In this document: in pieces, positions 1 to 64,000 of the stretch
Numbering within the stretch: the stretch's first letter is position 1
How the letters are laid out: each line of letters starts with the position of its first letter
Source of the DNA: Acidimicrobiaceae bacterium
GTDB taxonomy: Bacteria; Actinomycetota; Acidimicrobiia; Acidimicrobiales; Aldehydirespiratoraceae
Direction: 5' to 3'
Assembly (NCBI GenBank): GCA_009843915.1
Contig: VYCM01000037.1
Location: 1 to 64,000 of the forward strand
DNA: 64,000 nucleotides
Position numbers and translations under genes: made by a program
The notes under the pieces: generated by a model
Database searches by the model: none
What the model was told of the DNA's origin: nothing
Seen by the model: the letters and a program-made list of their open reading frames with translations, nothing else

Positions 1-1341
1 GGCCGTGTAGGAATCGGCCAGCCAGTAGCCGCAGTACTCGCTGAAGCTGCGGGTCAACCCAGAGGTGCGGGGATGGAACCCCGTCTCCTTGGTCAGCTGT
101 GCCTCGGAGTCTGCGGTCATGCGGATCGCCGTCGCTTTCTTGAACCGGTTGGCAGAGGGATAGACCCGCACCGCGATGTCGGTGGGGTTCCAGGCGTTGG
201 CCGCGTCGATGTCGTCGGGGCATGAGGTGGACACGCACACCAGGTCCTCCAGAGCCCGCAGCAGGACGTAGTCGCCCGGCCGGGACCACGGCTCGTCGAG
301 GTGGATCTGGTTGTGGTCGTCGAGGTTGGTGTTGTAGAAGAAGTTGATGGCCTCCCAGCCCCGGCGGCGGGCCACTCCGTAGGGGCCGAGTTCGTTGTTG
401 ATGTTCTCGGTGCAGTTGACGTGGCCGGGGTAGCCCATCTCCTCGTAGTAGCGGGCGTTGCAGGCCGTGTTGAACGTGTCGTGGCGACCGACGGTGTCCT
501 GGACCACCTCGACCAGGGGCTGCATCCTGGCGTTGAAGAACTTGGAGTAGAGGCCGGGCGCAGGACAGCTCGCGCCCATGAGGGTGCGGGTGATGGTGGC
601 GTCCAGGCAGAGATCGGCGCCCGCTTCGAGGTCGGCGACCGCGAAGCACTGGAAGTCCGAGCACTGCCGGCCCTCCACGTCGACGACCTGGAACCAGTCG
701 CCCTTGGCGACCTCGTAGGCCCTCGCCGTGCTGTTCCTGATGATGAAGTCCTGGCTGGGATCGGCCAGCGGCGCGGGCAGCAGCGGCTCGGTGGAGGAGC
801 GGGTCACGTCGCGGCGGTGCACGTAGGCGATCAGGTCGGTGGCGGGAGCACCGCCGTGGGCCGACATCGGCTCGCCCGGTGCGACGATCACGCAGGCGAC
901 GTCGTCATGGGCCACCACCCTGGTCCGGGCGCCGGGCGCGGTGTCGTCGCCCAGGACCCTCAACGGAGTCGCGGCCCGCAGCGCGGCCAGGTCCACGCCG
1001 GCGCGTTCCAGCCCGACCCGCACCCGGCGGGCGTCCTGAAGCTCGGCGGAGAGAATGCCTACTGCGGCCGGTTCCTCGGTAGAGCGGGCCCGGCTGCCGT
1101 TGCCGCTACCGGGGGCATCGGCGGAGCCGAGCAGGTTGGGATCGGATCGACCGTTGGCGTCGAATGCCACCAGCTCGCAAGGCTGGCGACCCTCGGGATC
1201 GACGATCTCCAGCTCGTCACCAGCGTCGAGGGCCAGGACGGTGGCGCCGCCGCCGGTCACCCGGTAGCGCTCGACTCCCGGTCCGAGCATCAACAGCCCC
1301 GGCACCAGGACCCTGGGCTGGTCCGGTGCGGTCGTGGTCAT
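1..1341 (-). CDS. DUF1989 / urea carboxylase-associated family protein (3' end truncated by window edge)
   Basis: My minus-strand reading starts MTTTAPDQPRVLVPGLLML... and contains CSDFQCF, CVSTSCPDDIDAANAWNPTDIAVRVYPS, typical of the DUF1989 family; the long + ORF 301..1512 is its mirror. Confidence 0.75.
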   Translation of the reverse strand, partial: MTTTAPDQPRVLVPGLLMLGPGVERYRVTGGGATVLALDAGDELEIVDPEGRQPCELVAFDANGRSDPNLLGSADAPGSGNGSRARSTEEPAAVGILSAELQDARRVRVGLERAGVDLAALRAATPLRVLGDDTAPGARTRVVAHDDVACVIVAPGEPMSAHGGAPATDLIAYVHRRDVTRSSTEPLLPAPLADPSQDFIIRNSTARAYEVAKGDWFQVVDVEGRQCSDFQCFAVADLEAGADLCLDATITRTLMGASCPAPGLYSKFFNARMQPLVEVVQDTVGRHDTFNTACNARYYEEMGYPGHVNCTENINNELGPYGVARRRGWEAINFFYNTNLDDHNQIHLDEPWSRPGDYVLLRALEDLVCVSTSCPDDIDAANAWNPTDIAVRVYPSANRFKKATAIRMTADSEAQLTKETGFHPRTSGLTRSFSEYCGYWLADSYTA

Positions 1342-1410
1342 GATCGCCTCCCTCGAGGTGATGATCTTCGTGGCCAGTCTCGCGGTGCGCGCCTGAGCAC
1401 GCAACCGGCA

Positions 1411-1821
1411 TTAGCGCCTCCGCCTGCCCAATGGCCCAGACAGTCCGTGCCCCGGTGGCTTGTCGTCGGTGCCGGATGCGGAGACACCAGCGAACATCTC
1501 CCAGATCAGTAGGACGGCGGCCACGACACAGACCGCGGCCGCTATCCAGAGCCCCACGGCGGGGTCGGTCCCGCCGTCAAGAATCCTTCGGATCGCGATA
1601 GCACCGGCGAAGCCGGCGCCGATCCAAGCCGGTCGCCAGCCCACCTGGACGAGCCCGGCGGTGACCAGGCTCACGACCAGGACCAGTTGGCCGTCATTGA
1701 CGGCGACCCCCTGCACCGACTCCGTGCCGTTCGCTGATGCAGTCGTGTGCCACGGCAAGAACATCGCCGCGGCGGCTACGACCGCGCAAGCCTGCGCGAT
1801 CCGCTTACGAGGGATCCTCAC
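1411..1821 (-). CDS. Hypothetical small membrane protein
   Basis: 136 aa ORF with several hydrophobic segments. Confidence 0.5.
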   Translation of the reverse strand: MRIPRKRIAQACAVVAAAAMFLPWHTTASANGTESVQGVAVNDGQLVLVVSLVTAGLVQVGWRPAWIGAGFAGAIAIRRILDGGTDPAVGLWIAAAVCVVAAVLLIWEMFAGVSASGTDDKPPGHGLSGPLGRRRR

Positions 1822-1911
1822 GGCGTCAGGCTAGGGGCCAGATGCAGGGGCTGGCGCCGCACCGCTCAGTGCGGCACGGCGCCAGCCTCCTTGAATGGGG
1901 TGAGTCAGGTG

Positions 1912-2037
1912 TCAGAAAGCCTGGATGGCGATAATCGTGAAGACGATGCAGGCGATCGTGAAGACGATGAACGCCATCTCGATGCCCTTGTCGTGGCCCT
2001 GCTTTCCCTGGAACTCGATTTGCTTACGACGTGCCAT
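1912..2037 (-). CDS. 41-aa single-pass membrane microprotein (MARRKQIEFQGKQGHDKGIEMAFIVFTIACIVFTIIAIQAF)
   Basis: Read manually; complete small ORF 1 nt from the next upstream ORF; one hydrophobic helix. Confidence 0.55.
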   Translation of the reverse strand: MARRKQIEFQGKQGHDKGIEMAFIVFTIACIVFTIIAIQAF

Positions 2038-2038
2038 G

Positions 2039-2263
2039 TCAGTCCTCCGAGCCGTACTTGTCGGCGAGCCGGTCGGCCGCGTGGTTCAGTAGCTTGTCCT
2101 CGCGGGTCGTCACCAGTATCGCGGAGATCACGGAGACCGCGATCCCGATAATGGCGAGGACGACCGAGGGGCCGGCGCCGAAGACGGGGCCTTCAGCCCA
2201 CGTGAAATACGGGCCGGCCAGCTCTACGCCTTGTTCCCAACTGTCGAAGGGGAAGCTGTTCAT
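2039..2263 (-). CDS. 74-aa membrane protein of the ammonium transporter locus
   Basis: MNSFPFDSWEQGVELAGPYFTWAEGPVFGAGPSVVLAIIGIAVSVISAILVTTRED...; one TM segment, tightly packed between small ORFs. Confidence 0.6.
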   Translation of the reverse strand: MNSFPFDSWEQGVELAGPYFTWAEGPVFGAGPSVVLAIIGIAVSVISAILVTTREDKLLNHAADRLADKYGSED

Positions 2264-2289
2264 TCAGTCCTCCTTAGTTCTGAACGTTG

Positions 2290-2418
2290 TTAGTTGTCGT
2301 GTCGATGACCGTGCGCCTCCAGCTGCGCTCGCCTGCGCTTGCCCCAGTACCCGGCGGCTGCGACCACCAAGTACATGACGGCAAGTGCTCCGACGAGCTG
2401 CAGCCATGAGGCGGACAC
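2290..2418 (-). CDS. 42-aa single-pass membrane microprotein (GTG start), immediately after amt
   Basis: Manual translation (V/M)SASWLQLVGALAVMYLVVAAAGYWGKRRRAQLEAHGHRHDN*; 3 nt from the amt stop codon. Confidence 0.55.
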   Translation of the reverse strand: MSASWLQLVGALAVMYLVVAAAGYWGKRRRAQLEAHGHRHDN

Positions 2419-2421
2419 CGG

Positions 2422-3810
2422 CTAGCGGTTGGCGGCGAGATCCGCCCGCAGCGTGGCTGCGGCCGACTCCCGTGAGCCGTCGGCGTGGGTGATGGGCTCG
2501 TCGGCCCGGCCGAACTCCGGATAGAAGTCCGTCTCGAACTCGGCCATGTCGAGGCCCTCGACCTCCACCTCGGGCGGAACCCTCAGCAGGTTCAGCTTCT
2601 TGAGGATCCACGATGCGACGTAGCCGGTCACGAAGGACAGCGCGAAGATCGCGGTCACGCCCACGAGCTGGCCCAGGAAGCTGGTCTCCACACCGGCGGG
2701 GCCCGTCGGGTACCCGGCGGCGAAGATGCCAACGGCCAGCGCGCCCCACATTCCCATGAAGCCGTGGACTGACACTGCGCCGACGGCGTCGTCGACGCGG
2801 GCCTTGCTCTCCAGCCAGCCGCCGATGTAGTAGCAGGCTCCGGCCGAGAAGAAGGCCAGAATCAGCACCAGGTTGGGGCTGTAGATGTCGGCGCCCGCCG
2901 ATACCGCCACCACGCCGGCCAGGCCTCCGGAGATGGTCCAGAACGGATCACCCTTGGAGAAGATGTAGCCGCCGGCGAAACCGCCCGCGAAGCCCATCGT
3001 GATGGTGTAGGTGATGGCCGACAGCGTGGCCGGGTTGAAGTAGATGTTGGCCCAACCCGGAGTGGTGTCGGCTGTGATGGCAAGGCACGCCGCGTAGAAG
3101 GCGTAGAAGGCCGTGAAGATGATCATCAACCCCATCAGCGTGAGGTGCAGGTTGTGGGGCTGGAAGGCTCTCGTGCCGCCGTTGCTGTCGTACCTCCCGA
3201 TCCTCGGACCGAGGTTGTACAGCACGCCCAGGGCGAAGATGCCGGCCACACCGTGGACCACCATCGAAGCCGCGAAGTCGTGGTAGCCGAAGTGCACGCC
3301 CAGCCAGCCTCCGTAGCTCCATCCCCAAGCCGCAGCGACGACCCAGACCAAGCCGCCCATCAGGGCGGTCAGCCACAGGTAGGCCGAGATGCGGATGCGC
3401 TCGATCACCGCGCCGGACATGATCGATCCCGTCGTCCAGGAGAACAGCACGAAGGCCGCCCAGAAGACGCCCGTGATGTTGTCGCCGAGGTGTGGTCCCG
3501 CGGAGCCGTCCCACGCGAGGCCGTAGCCGTCGCCGCAGAAGTAAAGCCCCGTCAGACCTGCGGGGCTTGCTCCATCGGCTGAAACTGTGAACTTCAAACC
3601 TTCCTGCATGCAGAAGTACACGTACCAGCCGAGGTAGTAGAACGTCGGCGTCACCACGGCAATCGTCATGATGTTCTTCATCGCCGTCGACATGATGTTC
3701 TTGCGGCGGCTGACGCCGGCCTCGTAGGTCATGAACCCCACGTGCAGCAGCCACATGATTGCGACGGTGAAGAAGTAGTAAGCCTCGGTGAACACTATGG
3801 CAGTGCTCAT
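2422..3810 (-). CDS. Divergent ammonium transporter (Amt family)
   Basis: MSTAIVFTEAYYFFTVAIMWLLHVGFMTYEAGVSRRKNIMSTAMKNIM...; twin-His regions DFAASMVVHGVAG and DDAVGAVSVHGFMGMWGALAVG; internal ATG chosen over ORF start 3894. Confidence 0.85.
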   Translation of the reverse strand: MSTAIVFTEAYYFFTVAIMWLLHVGFMTYEAGVSRRKNIMSTAMKNIMTIAVVTPTFYYLGWYVYFCMQEGLKFTVSADGASPAGLTGLYFCGDGYGLAWDGSAGPHLGDNITGVFWAAFVLFSWTTGSIMSGAVIERIRISAYLWLTALMGGLVWVVAAAWGWSYGGWLGVHFGYHDFAASMVVHGVAGIFALGVLYNLGPRIGRYDSNGGTRAFQPHNLHLTLMGLMIIFTAFYAFYAACLAITADTTPGWANIYFNPATLSAITYTITMGFAGGFAGGYIFSKGDPFWTISGGLAGVVAVSAGADIYSPNLVLILAFFSAGACYYIGGWLESKARVDDAVGAVSVHGFMGMWGALAVGIFAAGYPTGPAGVETSFLGQLVGVTAIFALSFVTGYVASWILKKLNLLRVPPEVEVEGLDMAEFETDFYPEFGRADEPITHADGSRESAAATLRADLAANR

Positions 3811-3900
3811 TGACTCACCCCCAATTCTTCTTGTCCGCTCCGACCGTTCGGCCGGACCTGCCGACAATAGCACAGACCGCGCCGCCGTTCCCATCGGACG

Positions 3901-3960
3901 TTTTCCCAGGGGTCGCGAACCTTTCCCAGGGTTCGCGAATCTTTCCCAGGGTTCGCGCCT
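3901..3960. repeat. Three head-to-tail 20-bp repeats (c/tTTTCCCAGGGgTTCGCGaa-type) upstream of amt
   Basis: ttttcccaggggtcgcgaac / ctttcccagggttcgcgaat / ctttcccagggttcgcgcct occupy 3901-3920, 3921-3940 and 3941-3960 exactly. Confidence 0.9.
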
Positions 3961-3966
3961 CGGCCT

Positions 3967-4365
3967 CTACTCCTCGTCCGGCTTGTGGACTATGACTTGC
4001 TCGAGGTCCCCGGTGTTGGCGTTGACCCAGATGTCGGCCTTGCGAAGGAAATCCTCGGGGCCGCCCTCGGGGTCGTCCACGGTGAAGACCACCACCCACA
4101 TCAACTTGGCCGGGAAGCCCTGGCGCAGCAGCTTGGCCTCTGTCTTGTCGGGTGCGAAGGCGCCGGGCTCGGCTGCCAGCGCAGCGCTGGCAGTGGCGAC
4201 GGCCTGCTCCTCCTCCACGTTCCTGCCCCCGCAGCTCTGCGGGGCGAACACGGAGACGAGCACCAGCGCCAGTCCGACCACGATCAGCAGCTTGGTGCGT
4301 CCCTGAATAGCCGTGATGCGGCCCAGCAGACCGGCGGGCTTCTCCTCGGGTGTCGGGTCGGTCAT
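3967..4365 (-). CDS. Hypothetical membrane-anchored protein
   Basis: 132 aa, N-terminal TM (LLIVVGLALVLVSVFAP), soluble C-terminal half ending WVNANTGDLEQVIVHKPDEE. Confidence 0.55.
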   Translation of the reverse strand: MTDPTPEEKPAGLLGRITAIQGRTKLLIVVGLALVLVSVFAPQSCGGRNVEEEQAVATASAALAAEPGAFAPDKTEAKLLRQGFPAKLMWVVVFTVDDPEGGPEDFLRKADIWVNANTGDLEQVIVHKPDEE

Positions 4366-4395
4366 CCTCGCGGTCCTGGCGTCGGTGAGGCTGGG

Positions 4396-4623
4396 TCAGG
4401 CCTTGTCGGGCGATCGCACGAAGAAGCGCAGAACTATGTACCCCAGCACGTGCGTGAGGGCCACGACGCTAACCCACCAGAGCAGAATGTGGACCCGGTA
4501 GCCGCGTTCGCGGCACTCCCAGACTGTGAGCCCGATCGCGGCGACCAGCAGGATCCAGAGCACGAGGCTCTGGCGGATGGCGTTGCCCTCGCTGAACCAG
4601 TCGAGAATGATCAGCAGGCCCAC
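4396..4623 (-). CDS. Hypothetical small membrane protein
   Basis: 75 aa, two hydrophobic helices. Confidence 0.5.
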   Translation of the reverse strand: MGLLIILDWFSEGNAIRQSLVLWILLVAAIGLTVWECRERGYRVHILLWWVSVVALTHVLGYIVLRFFVRSPDKA

Positions 4624-4668
4624 GGGACGGTCCTGGCCTTCTTGAAGGCGGTCAGCAGGCTCACAGAC

Positions 4669-5370
4669 TCATCCTCCCGCGCCGGTCCCCGGTTCGCTGG
4701 CCGGGTACACCTTGATGGAGATGAAACGTATCGGCAACTTGACGAGCTCGACCGGGCCGTGGGCCACCTCGCCGTGGATCTGCATGGTGTCGCCCGCATC
4801 GAGGCGGTAGGCCTTCCCGCCGTAGCCGTAGTCGATCGACCCCTCCAGCACATGGATGAACTCCACCCCGGGATGCTGGTAGAGGGGGAACACGCCGCCC
4901 GGCTCGGTGATGGTGGTGATCATCGGCTCGATCACGCGGTTGGGGCCGCGCAGGGTGCCTAGATCCTGGTAGAGGCGCCCCGGCCCACCTCCCTGGTGGT
5001 GGATCTCGTGACCCTCGCCCGCCTTGACGATCACCAGGTCGTGCTCCTCGTCCAGGCCTCGGAACAGGGCGGTGACCGGGACGCGGGCGGTGGCCGCCAG
5101 CCGCACGAGGGTCGACAGGCTCGGTGCGCTCTGGCCGTGCTCGATCTTGGAGAGCATTCCCAGGGAGATCTCGGCGCCGGCCGCGAACTCCGACATCGTC
5201 ATGTTCAGCGACCGGCGGAACTCCCGGACCCGGCTCCCCACCACGCGACACAACTCCTCGGTGGAGACCGAGGGGCCAAGCGCCTCGGTGAGTTCCGGAT
5301 CGACGCGGTCGCCGCCGGAGCCGGATTGAGAGGCATCCGCAAGTGCCATACCCGAGATGATGCCAGACAT
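4669..5370 (-). CDS. XRE-family HTH transcriptional regulator with C-terminal cupin domain
   Basis: VGSRVREFRRSLNMTMSEFAAGAEISLGMLSKIEHGQSAPSLSTLVRLA followed by a cupin with HPGVEFIHVLEGS. Confidence 0.85.
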   Translation of the reverse strand: MSGIISGMALADASQSGSGGDRVDPELTEALGPSVSTEELCRVVGSRVREFRRSLNMTMSEFAAGAEISLGMLSKIEHGQSAPSLSTLVRLAATARVPVTALFRGLDEEHDLVIVKAGEGHEIHHQGGGPGRLYQDLGTLRGPNRVIEPMITTITEPGGVFPLYQHPGVEFIHVLEGSIDYGYGGKAYRLDAGDTMQIHGEVAHGPVELVKLPIRFISIKVYPASEPGTGAGG

Positions 5371-5434
5371 AGGCGGGTTCGGAGGGTACTGGGGCCGGCC
5401 GACCTGGTGAACGTACCGCTACTAGCATTGTGCC

Positions 5435-6346
5435 GTGGGGGCGCTCAGCATCAGTCCCGCCGCATCCACCATCGGCGCCGAGGTATCGGGCGTGGACCTG
5501 TCGGAGGACATCGGCGACGGACTGGCCGCCGAGATCAGGACAGCGCTGGACGAGCGCGGGGTGCTTGTGTTCGTGGGCCAGGACGCCGTCGACGACGAGT
5601 CCCAGAAGCGGATCGCCTCCATCTGGGCCGCTCCGCAGCCACATCCGATAGTGGAGTTCCTCGGCAGCGACGAGGTGATCGGCGTGGTCTACAACGACGC
5701 CGATCACCCTCCGGCCGCGGGCGGTGACAGCTCGTTCCACACCGATTACTCGTTCAATCCCGAGATCCCTGATGTGGCCGTGCTGCGGCCGTTGGTGATA
5801 CCTCCCGTGGGCGGGGCAACGCTGTGGTCGGACGCGCGTGCCGCTCTGGAACGCCTCGACGGTGACCTGGTGGACGGGTTGCGGGGCCGGGTCGCCCATC
5901 ACGACATGGGACCGGGCTTCCGGCGTGAGATGGAGGCCCGGTTCGGTACCGAGGTGGCCGACAAGCTCGATGCACGTTTCGGAGCCGGCTACCGCCATCC
6001 CATTGTCGCTGTGCATCCACGCACCGGTGATGAGCTGCTGTTCGTGAATGCGGGCTTCACCCGTCATGTGATCGGGCTGCCCACAGGCCGCAGCGACGCC
6101 CTGCTCTCCCGATTGTTCGAGACCTTCACTGATCCGTCCATCACCTTCAGTCGCAGCTGGAGGCCGGGCGATGTCGCCGTGTGGGACGAGCACCGCACCG
6201 TCCACCGCGGCCCCAACGACTTCGCTCCTCACGAACGCCGGTTGCACCGTTGCACGGCAGGCAGCCGCCGCCCCATCGCGTCCGAGGCCAAGCCAGGTCG
6301 ACGGGGCGGGCCAGCCGGTGGTCGGTCTACCATCGGCGCATCCTGA
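5435..6346 (+). CDS. TauD/TfdA-family Fe(II)/2-oxoglutarate dioxygenase
   Basis: GDSSFHTDYSF..., GGATLWSDARAALERL, WRPGDVAVWDEHRTVHRGPNDF; GTG start; divergent from the XRE-cupin regulator. Confidence 0.8.
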   Translation: MGALSISPAASTIGAEVSGVDLSEDIGDGLAAEIRTALDERGVLVFVGQDAVDDESQKRIASIWAAPQPHPIVEFLGSDEVIGVVYNDADHPPAAGGDSSFHTDYSFNPEIPDVAVLRPLVIPPVGGATLWSDARAALERLDGDLVDGLRGRVAHHDMGPGFRREMEARFGTEVADKLDARFGAGYRHPIVAVHPRTGDELLFVNAGFTRHVIGLPTGRSDALLSRLFETFTDPSITFSRSWRPGDVAVWDEHRTVHRGPNDFAPHERRLHRCTAGSRRPIASEAKPGRRGGPAGGRSTIGAS

Positions 6347-6933
6347 TCCTCCTGCGGCACGGCCGCACTCCCAACAACGCCCAGGCCCGGCTTCAGGGCC
6401 AGATCGACTCGCCTCTCGACGAGGTCGGCTTCGAGCAGTCCGCAGTGGTCGGCAAGGCTCTTCGAGACCGCTGGCCCGTGGATCGCGTGGTGACGTCATC
6501 GCGCCGCCGCACCCGGCAGACGTCCAGGGCCGCTGGCCTCGGTGATGTCCCAACCATGATCGACGACCGGTGGATGGAGATCGACTTCGGTGCCTATGAC
6601 GACCGCCGCATCTCCGACGTCATGGCCGAACTCGGCGCGGCCTGGGCCTCAGACATCTCCTACGTGCCACCCGGAGGCGAGTCGATGGCCTGCCTGCATG
6701 AGCGGGTGGGCGAGGCGGTCGCCGAGATCGTGGAGGAGGCCGCGACCAGCAACATCGTGGTGGTGACCCATGCCACCCCCATCAAGTCGGCGGTGGCATG
6801 GTTGCTGGATGGCACCGCCGAGATGATCATGCGCCTACGGGTGAGCCTGGCATCCGTCACCGCCTTCGGTCCGGTGGGGCACGGGATGGTCCTTACCGAG
6901 TTCAATTGGCGACCGGCGCGCCACATTGGCTAA
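6340..6933 (+). CDS. Histidine phosphatase family protein (start uncertain)
   Basis: ILILLRHGRTPNNAQARLQGQIDSPLDEVG (RHG motif) and VVVTHATPIKSAV. Confidence 0.75.
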   Translation: MLILLRHGRTPNNAQARLQGQIDSPLDEVGFEQSAVVGKALRDRWPVDRVVTSSRRRTRQTSRAAGLGDVPTMIDDRWMEIDFGAYDDRRISDVMAELGAAWASDISYVPPGGESMACLHERVGEAVAEIVEEAATSNIVVVTHATPIKSAVAWLLDGTAEMIMRLRVSLASVTAFGPVGHGMVLTEFNWRPARHIG

Positions 6934-6963
6934 CGGCTGCAGTCCGGACCTATCGTCGAAGCG

Positions 6964-7437
6964 ATGATCTCGGGAATGAACCACGCCGTCCTGTATGTCC
7001 GCGACGCCCGGCGCCACCAGAAGTTCTACGCCGATGTGCTCGGCTTCAACACCGTGATCGACGGGCCGGGCGCCTACGTGTTCATGCGGGCTCCAGAATC
7101 GGCGAATCACCACGACATCGTCTTCTTCTCGATCGGCGAGAACGCGGCCCCCTCCCAGGCCGGCCGCAGCACGGTCGGCCTGTACCACATCGCGTGGGAG
7201 GTCGGCACCCTCGATGAGCTGGCCGAGATGCGCGAGCGGCTGATCGAGGCCGGAGCCCTGGTAGGCCAGAGCGACCACGGCCCCAACAAGAGCCTGTACG
7301 CCAAGGACCCAGACGGCCTGGAATTCGAGGTGATGTGGCTGGTGCCCCCGCAGTACTGGGGCGGCGAGGAGCATGAGGCCATCATCCGCCCGCTCGACCT
7401 CGACGCAGACCGGGAGCGGTTCGCCGCCCTCGGATGA
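6964..7437 (+). CDS. VOC/glyoxalase-family protein
   Basis: MNHAVLYVRDARRHQKFYADVLGFNTV...; GLYHIAWEVGTLDEL; KDPDGLEFEVMW. Confidence 0.8.
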   Translation: MISGMNHAVLYVRDARRHQKFYADVLGFNTVIDGPGAYVFMRAPESANHHDIVFFSIGENAAPSQAGRSTVGLYHIAWEVGTLDELAEMRERLIEAGALVGQSDHGPNKSLYAKDPDGLEFEVMWLVPPQYWGGEEHEAIIRPLDLDADRERFAALG

Positions 7438-7471
7438 CTCCTCGCCCGGGGAATCTCAAGGAGCGCCCACC

Positions 7472-7870
7472 ATGAGCATCGCCGAGAGCCTCGGCAACCC
7501 CTACTGCTACTTCCTCGACGACGACGCCTTCGTCGAGACCGCTCGCGCCGGTTTCAGGCACCGGGTGATAACCGGTGAGCACCTGCAACTCTGCTTCTGG
7601 CGTATCGCCGGAGGGGCTCGGGGCTCCGTCCTGCACAACCACACCGAGAACGAGCAACTCGGCGTCATCATGCGGGGCAAGCTCGACTTCCGCATCGGCC
7701 CCGAAGGAGCCAACGACGAGCGCATCGTGCTCAGCGAGGGCGACTCGTACTTGGCCCCCCGCTCGGTGTGGCACGGCGACTCGGTGTTCATCGGTGATGA
7801 CCTCTACGGCGAGTGCTGGATCCTCGATGTGTTCGCCCCACCCCGCTCCGACCTCGCCGACACGGGCTGA
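7472..7870 (+). CDS. Cupin-domain protein
   Basis: HNHTENEQLGVIMRGKLDFRIG...GDSYLAPRSVWHGDS. Confidence 0.75.
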   Translation: MSIAESLGNPYCYFLDDDAFVETARAGFRHRVITGEHLQLCFWRIAGGARGSVLHNHTENEQLGVIMRGKLDFRIGPEGANDERIVLSEGDSYLAPRSVWHGDSVFIGDDLYGECWILDVFAPPRSDLADTG

Positions 7871-7893
7871 TCGCGGCTCGCGCGGCCTCTGAT

Positions 7894-9978
7894 ATGGCTG
7901 ATTGGCGGCTGGCCGTCGACATCGGCGGGACTTTCACCGACGTGGTGCTGCTCGACAGCCAGTCGGGCCGGGTGGTAGTGGACAAGACCCTCACCACTCC
8001 GGCCGCGCCCCTGGAGGGCGTGCGCGCCGGCGTCACCCAGCTCCTGTCGAAGGCGCAGGTCACCCCGGCGGAGATCACCGCGCCCATCGTGCATGCGACC
8101 ACCCTCATCACCAACGCCTTGATCGAGGGTCGAACCGGCCGGGCCGGACTGGTGACGACGATGGGTTTCGGAGACACGCTGCTGATCCGCGACGAGCACC
8201 GCTACGACATGTACGACCTCCAGATCGAGTTCCCCGATCCCCCCATCGGTCGGGATCTCACCTTCGAGATCGATGAGCGCACGTCGGCTACCGGCGCAGT
8301 GCTGGCTGAGCCGTCGGCCGCCGACCTGGACCGGCTGGGCTCGCAGTTGGCCGACGCGGCGGTGGAGTCGGTGGCCGTGTGCCTGCTCAACTCCTACGTC
8401 AACCCGGCCAACGAGCAGGCCGTAGCCGAGTATCTCCGCAACCGACTCGGAGTGCCGGTATGTGTCTCGGCCGAGATCTCGCCCCAGATCCGCGAATACC
8501 CCCGCATGATCACTGCGGCCTGCAACGCGGCCACCATGCCGGTGATCGGCCCCTACCTCGACGAGTTGCAGAGGTGGCTCTCGGCGGAGGGTTTCGGCGG
8601 GGCCGTGCTGATGATGCTGTCCAACGGCGGTGTGGTGTCGGCGGACGACGCGGCACGGGGTCCGATCCGCCTGGTCGAGTCGGGGCCGGCGGCCGGCGCC
8701 CTGGCCGGCACGTGGTACGCGAACCGCCTCGGTTCCGAGCGGCTGCTTTGCTTCGACATGGGCGGCACCACGGCCAAGGCCTGCCTGATCGAGGACGGTG
8801 AGCCTGCGCTCACCAACACCTTCGAGGTGGCCAGGATCTACCGGTTCAAGAAGGGGTCGGGCTTCCCGGTGTCGGTGCCGTCGGTCGACCTGGTCGAGAT
8901 CGGTGCGGGCGGGGGATCGCTGGCCCGCCTCGACCGCTTCGGCCTGCTCAAGGTGGGACCGGAGTCCGCCGGGGCCGATCCCGGTCCCGCCTCCTACGGC
9001 CGGGGCGGTACCGCGGCCGCGGTGACCGACGCCGACGTGGTGCTGGGACTGCTCGATCCCGATGCCTTCCTGGGCGGCGACATGCGCCTCGATGCGGCCG
9101 CGGCCTCGGCCGCCGCCGCTCGTCAGGCCGAGGGTCTGGGGCTGTCACCGGTGGACACGGCCGCGGGGATCCACGAGGTCGTCAACCAGAACATGGCGGC
9201 CGCCGCCCGCATGCACGGCGTGGAACAGGGGGTGGATCTTCGAGGGGTGACCATTCTGGCCTTCGGCGGTGCCGGACCGGTGCACGCTTGCGGTGTGGCC
9301 GATCTGTTGGAGAGCGACCGGGTGGTCTTCCCGGTCAACGCCAGCGTGCTCTCCGCGTTCGGGACGCTGGTGTCGCCGGTGCGCATCGATCTGGCCCGTT
9401 CCATGCCGCGCCTGCTCGAAAGCGTGGACATCGCCGAGCGGGACGGGCTTCTCGACGAACTGCGAGGCGAGGGTCGCAGGGTGCTCTCCGCCGCCGGGGT
9501 GCCCGCCGCTGACGTGCGCTTCCGCTACGGGCTCGATGCCCGGTACTCGGGCCAGGGCAACGAGATCACGGTCTGGGTGGGCACGGGCGAGGCCTGGCCC
9601 GCAAGCGAGGCCGACGTGCGGGCCGCCTTCGAGTCGGAATACCGGCGGATCTACGGCATGACCATTCCCGATGTGGCCGTCGAGGCAGTGACCTGGCGGC
9701 TGTCGGCCTACGCCGAGAAGGTCCAGGTGCGCCCGGACACTGGGGCCACTGGTGAGGCCGGTGCGGCTGAGCCGGTGTCGCGGCGTGCGGTGGTGTTCGC
9801 GCGGGGCACCGCCGCGGTTGATGTGCCCGTGTACCGGCGACAGGATCTTGGCGTGGGAGCGACGTTCGGGGGCCCGGCCATCGTGGAGGAGCGCGAGACC
9901 ACCACCGTGATCCGGCCGGGCTGGGAGGCCGAAGTGGCGCCGGACGGCAGTTTGGTGGCCACTAGGAGCCGGCGGTGA
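7894..9978 (+). CDS. Hydantoinase/oxoprolinase family protein, A subunit (HyuA-like)
   Basis: MADWRLAVDIGGTFTDVVLLD; HATTLITNALIEGRTGRAGLVTT; FDMGGTTAKACLIEDG; ATG 7894 preferred over ORF start 7813. Confidence 0.9.
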   Translation: MADWRLAVDIGGTFTDVVLLDSQSGRVVVDKTLTTPAAPLEGVRAGVTQLLSKAQVTPAEITAPIVHATTLITNALIEGRTGRAGLVTTMGFGDTLLIRDEHRYDMYDLQIEFPDPPIGRDLTFEIDERTSATGAVLAEPSAADLDRLGSQLADAAVESVAVCLLNSYVNPANEQAVAEYLRNRLGVPVCVSAEISPQIREYPRMITAACNAATMPVIGPYLDELQRWLSAEGFGGAVLMMLSNGGVVSADDAARGPIRLVESGPAAGALAGTWYANRLGSERLLCFDMGGTTAKACLIEDGEPALTNTFEVARIYRFKKGSGFPVSVPSVDLVEIGAGGGSLARLDRFGLLKVGPESAGADPGPASYGRGGTAAAVTDADVVLGLLDPDAFLGGDMRLDAAAASAAAARQAEGLGLSPVDTAAGIHEVVNQNMAAAARMHGVEQGVDLRGVTILAFGGAGPVHACGVADLLESDRVVFPVNASVLSAFGTLVSPVRIDLARSMPRLLESVDIAERDGLLDELRGEGRRVLSAAGVPAADVRFRYGLDARYSGQGNEITVWVGTGEAWPASEADVRAAFESEYRRIYGMTIPDVAVEAVTWRLSAYAEKVQVRPDTGATGEAGAAEPVSRRAVVFARGTAAVDVPVYRRQDLGVGATFGGPAIVEERETTTVIRPGWEAEVAPDGSLVATRSRR

Positions 9979-11612
9979 CCGCGGCTCGCGCCTTCGATCC
10001 GGTGGAGCTGGAGATCCTGTGGCAGTCGCTGATCTCCACGGTGAACGAGCAGGCCCGGGCCCTCCAGCGGGCCGCGTTCAGCCCCATCGTGCGCGAGGCC
10101 GGAGACCTGGCCAACGCGGTGTTCGACCGGCGGGGTCGCATGGTGGCCCAGGCGGTGACGGGCACACCGGGCCACATCAACAGCCTGGCCCTGGGCGCAG
10201 CCGCCATGCTGGAGGAGTACCCGGTCGAGTCGCTGGCGCCCGGCGACGTGCTCATCACCAACGATCCCTACAAGACCGCGGGCCAGCTCCTCGACGTGAC
10301 CGTGCTCGTGCCGGCCTGGCGGGTGCCGGCGGGCGGGGGCGAGGCCCGGCTGATCGCCCTGTTCGGCTCCACAATCCACCACACCGACGTGGGCGGCTAC
10401 GGCATCGGTGCCGGGGGCCGGGACTGTTTCGAGGAAGGGCTCTGGATCCCGATCTGCAGGCTCATGACAGGCGACGGCGCCGGAGGCTCGGAGCGCAACT
10501 CCGACGTCTGGAAGTTCATCCTGTCGAATGTCCGCCAGCCGGATCACATGGCCGGCGACCTCCATGCCCAGATGGCCTCGGGCGAGGTGGGAGCGCAGCG
10601 GCTGGCCACACTGTGCGACACCCACGGCCTCGACGACATAGAGGATCTCGCCGACGAGATCATCGAGCGCTCCGAGGCTGCGACGAGGGCCACCATCCGT
10701 GAACTGGACGCAGGCAGCCATGGCGCGTCGGCGGTGCTCGACCTGGCCGATGGAAGCCGGGTGGACATCGTGTGCACCATGCATGTCGATCCCGAGGCCG
10801 GGGAGATCACGGTGGACTACGAGGGCTCCAGCGAGGCCAGCCCCTGGGGAATCAACGTGGTCCGCAACTACACCCACGCCTACACCACCTTCACGGTCCG
10901 GTCGGTCCTCAACCCCGACATACCCAACAATCACGGCAGCCTGGCGCCCATCAAGATGAGGGCCCCGGAGGGATCGGTCGTGCACGCGGTACCGCCGCAG
11001 CCGGGCACGGCCCGTCATGTGGTCGGGATGTTCCTGCCCAATGCGCTGCTCAAAGCTCTGGCCCGGGTCAAGCCCTCCGGTGCCATGGCCGAGGGCGCCG
11101 GTGCGGTATGGACCATGCAGGTCAACGGCCACCACGAGGACGGGTCGCCGTTCATCACCGCCATGTTCACCTACGCGGGCGGCGTGGGAGCCCGGGCCAC
11201 CAAGCCCGGTCTCGATGCTTGCTCGTACCCCACCGGAGTGTCGGCGGTACCCATCGAGGTGGTGGAGGCGTCGGCCCCGGTCCGGTTCCTGCGCAAGGCG
11301 CTGCGCCCGGACTCGGGCGGCGGCGGAGCCCAGCCCGGCGGGTTGGGCCAGGTAATCGAATTCGAGGTGGACACGGCCCGGCCCTGGCAGCTCAACGCGG
11401 TGACCAGCCGCCTGACCGAGCCGCCCCAGGGCATCTTCGGGGGAGAGCCGGGCGCGTCGGGGTCGTTCCAGGTGAACGGCGAGCCGGTGACCACCCAGAC
11501 CCGCATAACGCTCCAGCCCGGCGACACCGTGCGCCTGGAACTGCCCGGAGGCGGCGGATACGGCGCGCCGGCATCGAACCCGCCAGATCAGGATCAGCCG
11601 GTCGGGTCGTGA
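9975..11612 (+). CDS. Hydantoinase B/oxoprolinase family protein (HyuB-like)
   Basis: FDPVELEILWQSLISTVNEQARALQRAAFSPIVREAGDLANAVFD...; overlaps the HyuA stop by 4 nt. Confidence 0.9.
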   Translation: MTAARAFDPVELEILWQSLISTVNEQARALQRAAFSPIVREAGDLANAVFDRRGRMVAQAVTGTPGHINSLALGAAAMLEEYPVESLAPGDVLITNDPYKTAGQLLDVTVLVPAWRVPAGGGEARLIALFGSTIHHTDVGGYGIGAGGRDCFEEGLWIPICRLMTGDGAGGSERNSDVWKFILSNVRQPDHMAGDLHAQMASGEVGAQRLATLCDTHGLDDIEDLADEIIERSEAATRATIRELDAGSHGASAVLDLADGSRVDIVCTMHVDPEAGEITVDYEGSSEASPWGINVVRNYTHAYTTFTVRSVLNPDIPNNHGSLAPIKMRAPEGSVVHAVPPQPGTARHVVGMFLPNALLKALARVKPSGAMAEGAGAVWTMQVNGHHEDGSPFITAMFTYAGGVGARATKPGLDACSYPTGVSAVPIEVVEASAPVRFLRKALRPDSGGGGAQPGGLGQVIEFEVDTARPWQLNAVTSRLTEPPQGIFGGEPGASGSFQVNGEPVTTQTRITLQPGDTVRLELPGGGGYGAPASNPPDQDQPVGS

Positions 11613-13159
11613 GCACCTGGGCTGAGCCCGTGTCCTTCGCGTCGGTGTGGGATCGGGCCGTTTCCGGCCGCGCCGACGAGACGTTCCTGATCTTCGAGAC
11701 GCCGTCGGGAGACGTGTCCCGCTGGAGCTACGGAGACTTCGATGAGGCGGTGGACCGGGTGGCCGGGACTCTGGTCGCTCTGGGTGCTGAGCCGGGCGCG
11801 GCCGTCCATCTCGCCCTGACCAACTCGCCGACGTTCGTGGCCGCATGGCTGGCCGCGTCCCGCTTGGGTGCCTGGATCGTGCCATCGGACCCGATGGGCC
11901 GGGCGCCGGAGCTGGCCGGACACATCGAGCGCACCCGTCCCACTGTTGGGCTGTGCGCCGGAGACCGAGCCGACGTCTACCGGGCCGCGGTTGCGGCCGC
12001 GGGCCGGATGGATCTTCCCGTGATCGAGATCGACGAGGCCGACACCACGCTGGCGCCGTTCGACGCCACGCCTCTAGCCGCCGCTGAGCGACCGGAGGCC
12101 GGTCTGCGCGACAGGGCCGCGGTGATGTTCACGTCGGGCACCACGGGACGGCCCAAGGGTGTGGAGGTGACCCAGGCCAACTACGCGTTTGCCGGCAAGG
12201 TCATGGCCGAGGCGGCCGGGCTCGCTCCTGAGGACCGGCAGCTGGTGGTGCTGCCCCTGTTCCACGCCAACGCCCAGTACTACTCGTTCGCGTCGGCCAT
12301 CTGGACCGGGGCGAGCGTGGCCCTGATGCCGGCCTTCTCGGCGTCGGGGTTCCTGCCGGCGGCGGCCCGCCACTCGGCCACCTGTGCGAGCCTGTTCGCC
12401 GCCCCCATCCGCATGATCCTGGCCCGGGGCGGCCCCTCCGGCGGCCTGCGCCTGCGTCACTGCTGGTATGCGCAGAACATCGCCGCCGACCAGTACGAAA
12501 CCGTGGCTGGATGGTTCGGCTGCCGGCCCCGCCAGCTCTACGGCATGACCGAGACCATCCCCGCGGTCCTCACCGACGAAGCGGCCGACCCGCACCACGC
12601 CTCGATGGGCCGGGTCTCGGCGGGCTGCGCAGTGGACGTGCAGGACGCGGCCGGAAGCTCGGTGGAGCCGGGGGCCGTCGGCGAGGTGGTCGTGGGCGGC
12701 GAGCCGGGCATCACCCTGTTCGCGGGTTACCTCGACGCGCCCGACATCACCGCAGCCAGCTTCCGGGACGGCTGGTTCCTCACCGGCGACCGGGCGGTAC
12801 GTGACGACACCGGACGCCACTACTTTGACGGCCGTCGCTCTGACGTGCTCAAGGTGTCGGGCGAGAACGTCTCGATTGTCGAGGTCGAGTCCACCCTGGC
12901 CGAGCATCCCGCGGTGCTGGAGGCCGCGGTGGTGGGCCGCCCCGACGAGATCCGCGACGAGGTGCCGGTCGCCTTCGTGGTCGCGGCCGACCCGTCGGCA
13001 CCCCCCTCTGTCTCCGAACTCGACGCCTGGTGCGCCGAGCGCCTGGCCAAAGCCAAGCGCCCCGTGGTCATCGCCCTCATCGACGAACTGCCCCGAACCA
13101 GCGTCGGCAAGATCCGCAAGTTCCTGCTTACCGAGAAGGCCGCGGCCCGACCCGGTTAG
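11609..13159 (+). CDS. AMP-binding acyl-CoA ligase (CaiC-like)
   Basis: VMFTSGTTGRPKGVEVTQANY, YGMTETIPAVLTDE, GWFLTGDRAVRDD; GTG start overlapping the HyuB stop. Confidence 0.85.
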   Translation: MSTWAEPVSFASVWDRAVSGRADETFLIFETPSGDVSRWSYGDFDEAVDRVAGTLVALGAEPGAAVHLALTNSPTFVAAWLAASRLGAWIVPSDPMGRAPELAGHIERTRPTVGLCAGDRADVYRAAVAAAGRMDLPVIEIDEADTTLAPFDATPLAAAERPEAGLRDRAAVMFTSGTTGRPKGVEVTQANYAFAGKVMAEAAGLAPEDRQLVVLPLFHANAQYYSFASAIWTGASVALMPAFSASGFLPAAARHSATCASLFAAPIRMILARGGPSGGLRLRHCWYAQNIAADQYETVAGWFGCRPRQLYGMTETIPAVLTDEAADPHHASMGRVSAGCAVDVQDAAGSSVEPGAVGEVVVGGEPGITLFAGYLDAPDITAASFRDGWFLTGDRAVRDDTGRHYFDGRRSDVLKVSGENVSIVEVESTLAEHPAVLEAAVVGRPDEIRDEVPVAFVVAADPSAPPSVSELDAWCAERLAKAKRPVVIALIDELPRTSVGKIRKFLLTEKAAARPG

Positions 13160-16100
13160 GGGCCGGCCAGACGCTTCAGCGCTCGGAGCAGGAGGCCGCA
13201 GGTGGCCTCGACCTTCCATACATTGCCGGGCAGCGGCTGGGTGTCGTAGACCCACGCCCAGGAGGCCTCTCTGAGCGCTTCGGGGTCGTGGAGGCTGGCG
13301 CCGAGCAATCGCTCCTCAGAGCGCGTGGCACGGTACGGCTTGGGCGCCACCGCGCCGAGGGACACCCGTGCGTCGGCGATGGTGGCGCCGTCTTCGTCGA
13401 GTGCCAGAGACACTGCCGCCGAGCACACCGCGAAGTCACCCGCGTAGAGCCTCAGCTTCTCGAAGGCGGCGGGGCGGGCGCGGGCCGCGGCAGGCACGCT
13501 CACCTGTGTCAGCAGTTCGGCCTCGGCCAGGTCGGGCTCACCCGGCCCCGCGTAGAGCTTGTCGATCTCTCGCCGGCGGGGCGGCTTCGACCCGGACGGC
13601 ACACTCTCGGCGACGGCGTCGAGGGCCAGCAGGCCGGTGGCCAGGTCCGACGGGGTGACGGCTTGACAGCGATGCCCGCCGAGGACTGCGTGATGGAACC
13701 GGTGATCGCCTAGCACGGCGTAACAGGGGCTGGTCCATCCGCTGCGCTTGTAGCAGGGGAAGCCGTTGCGATAGAAGGCGCAGCGCTTCTCCTGCAGGAG
13801 GTTGCCGCCGACTGTGGCCAGCTCGCGGATCTGGTGGGTGGCGAGCTCTTCGAGCAGGTCGGACAGCATCGAGTCACCCGGCCGGGCATCCGGCGCCGAC
13901 ATCCGTCGGCGAAGATCCTCCAGGGTGACCGCGGCGCCGATCCTCAGGTCGCCGCTTGGCGTCTCATCGAGCCGTCGCAACTCGCTCACGGAGGTCGTGT
14001 CGATGAGGCGAACCGGCGCGGTCAGCCGCTGCTGCCGGGCCACCAGCAGGTCAGTGCCACCTGCCAGATAGTCAGAGCCATCAGGCCGGGTGGCACAGGC
14101 CTCGACGGCCGCGGCCACGGTGGCGGGCTGCTCGATGGCCTCGATCTCCGGAACAGGTGCCGCCGGGTCTCGCCTGCTTCGCCGTCGGCGGGCCCGCCGG
14201 TCGAGGAGCTTGAAGAGGCCGCGCCCGTAGAGACTGCGCATCAGGTCGGTCCAGATCATTTCCCAGCCCAGGGCGCCGGGCCTAGGCCTGCCGCGGCTGA
14301 CGCGGGCGGTCGAGGTGTGCGGATTCAGCAGCGGTAGGAGCTTCTCGGGGGTGAGGGGCAGCTCCCTTACTCGAACACCGGTGGCGTGGGCCACCGCATT
14401 GGCCACCGCGGCCGGCGTGGGCACCACGCCGATCTCGCCGATTCCCTTCGCTCCGTAGGGTCCGGCCGGGTCGTGCCCGTCGAGCAGGATGGCCCGGATC
14501 GGAGGCAGGTCCGAAGCCCGCGGCGCGCGGTAGTCCAGCAAGCTCGGGTTTATGAGGCGTCCCTGCTCGTAGACGAGCTCCTCGCCGAGGGCGGCCCCGA
14601 GCCCCATAGCCATGGCCCCCACCGCCTGGCCCTCGGCCGCGGCCGGGTTGAGGGCCGCGCCCGAGTCGTGCACCGTCACCGCGTCGACCACCTTGACCTG
14701 GCCGGTGGCGTGGTCCACCTCTACCTCCACCGCCTGAACGCAGAAGGAGTAGGCGGGCGAGAAGTGACCCAGCCCGTGTTCCTTGTCCATCTTGTCGACG
14801 TCGGTGAGGTAGCGGCCCTCCACGCGCAGGCAGCCGTCGGACTCGTTCTCGGCGAGAGCCACGAGGTCGCCAATCGGCACCGCGTCGGCCCCGGAACGGG
14901 CCTCACCCCCGACGAGCGTGACCTGGGCAGAACCGACACCGAACTTGGCCGCGGCGGTCTCCTTGAGGGCTCGGGCGGCGCCCCGGGCCGCGTCGGCGGT
15001 GGCGTGGCCGCTCCACATCGTGCCCCGCGAGGACCACGCCCCGAGGTCCTGGGGAGCGTCGTGGCTGTCCATCATGGTCACCGACACGTCGTCGAAGGTC
15101 AGGCCCAGCTCGTCGGCCGCGATCTGACGGAGCAGCGCAGCCTGGCCCGTTCCGGCGTCGGCCCCGGCGAAGCACACCCGAGCGGTACCGTCGTCGTGGA
15201 CCTCCACCGCGGCCTCGCTCAGCTCGGAGTGCTCGAAGGCGTTGGCTCCGGAGACGTGAACCGCCGCGGCCACGCCCACTCCGCGCCCGCCGCCGGCCAG
15301 CTCCCGCTTGGCCTCCCAGCCGATCTCATCCCGGGCCCGCCGGAGACACTCGTCGAGGCGAGCCGATCCGAGCCGCCAGCCGGTCAGGGTCACATCACCG
15401 CTGCGGGGAGTATTCAGAAGCCTCAGCTCGATCGGGTCGATGGCGAGCTTCTCGGCCAGCTCGTCGATCTGCGACTCCGTCGCGAAGGTCATCTGCGGAT
15501 TGCCGTAGCCCCGAAACGACGCCCCCGGTTGCTTGTTGGTGTAGACCAGTGACACCGCCGTCTCGCAGCCGCCGAGCCGGTACGGCCCGGCGGCCAGCAT
15601 GGTGGCGTAGATGGCCACCGACGGCCCGGCGTGGTTGTACGCGCCGTTGTCCACCGTGACGTAACCGTCGCGGTGGGTGAGAGTTCCGTCGCGCCGGGCG
15701 CCGGTGGCGAGTTGGACGCCGAAGGCATGACGCACGGCAGTGGCCGCGAACTCCTCGTCGCGGTCGAGCACCAGCCGCACCGGCCGCTTCGTTCTGATCG
15801 CCAGCGCGGCGGCGATCACCTCGTGGCAGCCGGCCTTGGCCTTGGCCCCGAAGCCGCCCCCGACGGCCACGGGGTGAGTGCGGACCTGGTCCATGTCCAG
15901 ATCGAGCAGGTGGGCGACCTCCTTGCGCACGAAATAGGGCGCCTGGGTGGACACCCAAAGATCCAGCTGCTGACGGGCCGCGTCCCATCTGGCGACCGTT
16001 GAGTGGGGCTCCAGGCACACATGGGCTGCGGGTTTGTAGGCGTAGTGTCCGCTGACCGTGACCTCAGCTTCGGAGCGCGCCGTGTCCGGGTCGCCGTAGC

Positions 16101-16569
16101 TGCGGACCACCTGCATGGCGAGGTTGCCGATGGCATCGTCATGGACGGTGGGGGCTTCGCCGACGCGGGCGAACTGGGCCGTGACGGCGCTGGCTCGAGG
16201 CTTGTAGGCGACATCGATCAGATCGAGGGCCGCGTCGGCATCGGCCCGGGTGCGGGCCGCCACCGCGGCCACCTCCTCGCCGATGAACCGGACCCGGCCC
16301 CGCGCCAACGCGAACCGGTCGCGGAACGGATCGCCCAAGTGCAGGTAGGTACGGTCCGGGAGGTCGTCGGCAGTGATCACCGCAGCTACGCCGCTGAGGG
16401 CTTCGGCCCGGGAGGTGTCGATGCTGCGGATGTCGGCGTGAGGGTGGGGACTGCGCAGGATTCGGGCCTCGAGCATCCCCGACAGCACCACATCGGTGGT
16501 GTAGACGGCTGCGCCCGAGGTCCGCTCGTTCCACTGGTTGGGCCGAACCCGCCGACCGAGAACGCTCAA
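13156..16569 (-). CDS. Xanthine dehydrogenase-family fusion: molybdopterin-binding subunit + FAD-binding subunit
   Basis: N-terminal Mo domain (TSGAAVYTTDV, GGFGAKAKAGCHE, GASFRGYGNPQ) continues in frame into a CoxM-like FAD domain (YLAGGTDLLVARQQ, ATVGGNLLQEKRC). Confidence 0.88.
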   Translation of the reverse strand: MSVLGRRVRPNQWNERTSGAAVYTTDVVLSGMLEARILRSPHPHADIRSIDTSRAEALSGVAAVITADDLPDRTYLHLGDPFRDRFALARGRVRFIGEEVAAVAARTRADADAALDLIDVAYKPRASAVTAQFARVGEAPTVHDDAIGNLAMQVVRSYGDPDTARSEAEVTVSGHYAYKPAAHVCLEPHSTVARWDAARQQLDLWVSTQAPYFVRKEVAHLLDLDMDQVRTHPVAVGGGFGAKAKAGCHEVIAAALAIRTKRPVRLVLDRDEEFAATAVRHAFGVQLATGARRDGTLTHRDGYVTVDNGAYNHAGPSVAIYATMLAAGPYRLGGCETAVSLVYTNKQPGASFRGYGNPQMTFATESQIDELAEKLAIDPIELRLLNTPRSGDVTLTGWRLGSARLDECLRRARDEIGWEAKRELAGGGRGVGVAAAVHVSGANAFEHSELSEAAVEVHDDGTARVCFAGADAGTGQAALLRQIAADELGLTFDDVSVTMMDSHDAPQDLGAWSSRGTMWSGHATADAARGAARALKETAAAKFGVGSAQVTLVGGEARSGADAVPIGDLVALAENESDGCLRVEGRYLTDVDKMDKEHGLGHFSPAYSFCVQAVEVEVDHATGQVKVVDAVTVHDSGAALNPAAAEGQAVGAMAMGLGAALGEELVYEQGRLINPSLLDYRAPRASDLPPIRAILLDGHDPAGPYGAKGIGEIGVVPTPAAVANAVAHATGVRVRELPLTPEKLLPLLNPHTSTARVSRGRPRPGALGWEMIWTDLMRSLYGRGLFKLLDRRARRRRSRRDPAAPVPEIEAIEQPATVAAAVEACATRPDGSDYLAGGTDLLVARQQRLTAPVRLIDTTSVSELRRLDETPSGDLRIGAAVTLEDLRRRMSAPDARPGDSMLSDLLEELATHQIRELATVGGNLLQEKRCAFYRNGFPCYKRSGWTSPCYAVLGDHRFHHAVLGGHRCQAVTPSDLATGLLALDAVAESVPSGSKPPRRREIDKLYAGPGEPDLAEAELLTQVSVPAAARARPAAFEKLRLYAGDFAVCSAAVSLALDEDGATIADARVSLGAVAPKPYRATRSEERLLGASLHDPEALREASWAWVYDTQPLPGNVWKVEATCGLLLRALKRLAGP

Positions 16570-16581
16570 GCTGGCCGCCTC

Positions 16582-17055
16582 TCAGGCTCCGTCCGGCGCG
16601 ACGCGACGGCTGGCGGCCTGCTGCACCGCCGCGACCACGCCGTTGTAGCCGGTGCAGCGGCAGAAGTTCCCTGCCAGGGCTTGCCGGACTTCGTCATCGG
16701 AGAAGGTGTCGCACTCACCGGATTCGATGAGCTGATAGGCCCGCACAACCAGTCCGGGTGTGCAATAGCCGCATTGCAGCCCGCTCCAGTCGGCAAACGA
16801 TTCCCGGAGAGCCGAGGCGTCGGCGGCCAAGCCCTCGACGGTTCGCACCGGCTCGTCCACCTGAGCGGCCAGCACCAGGCACGAGGGCACGGCCCGCTCG
16901 CCGACCAGCACGGTGCACGCTCCGCAGTCGCCCCGGCTGCAGGCTTCCTTGGTCCCGGTCAGGCCGAGGTGGCCGCGCAGAATGTCCAGCAGCGTGGCCG
17001 CCGAGGTCGTGTCGGCAGTCGTTTGGGATCCGTTGACAACCAGGCGGACGAGCAC
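16582..17055 (-). CDS. 2Fe-2S subunit of the xanthine dehydrogenase family
   Basis: CSRGDCGACTVLVGERAVPSC and CGYCTPGLV...NFCRCTGYNGVVAAV; GTG start inferred. Confidence 0.9.
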   Translation of the reverse strand: MLVRLVVNGSQTTADTTSAATLLDILRGHLGLTGTKEACSRGDCGACTVLVGERAVPSCLVLAAQVDEPVRTVEGLAADASALRESFADWSGLQCGYCTPGLVVRAYQLIESGECDTFSDDEVRQALAGNFCRCTGYNGVVAAVQQAASRRVAPDGA

Positions 17056-17146
17056 GACCCGCGACTGTAGGGGGGCTGCTCCGGCCGGTGGAAGCCGGTC
17101 TCGCCGCGTCGGCTGTCGCCGGTGCGGCCCACTAGCGTCCGCGCCG

Positions 17147-19288
17147 GTGGACGTCGAGGCGCTGCTGAACCCATCGTCTGTGGCGGTGGTCGGCGCGTCC
17201 GAGAACCCGTCGATCGGCCGCTCGGTGGTGGAGAACCTCCGACACATCGGATTCGGCGGGACCATCGCCCCCGTCAACCCCAAGTACGCCGAAGTGCTCG
17301 GCCTGGAATGCCGGCCGTCCCTAACGGACCTGGACATCAGTCCCGACGTGGTGGTGTTCTGCGTGGGAGCCCGCCGGGTGCTGGAGTCCTACCGGCTCCT
17401 GCCGGGCATCGGCGCCGCCGGGGCGGTCATCTTCGATGGCGGTTTCGCCGAGGCGGGGCCGAGCGGTAGAGAACTCCAAGCCGAGATAGCGGCCATCAGC
17501 CGCAGTGCAGGCATCGTCCTGTGCGGGCCCAACTGCATGGGATACCTCAATCCGGCAGGGGCCACAGCCGCCTATGCGCAACTCGTCCACGACCCGGGCC
17601 AGTTGCACGGGAACGTTGGTCTCGTGTCCCAGAGCGGCTCGGTGTGCATCGGGCTGATGAGCGACACCCGCCGGTTCGGGTTCTCCACCATCGTCTCGTC
17701 GGGCAACGAGGCAGTGGTGACCACCGCCGACTACATCGATCATCTCGTCGACGACCGGAGCACTGGCGTGATCGCAGTGTTCAGCGAGTACATCGCCGAC
17801 CCGGAGCACTTTGTGGCCGCCCTTGATCGGGCCGCGGCGGCCGGCAAGCCGGTGGTCGTTCTCAAAGCAGGGCGCACCCCCCGGTCTCAGCGGGCCGTCA
17901 CCAGCCACACTGGAGCGCTCTGCGGCTCCGCGCCCGTCTTCTCGGCGCTGCTACGGGCCCACCGGGCCATAGAGGTAAAGGGTCTCGACGAGCTGACCGA
18001 GGTCCTGGCCGCCTGCCAGGCCGCACACCTGCCGGCCGGTCACCGGGCATCGGTGGTGACGGCCTCGGGAGGACTGGTGGAACTCATGCTCGACACCGCG
18101 CCCACCGTCGGGATCGAACTGCCTCCGCTGTCTGCGGCGGACCGCAATGCGGTGGAGAGCTTCATGGGGCCCGTGCCGGGGGAGGGCAACCCGCTGGACG
18201 CGTGGGGCAGCGGCCATTTCGAGACCAACCTTCCCAAGGTGCTGGAGGTGGCCCGAGCCAGCGACGACATCGATGTGGTGGTGTTTCCCAATGACGCGTT
18301 CGACGGTCAGCCGATGGGAGGCCGGGACTTCGGCCGGGCCTACACGCCCTGGCTGGCCGCGTCGGCGGCTGCCAGCGACAAGCCGCACTACCAGCTCAAC
18401 ACCCGTCCCGGACTCATGCACCGCACCCAGGTGGAGCTGCTGGCTTCCGGCGGCGGCGCCACGCTGGGGGGACTGCGTCAGGGCCTGTCGGCCATCGCGC
18501 GGCTGGCAGACTTCTCGCTCTGGAGGCCCCGGCCTGCGCTGGACGGTACGCCCAGCCAGCACCGGGTGGCCGCGTTGCTGGCAGGCGGCGACCGGCCGGC
18601 CATCCACGAGTACGACTCCAAGCGGGTTCTGCGGGGCTACGGCGTGCCCGTCGCCTCCGAACAGATGGTGACGAGCGTGGCCGAAGCCCGGAGAGCTGCG
18701 GCTGAGGTGGGGTTCCCCGTCGTATTGAAGGCGTTGGCGGACCGTGCCGCCCACAAGTGGGACCTCGGTCTGGTCAAGCTTGGGATCGTCGACTCCGAGT
18801 CCTTGGAGCAGGCCTGGGACGACCTGGCCGCCAGCGTCCAGGAGCAAGGTCTTGACACCGTCGGCATGCTGGTTCAGGAGATGGTCGCCGGTGGTGTCGA
18901 GGTGCTCGTCGGGGTGAGCCGGGACGCGGACTTCGGCTTAGCGCTGGCCCTCGGCCCCGGCGGCATCGCCGCTGACCTGTCCGAACCGGACGAGGTGGCC
19001 CGGCGTGTCCTTCCCCTCGGCGTCGGGGACGCGGCCGACATGGTCACGGAGTCGTCGCGGCTGCGCCGGATGCTCTCGGGGTTCAGAGGGCAGCCGCCAG
19101 CCGACGTCGACGCTCTCGTCGGGTGCATCGAGGCGCTGGCCGGCTTCGCCTGGGCCGAACGGGAACAGCTGGCCGAGGTCGACCTGAATCCGGTGGTTGT
19201 GCTATCCGACGGGCGGGGTTGCGCGGTGGTCGACGCCCTGATCGTGCCCAGATCTGCAGAACCCGAGGAGGAGAGCCATGGCCGCTGA
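17147..19288 (+). CDS. Acetate/acyl-CoA ligase (ADP-forming), fused alpha-beta type
   Basis: VAVVGASENPSIGRSVVENLRHIGFGG, CGPNCMGYLNP, SQSGSVCIGLMSD, ATP-grasp half GVPVASEQMVTSVAEARRAAAEVGFPVVLKA; GTG start. Confidence 0.88.
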   Translation: MDVEALLNPSSVAVVGASENPSIGRSVVENLRHIGFGGTIAPVNPKYAEVLGLECRPSLTDLDISPDVVVFCVGARRVLESYRLLPGIGAAGAVIFDGGFAEAGPSGRELQAEIAAISRSAGIVLCGPNCMGYLNPAGATAAYAQLVHDPGQLHGNVGLVSQSGSVCIGLMSDTRRFGFSTIVSSGNEAVVTTADYIDHLVDDRSTGVIAVFSEYIADPEHFVAALDRAAAAGKPVVVLKAGRTPRSQRAVTSHTGALCGSAPVFSALLRAHRAIEVKGLDELTEVLAACQAAHLPAGHRASVVTASGGLVELMLDTAPTVGIELPPLSAADRNAVESFMGPVPGEGNPLDAWGSGHFETNLPKVLEVARASDDIDVVVFPNDAFDGQPMGGRDFGRAYTPWLAASAAASDKPHYQLNTRPGLMHRTQVELLASGGGATLGGLRQGLSAIARLADFSLWRPRPALDGTPSQHRVAALLAGGDRPAIHEYDSKRVLRGYGVPVASEQMVTSVAEARRAAAEVGFPVVLKALADRAAHKWDLGLVKLGIVDSESLEQAWDDLAASVQEQGLDTVGMLVQEMVAGGVEVLVGVSRDADFGLALALGPGGIAADLSEPDEVARRVLPLGVGDAADMVTESSRLRRMLSGFRGQPPADVDALVGCIEALAGFAWAEREQLAEVDLNPVVVLSDGRGCAVVDALIVPRSAEPEEESHGR

Positions 19289-20138
19289 CCCAGAAGGATC
19301 CGAGAGTCGGAAGGCGCCCTCCGAGCTGGTTCTCTATGAAACCGACGGTCCGGTGGGAATCATCACCGTCAACCGGCCCGACAAGCTCAATGCGATCAGC
19401 CCCCGGCTGATGCACACCTGGTGGGACGCGCTGCGGACTGCGGAAACCGACGAGTCGACCGGCGTCGTCGTGCTGCGATCGGAGGGCCGCAGCTTCTGTG
19501 TGGGGTTCGACATCTCCGGGGCGGAGCCGGAGCCGGGCCAGAGGGTCTATGGCCATGACGCCCTGTCGAGGCACGCCATGCTGGCCGAGGGGCTCGAGTT
19601 CATGCTGGCCCACTGGTACCTGCGAAAGCCGGTTATCGCGTCGGTCCAGGGCCATGCAGTGGGCGGGGGATGTGAGATCGCTCTGTTGTGCGACATCACC
19701 ATTGCGGCTGCCGACGCAGTGTTCGGGGAGCCTGAGGTCCGTTTCTCCGACCCCGGCCCCGGGCTAATCATGCCTTGGATCATCGGCTACAAGCGGGCCC
19801 GGGAGCTCCACTACCTGGGTGACTTGATCGATGCACCCACCGCGCTGGAGCTGGGCATGGTCAACCGGGTCGTCCCCACCGAGGAGTTGCGCACCGAGAC
19901 CCTCGCCTACGCGCATCGCATGGCGCTGATCGCCCCCGAGGCTCTGGCCGCGGCCAAGCTGGGCATCAACCGGGGCGCTGATGCCGCCGGGTTCCGATCG
20001 GCCATCCACGCGGGGCTCGACGTGGTGGCCCCGGTCTACGCGGCGGAGACCGGCGTCGGCAAGGAGTTCCGGGATCGGGCCGCCCGCGACGGCCTGAAGG
20101 CCGCGCTGGCCTGGCGCCGCGCCCAGTTCGACGACTAG
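19278..20138 (+). CDS. Enoyl-CoA hydratase/isomerase family protein
   Basis: VGIITVNRPDKLNAISPRLM; KPVIASVQGHAVGGGCEIALLCDITIAAADAVFGEPEVRFSDPG. Confidence 0.88.
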   Translation: MAADPEGSESRKAPSELVLYETDGPVGIITVNRPDKLNAISPRLMHTWWDALRTAETDESTGVVVLRSEGRSFCVGFDISGAEPEPGQRVYGHDALSRHAMLAEGLEFMLAHWYLRKPVIASVQGHAVGGGCEIALLCDITIAAADAVFGEPEVRFSDPGPGLIMPWIIGYKRARELHYLGDLIDAPTALELGMVNRVVPTEELRTETLAYAHRMALIAPEALAAAKLGINRGADAAGFRSAIHAGLDVVAPVYAAETGVGKEFRDRAARDGLKAALAWRRAQFDD

Positions 20139-20168
20139 AGGTGGCGCCCGAACGGCAAGCAGCCTGGT

Positions 20169-21413
20169 TCAGCCGTGTGAAGTCGCGGCCTCCTCGGCGA
20201 CCCGGTAGCGCTCGATGAGCCACTGCGCGAGCTGGGCGCGGAAGAAGTCCTGCTGGCTCAACGGCCCCTGGGGCGCGAAACGCGAGGCCATGCCGCGCTG
20301 GCTGGCCACTGCCACCGGCATGTCCTGATCGTAGAAGAGCTCGATGCCTCGGGTGTGCTGCTCGAGGAGCTGGTTGAAGAGCTTCAGCTTGGTGGTCGAC
20401 TCGGGGAACAGGAAGCCGGACGTCATGATGGACGAGCCCGCTCCGGCAGGCTGCACCGCCAGCCAGTGGACCGAGTCGCTGTGGCAGCCGATCAGCAGGC
20501 TGGGGGCCACGTACAGGTACACGACGTTCCAGCGGTCGTCCTCGCTGAGGGTCGCGATGGGCGGGAACAGCGCCGACTGGGTGGGATTCATGCCGCGGTC
20601 CTTGAAGCCGGTCCGACCCCTGCCGCCGATGCCGATCGAGCCCGGCTCCAACGGCGGGAACGTGCCGGCCAGCAGGGTCTCGTTGCTGGTGTCGGCCTCG
20701 GTGAAGTCGTAGAGGGAGGCGTGCAGCCGCAGCGAGTGGTATGCGTCCATGAAGTTCTCGGCGAAGACCTTCCAGTTGAACGGCATCGGAAGCATCTCGG
20801 GCTCGGTAGTGGCCATCTCCTCGATGCAGTAGTTGGCGAGCATCTCGTCGAACGCGTGCAGCCTCGGGCCCAGCGGCAGGGGATCCTCGGCGAAGGAGCA
20901 GAAGACGAAGCCCTGCCATTCCTCCACGGCTAGCTGGGGCAGAGAGATCTCCGAGCGCACGAAGCCGGGACGCTGATGCATCTCCGGCGCGCCGATGAGA
21001 CGACCGTCGAGGTCGTAGGTCCACCAGTGGTAGGGGCAGCGGAAGTTCCGGGTGGAGCCGCTGCACTCCGGCGGCGGATCGAACCACTCGTCCTTGGGCC
21101 GCTCGGCTGGAGCGGTGATGCACATGGCACGGTGCTGGCAGATCGAGGACATGACGTTGATCCGGCCGTCGCGGTTGCGAACCACGACGACCGGCTCGGT
21201 GCCCAGCAGCGTGGCGGTGAAGTAGTCGCCGGGCTCGGGTATCTGGCTGGAGCGGCCCACGCACAGCCATTCGGTGTCGAACACAGCAGCCTTCTCGAAG
21301 GCATAGAAGTCGGCGTCGGTGTAGCAGGCCGGCGGAAGGCCGACCGCGGTGTGCACCGGGCGGGCAGCCGGCTCCATCTCCTCCAGTGGGATCGGGCTGC
21401 GGATCGGTTCCAT
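20169..21413 (-). CDS. Rieske-type aromatic ring-hydroxylating oxygenase, alpha subunit
   Basis: CQHRAM...CPYHWWTYDLDG Rieske ligands; ENFMDAYHSLRLH mononuclear iron motif. Confidence 0.88.
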   Translation of the reverse strand: MEPIRSPIPLEEMEPAARPVHTAVGLPPACYTDADFYAFEKAAVFDTEWLCVGRSSQIPEPGDYFTATLLGTEPVVVVRNRDGRINVMSSICQHRAMCITAPAERPKDEWFDPPPECSGSTRNFRCPYHWWTYDLDGRLIGAPEMHQRPGFVRSEISLPQLAVEEWQGFVFCSFAEDPLPLGPRLHAFDEMLANYCIEEMATTEPEMLPMPFNWKVFAENFMDAYHSLRLHASLYDFTEADTSNETLLAGTFPPLEPGSIGIGGRGRTGFKDRGMNPTQSALFPPIATLSEDDRWNVVYLYVAPSLLIGCHSDSVHWLAVQPAGAGSSIMTSGFLFPESTTKLKLFNQLLEQHTRGIELFYDQDMPVAVASQRGMASRFAPQGPLSQQDFFRAQLAQWLIERYRVAEEAATSHG

Positions 21414-21506
21414 TCCGGTTACCTCCAGTCTCCGACATCGAGAAAGTACCCGCCGGCCCGGTGAGACAGTAAAGATGGGCTAGTGGTAACGTCCGCCCGT
21501 CGATGG

Positions 21507-21523
21507 GTCTGATTGTCAGACAA
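21507..21523. promoter_or_regulatory. Nested inverted repeats in a divergent promoter; candidate GntR/FadR-type operator
   Basis: GTCTGA-TTG-TCAGAC (21507-21521) overlaps TTGTC-A-GACAA (21513-21523), which fits TNGTNNNACNA. Confidence 0.5.
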
Positions 21524-21558
21524 CGGCACGAACCGCGGTTCCACACACTGGAGGAAAC

Positions 21559-22848
21559 ATGAAACGACACACGATTTTCTGGATCGCAGCCGTGACGGCG
21601 GTGTTCGGGCTGCTTGCCGCGTCCTGCGGCGGCGATGACGACGCCGCAGAAGACACGAGCGCGGTGACCGAGACCGCCCCTGCCCCAGAGGCCGAGGCGC
21701 CTACGGCCGCTGACGAAGACGAGCCCATGGCCGAAGAGGAGCCCATGGCCGAAGAAGAGCCCATGGCTGAAGAAGAGGCGATGACTGATGAAGAGGCGAT
21801 AACCGAGGCCATCGAGGAGACCGATATAACCGACATCGCGACCCTTGACATGGACACCAACGGTGACGGCAAGGTGATCCTCGGCGTGGCAGCGGCCGGC
21901 CCCCGTGACGACGGCGCCTACTACCAGGCCCTGGTAGACGCAGCCGAGGACATCTCGGCGGCGCAGGGCTGGGAGCCGCCGATCGTGGTCGACAACATCG
22001 AGCCGGCGGTGGCCGCCACCGAGTTGGAGAATCTGGCCGCGCAGGGCGTCGACATCATCGCGGTCGGAGCGGGCGAGATTTCCGATCCGCTGCCCGACCT
22101 GGTGGCGCAGTACCCCGACATCTTCTGGTACTGCAACTGCGGCACCGGGTTCCCGCAGATGGACGGGGTGGCTCTGAGCACCAACGACGGCGCCGAGATC
22201 GAGTATGTCGTCGGCGTGGCCGCCGGCCTGCTCCTCCAGGAGCACGGTGGCGACACCGCCTACATGATCGGCTGCTGCGACCTGGGCTTCGAGGTCGAGA
22301 CCGAGCTGGCGATGCGTCTGGGCCTCAAGGCGGTGGATCCCAGCTTCGACGTGGTCTACACGCCGACGGGCAACTTCCCCTTCGACTTCGACAACGTGGC
22401 CGGAGCCACCGAGGCGTTCAACGTCGCCCTAGACGCCGGGATGGACCTCGTCTACCCGTACCTGGGCGGGGCCCACGAGCCCCTGGTCCAGTTGGCCAAC
22501 GAGCATGGCATCCCGGTGACGAGCGCGGGTGCCTCCGACGTGTGCTCCCGGACCGATCTGCACTGGGACATGGCTGCACTGTTCGACGGCGGCGACTTCG
22601 CCCGGGCCGTGTTCCCGCTCATCGTGTCCGGAGCGTTCGTCGAGGGCGACATCTACAAGTTCGCGGTCGGCCGCGACGCGGAGGTCGGCGCGCTGATCTG
22701 CGATCCCACGCCGGAGCAGAAGCAGTTGCTGGACCAGGCCCACGCCGATGTCTGGAACGGCTTCTGCCTGGCCGAGTTCGACGCCATCAGGGCGATCGCC
22801 TACGGCGGCGTCGAGATGGAGGCCCCGCTGGCCTGCTCGGACGCCTGA
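21559..22848 (+). CDS. BMP-family ABC transporter substrate-binding lipoprotein
   Basis: Lipobox-like FGLLAASCGGDDD; body PRDDGAYYQALVDAAEDIS..., LENLAAQGVDIIAVGAGE; followed by two-NBD ATPase and two permeases. Confidence 0.85.
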   Translation: MKRHTIFWIAAVTAVFGLLAASCGGDDDAAEDTSAVTETAPAPEAEAPTAADEDEPMAEEEPMAEEEPMAEEEAMTDEEAITEAIEETDITDIATLDMDTNGDGKVILGVAAAGPRDDGAYYQALVDAAEDISAAQGWEPPIVVDNIEPAVAATELENLAAQGVDIIAVGAGEISDPLPDLVAQYPDIFWYCNCGTGFPQMDGVALSTNDGAEIEYVVGVAAGLLLQEHGGDTAYMIGCCDLGFEVETELAMRLGLKAVDPSFDVVYTPTGNFPFDFDNVAGATEAFNVALDAGMDLVYPYLGGAHEPLVQLANEHGIPVTSAGASDVCSRTDLHWDMAALFDGGDFARAVFPLIVSGAFVEGDIYKFAVGRDAEVGALICDPTPEQKQLLDQAHADVWNGFCLAEFDAIRAIAYGGVEMEAPLACSDA

Positions 22849-22886
22849 TTGCTCCTTAAGGGCAGCCACACCCGCGAGGCCTCCAT

Positions 22887-24482
22887 ATGGCTGATCAACG
22901 GACGGCGGGAACGGAGGTTCCCGCCGTCCGCCTCGCCTCGATCTCCAAGTCGTTCGGCGCCATCGTGGCCTGCGACCACGTTGACCTGACTCTTTATCGC
23001 GGGCGGATACACGGCATCCTCGGAGAGAACGGCGCGGGCAAGTCCACGCTCATGAAGGTGCTCATAGGACTGGTGCTTCCCGACGGCGGCACCATCGAGG
23101 TAGACGGCGAGCGCTGCCAGATACGGGATCCCCACGACGCCGCGACCCGCGGCATCGGCATGGTCCACCAGCACTTCAGCCTGGTGGAGCCGCTCACGGT
23201 GTGGGAGAACGTGATGCTGGGCGACACCGGCCGGTTCGACGCGGGCGCGGCCCGCCAACGGGTGGCTGAGATCAGCGAGCGCTACGGCCTGGGGGTGGAC
23301 CCCGATGCCAAACTCGGTGATCTCTCAGCCGGGGTCCGCCAGCGCGTCGAGATCATCAAGTGCCTGCGCCGCGACCCGAGCATCCTGATCTTCGACGAGC
23401 CGACCTCAGTGCTCACGCCGGGCGAGTCCGAGCGGCTGTTCGATGTGCTGCGCCTGGCGGTACGGGAGGAGAACCGAGCTGTGGCTCTGGTGAGCCACAA
23501 GCTCGACGAGATCCTCCACGCCACCGACGAGGTGACCATCATGCGGGCCGGGTCCGTGGTGCAGCGGATGGAGACCTCCGAAGCGGATGCCCCGCTGCTG
23601 GCCAGAGCCATGGTCGGACGGGAGGTGTCGCTTCGCTCCGAGGCATCGGCTCTCGGCCTGATAGAGACGGTCGCGGCCGGCGCGGGAGACGGCGAGGCCT
23701 CTCGGGACGGTGACTCCCGGATCCGAGTGCCCGCACTCCGCCTTCGCGACGTCGTGGCCCGGGGTCCCGACGGCCGGGTCTCCCTCGACGGCCTGAGCGT
23801 CGACGTGTTCGACTCCGAGATCGTCGGAGTGGCCGGGGTGGAGGGCAACGGCCAGGCCGCGCTGACCGACCTGCTGTCGAGCCTCCTGGACGCTGACGCG
23901 GGCACCGTCGAGGTGGACGGCGTCAAGGTGGAGCCGGGAAAGCCCGGCGCCATGTCCGACGCGGGGGTGGCCGTCATCCCCGAGGACCGCCATTCCTCCG
24001 GCTGCGTGCTCGACATGACCGTGGCCGAGAACCTGTTCCTGGTGGACATCGAGCGGATCGCCAAGCGCGGGATCTACGACCCGGCGGTGATGCGGCGGGA
24101 CGCGGCCCGACTCATCGACGACTTCGACATCCACACCGCCGGTCCCGACGCCCCGTTCTGGTCGCTCTCGGGCGGCAACCAGCAGCGAGTGGTACTGGCC
24201 CGGGAGCTGAGCTACTCGCCCAAGGTGCTGGTCGCGTCCCAGCCCACCCGGGGCCTCGACGTCGGTGCCATCGAGTGGATGACCGACCGCCTCCGCCAGG
24301 TGGCCGACAGCGGCGTGGCGGTGATGCTCATCTCGAACGAGCTGGAGGAGATCCTGCAGTTGTCGGACCGCGTTGTCGTGCTGTTCCGGGGCCGCATCAT
24401 CGGCGAGATGGGCCGAGCCGACGTGGACCTCGAGGAGCTTGGCCTCCTGCTGGGCGGCGCCGACACTGAGGCGGCTGCCTAG
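22887..24482 (+). CDS. ABC transporter ATP-binding protein with two NBDs (nucleoside/BMP type)
   Basis: GENGAGKSTLMKVL, LSAGVRQRVEIIKCL, LSGGNQQRVVLARELSYSPKVLVASQPTRGLDVGAIEW. Confidence 0.9.
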   Translation: MADQRTAGTEVPAVRLASISKSFGAIVACDHVDLTLYRGRIHGILGENGAGKSTLMKVLIGLVLPDGGTIEVDGERCQIRDPHDAATRGIGMVHQHFSLVEPLTVWENVMLGDTGRFDAGAARQRVAEISERYGLGVDPDAKLGDLSAGVRQRVEIIKCLRRDPSILIFDEPTSVLTPGESERLFDVLRLAVREENRAVALVSHKLDEILHATDEVTIMRAGSVVQRMETSEADAPLLARAMVGREVSLRSEASALGLIETVAAGAGDGEASRDGDSRIRVPALRLRDVVARGPDGRVSLDGLSVDVFDSEIVGVAGVEGNGQAALTDLLSSLLDADAGTVEVDGVKVEPGKPGAMSDAGVAVIPEDRHSSGCVLDMTVAENLFLVDIERIAKRGIYDPAVMRRDAARLIDDFDIHTAGPDAPFWSLSGGNQQRVVLARELSYSPKVLVASQPTRGLDVGAIEWMTDRLRQVADSGVAVMLISNELEEILQLSDRVVVLFRGRIIGEMGRADVDLEELGLLLGGADTEAAA

Positions 24483-24489
24483 TTCTGGC

Positions 24490-25626
24490 ATGAGTGACCA
24501 GCAAGCACAGTTGGCCGCCGAGGGGTCTGGGTCCGCGCCCTCGCAGCTGCGCGAGGCGGGCGTGGCGGCGGCGATGTACCTCGCCTGCATCATCGTTGCC
24601 CTGTTCGCGTCGGCTCTGATCGTGTGGGCTACCGGCGGGTCCTGGCAGGCCGTCTTCTCGGCCCTGCTGGACGGCAGCCTGCGGGCCCCGGGGCGGTGGG
24701 GCGAGACCATCGGCATCGCCATCCCGCTGGTGGTCGTGGCTCTGGGGACCGCCATCAACGGCCGGGCCGGTGTGGTCAACATCGGCCAGGAGGGCCAGGT
24801 GATGATGGGCACCGCCTTCGCCGCGTATGTCGGCGTGAACATGGGCGGTCCCGGACCGATCGTGGTGGTCTGCCTGCTCATCGTGGGTGCTCTCGCCGGG
24901 GCCATGTGGGCGGGCATCGCCAGCTGGCTCCTGTACTGGCGGCGGGTGCCCGAGGTGCTCACCACCTTGCTGCTGATCACGGTGGCCTCGCAGGCGACCG
25001 GCTACGCGCTGAAGGTCGACTGGCTGCTGCTGGCCCCCTTCCGGGCGGATCGATCGGTGCGCAACCAGGTGAGCGAGCAGCTCGCTGCCGACACCCGGCT
25101 GCCCCGCATCGACATCTTTGGCAATGACTTCCCGATCAGCTCCATCGCGGTGGTGCTGATGGCCGTGATCGTATTCCTGCTCTTCAAGCGCAGCGTGTGG
25201 GGCTTCCGCATGAGGATGCTGGGCCGCAACGCCCGCACCGCGCAGCGAGCTGGCGTGTCCACCGTCAAGTACGGGACCACGGCCATGCTCATTTCCGGCG
25301 CCTGCGCGGGCCTGGCCGGGGCGTTGATGCTCTCCGGCGGCGACTTCGGCAACTACCGGTTCACGCCGGGCTTCGCCAACAACATCGGGTGGGAGGGGCT
25401 GCTGGTGGCCCTGGTGGCCCGTTCGCACCCCGTCGGCATCGTGGTGGTGGCCTTCAGCTTCGCCGGACTGCGAGCCGGCTCCGGTTTCCTGGCCGCCACC
25501 GGAGTGGAGCGCGAGATCTCCCAGGTGGTGCTGGCCCTGCTGGTGCTGGCCCTGCTCGTGCCTCCGGCCATCCTCTTCATCAGGGAGCGCCGCCGGGCGC
25601 TGGCCGCGACCAGGGACAGGACCTGA
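24490..25626 (+). CDS. ABC transporter permease (nucleoside/BMP type)
   Basis: GTAINGRAGVVNIGQEGQVMMG, multiple TMs; start MSDQQAQLAAEG chosen. Confidence 0.87.
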   Translation: MSDQQAQLAAEGSGSAPSQLREAGVAAAMYLACIIVALFASALIVWATGGSWQAVFSALLDGSLRAPGRWGETIGIAIPLVVVALGTAINGRAGVVNIGQEGQVMMGTAFAAYVGVNMGGPGPIVVVCLLIVGALAGAMWAGIASWLLYWRRVPEVLTTLLLITVASQATGYALKVDWLLLAPFRADRSVRNQVSEQLAADTRLPRIDIFGNDFPISSIAVVLMAVIVFLLFKRSVWGFRMRMLGRNARTAQRAGVSTVKYGTTAMLISGACAGLAGALMLSGGDFGNYRFTPGFANNIGWEGLLVALVARSHPVGIVVVAFSFAGLRAGSGFLAATGVEREISQVVLALLVLALLVPPAILFIRERRRALAATRDRT

Positions 25627-25629
25627 GCC

Positions 25630-26565
25630 ATGGGCGACTTCTTCTCCGCCATCGGCGACGTGGTCACCAACGAAGTGACCTACTCGGGGGCGATGCGCTT
25701 CGCCGCGCTGCTGGCCTTCGCGGCCATCGGCGAGACGATCGCGGAGAAGGCCGGCACCCTCAACATCTCGCTGGAGGGCATGATCCTGGGCGGCGCCTTC
25801 GCGGGGGCGCTGGGCATGCACCTCACGGAGTCGGTGACGGTCGGTCTGCTGTTCGCATGCGCCATCGGCGTCGTCGTCGCGTCGGTGCAGGCCAACATGA
25901 GCCACCGGCTCACCGCCAACCAGTTCGTGGTCGGGCTGGCCCTCAACACCCTGGTGCTCGGTATTGCCAGCTTCCTCAACACCAGCATCCAGCCGGTGTC
26001 GAGGGCGGCCCACCGGTTCGAATTCCCGGGATTGTCGGAGATCCCCCTGATCGGCGACGCCCTCTTCAACCAGCCGTGGCCCCTGTACCTGGTGTACCCG
26101 ATGATCCCGGCCGCATGGTGGCTGCTGTACCGCACCCGGTGGGGCCTGGAGGTGCGGGCTGTCGGCGAGAACCCCCAGTCGGCCGACGTGTCGGGCATTG
26201 ACGTCAACAAGCGCCGCCGAGAGTCCATCTACATCGCGGGGCTCACGAGCGGACTGGGTGGCGGCTACTTGGTGCTGGGCCAGATCGGGCGGTTCGAGGA
26301 CGCCGTCGTCGGGGGCCAGGGATTCATCGCCATCGCAGCCGTCATCTTCGGCGGGTGGACCATGCGGGGCGTGATCGGCGGCTGCCTGCTGTTCGGCACG
26401 GTCAACTCGTTCCGTTTGACGCTGCCCACCGTGGGCCACGAGCTCAACTCCGAGCTGCTGTCGGCCGCCCCGTTCGTGGTGACCATCGTCACCGTGACCT
26501 TCTTCGCCCACCGCACCCGCGAGCCTCGGGCGCTGGCTCAGCCCTTCGTCCGCGGCCTGACCTGA
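25630..26565 (+). CDS. ABC transporter permease (nucleoside/BMP type)
   Basis: FAAIGETIAEKAGTLNISLEGMILGGAFAGALG; follows the preceding permease by 3 nt. Confidence 0.88.
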   Translation: MGDFFSAIGDVVTNEVTYSGAMRFAALLAFAAIGETIAEKAGTLNISLEGMILGGAFAGALGMHLTESVTVGLLFACAIGVVVASVQANMSHRLTANQFVVGLALNTLVLGIASFLNTSIQPVSRAAHRFEFPGLSEIPLIGDALFNQPWPLYLVYPMIPAAWWLLYRTRWGLEVRAVGENPQSADVSGIDVNKRRRESIYIAGLTSGLGGGYLVLGQIGRFEDAVVGGQGFIAIAAVIFGGWTMRGVIGGCLLFGTVNSFRLTLPTVGHELNSELLSAAPFVVTIVTVTFFAHRTREPRALAQPFVRGLT

Positions 26566-26580
26566 GACACTTCCGGCACG

Positions 26581-27573
26581 GTGTCCTCGGTTCCGACGGT
26601 TGACATCTCCGGCGCGCTGGCCGGCGATCCGGGCGGGATGGAGGCCGCGGCCCTAGCGGTCGACGACGCCTGCGTGACCAGCGGCTTCTTCGTGGTCAGG
26701 GGGCATGGTGTGCCATCGGCCCTGGTGGACGAGACCATGGGCATGGCCCGAAAATTCTTCCGGCTTCCATACGAGGAGAAGCAGAGGGTGGCGCCGCCCG
26801 ACTTCGAGGATTATCGAGGCTTCCTGGGCCTCGACACCACCTCGCTGGCGGCTACCCTGGGCGACGACGAGACCCCACCCGATCTGTGCGAGTCGTTCAA
26901 TGTGGGTCGCTTCGACGATCTTGAGATCCGCGCTCGGGCCTACGTCCCCGGCGCCGAGGCCACGTTCTGCCCCAATCGATGGCCGGACGAGCCCTCGGGG
27001 CTTCGGCCGCTCTTCGAGCGCTACTACGCGGTCATGGAGCGGCTCTGCATGCGAATGCTGCCGATCTTCGCCCGGGCGCTCGACCTGCCCGATGAGTGGT
27101 TCGAAGACAAGGTACGGGACCACACCGCGCTGCTGCTGTTCAACTGGTACCCGCCGGTGGCGGGAGCGACCCGTCCGGGCCAGCTGCGCCGCGGCGCTCA
27201 CACCGACTACGGCGCCTTCACCGTTGTAGCGGCCGAGCAGATACCAGGCTTGCAGATCCGAGCCAATGGCGACTGGGCCGACGTGCCGATGGTCCCCGGC
27301 GGCTTCGTGGTGAATCTGGGCGATCTGATGGCTCGCTGGACGAACGACCGCTGGGTTTCGACACTGCACCGGGTGGTCATCCCCGACGGCGGCGACCGGG
27401 GCAGGGACCGGATGTCGGTGCCGTTCTTCTTCCAGCCGTCGTACCGGGCCGTCATCGAGACCATCCCGACCACCATCACGCCGGAGCGTCCCGCCCGCTA
27501 CGAGCCGGTTGTGTCCGGCGAGTGGATCGCGGCCAAGTCGGCGTCGATGCTGGAGGACGACCAGGATTCCTGA
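26581..27573 (+). CDS. Isopenicillin N synthase-like 2OG-Fe(II) oxygenase
   Basis: VPTVDISGAL..., GFFVVRGHGVPSALVDE, HTDYGAFTVVAAEQIPGLQI, STLHRVVIP; GTG start. Confidence 0.87.
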   Translation: MSSVPTVDISGALAGDPGGMEAAALAVDDACVTSGFFVVRGHGVPSALVDETMGMARKFFRLPYEEKQRVAPPDFEDYRGFLGLDTTSLAATLGDDETPPDLCESFNVGRFDDLEIRARAYVPGAEATFCPNRWPDEPSGLRPLFERYYAVMERLCMRMLPIFARALDLPDEWFEDKVRDHTALLLFNWYPPVAGATRPGQLRRGAHTDYGAFTVVAAEQIPGLQIRANGDWADVPMVPGGFVVNLGDLMARWTNDRWVSTLHRVVIPDGGDRGRDRMSVPFFFQPSYRAVIETIPTTITPERPARYEPVVSGEWIAAKSASMLEDDQDS

Positions 27574-28216
27574 GGGGCGCGGCCGTTGGGCCTTCGTGCT
27601 GCTCGCTGCCGTCATCATGGCTCTGGGCGCTCTCGGGGTCTTGGCCCTCGGGACCGCCGCCCTGCTGGATCTCGGTCCGTTCGCCCCCACCGATCCGGCG
27701 GGACTGGAGGTGGCTGACAAGCTCGGGGACTGCCGTGAGGCCCGCCTCGACAGGGGAGAGGGCTGCGACGAAGGCGCCGACGTCGCAGCAATCAACCTCT
27801 CGCTGTCGGGCGAAGACGCACTCGTTGTCGAACTGCAGCTCTCCGAGACACCGAGCCCCGGTCCTTCGCTGGCATGGACGGCGGAGTTCTACGCCGACGC
27901 CGCCAACGGCCACACGGAGGGCGGGGTCATCTGCCGGCTGTCCAATGTCACCGACGGCGGCCGAGCGGGTCCGGAGGTCGACTCCCGTGCTCTGGATCCG
28001 AACACCGTCCCCAGACAGCTCGTTGACGACCGCGCCTGCGAGGGTCGCCTCGACGGATCAGTGGCCCGGTTCTCCATCGACGTCTCCGGTCAGCCCGACG
28101 ATGCGCAGTTCCGGCTCATCGGGCTAGTCCGGGTCGAGCATCCCGGCGACGACACCCGGCCAGGCTCCGAGGACGACTTCCTGGTGCGGGCGTCCCTGGC
28201 CGATCTCCGAGGCTGA
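27509..28216 (+). CDS. Hypothetical membrane-anchored protein (start uncertain, possibly near 27596)
   Basis: Hydrophobic segment WAFVLLAAVIMALGALGVLALGTAALL followed by a polar extracytoplasmic domain. Confidence 0.5.
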   Translation: MCPASGSRPSRRRCWRTTRIPEGRGRWAFVLLAAVIMALGALGVLALGTAALLDLGPFAPTDPAGLEVADKLGDCREARLDRGEGCDEGADVAAINLSLSGEDALVVELQLSETPSPGPSLAWTAEFYADAANGHTEGGVICRLSNVTDGGRAGPEVDSRALDPNTVPRQLVDDRACEGRLDGSVARFSIDVSGQPDDAQFRLIGLVRVEHPGDDTRPGSEDDFLVRASLADLRG

Positions 28217-28251
28217 GAAGCGGGCGCCGGACGGTCGGTAGGGTGCGAGCC

Positions 28252-29205
28252 ATGGGTCTGATCGAGCCGGCCTCTCACCTGAGCGAAGAGGCCCAGCAGT
28301 TCCTGGCCGACTTCGTGGCGCTGCCGCCGCTCGATCCGACCGACCTGGAAGCGGTCGAGACTGCCCGCCGGATGTCCCTCGCCAACTGGGTCTCCCTCAA
28401 CGAGGGACTCGAGGGGCCGTGGATCAGCCGGCCCTCGACAATCGCCGGCGTGCCGGTAGTGACCTTCGCGGCCGACGAGCAGGCTCTCGGTGCCGAGCAG
28501 GTCATGGTGCACCTGCACGGCGGTGCGTTCGTCCTCGGCTCGCCGACCGCCAGCGCCGCGCTAGCTGTGGGCGTGGCCCAGCGCACCGGCGTGCCCGTCG
28601 TGTCGGTGGACTACCGCCTAGCTCCCGAGCACCGGTGCCCGGCCGGGCTCACCGACATCGTGAACGTCTGCCTCGAGGTGCTGGCTTCGCGCCGGCTCGC
28701 GGCCATCTACGGCGAGTCAGCCGGCGCGAACCTGAGCCTGGCCGCGGCCGTCTCTCTGCGTGACCGCGGCGCGATGCTGCCCGACCGGCTCGGCCTGCTG
28801 TCTCCGTGGGTCGATCTCACTTGCTCGGGCGACACGTACCGGACGCTGTCGTCGACCGATCCCGTCCTGGGAACCCTCGACCCGCCCGCGTTCGCGGCCG
28901 TGTATGCGGGCCGGGACGCGGCCAGCCCGGAGGCCTCTCCTTTGTTCGCCGACCTGGCCGGACTCCCGCCTGCTCTGATCCAGACGGGCAGTCGCGAGCT
29001 CCTGCTGTCGGACTCGTGTCGGCTCGAGGCCGTGTTGCGCCGCGCCGGGGTCCCGGTCGAGTTGTCGGTGTGGGACGGCCTGTGGCACGGCTGGCAACTG
29101 CGACACCACCTCGCTGAGGCGAGAGAGGCTCTGGACGAACTCGCTGTCTTCCTGACGGGGTCACGCTCGCAGTTGCCACCAAAGCGTGCGATTGATAGTC
29201 AATAG
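28252..29205 (+). CDS. Alpha/beta hydrolase, HSL-like esterase family
   Basis: VHLHGGAFVLGSPTASAALAVGVAQRTGVPVVSVDYRLAPEHRCPAGL; GESAGANLSLAAAV. Confidence 0.87.
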   Translation: MGLIEPASHLSEEAQQFLADFVALPPLDPTDLEAVETARRMSLANWVSLNEGLEGPWISRPSTIAGVPVVTFAADEQALGAEQVMVHLHGGAFVLGSPTASAALAVGVAQRTGVPVVSVDYRLAPEHRCPAGLTDIVNVCLEVLASRRLAAIYGESAGANLSLAAAVSLRDRGAMLPDRLGLLSPWVDLTCSGDTYRTLSSTDPVLGTLDPPAFAAVYAGRDAASPEASPLFADLAGLPPALIQTGSRELLLSDSCRLEAVLRRAGVPVELSVWDGLWHGWQLRHHLAEAREALDELAVFLTGSRSQLPPKRAIDSQ

Positions 29206-29295
29206 TCGCGTATTCATTCTTGCGCTCCGACCTACCGACGGGAGAGTCGTCATGCGGACTTCTCATCCGGGTGGTCAGGACGATATGGAGGGCCG

Positions 29296-30594
29296 ATGGC
29301 CGAGACACTGAAGGAAGCCGCCTCGAAGGGCGCCCACGGAGCGGACCCAGCGCTGGCGGAACGGGTCAATGCGCTGATCTCTGAGATCACCGAGCGGGGC
29401 GAGCAAGCCGTGCGGGAGATGTCGAGGACCTTCGACGACTGGGCGCCGGACGAGTTCCGCTTGAGCGCCGAGCAGGTCGACGACATCGTGGGCTCCGTCG
29501 ATGCCGGCACCCTGGAGGACATCCGCTTCGCGCAGGCCCAGATCCGCAACTTCGCCCAGGTGCAGCTCGACTCGCTGCACGGTGTCGAGGTGGAGACGCT
29601 GCCCGGCGTGACGCTGGGCCACAAGCACATCCCGGTCTCCTCGGTGGGCGCATACGTCCCGGGAGGCCGGTATCCGATGGTGGCGTCGGCCCACATGAGC
29701 GTGTTGACGGCCAAGGTCGCCGGTGTTCCGAGGGTGGCCGCCTGCACCCCGCCGATCAGCGGCAGGATCCCGGCTGAGACCGTCGCCGCGATGCATCTCG
29801 CGGGCGCGGACGAGATTTACCTGCTCGGCGGTGTGCAGGCGGTGGCGTCGCTGGCGCTGGGAACCGAGTTCGTCGACCGGGTGGATGTGCTGGTTGGGCC
29901 CGGCAACGCATTCGTGGCCGAGGCCAAGCGCCAGCTCTACGGCCGGGTGGGTATCGACCTGCTGGCCGGCCCGACCGAGACCCTCCTGCTGGCGGACGAC
30001 ACCGTCGACGGCGAGATGTGCGCCACCGACCTGCTGGGCCAGGCGGAGCACGGTCCGACCTCGCCCGCAGTCCTGCTCACTACGTCTCGCCGGCTCGGCC
30101 AGGACACCCTGGCGGAGGTGCACCGCCAGCTGGAGACCCTTCCGACCGCGGACGTGGCTTCGGTGGCGTGGGAGGACTACGGCCGGATCATCGTGTGCGA
30201 CGACAACGCCGAGATGCTTGCCCTCGCCAACGAGCTGGCGTTCGAGCATGTGCAAGTGATGACCGGCGACGACGACTTCTTCCTCGACGGCCTCACGAAC
30301 TACGGCGCGCTGTTCCTGGGGCCGATGACCAACGTCTCCTACGGCGACAAGGTCATCGGCACCAACCACACCCTTCCCACTCAGGGCGCGGCCCGCTACA
30401 CGGGCGGCCTGTGGGTCGGGAAGTTCCTCAAGACGGTGACCTACCAGCGCGTCACCGACCCGGCGTCGAGCGCCCTCATCGGGGAGTACTGCAGCCGGCT
30501 GTGTGCCATCGAGAACTTCGCGGGCCACAAGGCGCAGGCCGACATCCGGGTTCGCCGCTTCGGCGGAGCGCCGGTGCTCAGCGGCGCCAGCTAG
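29296..30594 (+). CDS. Histidinol dehydrogenase-superfamily enzyme, HpsN (sulfopropanediol dehydrogenase)-like
   Basis: [102 protein letters not shown]; no other his genes nearby. Confidence 0.75.
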
Positions 30595-30602
30595 GGGTCG
30601 AA

Positions 30603-31340
30603 GTGGGAACGGCTGTCGTTACGGGCGCCAGCGGCGGGATCGGTTCCGCGGTCGCCGGGCGCCTGGCATCCGACGGTCTGACCGTCGTCGCGGGCTACCA
30701 CTCAGCCCGCGAACGCGCCGAGAGTCTGGTAGCAGGCCTTGTGGGCGGCGGGCACCGCGCCATGAGGATCTCGGTGCTGGAACCCGACTCGCTCGAAGCG
30801 CTCGCCGACTACGTCTCCTCCCGGTGGGGCTGCCTCGACGTGCTCGTCAACTGTGCCGGCGTCACCGAGCCCGTGCCCCACGACGATCTCGACACCCTCT
30901 CCGACGATCTGATCGATCGCATCTTCGCAACCAACTGGCGAGGTCCCTTCGCGACCATACGAGCGCTGCGCAGCCTGCTCGAGGAGGCCGACCGTCCGGT
31001 TGTGGTCAACATCTCGTCGGTCTCGGCCGTGACCGGGCAGGGTTCCAATGTCGCCTATTGCGCGTCCAAGGCCGCGCTGGACAGCATGACCCGGTCGCTG
31101 GCCCGGGCTCTCGCCCCGCGGGTTCGGGTGGTCTCGGTGTCTCCGGGCTGGGTGCCCGGCGAGTACGCCGACCGCATGCCCGCAGCCGTGCTCGAGTCTC
31201 AGCGGGACGAAACCCCGCTGGCCCGGCTGGCGACACCCGACGACGTCGCAGCCGCGGTGAGTGCGGCTGTCGACCACCTGCTGTTCACGACCGGCTCGGT
31301 GATCGCGGTCGATGGCGGCCGGCCGCTGGGAACGGTCTGA
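30603..31340 (+). CDS. Short-chain dehydrogenase/reductase
   Basis: GTAVVTGASGGIGSAVAGRLA; ISSVSAVTGQGSNVAYCASKAALDSMTRSLA; GTG start. Confidence 0.85.
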   Translation: MGTAVVTGASGGIGSAVAGRLASDGLTVVAGYHSARERAESLVAGLVGGGHRAMRISVLEPDSLEALADYVSSRWGCLDVLVNCAGVTEPVPHDDLDTLSDDLIDRIFATNWRGPFATIRALRSLLEEADRPVVVNISSVSAVTGQGSNVAYCASKAALDSMTRSLARALAPRVRVVSVSPGWVPGEYADRMPAAVLESQRDETPLARLATPDDVAAAVSAAVDHLLFTTGSVIAVDGGRPLGTV

Positions 31341-31431
31341 GTAGAGCATCGGAAACGGCGATCCGGCCGCCGTTCCTGGCTGCCAGAGAGTTCGGAGTCA
31401 TCGGTGCGGGCTTGTACCCGTCTGCGAAAAT

Positions 31432-31441
31432 CTGTATACAG
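31432..31441. promoter_or_regulatory. Perfect 10-bp palindrome CTGTATACAG upstream of the sugar SBP gene
   Basis: ctgtatacag read directly, about 80 bp before the SBP start. Confidence 0.4.
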
Positions 31442-31521
31442 TCGCGGGTTGGTCCGAGCCTCCGGTCCGCATCCTGACGGGCCATGCCCGTCGCAAAACG
31501 ACAGTCCCAAGGAGGGCACAC

Positions 31522-32823
31522 ATGAGAATCGTTTCTCACTCTCGAACACTCGGGATCCTGGGGGTGATCCTGGCGTTCATGCTGGTCTCGGCCGCCTGCA
31601 GCGGCGACAGCGGCGACGGTGACACCACGGCCGGTCCGGTGGTTCTCGACGTGCTGGCCGAGGCCGGCGACGAGGCCACCCTTGAACTCGCCACGGCGCA
31701 GTTCACCGAGATGTATCCCCATGTGAGCTTCAACATCACGCTGCGCGCCTTCGACGACTACATGCAGATCGCGCCGGGGATACTCTCCAGCGACGATCCG
31801 CCCGACATCGCCCACGGCAATCAGGGCTACACGATCGACGGCCTGCTCGTGCAGGGCGGCTTGATCCTGCCGCTCGACGACTATGCGGCGCAGTACGGCT
31901 GGGTCGAGGCGTTCGGCGACGGCACGCTCGACCAGTACCGGTTCACCGAGGACGGCACCGACTTCGGCAACGGGATCCTCTGGGGCATCAACGGCGTCGC
32001 CGAGTTCGTGGGCGTCTACTACAACAAGGAGAAGCTGGCGGCTCTCGGCGGGTTGCCATCGACGTTCGAGGAGTTCGACGCCCTGCTCGCGGCCGCCAAG
32101 GCGGCAGGCGAGGTGCCGATCCAGCTCGGCAATGCCGAGGGCTGGCCCGCGCTTCACGTATACGGCATGGTCGAGGCCGCCTACCGGCCCGCGGCGGAGA
32201 TCCGCGACTGGGTCTTCGGCGAGCCGGGAGCGACCGTCGTGACCGACACAGAGCGGCAGGCCGCCGCCAAGTTCGAGGAGTGGCGCGACAACGGCTACTT
32301 CCCCGAAGGCGTCAACGGCATCGCCTACGACGACTCGGTGGCCAACTTCATCGCGGGCGAGGGCGTGTTCATGATCGCCGGCAACTGGAACACGGCCACC
32401 CTCGACGAGGGGATGGGCGCCAACGCCGGCTACTTCGCCATGCCGGTCGGCCCCAGCGGGATTGTCGGCGGCACTGCGGCGCTGGCCCTTCCGTGGCACA
32501 TCACCACCAGCGCCGAGGATCCCGACTTGGCGGCGGAGTTCATCAACCTGCTCGTCAGCGAGGAGTTCGCGGATGATCTGGCGTCGGTGGGCCGTGTCGC
32601 CGCGAGGTCGTCGGACACCGAGATCGAGGGCCTGCTAGCCGAGGTGACCGCGGGCGCCGCCGCCGTGATCGCGGACGAGGGCGTCACGCTGTACGCCGAC
32701 TGGGCCACGCCGACGATGTTCGACACGCTCACATCGAAGACCCAGGAGCTCCTCGGCGGCCAGATCGACGGCGAGCAGTTCCTCAACGACGTGCAAGCCG
32801 ACTGGGACGCCGCCAACGGCTAG
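31522..32823 (+). CDS. Sugar ABC transporter extracellular solute-binding lipoprotein
   Basis: Lipobox VSAACSGD; ATLELATAQFTEMYPHVSFNITLRAFDDYMQ...; followed by two CUT1-like permeases. Confidence 0.87.
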   Translation: MRIVSHSRTLGILGVILAFMLVSAACSGDSGDGDTTAGPVVLDVLAEAGDEATLELATAQFTEMYPHVSFNITLRAFDDYMQIAPGILSSDDPPDIAHGNQGYTIDGLLVQGGLILPLDDYAAQYGWVEAFGDGTLDQYRFTEDGTDFGNGILWGINGVAEFVGVYYNKEKLAALGGLPSTFEEFDALLAAAKAAGEVPIQLGNAEGWPALHVYGMVEAAYRPAAEIRDWVFGEPGATVVTDTERQAAAKFEEWRDNGYFPEGVNGIAYDDSVANFIAGEGVFMIAGNWNTATLDEGMGANAGYFAMPVGPSGIVGGTAALALPWHITTSAEDPDLAAEFINLLVSEEFADDLASVGRVAARSSDTEIEGLLAEVTAGAAAVIADEGVTLYADWATPTMFDTLTSKTQELLGGQIDGEQFLNDVQADWDAANG

Positions 32824-32914
32824 CCCCTACTGACCCCGGCCGGGCCCCACTGCGTATCGCCTTGAAGGCGCGGAGCAGTCGGGGCTCGGCCAGCGGCCCC
32901 TGCGGCCACCTCAG

Positions 32915-33832
32915 TTGAGCCGTCCAGGCCGTCCGGCCCGACCAGCCCGTCGCGGTCCGTCGGGGCGCGTCCAGCCGGTGGCGTACCTGTACCTGCTGCC
33001 GGCGTTCGCCTTCTTCGCGGTGTTCGCGGTGGCGCCGCTGGCCCACGCGTTCAAGCTGTCGTTCTACGAGTGGAACGGCATCACCGATCAGGTGTGGGTG
33101 GGCCTCGACAACTACGTCACCGTGTTCACCGATCCGAAGGTGCGCGCCGCGCTGTGGAACTCCGTCCTCCTGATCGTCTTCTACGCGGTGCTGCCGATCT
33201 GCATTGCGCTGGTGGTGGTCGGGCTGATGGCGAGGGTCCGGATCCGGGGCCGAACGGCGTTCAGGGCGGTGCTGTTCGTGCCGACGATCCTGCCGCTGAC
33301 CGTGGTTGCTGTGGCGTGGCGCTGGGTGTACGCGCCCGATGGGCCGCTGAACTTCGGCCTCGACCTGATCGGCCTGGACTTCGTCAGCCGGGCCTGGCTG
33401 GGCGACTTCACCTTCGCGCTGCCGTCGCTGGGCATGGTCGGCACCTGGGTGACCTTCGGCCTGGTGTTCGTGCTGTTCGCTGCGGGCGTTCAGAAGATCC
33501 CGCCGGAGCTCTACGAGTCGGCCCGCCTCGACGGCGCCAATATGGTCCGCGAGTTTTTCGCGGTGACGCTGCCGGCGCTGCGCGGCGAGATCACCGTGGC
33601 GCTGATCCTCACCGTCACCGCGGCGTTGCGCAACTTCGACCTCGTATTCGTGATGACCCGCGGCGGCCCCGGCACCAACACCGAGGTCCCGTCGATGTTC
33701 ATCTACCGCTCGGTGTTCCAGATCCGCTCGATCGGCCTCGGGGCGGCCATCGGGGTGATCCTGATGCTGGAGCTGCTGGCGGTGAACCTGGCCGTACTGT
33801 GGTACCGCCGCCGCGGCGACCTCTCCGCATGA
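32915..33832 (+). CDS. Sugar ABC transporter permease (MalF-like)
   Basis: YLYLLPAFAFFAVFAVAPLAHAFKLSFYEWNG...; ELYESARLDGANMVREFFAVTLPAL; TTG start. Confidence 0.87.
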   Translation: MSRPGRPARPARRGPSGRVQPVAYLYLLPAFAFFAVFAVAPLAHAFKLSFYEWNGITDQVWVGLDNYVTVFTDPKVRAALWNSVLLIVFYAVLPICIALVVVGLMARVRIRGRTAFRAVLFVPTILPLTVVAVAWRWVYAPDGPLNFGLDLIGLDFVSRAWLGDFTFALPSLGMVGTWVTFGLVFVLFAAGVQKIPPELYESARLDGANMVREFFAVTLPALRGEITVALILTVTAALRNFDLVFVMTRGGPGTNTEVPSMFIYRSVFQIRSIGLGAAIGVILMLELLAVNLAVLWYRRRGDLSA

Positions 33833-33896
33833 GCCCGCTGGTCGCAGGCCGGGCGGCCGACGCGGGCCGGGGCAGGGCGGCCGAGGGGCGGCTGCT

Positions 33897-34730
33897 GTGA
33901 TCGAGAGCCGCCACGAGCGCCGCTTCGTGCACCTGGTGCTGCTCGGCGCCAGCGTGATCGCGCTCTACCCGTTCGTGTCGATCCTGCTGCTGGCGCTGAA
34001 CCCGCCCGGCAAGCGCGTCAGCGGGTTCACCATCCCGAGCACGATCTCGTTCGAGAACTTCACGCTGGCGTGGCAGCGAGGCGGCTTCGCGCAGGCGCTG
34101 TTCTCGAGCGCGGTGGTCGCCATCACCGTCGTCACCGCGAGCGTGGCCTTCTCGATTCTGGCGGGCTACGCGTTCGCAACGATGCGCTTCCCGCTGCGCA
34201 ACACGCTGTTCGTGATCCTGCTCGCTGGGCTGATGCTGCCCTACGAGGCGCTGATCGTCCCGCTGTACTTCGACTTCAGGTCGCTCGGCCTGCTCGACTC
34301 GCGCTGGGCCGTGATCCTGCCGCAGATCGGCTTCAGCGTGTCGTTCGGCACGTTCTGGATGCGCACTGCGTTCTGGGCCCAGTCGGGCGGCTCGCTGGTG
34401 GAGGCAGCCGAACTTGACGGCGCCAACACCTGGGACATCCTGAGACGGGTGCTGCTGCCGGTCAGCGGCCCGGCAATCATGTCGCTGTCGGCGCTGCTGT
34501 TCCTGTTCGCGTGGAACGACTTCCTGCTCGCGCTGGTGCTGCTGCCCCAGAACGAGGCGGCGCAGACAGCCCCGCTGGCGCTGTCGTTCTTCGCGGGGCT
34601 GCGACGCGGCGGCGAGCCGTCGACGATCGCGGCGGCGGCGCTGCTGGTGGCGTTCCCGGTGCTGATCGTCTACATCGTGATGCAGCGGCGGTTCATCCAG
34701 GGCATCACAACGGGAGCCACCAAGGGATGA
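33897..34730 (+). CDS. Sugar ABC transporter permease (MalG-like)
   Basis: SLVEAAELDGANTWDILRRVLLPVSGPA; QRRFIQGITTGATKG C-terminus. Confidence 0.88.
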   Translation: MIESRHERRFVHLVLLGASVIALYPFVSILLLALNPPGKRVSGFTIPSTISFENFTLAWQRGGFAQALFSSAVVAITVVTASVAFSILAGYAFATMRFPLRNTLFVILLAGLMLPYEALIVPLYFDFRSLGLLDSRWAVILPQIGFSVSFGTFWMRTAFWAQSGGSLVEAAELDGANTWDILRRVLLPVSGPAIMSLSALLFLFAWNDFLLALVLLPQNEAAQTAPLALSFFAGLRRGGEPSTIAAAALLVAFPVLIVYIVMQRRFIQGITTGATKG

Positions 34731-35524
34731 CGACCGGCCACAGACGCTTCGGCACGTCGCTAGAGCTCGGAGCGGCCGCGGCCGGCCAGATCGCGGCCGG
34801 GATCGTCGAGAGCCGAGCTGCGGGCCGCCCGTACCTGCTCGGGTGTCCCGGAGGGCGCACGCCCCAGCCCATCTACGCCGAACTGGGCCGGATCTGCGCC
34901 GCCGACGGCCTCGACTGCTCTGGGGTGGTGCTGGTGATGATGGACGACTACCTGGACCCCCACTCCGCGACGCCTGTGCCGGTCTCGAGCGATGTCCACA
35001 ACTCCTGCCGGCGCTTCGCGGAGCAGGAGATCCGCCTGGTGATCAACCAGGGCCTGGCGGCCTCACGTCGCGTGCCACCAGAGTCGGTGTGGTTCCCTGA
35101 TCCGCTCGACCCCCCGGCCTACGACCGGCGCATCGCGGACGCGGGAGGGGTCGAGGTGTTTATTGCGGCCAGTGGCGCGTCGGACGGCCACGTCGCCTTC
35201 TGCGGCCCGGGATCGGACCTCGACGGCGCCAGTGCCGTCGTGGAACTGGCCCCGACGACCCGGGCCGACAACGTCTTCACCTTCCCCGGCTTCGCCTCGG
35301 CGGACGAGGTCCCAACCCACGGCGTATCGGTCGGGTTGGGAACGATCCGCCGGCACTCGCGCTCGGTGTGGCTGGTGCTCCACGGAGCCGACAAGGCCGA
35401 GTCCCTGCTGCGGGTGCTGCGCACGGCAAGCCACGACCCGGCTTGGCCGGCGACGTTCATACACGAATGCCCGGGCGCGGTGATCTGGAGTGACGCGAGC
35501 GCCGAGAGGGGTGGGATGTCGTGA
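34727..35524 (+). CDS. NagB/6-phosphogluconolactonase-family protein
   Basis: YLLGCPGGRTPQPIYAEL, VLVMMDDYLDP, SDGHVAFCGPGSDLDG, HGVSVGLGTIRRHSRSVWLVLHGADKA. Confidence 0.75.
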   Translation: MTTGHRRFGTSLELGAAAAGQIAAGIVESRAAGRPYLLGCPGGRTPQPIYAELGRICAADGLDCSGVVLVMMDDYLDPHSATPVPVSSDVHNSCRRFAEQEIRLVINQGLAASRRVPPESVWFPDPLDPPAYDRRIADAGGVEVFIAASGASDGHVAFCGPGSDLDGASAVVELAPTTRADNVFTFPGFASADEVPTHGVSVGLGTIRRHSRSVWLVLHGADKAESLLRVLRTASHDPAWPATFIHECPGAVIWSDASAERGGMS

Positions 35525-36681
35525 GCGGCCCGACCGCGGCGGGAACGGGGCCTTCGGTGAAGGTGCGACTGGGGATCGTCGGGCTGGGCAGCGTGTTCGA
35601 GCCGTATGCGGCTCTGATCCGCGACTTGAAGTACTCCGGACGCGTCGAGGTGGTCGCCGCGTGCGACATCGTCGCCGGCCGTGCCCGCCGGGTTCGCGAC
35701 TTCCTGCACCAGGACACGGCCTTCAGCACCGACTACGCCGATGTCACCGAACGCGACGACGTGGATGCGGTGCTGGTGCTGACCGCCATGCCGAGCCACG
35801 GCGAGATCGCCGCGGCCGCCCTGGCCGCGGGCAAGCATGTGCTGGTGGAGAAGCCGATGTCGATCCACCTCGACGAGGCCGCCGAGCTGGTGGCCCAGGC
35901 CCGGACCTCGCCGGGCTTGCTGGTGTGCGCCCCCCACGTGGTGCTGAGTCCCACCTACCAGGCGCTGTGGAAGCGAGTCGTCGACGACGATGAGATCGGG
36001 ACGGTGCTCACCGCCAGGGCCCGCTACGGATGGTCGGGACCGACCTGGGGGCGGTGGTACTACGACACCGGTGGCGGCCCGCTGTTCGACCTGGGCGTCT
36101 ACAACATCACCTCGCTCACCGGCCTGATGGGGCCCGTGAAGCGGGTGACGGCACTGGCCGGCACCGCCATACCGCAGCGCGAGGTTGACGGCGAGGTGAT
36201 CGAGGTCAGCGACTTCGACAACTACCAGGTGCTGCTCGACTTCGGCGACGCCCGCTCCGCGGTGGTGACCACCGGCTTCACCATGCACGAGTACCGCTCG
36301 CCGGCCATCGAGCTGTACGGCACTACAGGCGTGGCCCAGATGTTGGGCGACGACTGGGCCCCGCAGGGATACGAGATCGTGCGGGCGGACACGGCCGGCT
36401 GGACCACCTACGCCGAGGTCGATCCGGCGTGGCCGTGGACCGCGGGGCTGAGACACCTCGTCGACTGCGTCATCGACTCTGAGAGGCTGCTGATCCGCCC
36501 CGAGCACGCCTACCACTGCCTGGAAGTGATGGTCAAGGCGCGGCTGGCCGCGGTCTCGGGCGAGACTCAAGCAGTGTCGAGCACGGTCGACCCGGTGCCG
36601 TACGATCCCGAAGCGATCTACGTCCAGCGCGGCGGAAAGGTGGGCCACGACTACCGGATCCGCCGCCACCGCGACGACTAG
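35521..36681 (+). CDS. Gfo/Idh/MocA-family oxidoreductase
   Basis: KVRLGIVGLGSVFEPYAALIRDL; VLVEKPMSIHLDEAAELVAQAR; GPTWGRWYYDTGGGPLFDLGVYNI. Confidence 0.88.
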   Translation: MSGPTAAGTGPSVKVRLGIVGLGSVFEPYAALIRDLKYSGRVEVVAACDIVAGRARRVRDFLHQDTAFSTDYADVTERDDVDAVLVLTAMPSHGEIAAAALAAGKHVLVEKPMSIHLDEAAELVAQARTSPGLLVCAPHVVLSPTYQALWKRVVDDDEIGTVLTARARYGWSGPTWGRWYYDTGGGPLFDLGVYNITSLTGLMGPVKRVTALAGTAIPQREVDGEVIEVSDFDNYQVLLDFGDARSAVVTTGFTMHEYRSPAIELYGTTGVAQMLGDDWAPQGYEIVRADTAGWTTYAEVDPAWPWTAGLRHLVDCVIDSERLLIRPEHAYHCLEVMVKARLAAVSGETQAVSSTVDPVPYDPEAIYVQRGGKVGHDYRIRRHRDD

Positions 36682-36694
36682 GGGGCCGAGCGGA

Positions 36695-37744
36695 GTGGGC
36701 ACGGGCACCTACGTCATCGGGGTGGACGGGGGCAATACGAGTTCTACTGCGGTGGTGGTGGACGGCTCGGGCACCGTTGTCGGAGTGGGTGACGGCGGCT
36801 GCACGGACATCTACGGGGTGGCGTCGCCGCCGCAGGCGCTGGCCGAACTCGACCGGGTGGTGGCAACGGCCCTGGGGCAGGCGGGGCTCGGACCCACCCA
36901 ACTGCGGTCGGGGGTCTTCAGCCTGGCCGGGGCCGACTGGCCCGAAGATCACGACTATCTGCGCAGCCACTTGGGCGGCTGCTCGTTCGGCTTCGAGCCG
37001 CTCGTGGTCAACGACGCCATGGGCGGGCTCAGGCTGGGCTCACCGTTGTGGGAGGGGATCGCCGTCATCTGCGGCACCGGCAACGCGGTGGGCGCCCGCC
37101 GTCGCGACGGCACCTGCTTCCACCTCGGTTTCTGGCCCGACACGGTGGGAGCCGCCACCCTCAGCCAGGCGGCCCTCGACGCCGTGCTGCGCCATCACCT
37201 GGACCTCGGTCCGCCCACATCGCTCACGGATCGGGCGCTCGGGCTCTATGGTGCGACCGATCCGATCGAACTGCAGCACCGGTTCACCGGCCGGGACGGC
37301 CTCGGCCACACCGACCTCGTGCGGATGAGCCCGCTGCTGCTGGATGAAGCCGACCGGCATGACGCGGTGGCGCTGGAGATTGTGACCGCGGCCGGCCGGG
37401 CCATGGGCGGGCAGGCCCGGGCATCAGCGGCGCGGATCGAACTCGACATGGCCGGCGCGGTCACGGTGCTGGGCGGCGGGCTGTTCCAGCACCCCACCGC
37501 CGTCCTGGTCGACGCGGTGATGGCGGAGCTGCCCGGAGCAGTGGCTCACCGCACGACGCTGCCACCGGTCCTCGGCGCGGTCATGGCCGCACTCGACCAG
37601 ATCGGCCGCCCGTCCGATCCGCAGGAGTTGAACCGGTCGCTGCGGGATTTCAGAGGCCGAGCGAACAGGCGAGCGAATCCGCCCCATACGGGCGAGGCCG
37701 TGGCCCGAGCGGCCCGTGAGCGAAGCGAACAAGAGCGGGAGTGA
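36695..37744 (+). CDS. BadF/BadG/BcrA/BcrD ATPase-family (GlcNAc kinase-like) sugar kinase
   Basis: YVIGVDGGNTSSTAVVVDGSGTVVGVG; NDAMGGLRLGSPLWEGIAVICGTGNAVGARRRDG. Confidence 0.83.
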   Translation: MGTGTYVIGVDGGNTSSTAVVVDGSGTVVGVGDGGCTDIYGVASPPQALAELDRVVATALGQAGLGPTQLRSGVFSLAGADWPEDHDYLRSHLGGCSFGFEPLVVNDAMGGLRLGSPLWEGIAVICGTGNAVGARRRDGTCFHLGFWPDTVGAATLSQAALDAVLRHHLDLGPPTSLTDRALGLYGATDPIELQHRFTGRDGLGHTDLVRMSPLLLDEADRHDAVALEIVTAAGRAMGGQARASAARIELDMAGAVTVLGGGLFQHPTAVLVDAVMAELPGAVAHRTTLPPVLGAVMAALDQIGRPSDPQELNRSLRDFRGRANRRANPPHTGEAVARAARERSEQERE

Positions 37745-37868
37745 GACCGCTGCGATACCACGCACTCCCACCTGCTCGCGTACGCTCCCAAGCCTCGGCT
37801 ACCAGCGGCGCGTAGGGTTTGGTTCCGGTGACCGCGACTCCGATGCTCCGGCAATCTGAAGGTGCGAG

Positions 37869-39173
37869 ATGGCGCGAATCAAGCTCGCCTACATAGGTGG
37901 CGGCTCCACCCGAGCCCCCGGCACGATGGCCAGCTTCGCCCATCAGGGCGAGAACTTCGACGGATCCGAGGTTGTGCTGATCGACCTCGACGCTGAGCGT
38001 CTCGCTCTCACCAGGGAGATAGCCCAGCGGCTGATGGCGGCCCGGGGCCTTGACATCTCGGTGGAAGCCACCACCGACCGTCTCGCCGGGCTGGACGGCT
38101 GCGACGCGGTGCTCACCAGCTACCGCCCGGGCGGTTTCGAGGCCCGTGTGGCGGACGAGCGCATCCCGTTGTCGCACAACATCATCGGCCAGGAGACCCA
38201 GGGTCCGGGCGGGTTCTTCATGGCGCTGCGATCGATCGCAGTGATGCAGGACATCCTGTCTGACATCGACAGGGCCTGCCCCGGCGCGGCCATCTTCAAC
38301 TACACCAATCCGGTGAACATCGTGTCGCAGGCGGTCTCAGACAACTCCGACGCCAACATCGTGTCGCTGTGCGAGGGACCGATCGTCTATCCCCGGATGC
38401 TGACCGAGGCGGTGGGCCTCGACCCCGACAAACTCGACGTGGCCAGCGTCGGACTCAACCACGGGTCGTGGTCGGTGACCCACACCTACGAGGGCGAATC
38501 GCTCATACCGCTGCTGCGCGAGAAGTGGGAGGAGGAGGCCGAGGTACCGAGGCTGGCCGGCCAGGAACGCAGGATGCTGCAGCTGGCGGCGGCGATGGAT
38601 TCGGTGCCGAGCGGCTATTTCCAGTACTACTACTTCGAGGAGGAGATCCTCGCCGAGTATCACGCCAAGGCCACCACCCGGGCCGAGGACATCCTGGCCG
38701 AGGTGCCGTCGTACTGGTCGCACTACCGCGAGCAGGCCCGGAGCCAGGATCCGCAGCTCGATCCCTCCCGCTCGCGTGGCGGAATCCATGAACTGGAGCT
38801 GGCCATCGACTGCATGGACGCGGTGTTCAACAACCGCGACGAGGTCATGACGGTCAACGTGGCCAACTCCGGCAGCATCGACGGGTTCGACGACTCGCTG
38901 GTGGTGGAGACCCTCGGCCGCTGCGATGCCGCTGGCGTGCGACCCGTCGAGATGCCGAGCCTGCCGTCACATGTGCGCGGCCTCGTTGAGGCTCTGGCCT
39001 ACTACCAGCAGGCCGCGGCCGACGCGGCGTGGAGCGGGACGAGCCATGAGGCCGTCCAGGCGCTGGCCTCGCATCCGCTGGTGAGATCGATCGACAAGGC
39101 CGAGCGGCTCTATGCCGAGATGGCCTTCGCCCATCGCGACTACCTGCCTGAGAGGCTGATCCCTACCGGCTGA
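37869..39173 (+). CDS. Glycoside hydrolase family 4 (6-phospho-glycosidase-like)
   Basis: MARIKLAYIGGGSTRAPG; QETQGPGGFFMALRSI; IFNYTNPVNIVSQAV; SVGLNHGSW. Confidence 0.87.
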   Translation: MARIKLAYIGGGSTRAPGTMASFAHQGENFDGSEVVLIDLDAERLALTREIAQRLMAARGLDISVEATTDRLAGLDGCDAVLTSYRPGGFEARVADERIPLSHNIIGQETQGPGGFFMALRSIAVMQDILSDIDRACPGAAIFNYTNPVNIVSQAVSDNSDANIVSLCEGPIVYPRMLTEAVGLDPDKLDVASVGLNHGSWSVTHTYEGESLIPLLREKWEEEAEVPRLAGQERRMLQLAAAMDSVPSGYFQYYYFEEEILAEYHAKATTRAEDILAEVPSYWSHYREQARSQDPQLDPSRSRGGIHELELAIDCMDAVFNNRDEVMTVNVANSGSIDGFDDSLVVETLGRCDAAGVRPVEMPSLPSHVRGLVEALAYYQQAAADAAWSGTSHEAVQALASHPLVRSIDKAERLYAEMAFAHRDYLPERLIPTG

Positions 39174-40053
39174 GCCGACCCGGCTCCTTGCCTTCGAGAG
39201 CCAGCAGGCCCGCGCCGATGACACCGGCTTGCGGTCCGAGATGGGCCTGCACCAGCGGCGGTGGCTGTGGCCGGCCACGGATGAGTTCGCCGTAGTGCCT
39301 GGAGAGCGACTGAGAGAAGTCGCCCTTACTGCTGCCGAGACCTCCGCCGACGATCACCGCCGCCGGGTCGAGCAGTTGCACTGCGCAGGTGAGGGCCGTG
39401 GCCACGATCTGTCCCGCCCGGGTCTCGATCGCGGCTCGGTGGCTGGCTGCCTTTCGCTGATCGTCGGAAGCGTCGGCGGCCTCGACCGCGTCGTTGATGG
39501 CTCGACCCGAGGCCTGCTCCTCCACGGTCAGTGGCCCTCCAGGATGCAGAGCGAGTGCAGGATCGGCCGGCAGTTCGCCCAGCGCTATCGCCTCGCCCCG
39601 GTGGCCGGGCCATAGCCGGCCGTCGATGACGAGGGTGGAGGAGATGCCCGTGCCGATGATCACGAACAAGAAGCTGGCGAGGGTCAGGCCGTGACCGAGC
39701 CGGGCCTCCGCCCGGGCCGCGCAGCGCACATCCGAGTCGATCAGGATGGGCAGACCGGATCCGGAGGTCGCCGGCAATGCCTGTAGCGAGGGCAGCACGA
39801 GAGCGCTGCTGATCCGCCCGTGGGGCGTGACGTACTCGGGGACACCTACTCCGGCCTGCTCTACGGCCCGGCCGCCTTCTGCTGCCCGTCGGGCCAGCCG
39901 GTCGATGAGCGCCAGTGCCTCGGGCGCGCTCTGATCGCCTTCCTGGGTCGGGGTGGCCACGGTCTCGGCGCTGCGGATCGCTCCGTCCTCGTCGACCACC
40001 GCGCCGGCGATCTTCGTGCCACCGACATCGATGCCCACCGCGGCCGGCGTCAT
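39163..40053 (-). CDS. ROK-family kinase/regulator-like protein
   Basis: AVGIDVGGTKIAGAVVDEDGAI; DPAAVIVGGGLGSSKGDF; internal ATG start chosen. Confidence 0.83.
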   Translation of the reverse strand: MTPAAVGIDVGGTKIAGAVVDEDGAIRSAETVATPTQEGDQSAPEALALIDRLARRAAEGGRAVEQAGVGVPEYVTPHGRISSALVLPSLQALPATSGSGLPILIDSDVRCAARAEARLGHGLTLASFLFVIIGTGISSTLVIDGRLWPGHRGEAIALGELPADPALALHPGGPLTVEEQASGRAINDAVEAADASDDQRKAASHRAAIETRAGQIVATALTCAVQLLDPAAVIVGGGLGSSKGDFSQSLSRHYGELIRGRPQPPPLVQAHLGPQAGVIGAGLLALEGKEPGRLSR

Positions 40054-40057
40054 GCCG

Positions 40058-40930
40058 TCAACTGGACTCGGGGCCGATGTCGTCGGTGCTGGTCCATCCA
40101 GGCCCGATCCCGCACAGCCAGATCGCCTGCGTGCCGCCCGCCGACAGATACGAATGGGGGGTTCCTGGCGGCAGCACCGCGGCGTCGCCCGCATCGAGGT
40201 ACAGGCAGTTGGCGTCCTCAGCGGCGGGTGTGTTGATCACGAGACGTCCCGAGAGCAGCAGCACGAACTCCTCCCCGGGATGCTGCTCGTCACGGGACGC
40301 GGCCCCGGCTCGAAGGTGGCATCGCATCACGGTCAGGTGCTCGGTGGCGGCCAGGAGCGCGAGCTCGAGCGGTCCCCGGGTGCCCCAGGCGAGGTCGTGC
40401 TCCCGCACGGGCGTGAGCCGTTGCTCGAGCGCTCCTGCCGCCATGGGCCAGGAACCGAGCAGCCGGCCGTCGACCGTGGCCGTCCTCTCCAGGTAGGGCT
40501 GCCTTCGTGCGTAGGCGCTTGACGCCCCGGTGGCGGGGGTGGGCGAGAAGAACTCGAGCACCCGTACGCCCGTGTCCCCGGCGGCGCGGCCGTGGTGCCA
40601 GGTGTCCCGCCGGAAGAACACCGCCTCGCCGGCCTTTGCTCGCTGGGTCTCGCCGGTCGAGGGGTCGCTCAGCAACAGCGTGCCGTCGAGCACGTACAGC
40701 AGTTCGTCGGCCGCGAAGATCGTGGGGTTGTCCGGGGAGTGCCCGAACCGTCCCCCGGACGGCATCGAGAACTCCAGCACGTGCAGCAGCTGCGACGACA
40801 GGTAGACGCGGTCCAGCACGAAACCCGATTCGGTGTCGCCCCAGACATGGCGGGTCCGGTCCGACGCACCGATGACCGTGGGGCGGTCGAACGCCGGGCG
40901 CGGCGTCGGGCGTCGTGACGGGGTGCTCAT
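40058..40930 (-). CDS. Bicupin protein
   Basis: Two cupin-like halves: ELLYVLDGTLLLSD...RRDTWHHGRA and HPGEEFVLLLSGRLVI...LPPGTPHSYLS. Confidence 0.75.
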   Translation of the reverse strand: MSTPSRRPTPRPAFDRPTVIGASDRTRHVWGDTESGFVLDRVYLSSQLLHVLEFSMPSGGRFGHSPDNPTIFAADELLYVLDGTLLLSDPSTGETQRAKAGEAVFFRRDTWHHGRAAGDTGVRVLEFFSPTPATGASSAYARRQPYLERTATVDGRLLGSWPMAAGALEQRLTPVREHDLAWGTRGPLELALLAATEHLTVMRCHLRAGAASRDEQHPGEEFVLLLSGRLVINTPAAEDANCLYLDAGDAAVLPPGTPHSYLSAGGTQAIWLCGIGPGWTSTDDIGPESS

Positions 40931-40993
40931 GGCCGGACAGCTTGCCGCTGAAGGGCTGTCGCTGTCACGTCGGCGGTGCCGCCACGGTCGCCG

Positions 40994-41971
40994 CTAGTGG
41001 CCGGTGGCGATGGCGACCACCTCGGACAGCAGGTCGCGGTTGGCGGCCGGGCCGGGCGAGATGATGTTCACGAAGAAGGCGTCGAGAAGGTGCGCGCCGA
41101 TCAAGTGCTCAAGCTGGCTGCGGCACTCCGCGGGCGTGCCTGCAATCTGGTAAGAGGCAACCAACTCGTCGGTCACGAGTTGGCCGACAGCTTCGGGGCC
41201 ACCTTCGGTGAACGCCTGCTTCAGGCCGGCGATCTCGGCATCGTTCAGGCCGAGGTTCTTGAGGACCCGGGGTGGGCTGTCCATGATGGCGTAGCCGTAG
41301 AGGTGCTTGGCCTCCTCGATCATCTCAGGCCTGTACGCCAGCCGGTCGAGGTAGATGCGAGTGAGTGGGGTGCCGACAGCCGTTCGGGCCCGATCGGCGA
41401 TGCCGAACGCGTCGGCCAGGTCGGACTTGACCATCAGCACCAGACCGTCGGCGTGGGTCCCGGCCACCGCCAGCATCCGCTCGCCGCGGGCCGCGACCCA
41501 GATCGGGATCGAGTGGGTGCCGGTCGTGAGATGGGCGCCCTCCAGCGAGAGTCTGCGTCCCTGCCAGGTGACCGGCTCGCCCCGCCACAGCAGCCGGAGA
41601 GCCTCGATAGTGTCGGCCATCATCGCCAGCGGGGCCGATCTCTCCAGGCCCATCGGATGCAGCACCATGGTGCCGCCGGCCACCAACGTAACGAAGGCCC
41701 GGCCCCCGCTCATCTCGTCGACGGTGGCGATGGCGGCCGCCGTGGCGGCCGGGTGGCGGGTGTAGGGGTTGGTGACCGCCCCCAGGCGGATGGTGCTGGT
41801 TGCCTGGGCCGCCGCGCCGAGCACGGCGTAGACGTCGAGCATCAGGCCCTCGTCGGCCACCATGCAGTAGGCGTAGCCGAGTTCCTCGGCCGTCACAATG
41901 GTGTCGATGAGTTCCGCCGAACCCATCGTCGGCACGATCTGGAGGCCGAGCTCAATCTTGCCGGCGGTCAC
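40994..41971 (-). CDS. LLM-class (F420-dependent luciferase-like) oxidoreductase, Mer-like pattern
   Basis: TIRLGAVTNPYTRHPAATAAAIATVDEMSGGRAFVTLVAGG; GTG start MTAGKIELGLQIVPT. Confidence 0.8.
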   Translation of the reverse strand: MTAGKIELGLQIVPTMGSAELIDTIVTAEELGYAYCMVADEGLMLDVYAVLGAAAQATSTIRLGAVTNPYTRHPAATAAAIATVDEMSGGRAFVTLVAGGTMVLHPMGLERSAPLAMMADTIEALRLLWRGEPVTWQGRRLSLEGAHLTTGTHSIPIWVAARGERMLAVAGTHADGLVLMVKSDLADAFGIADRARTAVGTPLTRIYLDRLAYRPEMIEEAKHLYGYAIMDSPPRVLKNLGLNDAEIAGLKQAFTEGGPEAVGQLVTDELVASYQIAGTPAECRSQLEHLIGAHLLDAFFVNIISPGPAANRDLLSEVVAIATGH

Positions 41972-42690
41972 GGTTCGGGCTCGATCCAGGGGTCGTCGAC
42001 GGGCCTGATGACGACCGGCCCGATGTCGATTCGCCGGTCGGTGCCGACCAGGTCGGCAACCAGTTCGCCCACCCCGGCCGCGGGCATCATCCGGGCCCGA
42101 ACAGAATCGGGGGCCTTGCCATCCCATAGCTCGGTGTCGATCTGGGCGGGGGACAGTGTGATCACCCGAATGCCGTGGTCCCGACCCTCCAGCCGCAGCA
42201 CCTCACCCAGCGCGTTGAGTCCTCCCTTGGACGCGGCGTAGGCCGCATTGCCCTCGAATGCTTGCACGGCAGCGATGCTGCTAATGAGCACGATCTGACC
42301 CGCGGACTGGCTGAGGGCCTCCCAGCCCGCCCTGGTCAGGGCCATCACCGCGCTCAGGTTGACGTCCAGCACCCGGTGCCAATGGTCCGGGGTGACCTCG
42401 GGTGCCGGCGCCTTGTCGAACACGCCCGCGCTGTGAACCATCAAGTCGATCCGGCCGTGCTCGGCGAGGACCTCCGCGACGACCCGCTCGGGCTCGCCGG
42501 GCGCGGTCAGATCGGCCGCGATCGGTGTTGCGGGCCCGTCCAGCTCCGAAGCCGCGGCCTCGAGCCGGTCCCGCCGGCGACCCACCAGCACGCATCGGGT
42601 GCCGCGAGCCGACAGGGAGGCCGCGCAGGCTGATCCGATACCCGAGCCGCCGCCGGTCACGACGGCCACTGCGGACTCGATGGCGGTCAT
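41968..42690 (-). CDS. Short-chain dehydrogenase/reductase
   Basis: AVAVVTGGGSGIGSACAASL; LISSIAAVQAFEGNAAYAASKGGLNALGEVLRLEG. Confidence 0.87.
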   Translation of the reverse strand: MTAIESAVAVVTGGGSGIGSACAASLSARGTRCVLVGRRRDRLEAAASELDGPATPIAADLTAPGEPERVVAEVLAEHGRIDLMVHSAGVFDKAPAPEVTPDHWHRVLDVNLSAVMALTRAGWEALSQSAGQIVLISSIAAVQAFEGNAAYAASKGGLNALGEVLRLEGRDHGIRVITLSPAQIDTELWDGKAPDSVRARMMPAAGVGELVADLVGTDRRIDIGPVVIRPVDDPWIEPEP

Positions 42691-42697
42691 CGGCCGG

Positions 42698-43657
42698 TTA
42701 CCCGAAGAATGATGCGGTCAGCACTTCGTAGTTGATGCGTCCCGCGCTGAAGGTCCGGCCGCTGGCCAGGTTGGTGAGGTGGATCTCGGCCGGGGAGTGC
42801 AGCTCGATGGGGATCTCGTAGAAGTCCCGACCGGCGTCCTCGTAGATCTCGATGAAGGGTCGTCCATAGGCCTCGCAGGCGACCGACACCACCCGGTCCA
42901 CGATCTCGGCGCACTGGGCGTCTTCGGCTTCGACGGTGACGTTGGAGATGCCGCCGTACAGCAGGCTGTCGTTGATGCGCCCCATCGAGATCAAGTCGTC
43001 GTCCACCAGGGGTGGCACCACGCCCAGGCCGTAGGCGTAGCGCAGGCCGCGCAGGTCCATGCCCTCCTCGGCCAGGCGGTGAATCGACTGCTCCACGATG
43101 CGGGCCGCCACCTGCACCGCGGTCACCAGGCTGCGGTTGGGCGCGAACAGCACGTACAGGTCGCTGGGGGCGACCCGGCATGCGGAGGCGATCATGTCGG
43201 CCATGGCCTCCGGGATCGGCTCGGAGGTCTGGATGGCCACCACCGACTCGTGGTGGTCGTCGCGGTAGTCGATCCACTCGAAGTAGTGGTCGAGGCTGTC
43301 GCGGTTCAGGGCCCGCCCCGGCCCGGCCAGGATGGCGGCGTGCTCGGTGCCGGGGGCCTGGAGGCGCCAGCCGGCGATCTGCGACGCCACGCAGGCCTCG
43401 ATGGGGTGGTCGATCATCACCCGCACCGCGGCGAGCATGCGCCCGGCCAGTTCGAAGGGCTCGTAGCTGACGATGCCCAGTCCGCCCAGGCTGGCCACGG
43501 TGTAGAGCTGCGCGGCCCGCCAGCCGCCCTTGGCCTCCAGGCCCATGTCGATGACGGTCGTGCCGTTCCCGAGCCGGTCCACCGACACGCCCAGCGCGTC
43601 GGCCTCGTCGAGGACGACCCGCACCGTCTTCATTGCCTCACGGTTGACGCTGACCAT
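42698..43657 (-). CDS. mch: Methenyltetrahydromethanopterin cyclohydrolase (Mch) homologue
   Basis: Colinear motifs: MVSVNREAMK, NGTTVIDMGLEAKGG, DHPIEACVASQIAGWRL, GPGRALNR, LFAPNRSLVTAVQVAARIVEQSIHRL, MGRINDSLLYGGISNVTV, YGRPFIEIYEDAGRDFYEI, HSPAEIHLTNLASGRTFSAGRINYEVLTASF. Confidence 0.88.
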   Translation of the reverse strand: MVSVNREAMKTVRVVLDEADALGVSVDRLGNGTTVIDMGLEAKGGWRAAQLYTVASLGGLGIVSYEPFELAGRMLAAVRVMIDHPIEACVASQIAGWRLQAPGTEHAAILAGPGRALNRDSLDHYFEWIDYRDDHHESVVAIQTSEPIPEAMADMIASACRVAPSDLYVLFAPNRSLVTAVQVAARIVEQSIHRLAEEGMDLRGLRYAYGLGVVPPLVDDDLISMGRINDSLLYGGISNVTVEAEDAQCAEIVDRVVSVACEAYGRPFIEIYEDAGRDFYEIPIELHSPAEIHLTNLASGRTFSAGRINYEVLTASFFG

Positions 43658-43658
43658 G

Positions 43659-44435
43659 TCAGGCGGGGGTGGACTCGCGGGCGCCCAGCGCGGCGTCGAC
43701 GGGGATGATGGCGCCGTTCAGGTAGCTGGCCTCCGGTGAGGCCGCGAACAGGATGGCAGCAGTGATCTCGGCGGGCCGTCCGAAGCGGCCCTCGGGGATG
43801 TGGCGCTGGATGGCGGCCTGAAGGTCGGGGTCCGGCATCCCGGCCAGCAGAGCCTCAGTGGCGATGAGACCGGGCGCCACCGCGTTGACCCTCACTCCCT
43901 TGGGGCCGAGTTCCAGGGCCATGGCCCGGGTCAGCCCCTCGACAGCGCCCTTGGAGGCGATGTAGGCGCAGCGGTTGACCACCCCCAGGCGAGCCAGGAT
44001 GGAGCTGACGTGGACGATGGCGCCCCGGCCCCGCTCCACCATGCCGGCCGCCGCCAGCTGGCTCAGCTGGAACAGCCCTCTCACGTTGGCCTGCCAGACC
44101 GTGTCGAAGGCCTCCAGGGACAGGTCGAACATCGAGGAGCGGTCGATGACCGCCGCGTTGTTGACCAGGATCGACACCGGCCCCAGCGAGGCCTCCACCT
44201 CCTGAGCGAGCCGGGCCACGTCGGCCTCGCGGCCGATGTCGGCCTGGAACACCTCGGCCGTGCCGCCTGCGTCGGCGATGGCCTCACGGGTGGTGACCGC
44301 ACCGTCGGCGTCGCTGCGGTAGTTGACCGCGACCCGGGCACCCTCGGCTGCGAACGCTCGGGCGGTTGCCGCGCCGATGCCCCTGGATGAGCCGGTGATC
44401 AGCACGGTGTCGCCGTCGAAGCGATCAGGTCTCAC
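43659..44435 (-). CDS. Short-chain dehydrogenase/reductase (FabG-like)
   Basis: VLITGSSRGIGAATARAFAAEGARVAVNYR; VHVSSILARLGVVNRCAYIASKGAVEGLTRAMALELG. Confidence 0.88.
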   Translation of the reverse strand: MRPDRFDGDTVLITGSSRGIGAATARAFAAEGARVAVNYRSDADGAVTTREAIADAGGTAEVFQADIGREADVARLAQEVEASLGPVSILVNNAAVIDRSSMFDLSLEAFDTVWQANVRGLFQLSQLAAAGMVERGRGAIVHVSSILARLGVVNRCAYIASKGAVEGLTRAMALELGPKGVRVNAVAPGLIATEALLAGMPDPDLQAAIQRHIPEGRFGRPAEITAAILFAASPEASYLNGAIIPVDAALGARESTPA

Positions 44436-44437
44436 GG

Positions 44438-44707
44438 CTAGCCCCCCGCAATGGTCGCCGCCTCGGCCTCGTCGTCGGCGATCACGGCCAGAACGGTGCC
44501 CACGTCCACGGTCTCGTCCTCGTCGACCAGGATCCGGGCCACCACACCGGCGCAGGGCGCCTCCAGGTCGTTCTCGACCTTCTCAGTCTCGACCTCGGCG
44601 ATCACCTCGCCCTCGACCACATGGTCGCCCTCGTCGACGTACCAGGCCACCACGGTGCCGTCCTCCATGGTCAGCCCCCACTTGGGCAGTATCACATTGG
44701 TCGCCAT
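44438..44707 (-). CDS. Free-standing lipoyl/biotinyl-attachment domain protein
   Basis: 89 aa: VILPKWGLTMEDGTVVAWYVDEGDHVVEGEVIAEVETEKVENDLEAPCAGVVARILVDEDETVDVGTVLAVI. Confidence 0.85.
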   Translation of the reverse strand: MATNVILPKWGLTMEDGTVVAWYVDEGDHVVEGEVIAEVETEKVENDLEAPCAGVVARILVDEDETVDVGTVLAVIADDEAEAATIAGG

Positions 44708-44733
44708 TCAGCTTCTCCTCGTGTTCCGTGCTG

Positions 44734-45773
44734 TCAGTACTGGGCGGCGCTGCTGATGGCGGCGGCGATGTCGTCGGTGCCGGGGAGCACGATGTCCTCC
44801 AGGGGCACCGAGAAGGGGATCGGGGCGTCGAGGCCGTCCACCCGCACCACCGGGCCCCGCAACTCGGCGAAGCACTCCTCGCTGATGCGGGCGCTCAGCT
44901 CGGCGCCGAGCCCGCCGATCCTGGGGGCCTCGTTGGCCACCACCACCCGGCCGGTCTTGGCTGCCGAAGCCAGCACGGTGGCCGCGTCGTAGGGCCGGAT
45001 CGTCCGCAGGTCGACCACCTCGACCGAGACGCCGTCGGCTGCGGCCCTCTCGGCCGCCTCCAGCGCCATCGGCACCATTCGCATGGCCGCCACCACGGTA
45101 ACGTCGGCACCCTCGCGGGCTACGGCGGCCGCCCCCAGCGGGGTGGTGTAGTACTCGGGGGGCACCTCGGCCCGGCTGCGGTACAGGGCCTTGTGCTCCA
45201 GGAACAGCACCGGGTCGTCGCTGTCGATCGACGCCAGCAGCAGGCCCTTGGCGTCGATCGGGTTGGACGGGGCCACGATCACGATGCCGGGCACGTTCAG
45301 GAACCAGCCCTCCACGCTCTGGGAGTGGTGCGGCCCGCCGCCGAACCCGCCCCCGCAGGCGGTGCGGATCACCAGGGGCGCCTTGAACTGGCCGTCGAAC
45401 ATGTAGTGGAGCTTGGCCACGTTGTTCACGACCTGGTCGTAGCACTCGGCGATGAAGTCGGCGAACATGATCTCGGCCACCGGGCGCATGCCGACCATGG
45501 CCGCGCCCGCGCAGGTGCCGATGATGGCCGCCTCCGACAGGGGCGTGTCACGCACCCGTTCCGGCCCGTACTTGGCCAGCAGCCCCTTGGTCACGCCGAA
45601 GTCGCCGCCCATCTCGGCGATGTCCTCGCCGATCAGGAACATCTCGGCATGTTTGTCCATGGCCAGGTCGAGGGCGTTGTTGAGGGCCTGGGTGAAGCTG
45701 GCCTTGCGGACCCGGTCCCTGGGCTTGCGGGGGGTGCGGGCCTTGCGTGCCGGGCGGGCAGTGTCGGCGGCGG

Positions 45774-45777
<4 letters not shown>
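44734..45777 (-). CDS. 2-oxoacid/acetoin dehydrogenase E1 component, beta subunit
   Basis: SFTQALNNALDLAMDKHAEMFLIGEDIAEMGGDFGVTKGLLAKYGPERVRDTPLSEAAIIG; internal ATG start. Confidence 0.88.
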
Positions 45778-46750
<973 letters not shown>

Positions 46751-46751
<1 letters not shown>

Positions 46752-47425
46752 TACGGCTCCTTGGGGTTGGCGATGAACTCCGACCACGGCGTGCGGGCCA
46801 GGAAGTAGGCGCCATCGTCCACTGTGCGGAGATAGGTCCGCAAACCGAGCCGGCCGATGGGTTCCAGCCGCAGCGGGTCGATGCGGCCATCGGGATCGCA
46901 GATGGCGGCGTCGTAGGCCACCCACACCACCTCGGCGATCACCAGATGGACCTCGCTGAAGATCTTTCCCGGTGTTCCGAGGTCGACCACCTTGCGCACC
47001 TCGCACTCGAGGCGGGCCAGAGCCTCGCCGATGGCAGGTGATGTGACCTTGGTGGCCGGCACCGGGGTCCAGCCGGCCAGCTCGTACTCGTCCACGTTGC
47101 TCGGCGCCTCCATGGCCACCGTCTCGATCCATTCGCGGAAGACCTCGGTGGTGACGTTCACCACGAAGTCGCCGCTGGCCATCGCGTTGTTGTAGGTGTC
47201 CTTGAGCTCCCCGGTCTCCCTGAGGCCCATGGTGATGCCGAGCAGCATCGGATCGCCGGTGAGGGGCAGGTAGTAGCTCATGGGCGCGATGTTGGCGACG
47301 CCCTCAGGACTGCGGGTGGACACCATGGCGATGGGGCGGGGCACCACCAGCTGCGACAGCATGAACTGCCGCTCCATCGGCGGGTGCTCGGCCGGGTCGA
47401 AGGTGACGGTCCGCTCTTGGTCCAC
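46751..47425 (-). CDS. Flavin reductase-family protein
   Basis: MLSQLVVPRPIAMVSTRSPEGVANIAPMSYYLPLTGDPMLLGITMG...SGDFVVNVTTE. Confidence 0.83.
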
Positions 47426-47462
47426 GGTGCTGGTCCCGGCCGGGGTCGCGTGGGTCGCCCGC

Positions 47463-48632
47463 TCAGGCGCCGTTGGCGGGCCAGTGCTCGCGGTAGCGCC
47501 TCACCAGCCAGCGGTTGAACTGCACCAGGGTCTCCTCCTGCCACGAGTAGCGACCGCGGGGCGCGAGATGCGAGTTGAGGCCCTGCTGGGTCATGGCGTC
47601 TACGTAGATGTCCTGCTCGTTGAAGTTGTTGACGCCGTCCTCGGCCGCCTTGAACAGGTAGTCGAACAGGGGGTCCTCCAGCGCCGACGGCTCCAGGCAG
47701 TAGCCGATGTGGATGGTGATGTTGCCGGCGTCCTGCGGGCTGATGATGAAGTAGGCCACCTCGTCGGGGACGATGGCCAGCGCCAGCGTGGGCGGGATCA
47801 GCACGAAGCCGCCCCGCTTGCGCTGATCGGTGGTCAGGTTGGAGAACACGGGCAGGATGCAGCGCTGGGTGGGGTTGAATGAGCTGTCGATGTCGGTGAA
47901 GTGCTGGATCCGGCCGATGGCGCCGTCGTTGTCGTCCCAGGGCAGGAAGTCGTTCATGTGACTGGGAGCGAAGGTCTGGAGTGGGCCGTGCAGCCGGCTG
48001 GCGTGGTAGGGGTCGTTGAAGTTCTCCATCATGACCTTCCAGTTCCACGGAAGGTCCGGGATCGTCTTGCCTCCGAGGGTGGTCGTCGACTCCAGCCCGT
48101 AGTTGGTGAGCATGTCGTCGATCTTGGTCATGGTCGGCCCGAAGGGCGGGGCGTCGTGGTCGAAGTTGGCCATGATGAACCCCTGCCAGATCTCCACCTT
48201 CAACTCGGGCAGGTTGTGATCACTGCGGTCGAAGTCCACCGCGCGCTCCATAGCCGGGGTGCCGAGCAGCGCACCGTCGAGCCCGTAGGTCCAGTGGTGA
48301 TAAGGGCACGTGAAGCGGCGGCAGTTGCCCGATCCCTCCGCGATGACCATTCCCCGGTGGCGGCACACGGCCGACATCACCCGCAACTCGCTGTCGGAGT
48401 CCCGAGCCGCGATCAGCGGCTCGCCCGCGATGGTGATGCAGCGGAAGTCTCCCGGCTCCTTCAGCTGGTCGATCCGGCCCACGCACAGCCACTCCCGCCG
48501 GAAGATGGCCTGCCGTTCGAACTCGTAGAACTCCGGTGACGTGTACAGCACCGGCGGCAGCAGCCGGGCCTCGTCCACTGGCCCGACCGACTCGTCGAAG
48601 CTGGCCAGCAGGTCGTCGGTCAGCACTGTCAT
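47463..48632 (-). CDS. Rieske-type oxygenase, alpha subunit (second copy in window)
   Basis: CRHRGM...CPYHHWTYGLDGALLG; MENFNDPYHASRLHG. Confidence 0.88.
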   Translation of the reverse strand: MTVLTDDLLASFDESVGPVDEARLLPPVLYTSPEFYEFERQAIFRREWLCVGRIDQLKEPGDFRCITIAGEPLIAARDSDSELRVMSAVCRHRGMVIAEGSGNCRRFTCPYHHWTYGLDGALLGTPAMERAVDFDRSDHNLPELKVEIWQGFIMANFDHDAPPFGPTMTKIDDMLTNYGLESTTTLGGKTIPDLPWNWKVMMENFNDPYHASRLHGPLQTFAPSHMNDFLPWDDNDGAIGRIQHFTDIDSSFNPTQRCILPVFSNLTTDQRKRGGFVLIPPTLALAIVPDEVAYFIISPQDAGNITIHIGYCLEPSALEDPLFDYLFKAAEDGVNNFNEQDIYVDAMTQQGLNSHLAPRGRYSWQEETLVQFNRWLVRRYREHWPANGA

Positions 48633-48690
48633 GGATCGCTCCTTGCGGTGGCGACGCGCCTTCGGGGGCCGGTCAGCGCGCCGGTTGAAC

Positions 48691-50328
48691 CTAGTTGGCC
48701 GGATCGAGCGGCTTCACATCGGGAGAGGCGGGGACGCCGTCGCTTTGAAGCGCCCTACCGAGATGCAGGCAGAGGGCGTCGTTGTGGTGAGGGGCGACGA
48801 TCTGCACAGCTGCGGGACGGCCTTCGTCCGACCCGACGGGCACCACCAGCGCGGGATTGCCGGTGACGTTGAACGGCAGGAAGTTGCGGGCCACCTTGTC
48901 GAGCCACAGCCGGTCGCCGTCATCGAAGAACGTGGCCGGATTGGGCGCCGAGGTGGGCGTGGCCGCGGTGACCAGGACATCCACCCGCTCGAAGGCCGCG
49001 TCGAGGTCGCGCTGGACCAGCTCGCGGGCCCGCAGAGCCCTCAGGTAATCGGCGGCGCTGGTTCGGGCTCCGGCCGCGAGACGGCAAGCGGCCGAGGGCG
49101 TGAACTCGCCGATGCGGTGGAGGTTGCCGGCGTGGTGCGCGGCGAACTCCACCACCGTGATGACCCAGGCGATGATGCCGGCCAGCTCGGCGTGGGGGAA
49201 CGGCACCGTCTCGACCGTGCAGCCGGACTGCTCCAGTAGGGCGAGCGCAGCCGACAGGGCCTGGGCCACTCCCGGTGAGGAGCCCTCGGGTAGCCATCCG
49301 TCGGGAACCCCGACGCGCAGACCCTGCACCGATGCCCCGATCGCCCGGTAGTCACCGACGGTGCTCGTCGACGAGTACGGGTCGGCCTGGCTGCGGCCCG
49401 CGATGACGCTCAATACCAACTCCAGATCCTCGACGGTCCGGGCCATGGGGCCGACATGGTCCAGCGTCCATGACACCCCGAACACGCCGTCGCGGGGCAC
49501 CCGGCCGAACGTCGGCTTGAGGCCGCTCACGCCGCAGTACGACGACGGCACCCGGATGGACCCGCCGGTGTCGCTGCCGAGTGCCACCGGGAAGATCCCG
49601 GCGGCCAGACCGGCTGCCGAGCCCGAGGAGCTGCCCCCCGCCCACCGGCCCGGCGCGGCGGGATTGGTCACGCCGTCACCGGTCTCGTCGCCGAAGGCGA
49701 ACTCCGGGGTGGTCGTCTTGGCCAGGATCACCGCGCCGGCATCCCGCAGCCGGGCCACGACGGCGGCGTCGGCGGGAGGGACGCGGCCCGCGTACAGATT
49801 GGATCCCGCTGTCGTGGCCAGACCCGCCGTATCGATGATGTCCTTCACTCCGACAGGGACGCCTTCCAGCGGCCCGGCGTCACCTCTTCGCCACCGTTGG
49901 GCTGAGCGTGCCGCCTGTTCTCGGGCCGCGTCGTCGTCGCGGGTCACAGCCGCTCCGATGTCGGTGTCGTTGATGCGGGTGAGGCAGGCGTCGACCATTT
50001 CGACCGGGTTGAATGCTCCCGTCTGGTAGCCATCCAGTAGTGCTGCAGCACTGAGGTCGGTCAGGTCGCCTCCAACCTTGGCAGGTTCGCTCTCCGGCGA
50101 GGGACGGGGCTCCTCGACGGTCCCGGATGCAGTCCGGGCCTTTGGCGGCCCGGCTTCAGAGATCCAGCGATCGCCTGCCGCGGGACCGACGGTGTTGGGG
50201 AACGGCTCGCTCAGCGATCGCAGCGCGGCGAGCTTGTCGCCCAGCGTGGCCTGGGCATTGGCCGCCAGATTCAGAATGTCCTCGGGGATCGCGCTGCATC
50301 CCCTGGTGACCGCCCAATTGTCAACCAC
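48691..50328 (-). CDS. Amidase-signature family protein with N-terminal extension
   Basis: GVPVGVKDIIDTAGLATTAGS; PGRWAGGSSSGSAAGLAAGIFPVALGSDTGGSIRVPSSYCGVSGLKPTFG. Confidence 0.87.
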   Translation of the reverse strand: MVDNWAVTRGCSAIPEDILNLAANAQATLGDKLAALRSLSEPFPNTVGPAAGDRWISEAGPPKARTASGTVEEPRPSPESEPAKVGGDLTDLSAAALLDGYQTGAFNPVEMVDACLTRINDTDIGAAVTRDDDAAREQAARSAQRWRRGDAGPLEGVPVGVKDIIDTAGLATTAGSNLYAGRVPPADAAVVARLRDAGAVILAKTTTPEFAFGDETGDGVTNPAAPGRWAGGSSSGSAAGLAAGIFPVALGSDTGGSIRVPSSYCGVSGLKPTFGRVPRDGVFGVSWTLDHVGPMARTVEDLELVLSVIAGRSQADPYSSTSTVGDYRAIGASVQGLRVGVPDGWLPEGSSPGVAQALSAALALLEQSGCTVETVPFPHAELAGIIAWVITVVEFAAHHAGNLHRIGEFTPSAACRLAAGARTSAADYLRALRARELVQRDLDAAFERVDVLVTAATPTSAPNPATFFDDGDRLWLDKVARNFLPFNVTGNPALVVPVGSDEGRPAAVQIVAPHHNDALCLHLGRALQSDGVPASPDVKPLDPAN

Positions 50329-50337
50329 GCCCGGTCT

Positions 50338-51264
50338 TTAGTTCCAGTCTCCCGGTGACCACACGAGCGGGAAGACTTCGCCGAAGGAATCGAGGGCCTG
50401 GCCCGTCTGGGGGTGTTGCTCGGCCAGGCCAGGAGGGTCGGGCACCATCTGCCCTGTTCGCTGGATGTACCGGGCCTCAGGGCCGGCAAAAAGCGCGGCA
50501 TAGGCCCGCCGGTCGTGTTCGAGGGTCACTCCCTCGGCCGTCCCGTGGAGCAGGTTGCCGTGGAAGAGGATCACGTCACCGGGCCGGTAATCCCAGCCCA
50601 TGATGTCGAACGATCCGCGATCGCGAGGCACGTCGGGGGTGGGAGGCATCGACTTGTCCATCACCACGCCGCGGTAGGCGAACCCCGAACCCCCCTTCTC
50701 GTAGACGCCGCGCTTGCGAGCCAGGGCCATCCGGAGAGCGTTCTCCTCGTCGGACATGTCGGGGTCCCGGCCCACCATCGGCCGGTATGTGACGTTCCAG
50801 CGGTGCGATCCGCGGACCACTTCGAGGCTGGCCGGGCGAGGCACCCGGTCCGGTGATGCCCAGGCTCGCACCAGGTGGTGGCCCTCCACGTTGTGATAGC
50901 TGGTGTCCTGGTGCCACGGGGTCGGGGCCATGAACCCTGCCCTCCGGAAGAACATCTGGTCCATGTAGAAGCGCACGGGAGCGCTGAGCACCGAGCCCAC
51001 GAGACCGCCGACGGGTGAGTCGTTGGCGAACCGGCGAAGGCTGACGGACCGGGCAGCCAGCAGCTGGTCGGCCCGCACGGTCGCCCCCTGGGCGACAACC
51101 TCGCTGGACATGTGGTCGCGCTGGGCGTAGCACTCCTCCAGGCCGTCGGCGATCAAGTCCACCCACTCAGGGGCCAGCACGCCTTCGAGCAGCACCGCTC
51201 CATCGCGGTGGAACGCCTCGCTCTCGGCGTCGGTGACGTCTCTCAGGGGCGGGGCCGAGGTCAT
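50338..51264 (-). CDS. Phytanoyl-CoA dioxygenase (PhyH)-family protein
   Basis: FHRDGAVLLEGVLAPEWVDL; PTPWHQDTSYHNVEG; GDVILFHGNLLHGT. Confidence 0.85.
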   Translation of the reverse strand: MTSAPPLRDVTDAESEAFHRDGAVLLEGVLAPEWVDLIADGLEECYAQRDHMSSEVVAQGATVRADQLLAARSVSLRRFANDSPVGGLVGSVLSAPVRFYMDQMFFRRAGFMAPTPWHQDTSYHNVEGHHLVRAWASPDRVPRPASLEVVRGSHRWNVTYRPMVGRDPDMSDEENALRMALARKRGVYEKGGSGFAYRGVVMDKSMPPTPDVPRDRGSFDIMGWDYRPGDVILFHGNLLHGTAEGVTLEHDRRAYAALFAGPEARYIQRTGQMVPDPPGLAEQHPQTGQALDSFGEVFPLVWSPGDWN

Positions 51265-51812
51265 CGGCCGCCGCCTTCGTAGGCGACCGCGGCCGCGAAG
51301 CGGTCGGTGCTGATGTCCTCGAGTCTCCATCCCGGAATGCCAGCGAGCCGGACAGAGCCGCTGGTTGCGCCGGCCCTCACTTCCTGCGGGATCTCGAAGC
51401 GGGACACGTCCAGCGAAAGGCCCATGCCGTGGGCCTTGCTAAGTGCTTCCTTCATCGTCCAGAGCCTGAAGAACAGGTGGAGCCGATCCCGGTCGTTCGC
51501 CGCGGACAACTCATGCTTCTCGTTGGGGCCGAACACTGCGTCGATCAACTCGTCGAGGTTCCGGTGGGGAAGCCGCTCCTCGACATCGATCCCGACCTGC
51601 CGGCCGGACGCTAGGGCGATCAGGCCGTGGGCGCCGCTGTGGCTCACGTTGAAGCTGATCGGAGCGCGCCGCCTGCGCACGATGGCGTACGGCTTGCCGT
51701 GCTGTGAGGTCCGGAAGGCGAGATGCTCGTTGCGGCAACCGAGTTCCTGGCACAGCGCGGATCGGAGTGCAGCCCGGCACAGCGTGAACCGGTGCCTCGG
51801 ACTCTCGTACAC
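51261..51812 (-). CDS. 4'-phosphopantetheinyl transferase, Sfp-type (true N-terminus probably upstream)
   Basis: ISFNVSHSGAHGLIALASGRQVGIDVEERLP; FFRLWTMKEALSKAHGMGLSLD. Confidence 0.87.
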   Translation of the reverse strand: MYESPRHRFTLCRAALRSALCQELGCRNEHLAFRTSQHGKPYAIVRRRRAPISFNVSHSGAHGLIALASGRQVGIDVEERLPHRNLDELIDAVFGPNEKHELSAANDRDRLHLFFRLWTMKEALSKAHGMGLSLDVSRFEIPQEVRAGATSGSVRLAGIPGWRLEDISTDRFAAAVAYEGGGR

Positions 51813-52025
51813 GAACCGTTCACGCCGGCGCTGCTCGGTGCTGTCGAGCCACTGCAGGGCGCGTTGCTCGCGCCCATCGCCGGTCGACAGGTCTACATGC
51901 AGTACGCGGACATCATCGATGGCGCGGAACGCAGTGAACCAATGCTCTGACCCCTCAGCTGCCGGGGGGACCGGCGCGAGGAGCTTCCCGGACGGGAGAG
52001 GAGTCAGGAGACCTCCGCGTCAGCC

Positions 52026-52265
52026 CTACTGGGCGTCCAGATACGCGATCAAGTCGCTCGGCGTCAAGAGCTCTGCGAACTCTTCGGCCGGAATGTCGAC
52101 GCCGAACTCCTCGCACACGAGCCTCCAGAACGCCACCACATCCGTGGAGCTGACTCCTGCGTCGACGATGTTGAGATCCGGGGTCAGCGGCGAGCCTGCC
52201 TCGCGGCCCTCGATCTGGAGGTTCGCGTCCACAAGTGCTCGAATCCGTTCTTCGGTGGATGACAT
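52026..52265 (-). CDS. Free-standing acyl carrier protein
   Basis: 79 aa: RIRALVDANLQI...NIVDAGVSSTDVVAFWRLVCEEFGVDIPAEEFAELLTPSDLIAYLD. Confidence 0.8.
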   Translation of the reverse strand: MSSTEERIRALVDANLQIEGREAGSPLTPDLNIVDAGVSSTDVVAFWRLVCEEFGVDIPAEEFAELLTPSDLIAYLDAQ

Positions 52266-52327
52266 CCTGGTTCCTTTCGTTGCTGTGAGGGAACGTCAGC
52301 GGGAGCCTAGTGACACCGCTGCTCATG

Positions 52328-62003
<9,676 letters not shown>

Positions 62004-62011
<8 letters not shown>

Positions 62012-62909
62012 GGCCGATCGGCTCCAGGAACTTGCGCATAATGGCCACACAGTTGTCCGGCTGCTCCAGCTGGAGGAAGTGCGTGGCGTCGGGCAGGAAG
62101 TCGTAGTCCACTGTCAGCATCTCGCCGAAGTCCAGCGTCGGAAGGTACGAGTAGGGCAGCGTCGGATCGGCGCCGATCACCTTGGTCGGGCATTGCAGAG
62201 CATCCAGATCGACCAGCACCGCGAAGATCCTGGCATGAGCCATGATCTGCGCCTCGTGCTCCCGGGGGAAGCGGAGTTCGAAGCCGGAGCCGTTCTCAGC
62301 CTCGCGCAGGGTGGTGCTCGCCATCAGGTGATGAACACCGGGGACCATTTGCCTGAACGGGGGCAGGAAGGCGAGCAGGTCGGCGTAGGCCTCCAGGGTC
62401 TTGAACTGATAGGTGCGCTGCTCGGCCATCTTGGCGGCGCGCTTGATGGCCTCGTCGAACTCGTTGCGGGTCTCCACCGGCTTGCGCAGGGGGGGATCGA
62501 ACAGGACGAGAGCCGAGAACCGGCGACCTTCGGTGGTGGACAGCAGGGGCGCCAGCGACGACACCGAATGGAATACGCCCACTTGCGGCTTGGCGCCGAA
62601 GTGGCTGTCGATGGCGTCGAGGACCCGGTCATGGTCGTCGACGAAGGTGGGGACGGTGTGGTCCGACAGTGGACTGGCCGCGTTCCAGCCGTGGCTCCTG
62701 AGGTCGTAGACGACGACGTCGAACTCGTCTGTCAGCAGCGACCAGAACGGGTAGTAGAGATCAATCGAGAGACCGATGCCGTGGCTCAGGACGAGCCTGG
62801 TTCCCTCCGGGTTCCCGTGCCGGCGCACGGCAATGGTGGAATCCCCCTCCACCGGTACCTCGTGGACCGACAGTGGCTCGGGAAGGATCCAGTCAGCTTC
62901 CGAGGCCAT
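62004..62909 (-). CDS. Alpha/beta hydrolase-fold protein (possible PKS-associated thioesterase/acyltransferase)
   Basis: TRLVLSHGIGLSIDLYYPFWSLLTDEFDVVVYDLRSHGWN; nucleophile-elbow-like GVFHSVSSLAPLL; DATHFLQLEQPD. Confidence 0.75.
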
Positions 62910-62953
62910 CGGGTGGATCGTACCGGGTGCCGGGGCCGGCCCCGAAGGCCGGG

Positions 62954-64000
62954 CTAGCCCGTCTCGCTGACTTGTACCGTCACGACATCGAGCCCATGGA
63001 ACTTCTGGTGGTGCACCGACGAGGCGTAGTGCTTCAGCAGCCTGAGTGAGATCTCGCCCTCCTCCATGCCCGCCGCGCTCTGAGACTCCTCGCCCAGGTG
63101 GGCCAGCCGATCCTCGAGGTTCTGCTCGTCGAACACGGCCAGGAACTCCATCTCCACAACCGTGCCGCTGTGACGGGCCACGACGATCAGGCTGGGCGCG
63201 CCGTCAACGGAGCGGTCGCCTCCCTGTTGCAGCAGGCTTGCCAGTGTCTCATCGCCCGCCGAGCGAAGTCGCTGTGCCGCAGGCTCGTCCCATCCGATGT
63301 CGGCCGCGAAGCCGCGGAGGAACTCGTCGATCTCGCGGACGGCCGATGGGTGCAGGTCGACCCGCAGGCGCGCCCGCCGGCCCCGGCTCGTCAGCTCCAC
63401 GAACTGGGTAATCAGCACCGCGACGAGAGCACCGGCCAGCATGCCGTTGTCGAGCAGCGGCCCCCATGTCTCGCCCATCAGGTCTGCGCCGATGGTCTGG
63501 TTGTCCAGGCCGACGCCCACCGAGAACGCGATTCCCACGGTGAGGGCCTTGCCCCGGTCGAGGCCGTCACTGACCACGGTCTGGATGCCGCTGACGAAGA
63601 GGATGCCGACGGCGGTGAGCAGGTAGGCGCCCATGACCGGGCTGGGGATGGCGAGGAGCACGGCCGTCACCTTGGGCAGCAGGGACAGCACCACCATGAG
63701 CGCCCCGACGGCATAGCCGACCCGGCGGGCGGCCACGCCAGTGAGGTTGATCAGTGACGGGCTCGACGACGAGTAGACGCTGGTCGGCGGCGTGCCGGCC
63801 AAGCCTGAGAGCAGGATGCCGATCCCGTTGGTGTTGAGCGAACCCTGCACCAGCCGGAAGTCGGTCACTCGGGGCCGGCGCCATGAGACCTGCTGGATGG
63901 CGATGGAATCGCCGATGTTCTTCACGCTGCCCACCAGGGCCACCACCACGAAGGCCGGCAGCAGCGCCCAGAAGTCGACGCCGGGAGTCAAGTCGAGTCC
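62954..64000 (-). CDS. NCS2-like xanthine/uracil permease with C-terminal RsbW-like (HATPase-like) domain; 5' end beyond window
   Basis: SVKNIGDSIAIQQVSWRRPRVTDFRLVQGSLNTNGIGILLSGLAGTPPTSVYSSSSPSLINLTGVAARRVGYAVG; after the TMs VDLHPSAVREIDEFLRGFAADIGWDEPAAQRLRSAGDETLASLL.... Confidence 0.75.
   Translation of the reverse strand, partial: GLDLTPGVDFWALLPAFVVVALVGSVKNIGDSIAIQQVSWRRPRVTDFRLVQGSLNTNGIGILLSGLAGTPPTSVYSSSSPSLINLTGVAARRVGYAVGALMVVLSLLPKVTAVLLAIPSPVMGAYLLTAVGILFVSGIQTVVSDGLDRGKALTVGIAFSVGVGLDNQTIGADLMGETWGPLLDNGMLAGALVAVLITQFVELTSRGRRARLRVDLHPSAVREIDEFLRGFAADIGWDEPAAQRLRSAGDETLASLLQQGGDRSVDGAPSLIVVARHSGTVVEMEFLAVFDEQNLEDRLAHLGEESQSAAGMEEGEISLRLLKHYASSVHHQKFHGLDVVTVQVSETG

Follow-up and report, generated by a model that had tools for sequence, protein, structure and literature searches.

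The stretch of DNA analysed here (the window, 64,000 nucleotides) derives from a marine actinobacterium of the class Acidimicrobiia, of sponge-symbiont type, and carries on its minus strand a tightly packed operon in the order E1 alpha, E1 beta, lipoyl-domain protein, short-chain dehydrogenase SDR1, Mch-like cyclohydrolase, short-chain dehydrogenase SDR2 and LLM-class oxidoreductase (Table 1). The Mch-like ORF has an ATG start, and the frame on the plus strand stops early.

Table 1. Genes of the operon around the Mch-like gene and upstream of it in the window
Feature	Position	Strand	Basis and remarks
LLM-class (F420-type) oxidoreductase, Mer-like	40994..41971	-	PF00296; GTG start at 41971; 4-nt overlap with SDR2
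SDR2, short-chain dehydrogenase	41968..42690	-	PF00106; begins a few bases past the Mch stop
Mch-like cyclohydrolase (AMch), 319 aa	42698..43657	-	PF02289, TIGR03120, alignment
SDR1, short-chain dehydrogenase	43659..44435	-	PF13561; stop adjoins the Mch start
Free-standing lipoyl-domain protein, 89 aa	44438..44707	-	PF00364, 74.6 bits; ETEK lipoyl-lysine motif; closest PDB entries are PDH E2 lipoyl domains
2-oxoacid dehydrogenase E1 beta, 347 aa	44734..45777	-	PF02779/PF02780; 4-nt overlap with E1 alpha
2-oxoacid dehydrogenase E1 alpha (TPP), 325 aa	45774..46751	-	PF00676; closest PDB entry is PDH E1 alpha
Flavin-reductase-like protein	46751..47425	-	PF01613; in 10/27 loci
Rieske oxygenase alpha subunit	47463..48632	-	PF00355/PF00848; in 9/27 loci
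Amidase-signature hydrolase	48691..50328	-	PF01425; in 10/27 loci

A full-length member of the Mch family in Acidimicrobiia

The 319-aa product matched the Pfam MCH profile (PF02289) at 338 bits (E = 6e-101; cut-off 25), with its residues 3-317 aligned to profile positions 1-311 of 311, i.e. over the full length, and scored 278.2 bits with the NCBIfam model TIGR03120, over the curated cut-off of 228.8. The closest solved structure was M. kandleri Mch (1qlm, E = 1.6e-70, 42% identity); with this enzyme and that of A. fulgidus (4gvq, 36%) the protein shares homology over the full length, the catalytic Arg and Glu, a Q-x-A-G-W segment and its length. It is a genuine full-length member of the Mch fold family. 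A sequence-only reading of the window had called this ORF an Mch homologue, without naming a strand, and proposed checking it with Mch profile models; these scores bear the assignment out, and the Mch motifs quoted in that reading are all present in the translation.

A scan of GTDB genomes gave 26 relatives at 75-99% identity, all from MAGs of Acidimicrobiia or of less precisely named Actinomycetota, whose hosts belong to sponge-symbiont lineages and others. The host genome (assembly of 3.24 Mb, 87.8% complete) has a single Mch. The family is rare in the class, where the host's own genome alone passed the family cut-off (247 genomes sampled), and across the phylum (3 of 398 genomes sampled). 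A 447-bit Mch in another actinobacterial MAG (G534) was treated as a contaminant, as its gene (L045, G534:C406) lies on a contig of 1,017 bases and shares 76% identity with that of Methanobrevibacter ruminantium, a case of probable contamination. Values of dN/dS among the relatives were 0.06-0.27, indicating that the protein is under purifying selection. Because of this selection, the conservation in 26 loci and the presence of one relative (L014) on a single 3.27-Mb contig, a chance ORF or an oddity of assembly can be dismissed, and the Mch-like ORF is a real gene. A PADLOC scan of the protein gave no match, and its AlphaFold model was poor (pLDDT 56), since the alignment was narrow, only close relatives being alignable. 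Among open-access papers we found no description of Mch in Acidimicrobiia or of a module of E1, lipoyl, SDR, Mch and LLM genes.

A conserved operon of E1, lipoyl, SDR, Mch-like and LLM genes

Across 27 loci, the window included, E1 alpha was present in 20, E1 beta in 22, the lipoyl protein in 23, SDR1 in 25 and SDR2 in 23, where many of the absences fall at short contigs. The module-type LLM gene occurred at every one of the 27, of which L017 and L019 showed just a piece of it where the fetched stretch ended. Upstream in the window lie genes for the Rieske oxygenase, the flavin reductase and the amidase; these are confined to sponge-type lineages, so that the core comprises the E1, lipoyl, SDR, Mch and LLM genes. 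Given this conserved core, the Mch-like gene is not an orphan, as the sequence-only reading had described it, and a Mer-like LLM gene stands two genes away, which that reading had overlooked together with the conserved E1/lipoyl module. A scan for promoters and terminators found nothing.

The module resembles 2-oxoacid and acetoin-type dehydrogenase complexes in that E1 alpha, E1 beta and a lipoyl domain are encoded together, accompanied in eight loci (L015-L017, L019-L021, L023 and L025) by a gene for an E2 acyltransferase, placed between those for the lipoyl protein and SDR1 (for instance, positions 8470-9186 in L016). It differs from them in that the lipoyl domain is a separate 89-aa protein, in that the operon is shared with the Mch-like and LLM genes, and in that the operons of the window and its close relatives contain no E2 acyltransferase domain. 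Several E2-bearing loci run on into genes for an XRE-cupin regulator, a flavodoxin-fold protein and an ABC importer. Assigning a substrate through this transporter was rejected, as the importer's binding protein had no significant Pfam or PDB match in L025 and only a weak NMT1 match in L021.

Other gene clusters lie around the operon. A 3,240-aa modular polyketide-synthase-like protein is encoded at 52328-62050 (minus strand), and between its gene and the operon lie a phosphopantetheinyl-transferase-like gene (51261-51812) and a PhyH-type oxygenase gene (50338-51330); pieces of this polyketide-synthase-like/PhyH set adjoin the module in L003, L006 and L008. A second catabolic region (7813-30594) contains genes for hydantoinase A and B, a molybdopterin dehydrogenase fusion, an acyl-CoA-synthetase-like protein, a second Rieske oxygenase, a BMP-type ABC importer, a 2OG oxygenase and a histidinol-dehydrogenase family protein, and parts of it recur near the module in L003, L004, L010 and L011. 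An amino-sugar type cluster (31522-40194; ABC importer, GH4-like, ROK-like and kinase genes) adjoins the module also in L005, L006 and L010, and a partial NCS2 permease gene of the xanthine/uracil type (62954-64000, minus strand) is located at the window edge.

Retained catalytic residues and lost invariant positions

Invariant positions, 48 in number, were defined on ten H4MPT-type Mch proteins (three solved archaeal, six proteobacterial and that of the actinobacterium G314), among which the proteobacterial and G314 enzymes are classed as H4MPT-type by their gene context, two of the underlying records (L031 and L034) being unannotated. In A. fulgidus numbering, Arg183 and Glu186, which we take to be the catalytic pair with the roles given in a 2012 structural study, were kept in all 26 Acidimicrobiia proteins (R186 and E189 in the window protein), as was the Q93-x-A-G-W segment (Gln93, Ala95, Gly96 and Trp97), in which position 94 is Lys or Tyr in canonical Mch and Ile in the Acidimicrobiia proteins. 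On the other hand, 13 of the 48 positions were lost in every one of the 26 (C56, G108, S109, E140, P145, T171, G176, K191, P210, T225, P250, D276 and F280), GSGP of the H4MPT-type enzymes being replaced by LAGP, and each protein retained only 33-34 positions. When the H4MPT enzymes were left out one at a time, they showed 0-4 losses, against 13 in the Acidimicrobiia proteins. The sequence-only reading had named loss of catalytic or pterin-binding residues as a finding that would speak against it; the outcome is mixed, in that the catalytic pair stands and 13 other H4MPT-invariant residues do not.

In the phylogenetic tree with archaeal and proteobacterial Mch, a comparison that the earlier reading had also proposed, the Acidimicrobiia proteins formed one separate clade (support 100/100) on a long stem of 4.23 changes per site, although its exact attachment point is unsure because the tree tool flags long-branch effects. 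The haloarchaeal Mch (H. volcanii HVO_2573 type; Natronorubrum plasmid copy at L030, 8001-8924) has a similarly long branch and likewise works outside methanogenesis, a switch of pterin carrier having been proposed for this type. It keeps 40 of the 48 positions, only 3 of its 8 losses being common to the Acidimicrobiia proteins, and its locus, unlike theirs, is without the E1/lipoyl/LLM module. Regarding TIGR03120, the canonical H4MPT enzymes tested scored 351-396 bits, the haloarchaeal copy 277 and the Acidimicrobiia proteins 278-290, so that a cut-off of 228.8 admits both departures. Proteins of these two groups that pass this 'equivalog' cut-off probably do not use H4MPT.

The linked Mer-like LLM enzyme

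The LLM enzyme of the module resembles Mer, the F420-dependent methylene-H4MPT reductase, in belonging to the LLM family, in carrying a TNPYTRHP-type motif and in its closest solved relatives, which are Mer structures (E = 9e-37, about 31-35% identity; the next family at 1e-10). However, it stays below both Mer cut-offs (TIGR03555, 154.8 of 348.7 bits; PRK02271, 174.1 of 276 bits). Four residues of the pterin site were singled out in a mutational study of Mer, among them Asp96, a pterin contact, and Glu6, which protonates the substrate and whose replacement by Gln leaves 0.4% of kcat (PMC11094777). The enzymes of the module differ at all four: position 6 carries Gln in 25 (the window included) or His in 2, position 96 is Gly in 27, position 178 is Met in 25 (the window included), by which the carboxamide of Mer is gone (the residue is Gln in PMC11094777 and Asn in the deposited chain, a carboxamide either way), and Phe233 is Tyr in 24 or Trp in 1. 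Further LLM genes at the Mch-like loci also match Mer models best. We therefore rejected the reading in which this enzyme is a genuine Mer that would complete a C1 ladder, because it misses both cut-offs, is without the catalytic residues and has neighbouring LLM genes that match alike. Two relatives of C1-pterin enzymes in one operon, the Mch-like protein and the LLM enzyme, have thus both lost residues that mark pterin enzymes.

Similar LLM genes occur in other settings. In L016 (1-1182, a second copy) and at the left edge of L017, a module-type LLM gene and a pteridine-reductase-like SDR gene stand divergent from the module. On a plasmid of the betaproteobacterium Variovorax sp. PBL-E5 (L060, 9010-16982), a Mer-like LLM gene has soon after it genes for F420 reductase, cofG, cofH, cofD, cofC and cofE, and this F420 cluster adjoins amidohydrolase and C-N hydrolase genes.

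H4MPT, folate and F420 capacity of the hosts

The committed step to H4MPT is catalyzed by beta-ribofuranosylaminobenzene 5'-phosphate (beta-RFAP) synthase. The 27 Mch-bearing Acidimicrobiia genomes were searched for this enzyme (TIGR00144), Ftr (PF01913) and Fae (PF08714), three of the partner and biosynthesis genes for which the sequence-only reading had suggested looking, and each was absent from all 27. Since the relatives are all MAGs, the absence of a gene from any single genome means little, and the argument rests on the 27 genomes jointly and on the one near-complete contig. As positive controls, TIGR00144 detected beta-RFAP synthase in G314 and four proteobacterial plasmids (5/5), and Ftr was detected in G314. 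In this actinobacterium the canonical Mch is flanked by Mtd, Ftr, ATP-grasp and CitG-like genes (L047, G314:C5:71000-86083), with beta-RFAP synthase just upstream (G314:C5:69415-70344), and the phylum Actinomycetota thus holds a true H4MPT lineage. The annotated proteobacterial plasmid copies of mch are likewise all within canonical H4MPT clusters. Apart from the presence of an Mch gene, the Acidimicrobiia modules are unlike the proteobacterial and G314 clusters, which have beta-RFAP synthase, Mtd, ATP-grasp, CitG-like, Ftr or Fae genes near mch; we found none of these in the modules.

Regarding folate, FolD was present in 26 of the 27 genomes and MTHFR-family matches in 23, many of them weak; it is accordingly unlikely that the Mch-like and Mer-like proteins replace folate enzymes. 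Regarding F420, a Pfam match to CofD was rejected as proof, as related YvcK proteins match too, but a re-check with NCBIfam, made on the host's own genome only, gave cofD at 295 bits (TIGR01819, cut-off 257), so F420 is likely available to the host.

The presence of the Mch-like gene therefore does not indicate an H4MPT C1 pathway. An unexpected C1/pterin pathway in this bacterium, the first of the two readings offered from the sequence alone, is not supported, as beta-RFAP synthase, Ftr and Fae were missing from all 27 genomes, given a positive control from the same phylum.

Proposed recruitment of the Mch fold

The second reading, recruitment of Mch to another substrate, fared better. We consider, with a probability of roughly 0.55, that this Mch-fold protein has left H4MPT C1 metabolism and is a recruited cyclohydrolase in a conserved catabolic operon of Acidimicrobiia, on the grounds that 13 of the 48 invariant positions are lost, that the proteins form a separate clade and that pterin residues are lost in parallel in the LLM enzyme. 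A counterpoint is that the protein still scores over the TIGR03120 'equivalog' cut-off. By analogy with the canonical reaction, our best guess for the substrate is a cyclic amidine, as the earlier reading had also suggested.

Under a coenzyme switch to folate, the Mch-like protein would act as a cyclohydrolase on methenyl-H4F and the LLM enzyme would reduce methylene-H4F, with the SDRs and the lipoyl/E1 proteins feeding or draining H4F C1 units. The haloarchaeal Mch and Mer homologues, which are thought to use H4F (PMC8305020), provide a precedent, folate C1 enzymes are present in the Mch-bearing genomes, and the Mch-like and Mer-like genes are linked at all loci. Nevertheless, we regard this switch as unlikely. 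FolD already serves methenyl-H4F in nearly all of the genomes, the LLM enzyme is without the catalytic Glu and the pterin Asp of Mer, and the haloarchaeal Mch retains GSGP, E140, P145, T171, G176, P210, T225, P250 and F280, which are all altered in Acidimicrobiia. Given the use of H4F proposed for that haloarchaeal type, a simple swap from H4MPT to H4F does not call for the changes seen in the Acidimicrobiia proteins.

We find it quite improbable that a new C1 carrier, neither H4MPT nor H4F, is at work, on which the Mch-like, LLM and SDR enzymes would interconvert formyl, methenyl, methylene and methyl groups and to which E1 and the lipoyl protein would deliver C1 units. The gene set does fit parts of such a ladder, cofactor-contact or family-invariant residues have changed jointly in the Mch-like and LLM proteins, and the pteridine-reductase-like SDR found in L016 and L025 could act on a modified pterin; however, no genes for synthesis of a carrier were identified close to the module, its catabolic arrangement requires none, and E1/E2 complexes usually yield acyl-CoA.

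A functioning H4MPT pathway might draw on cofactor taken up from neighbours, an exchange that living in sponges could permit for many hosts, or on synthesis by non-homologous enzymes. Such a pathway would agree with the kept catalytic residues and the passed TIGR03120 cut-off, but it is very improbable given that the marker and partner genes are missing throughout while beta-RFAP synthase and Ftr are detectable in pathway-bearing G314, that the H4MPT-invariant positions are uniformly changed and that the module also occurs in Acidimicrobiia MAGs beyond the sponge-type lineages. A scaffold or regulator without hydrolase activity, to which the many altered family-invariant positions might point, is barely plausible for a protein that keeps the catalytic Arg and Glu and the Q-x-A-G-W segment throughout and has dN/dS values as in a working enzyme.

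For recruitment to a catabolic role, some of the loci, though not all, offer context that weakly points to breakdown of N-heterocycles: amidohydrolases of the ATZ/guanine-deaminase type lie upstream of the module in L016, L017 and L019, a complete xanthine-type NCS2 permease gene lies inside the operon in L024 (7086-8858), and the pteridine-reductase-like SDR occurs in the two loci named above. We give about even odds to a more specific proposal, a previously undescribed F420- and lipoyl-linked catabolic pathway of Acidimicrobiia in which the relatives of Mch and Mer have both been re-tooled for a non-pterin heterocycle and the Mch chemistry opens a ring other than that of methenyl-tetrahydropterin. 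On the recruitment reading, the Arg/Glu activation of water would be kept and the substrate pocket altered, and the Glu-activated water would attack an electron-poor ring carbon, most likely the carbon between the two nitrogens (N-C=N) in a five-membered cyclic amidine or amidinium arising from N-heterocycle breakdown. Opening of the ring would give an N-formyl or N-acyl product. The redox steps around this reaction would fall to the F420-type LLM enzyme and the SDRs, and E1 alpha/beta with the lipoyl protein would convert a 2-oxoacid or acyloin formed in this way into an acyl thioester. The E2 would be a dedicated one in some lineages and perhaps a borrowed one in the window host.

To our knowledge, the mch gene serves as a marker for methanogenic or methylotrophic C1 metabolism, and Mch has been treated as an enzyme of one substrate. 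For the Acidimicrobiia proteins, the annotation 'methenyltetrahydromethanopterin cyclohydrolase' is probably an over-annotation, and a clade that scores over the 'equivalog' cut-off in hosts without H4MPT biosynthesis would mislead mch surveys, including those of sponge microbiomes. The operon suggests that F420-type chemistry is tied to a lipoyl/TPP complex in a poorly cultured class of actinobacteria. If the recruitment is true, this would be, as far as we know, the first Mch-fold enzyme acting on a non-pterin substrate, and a defined operon would be at hand in which to seek its pathway.
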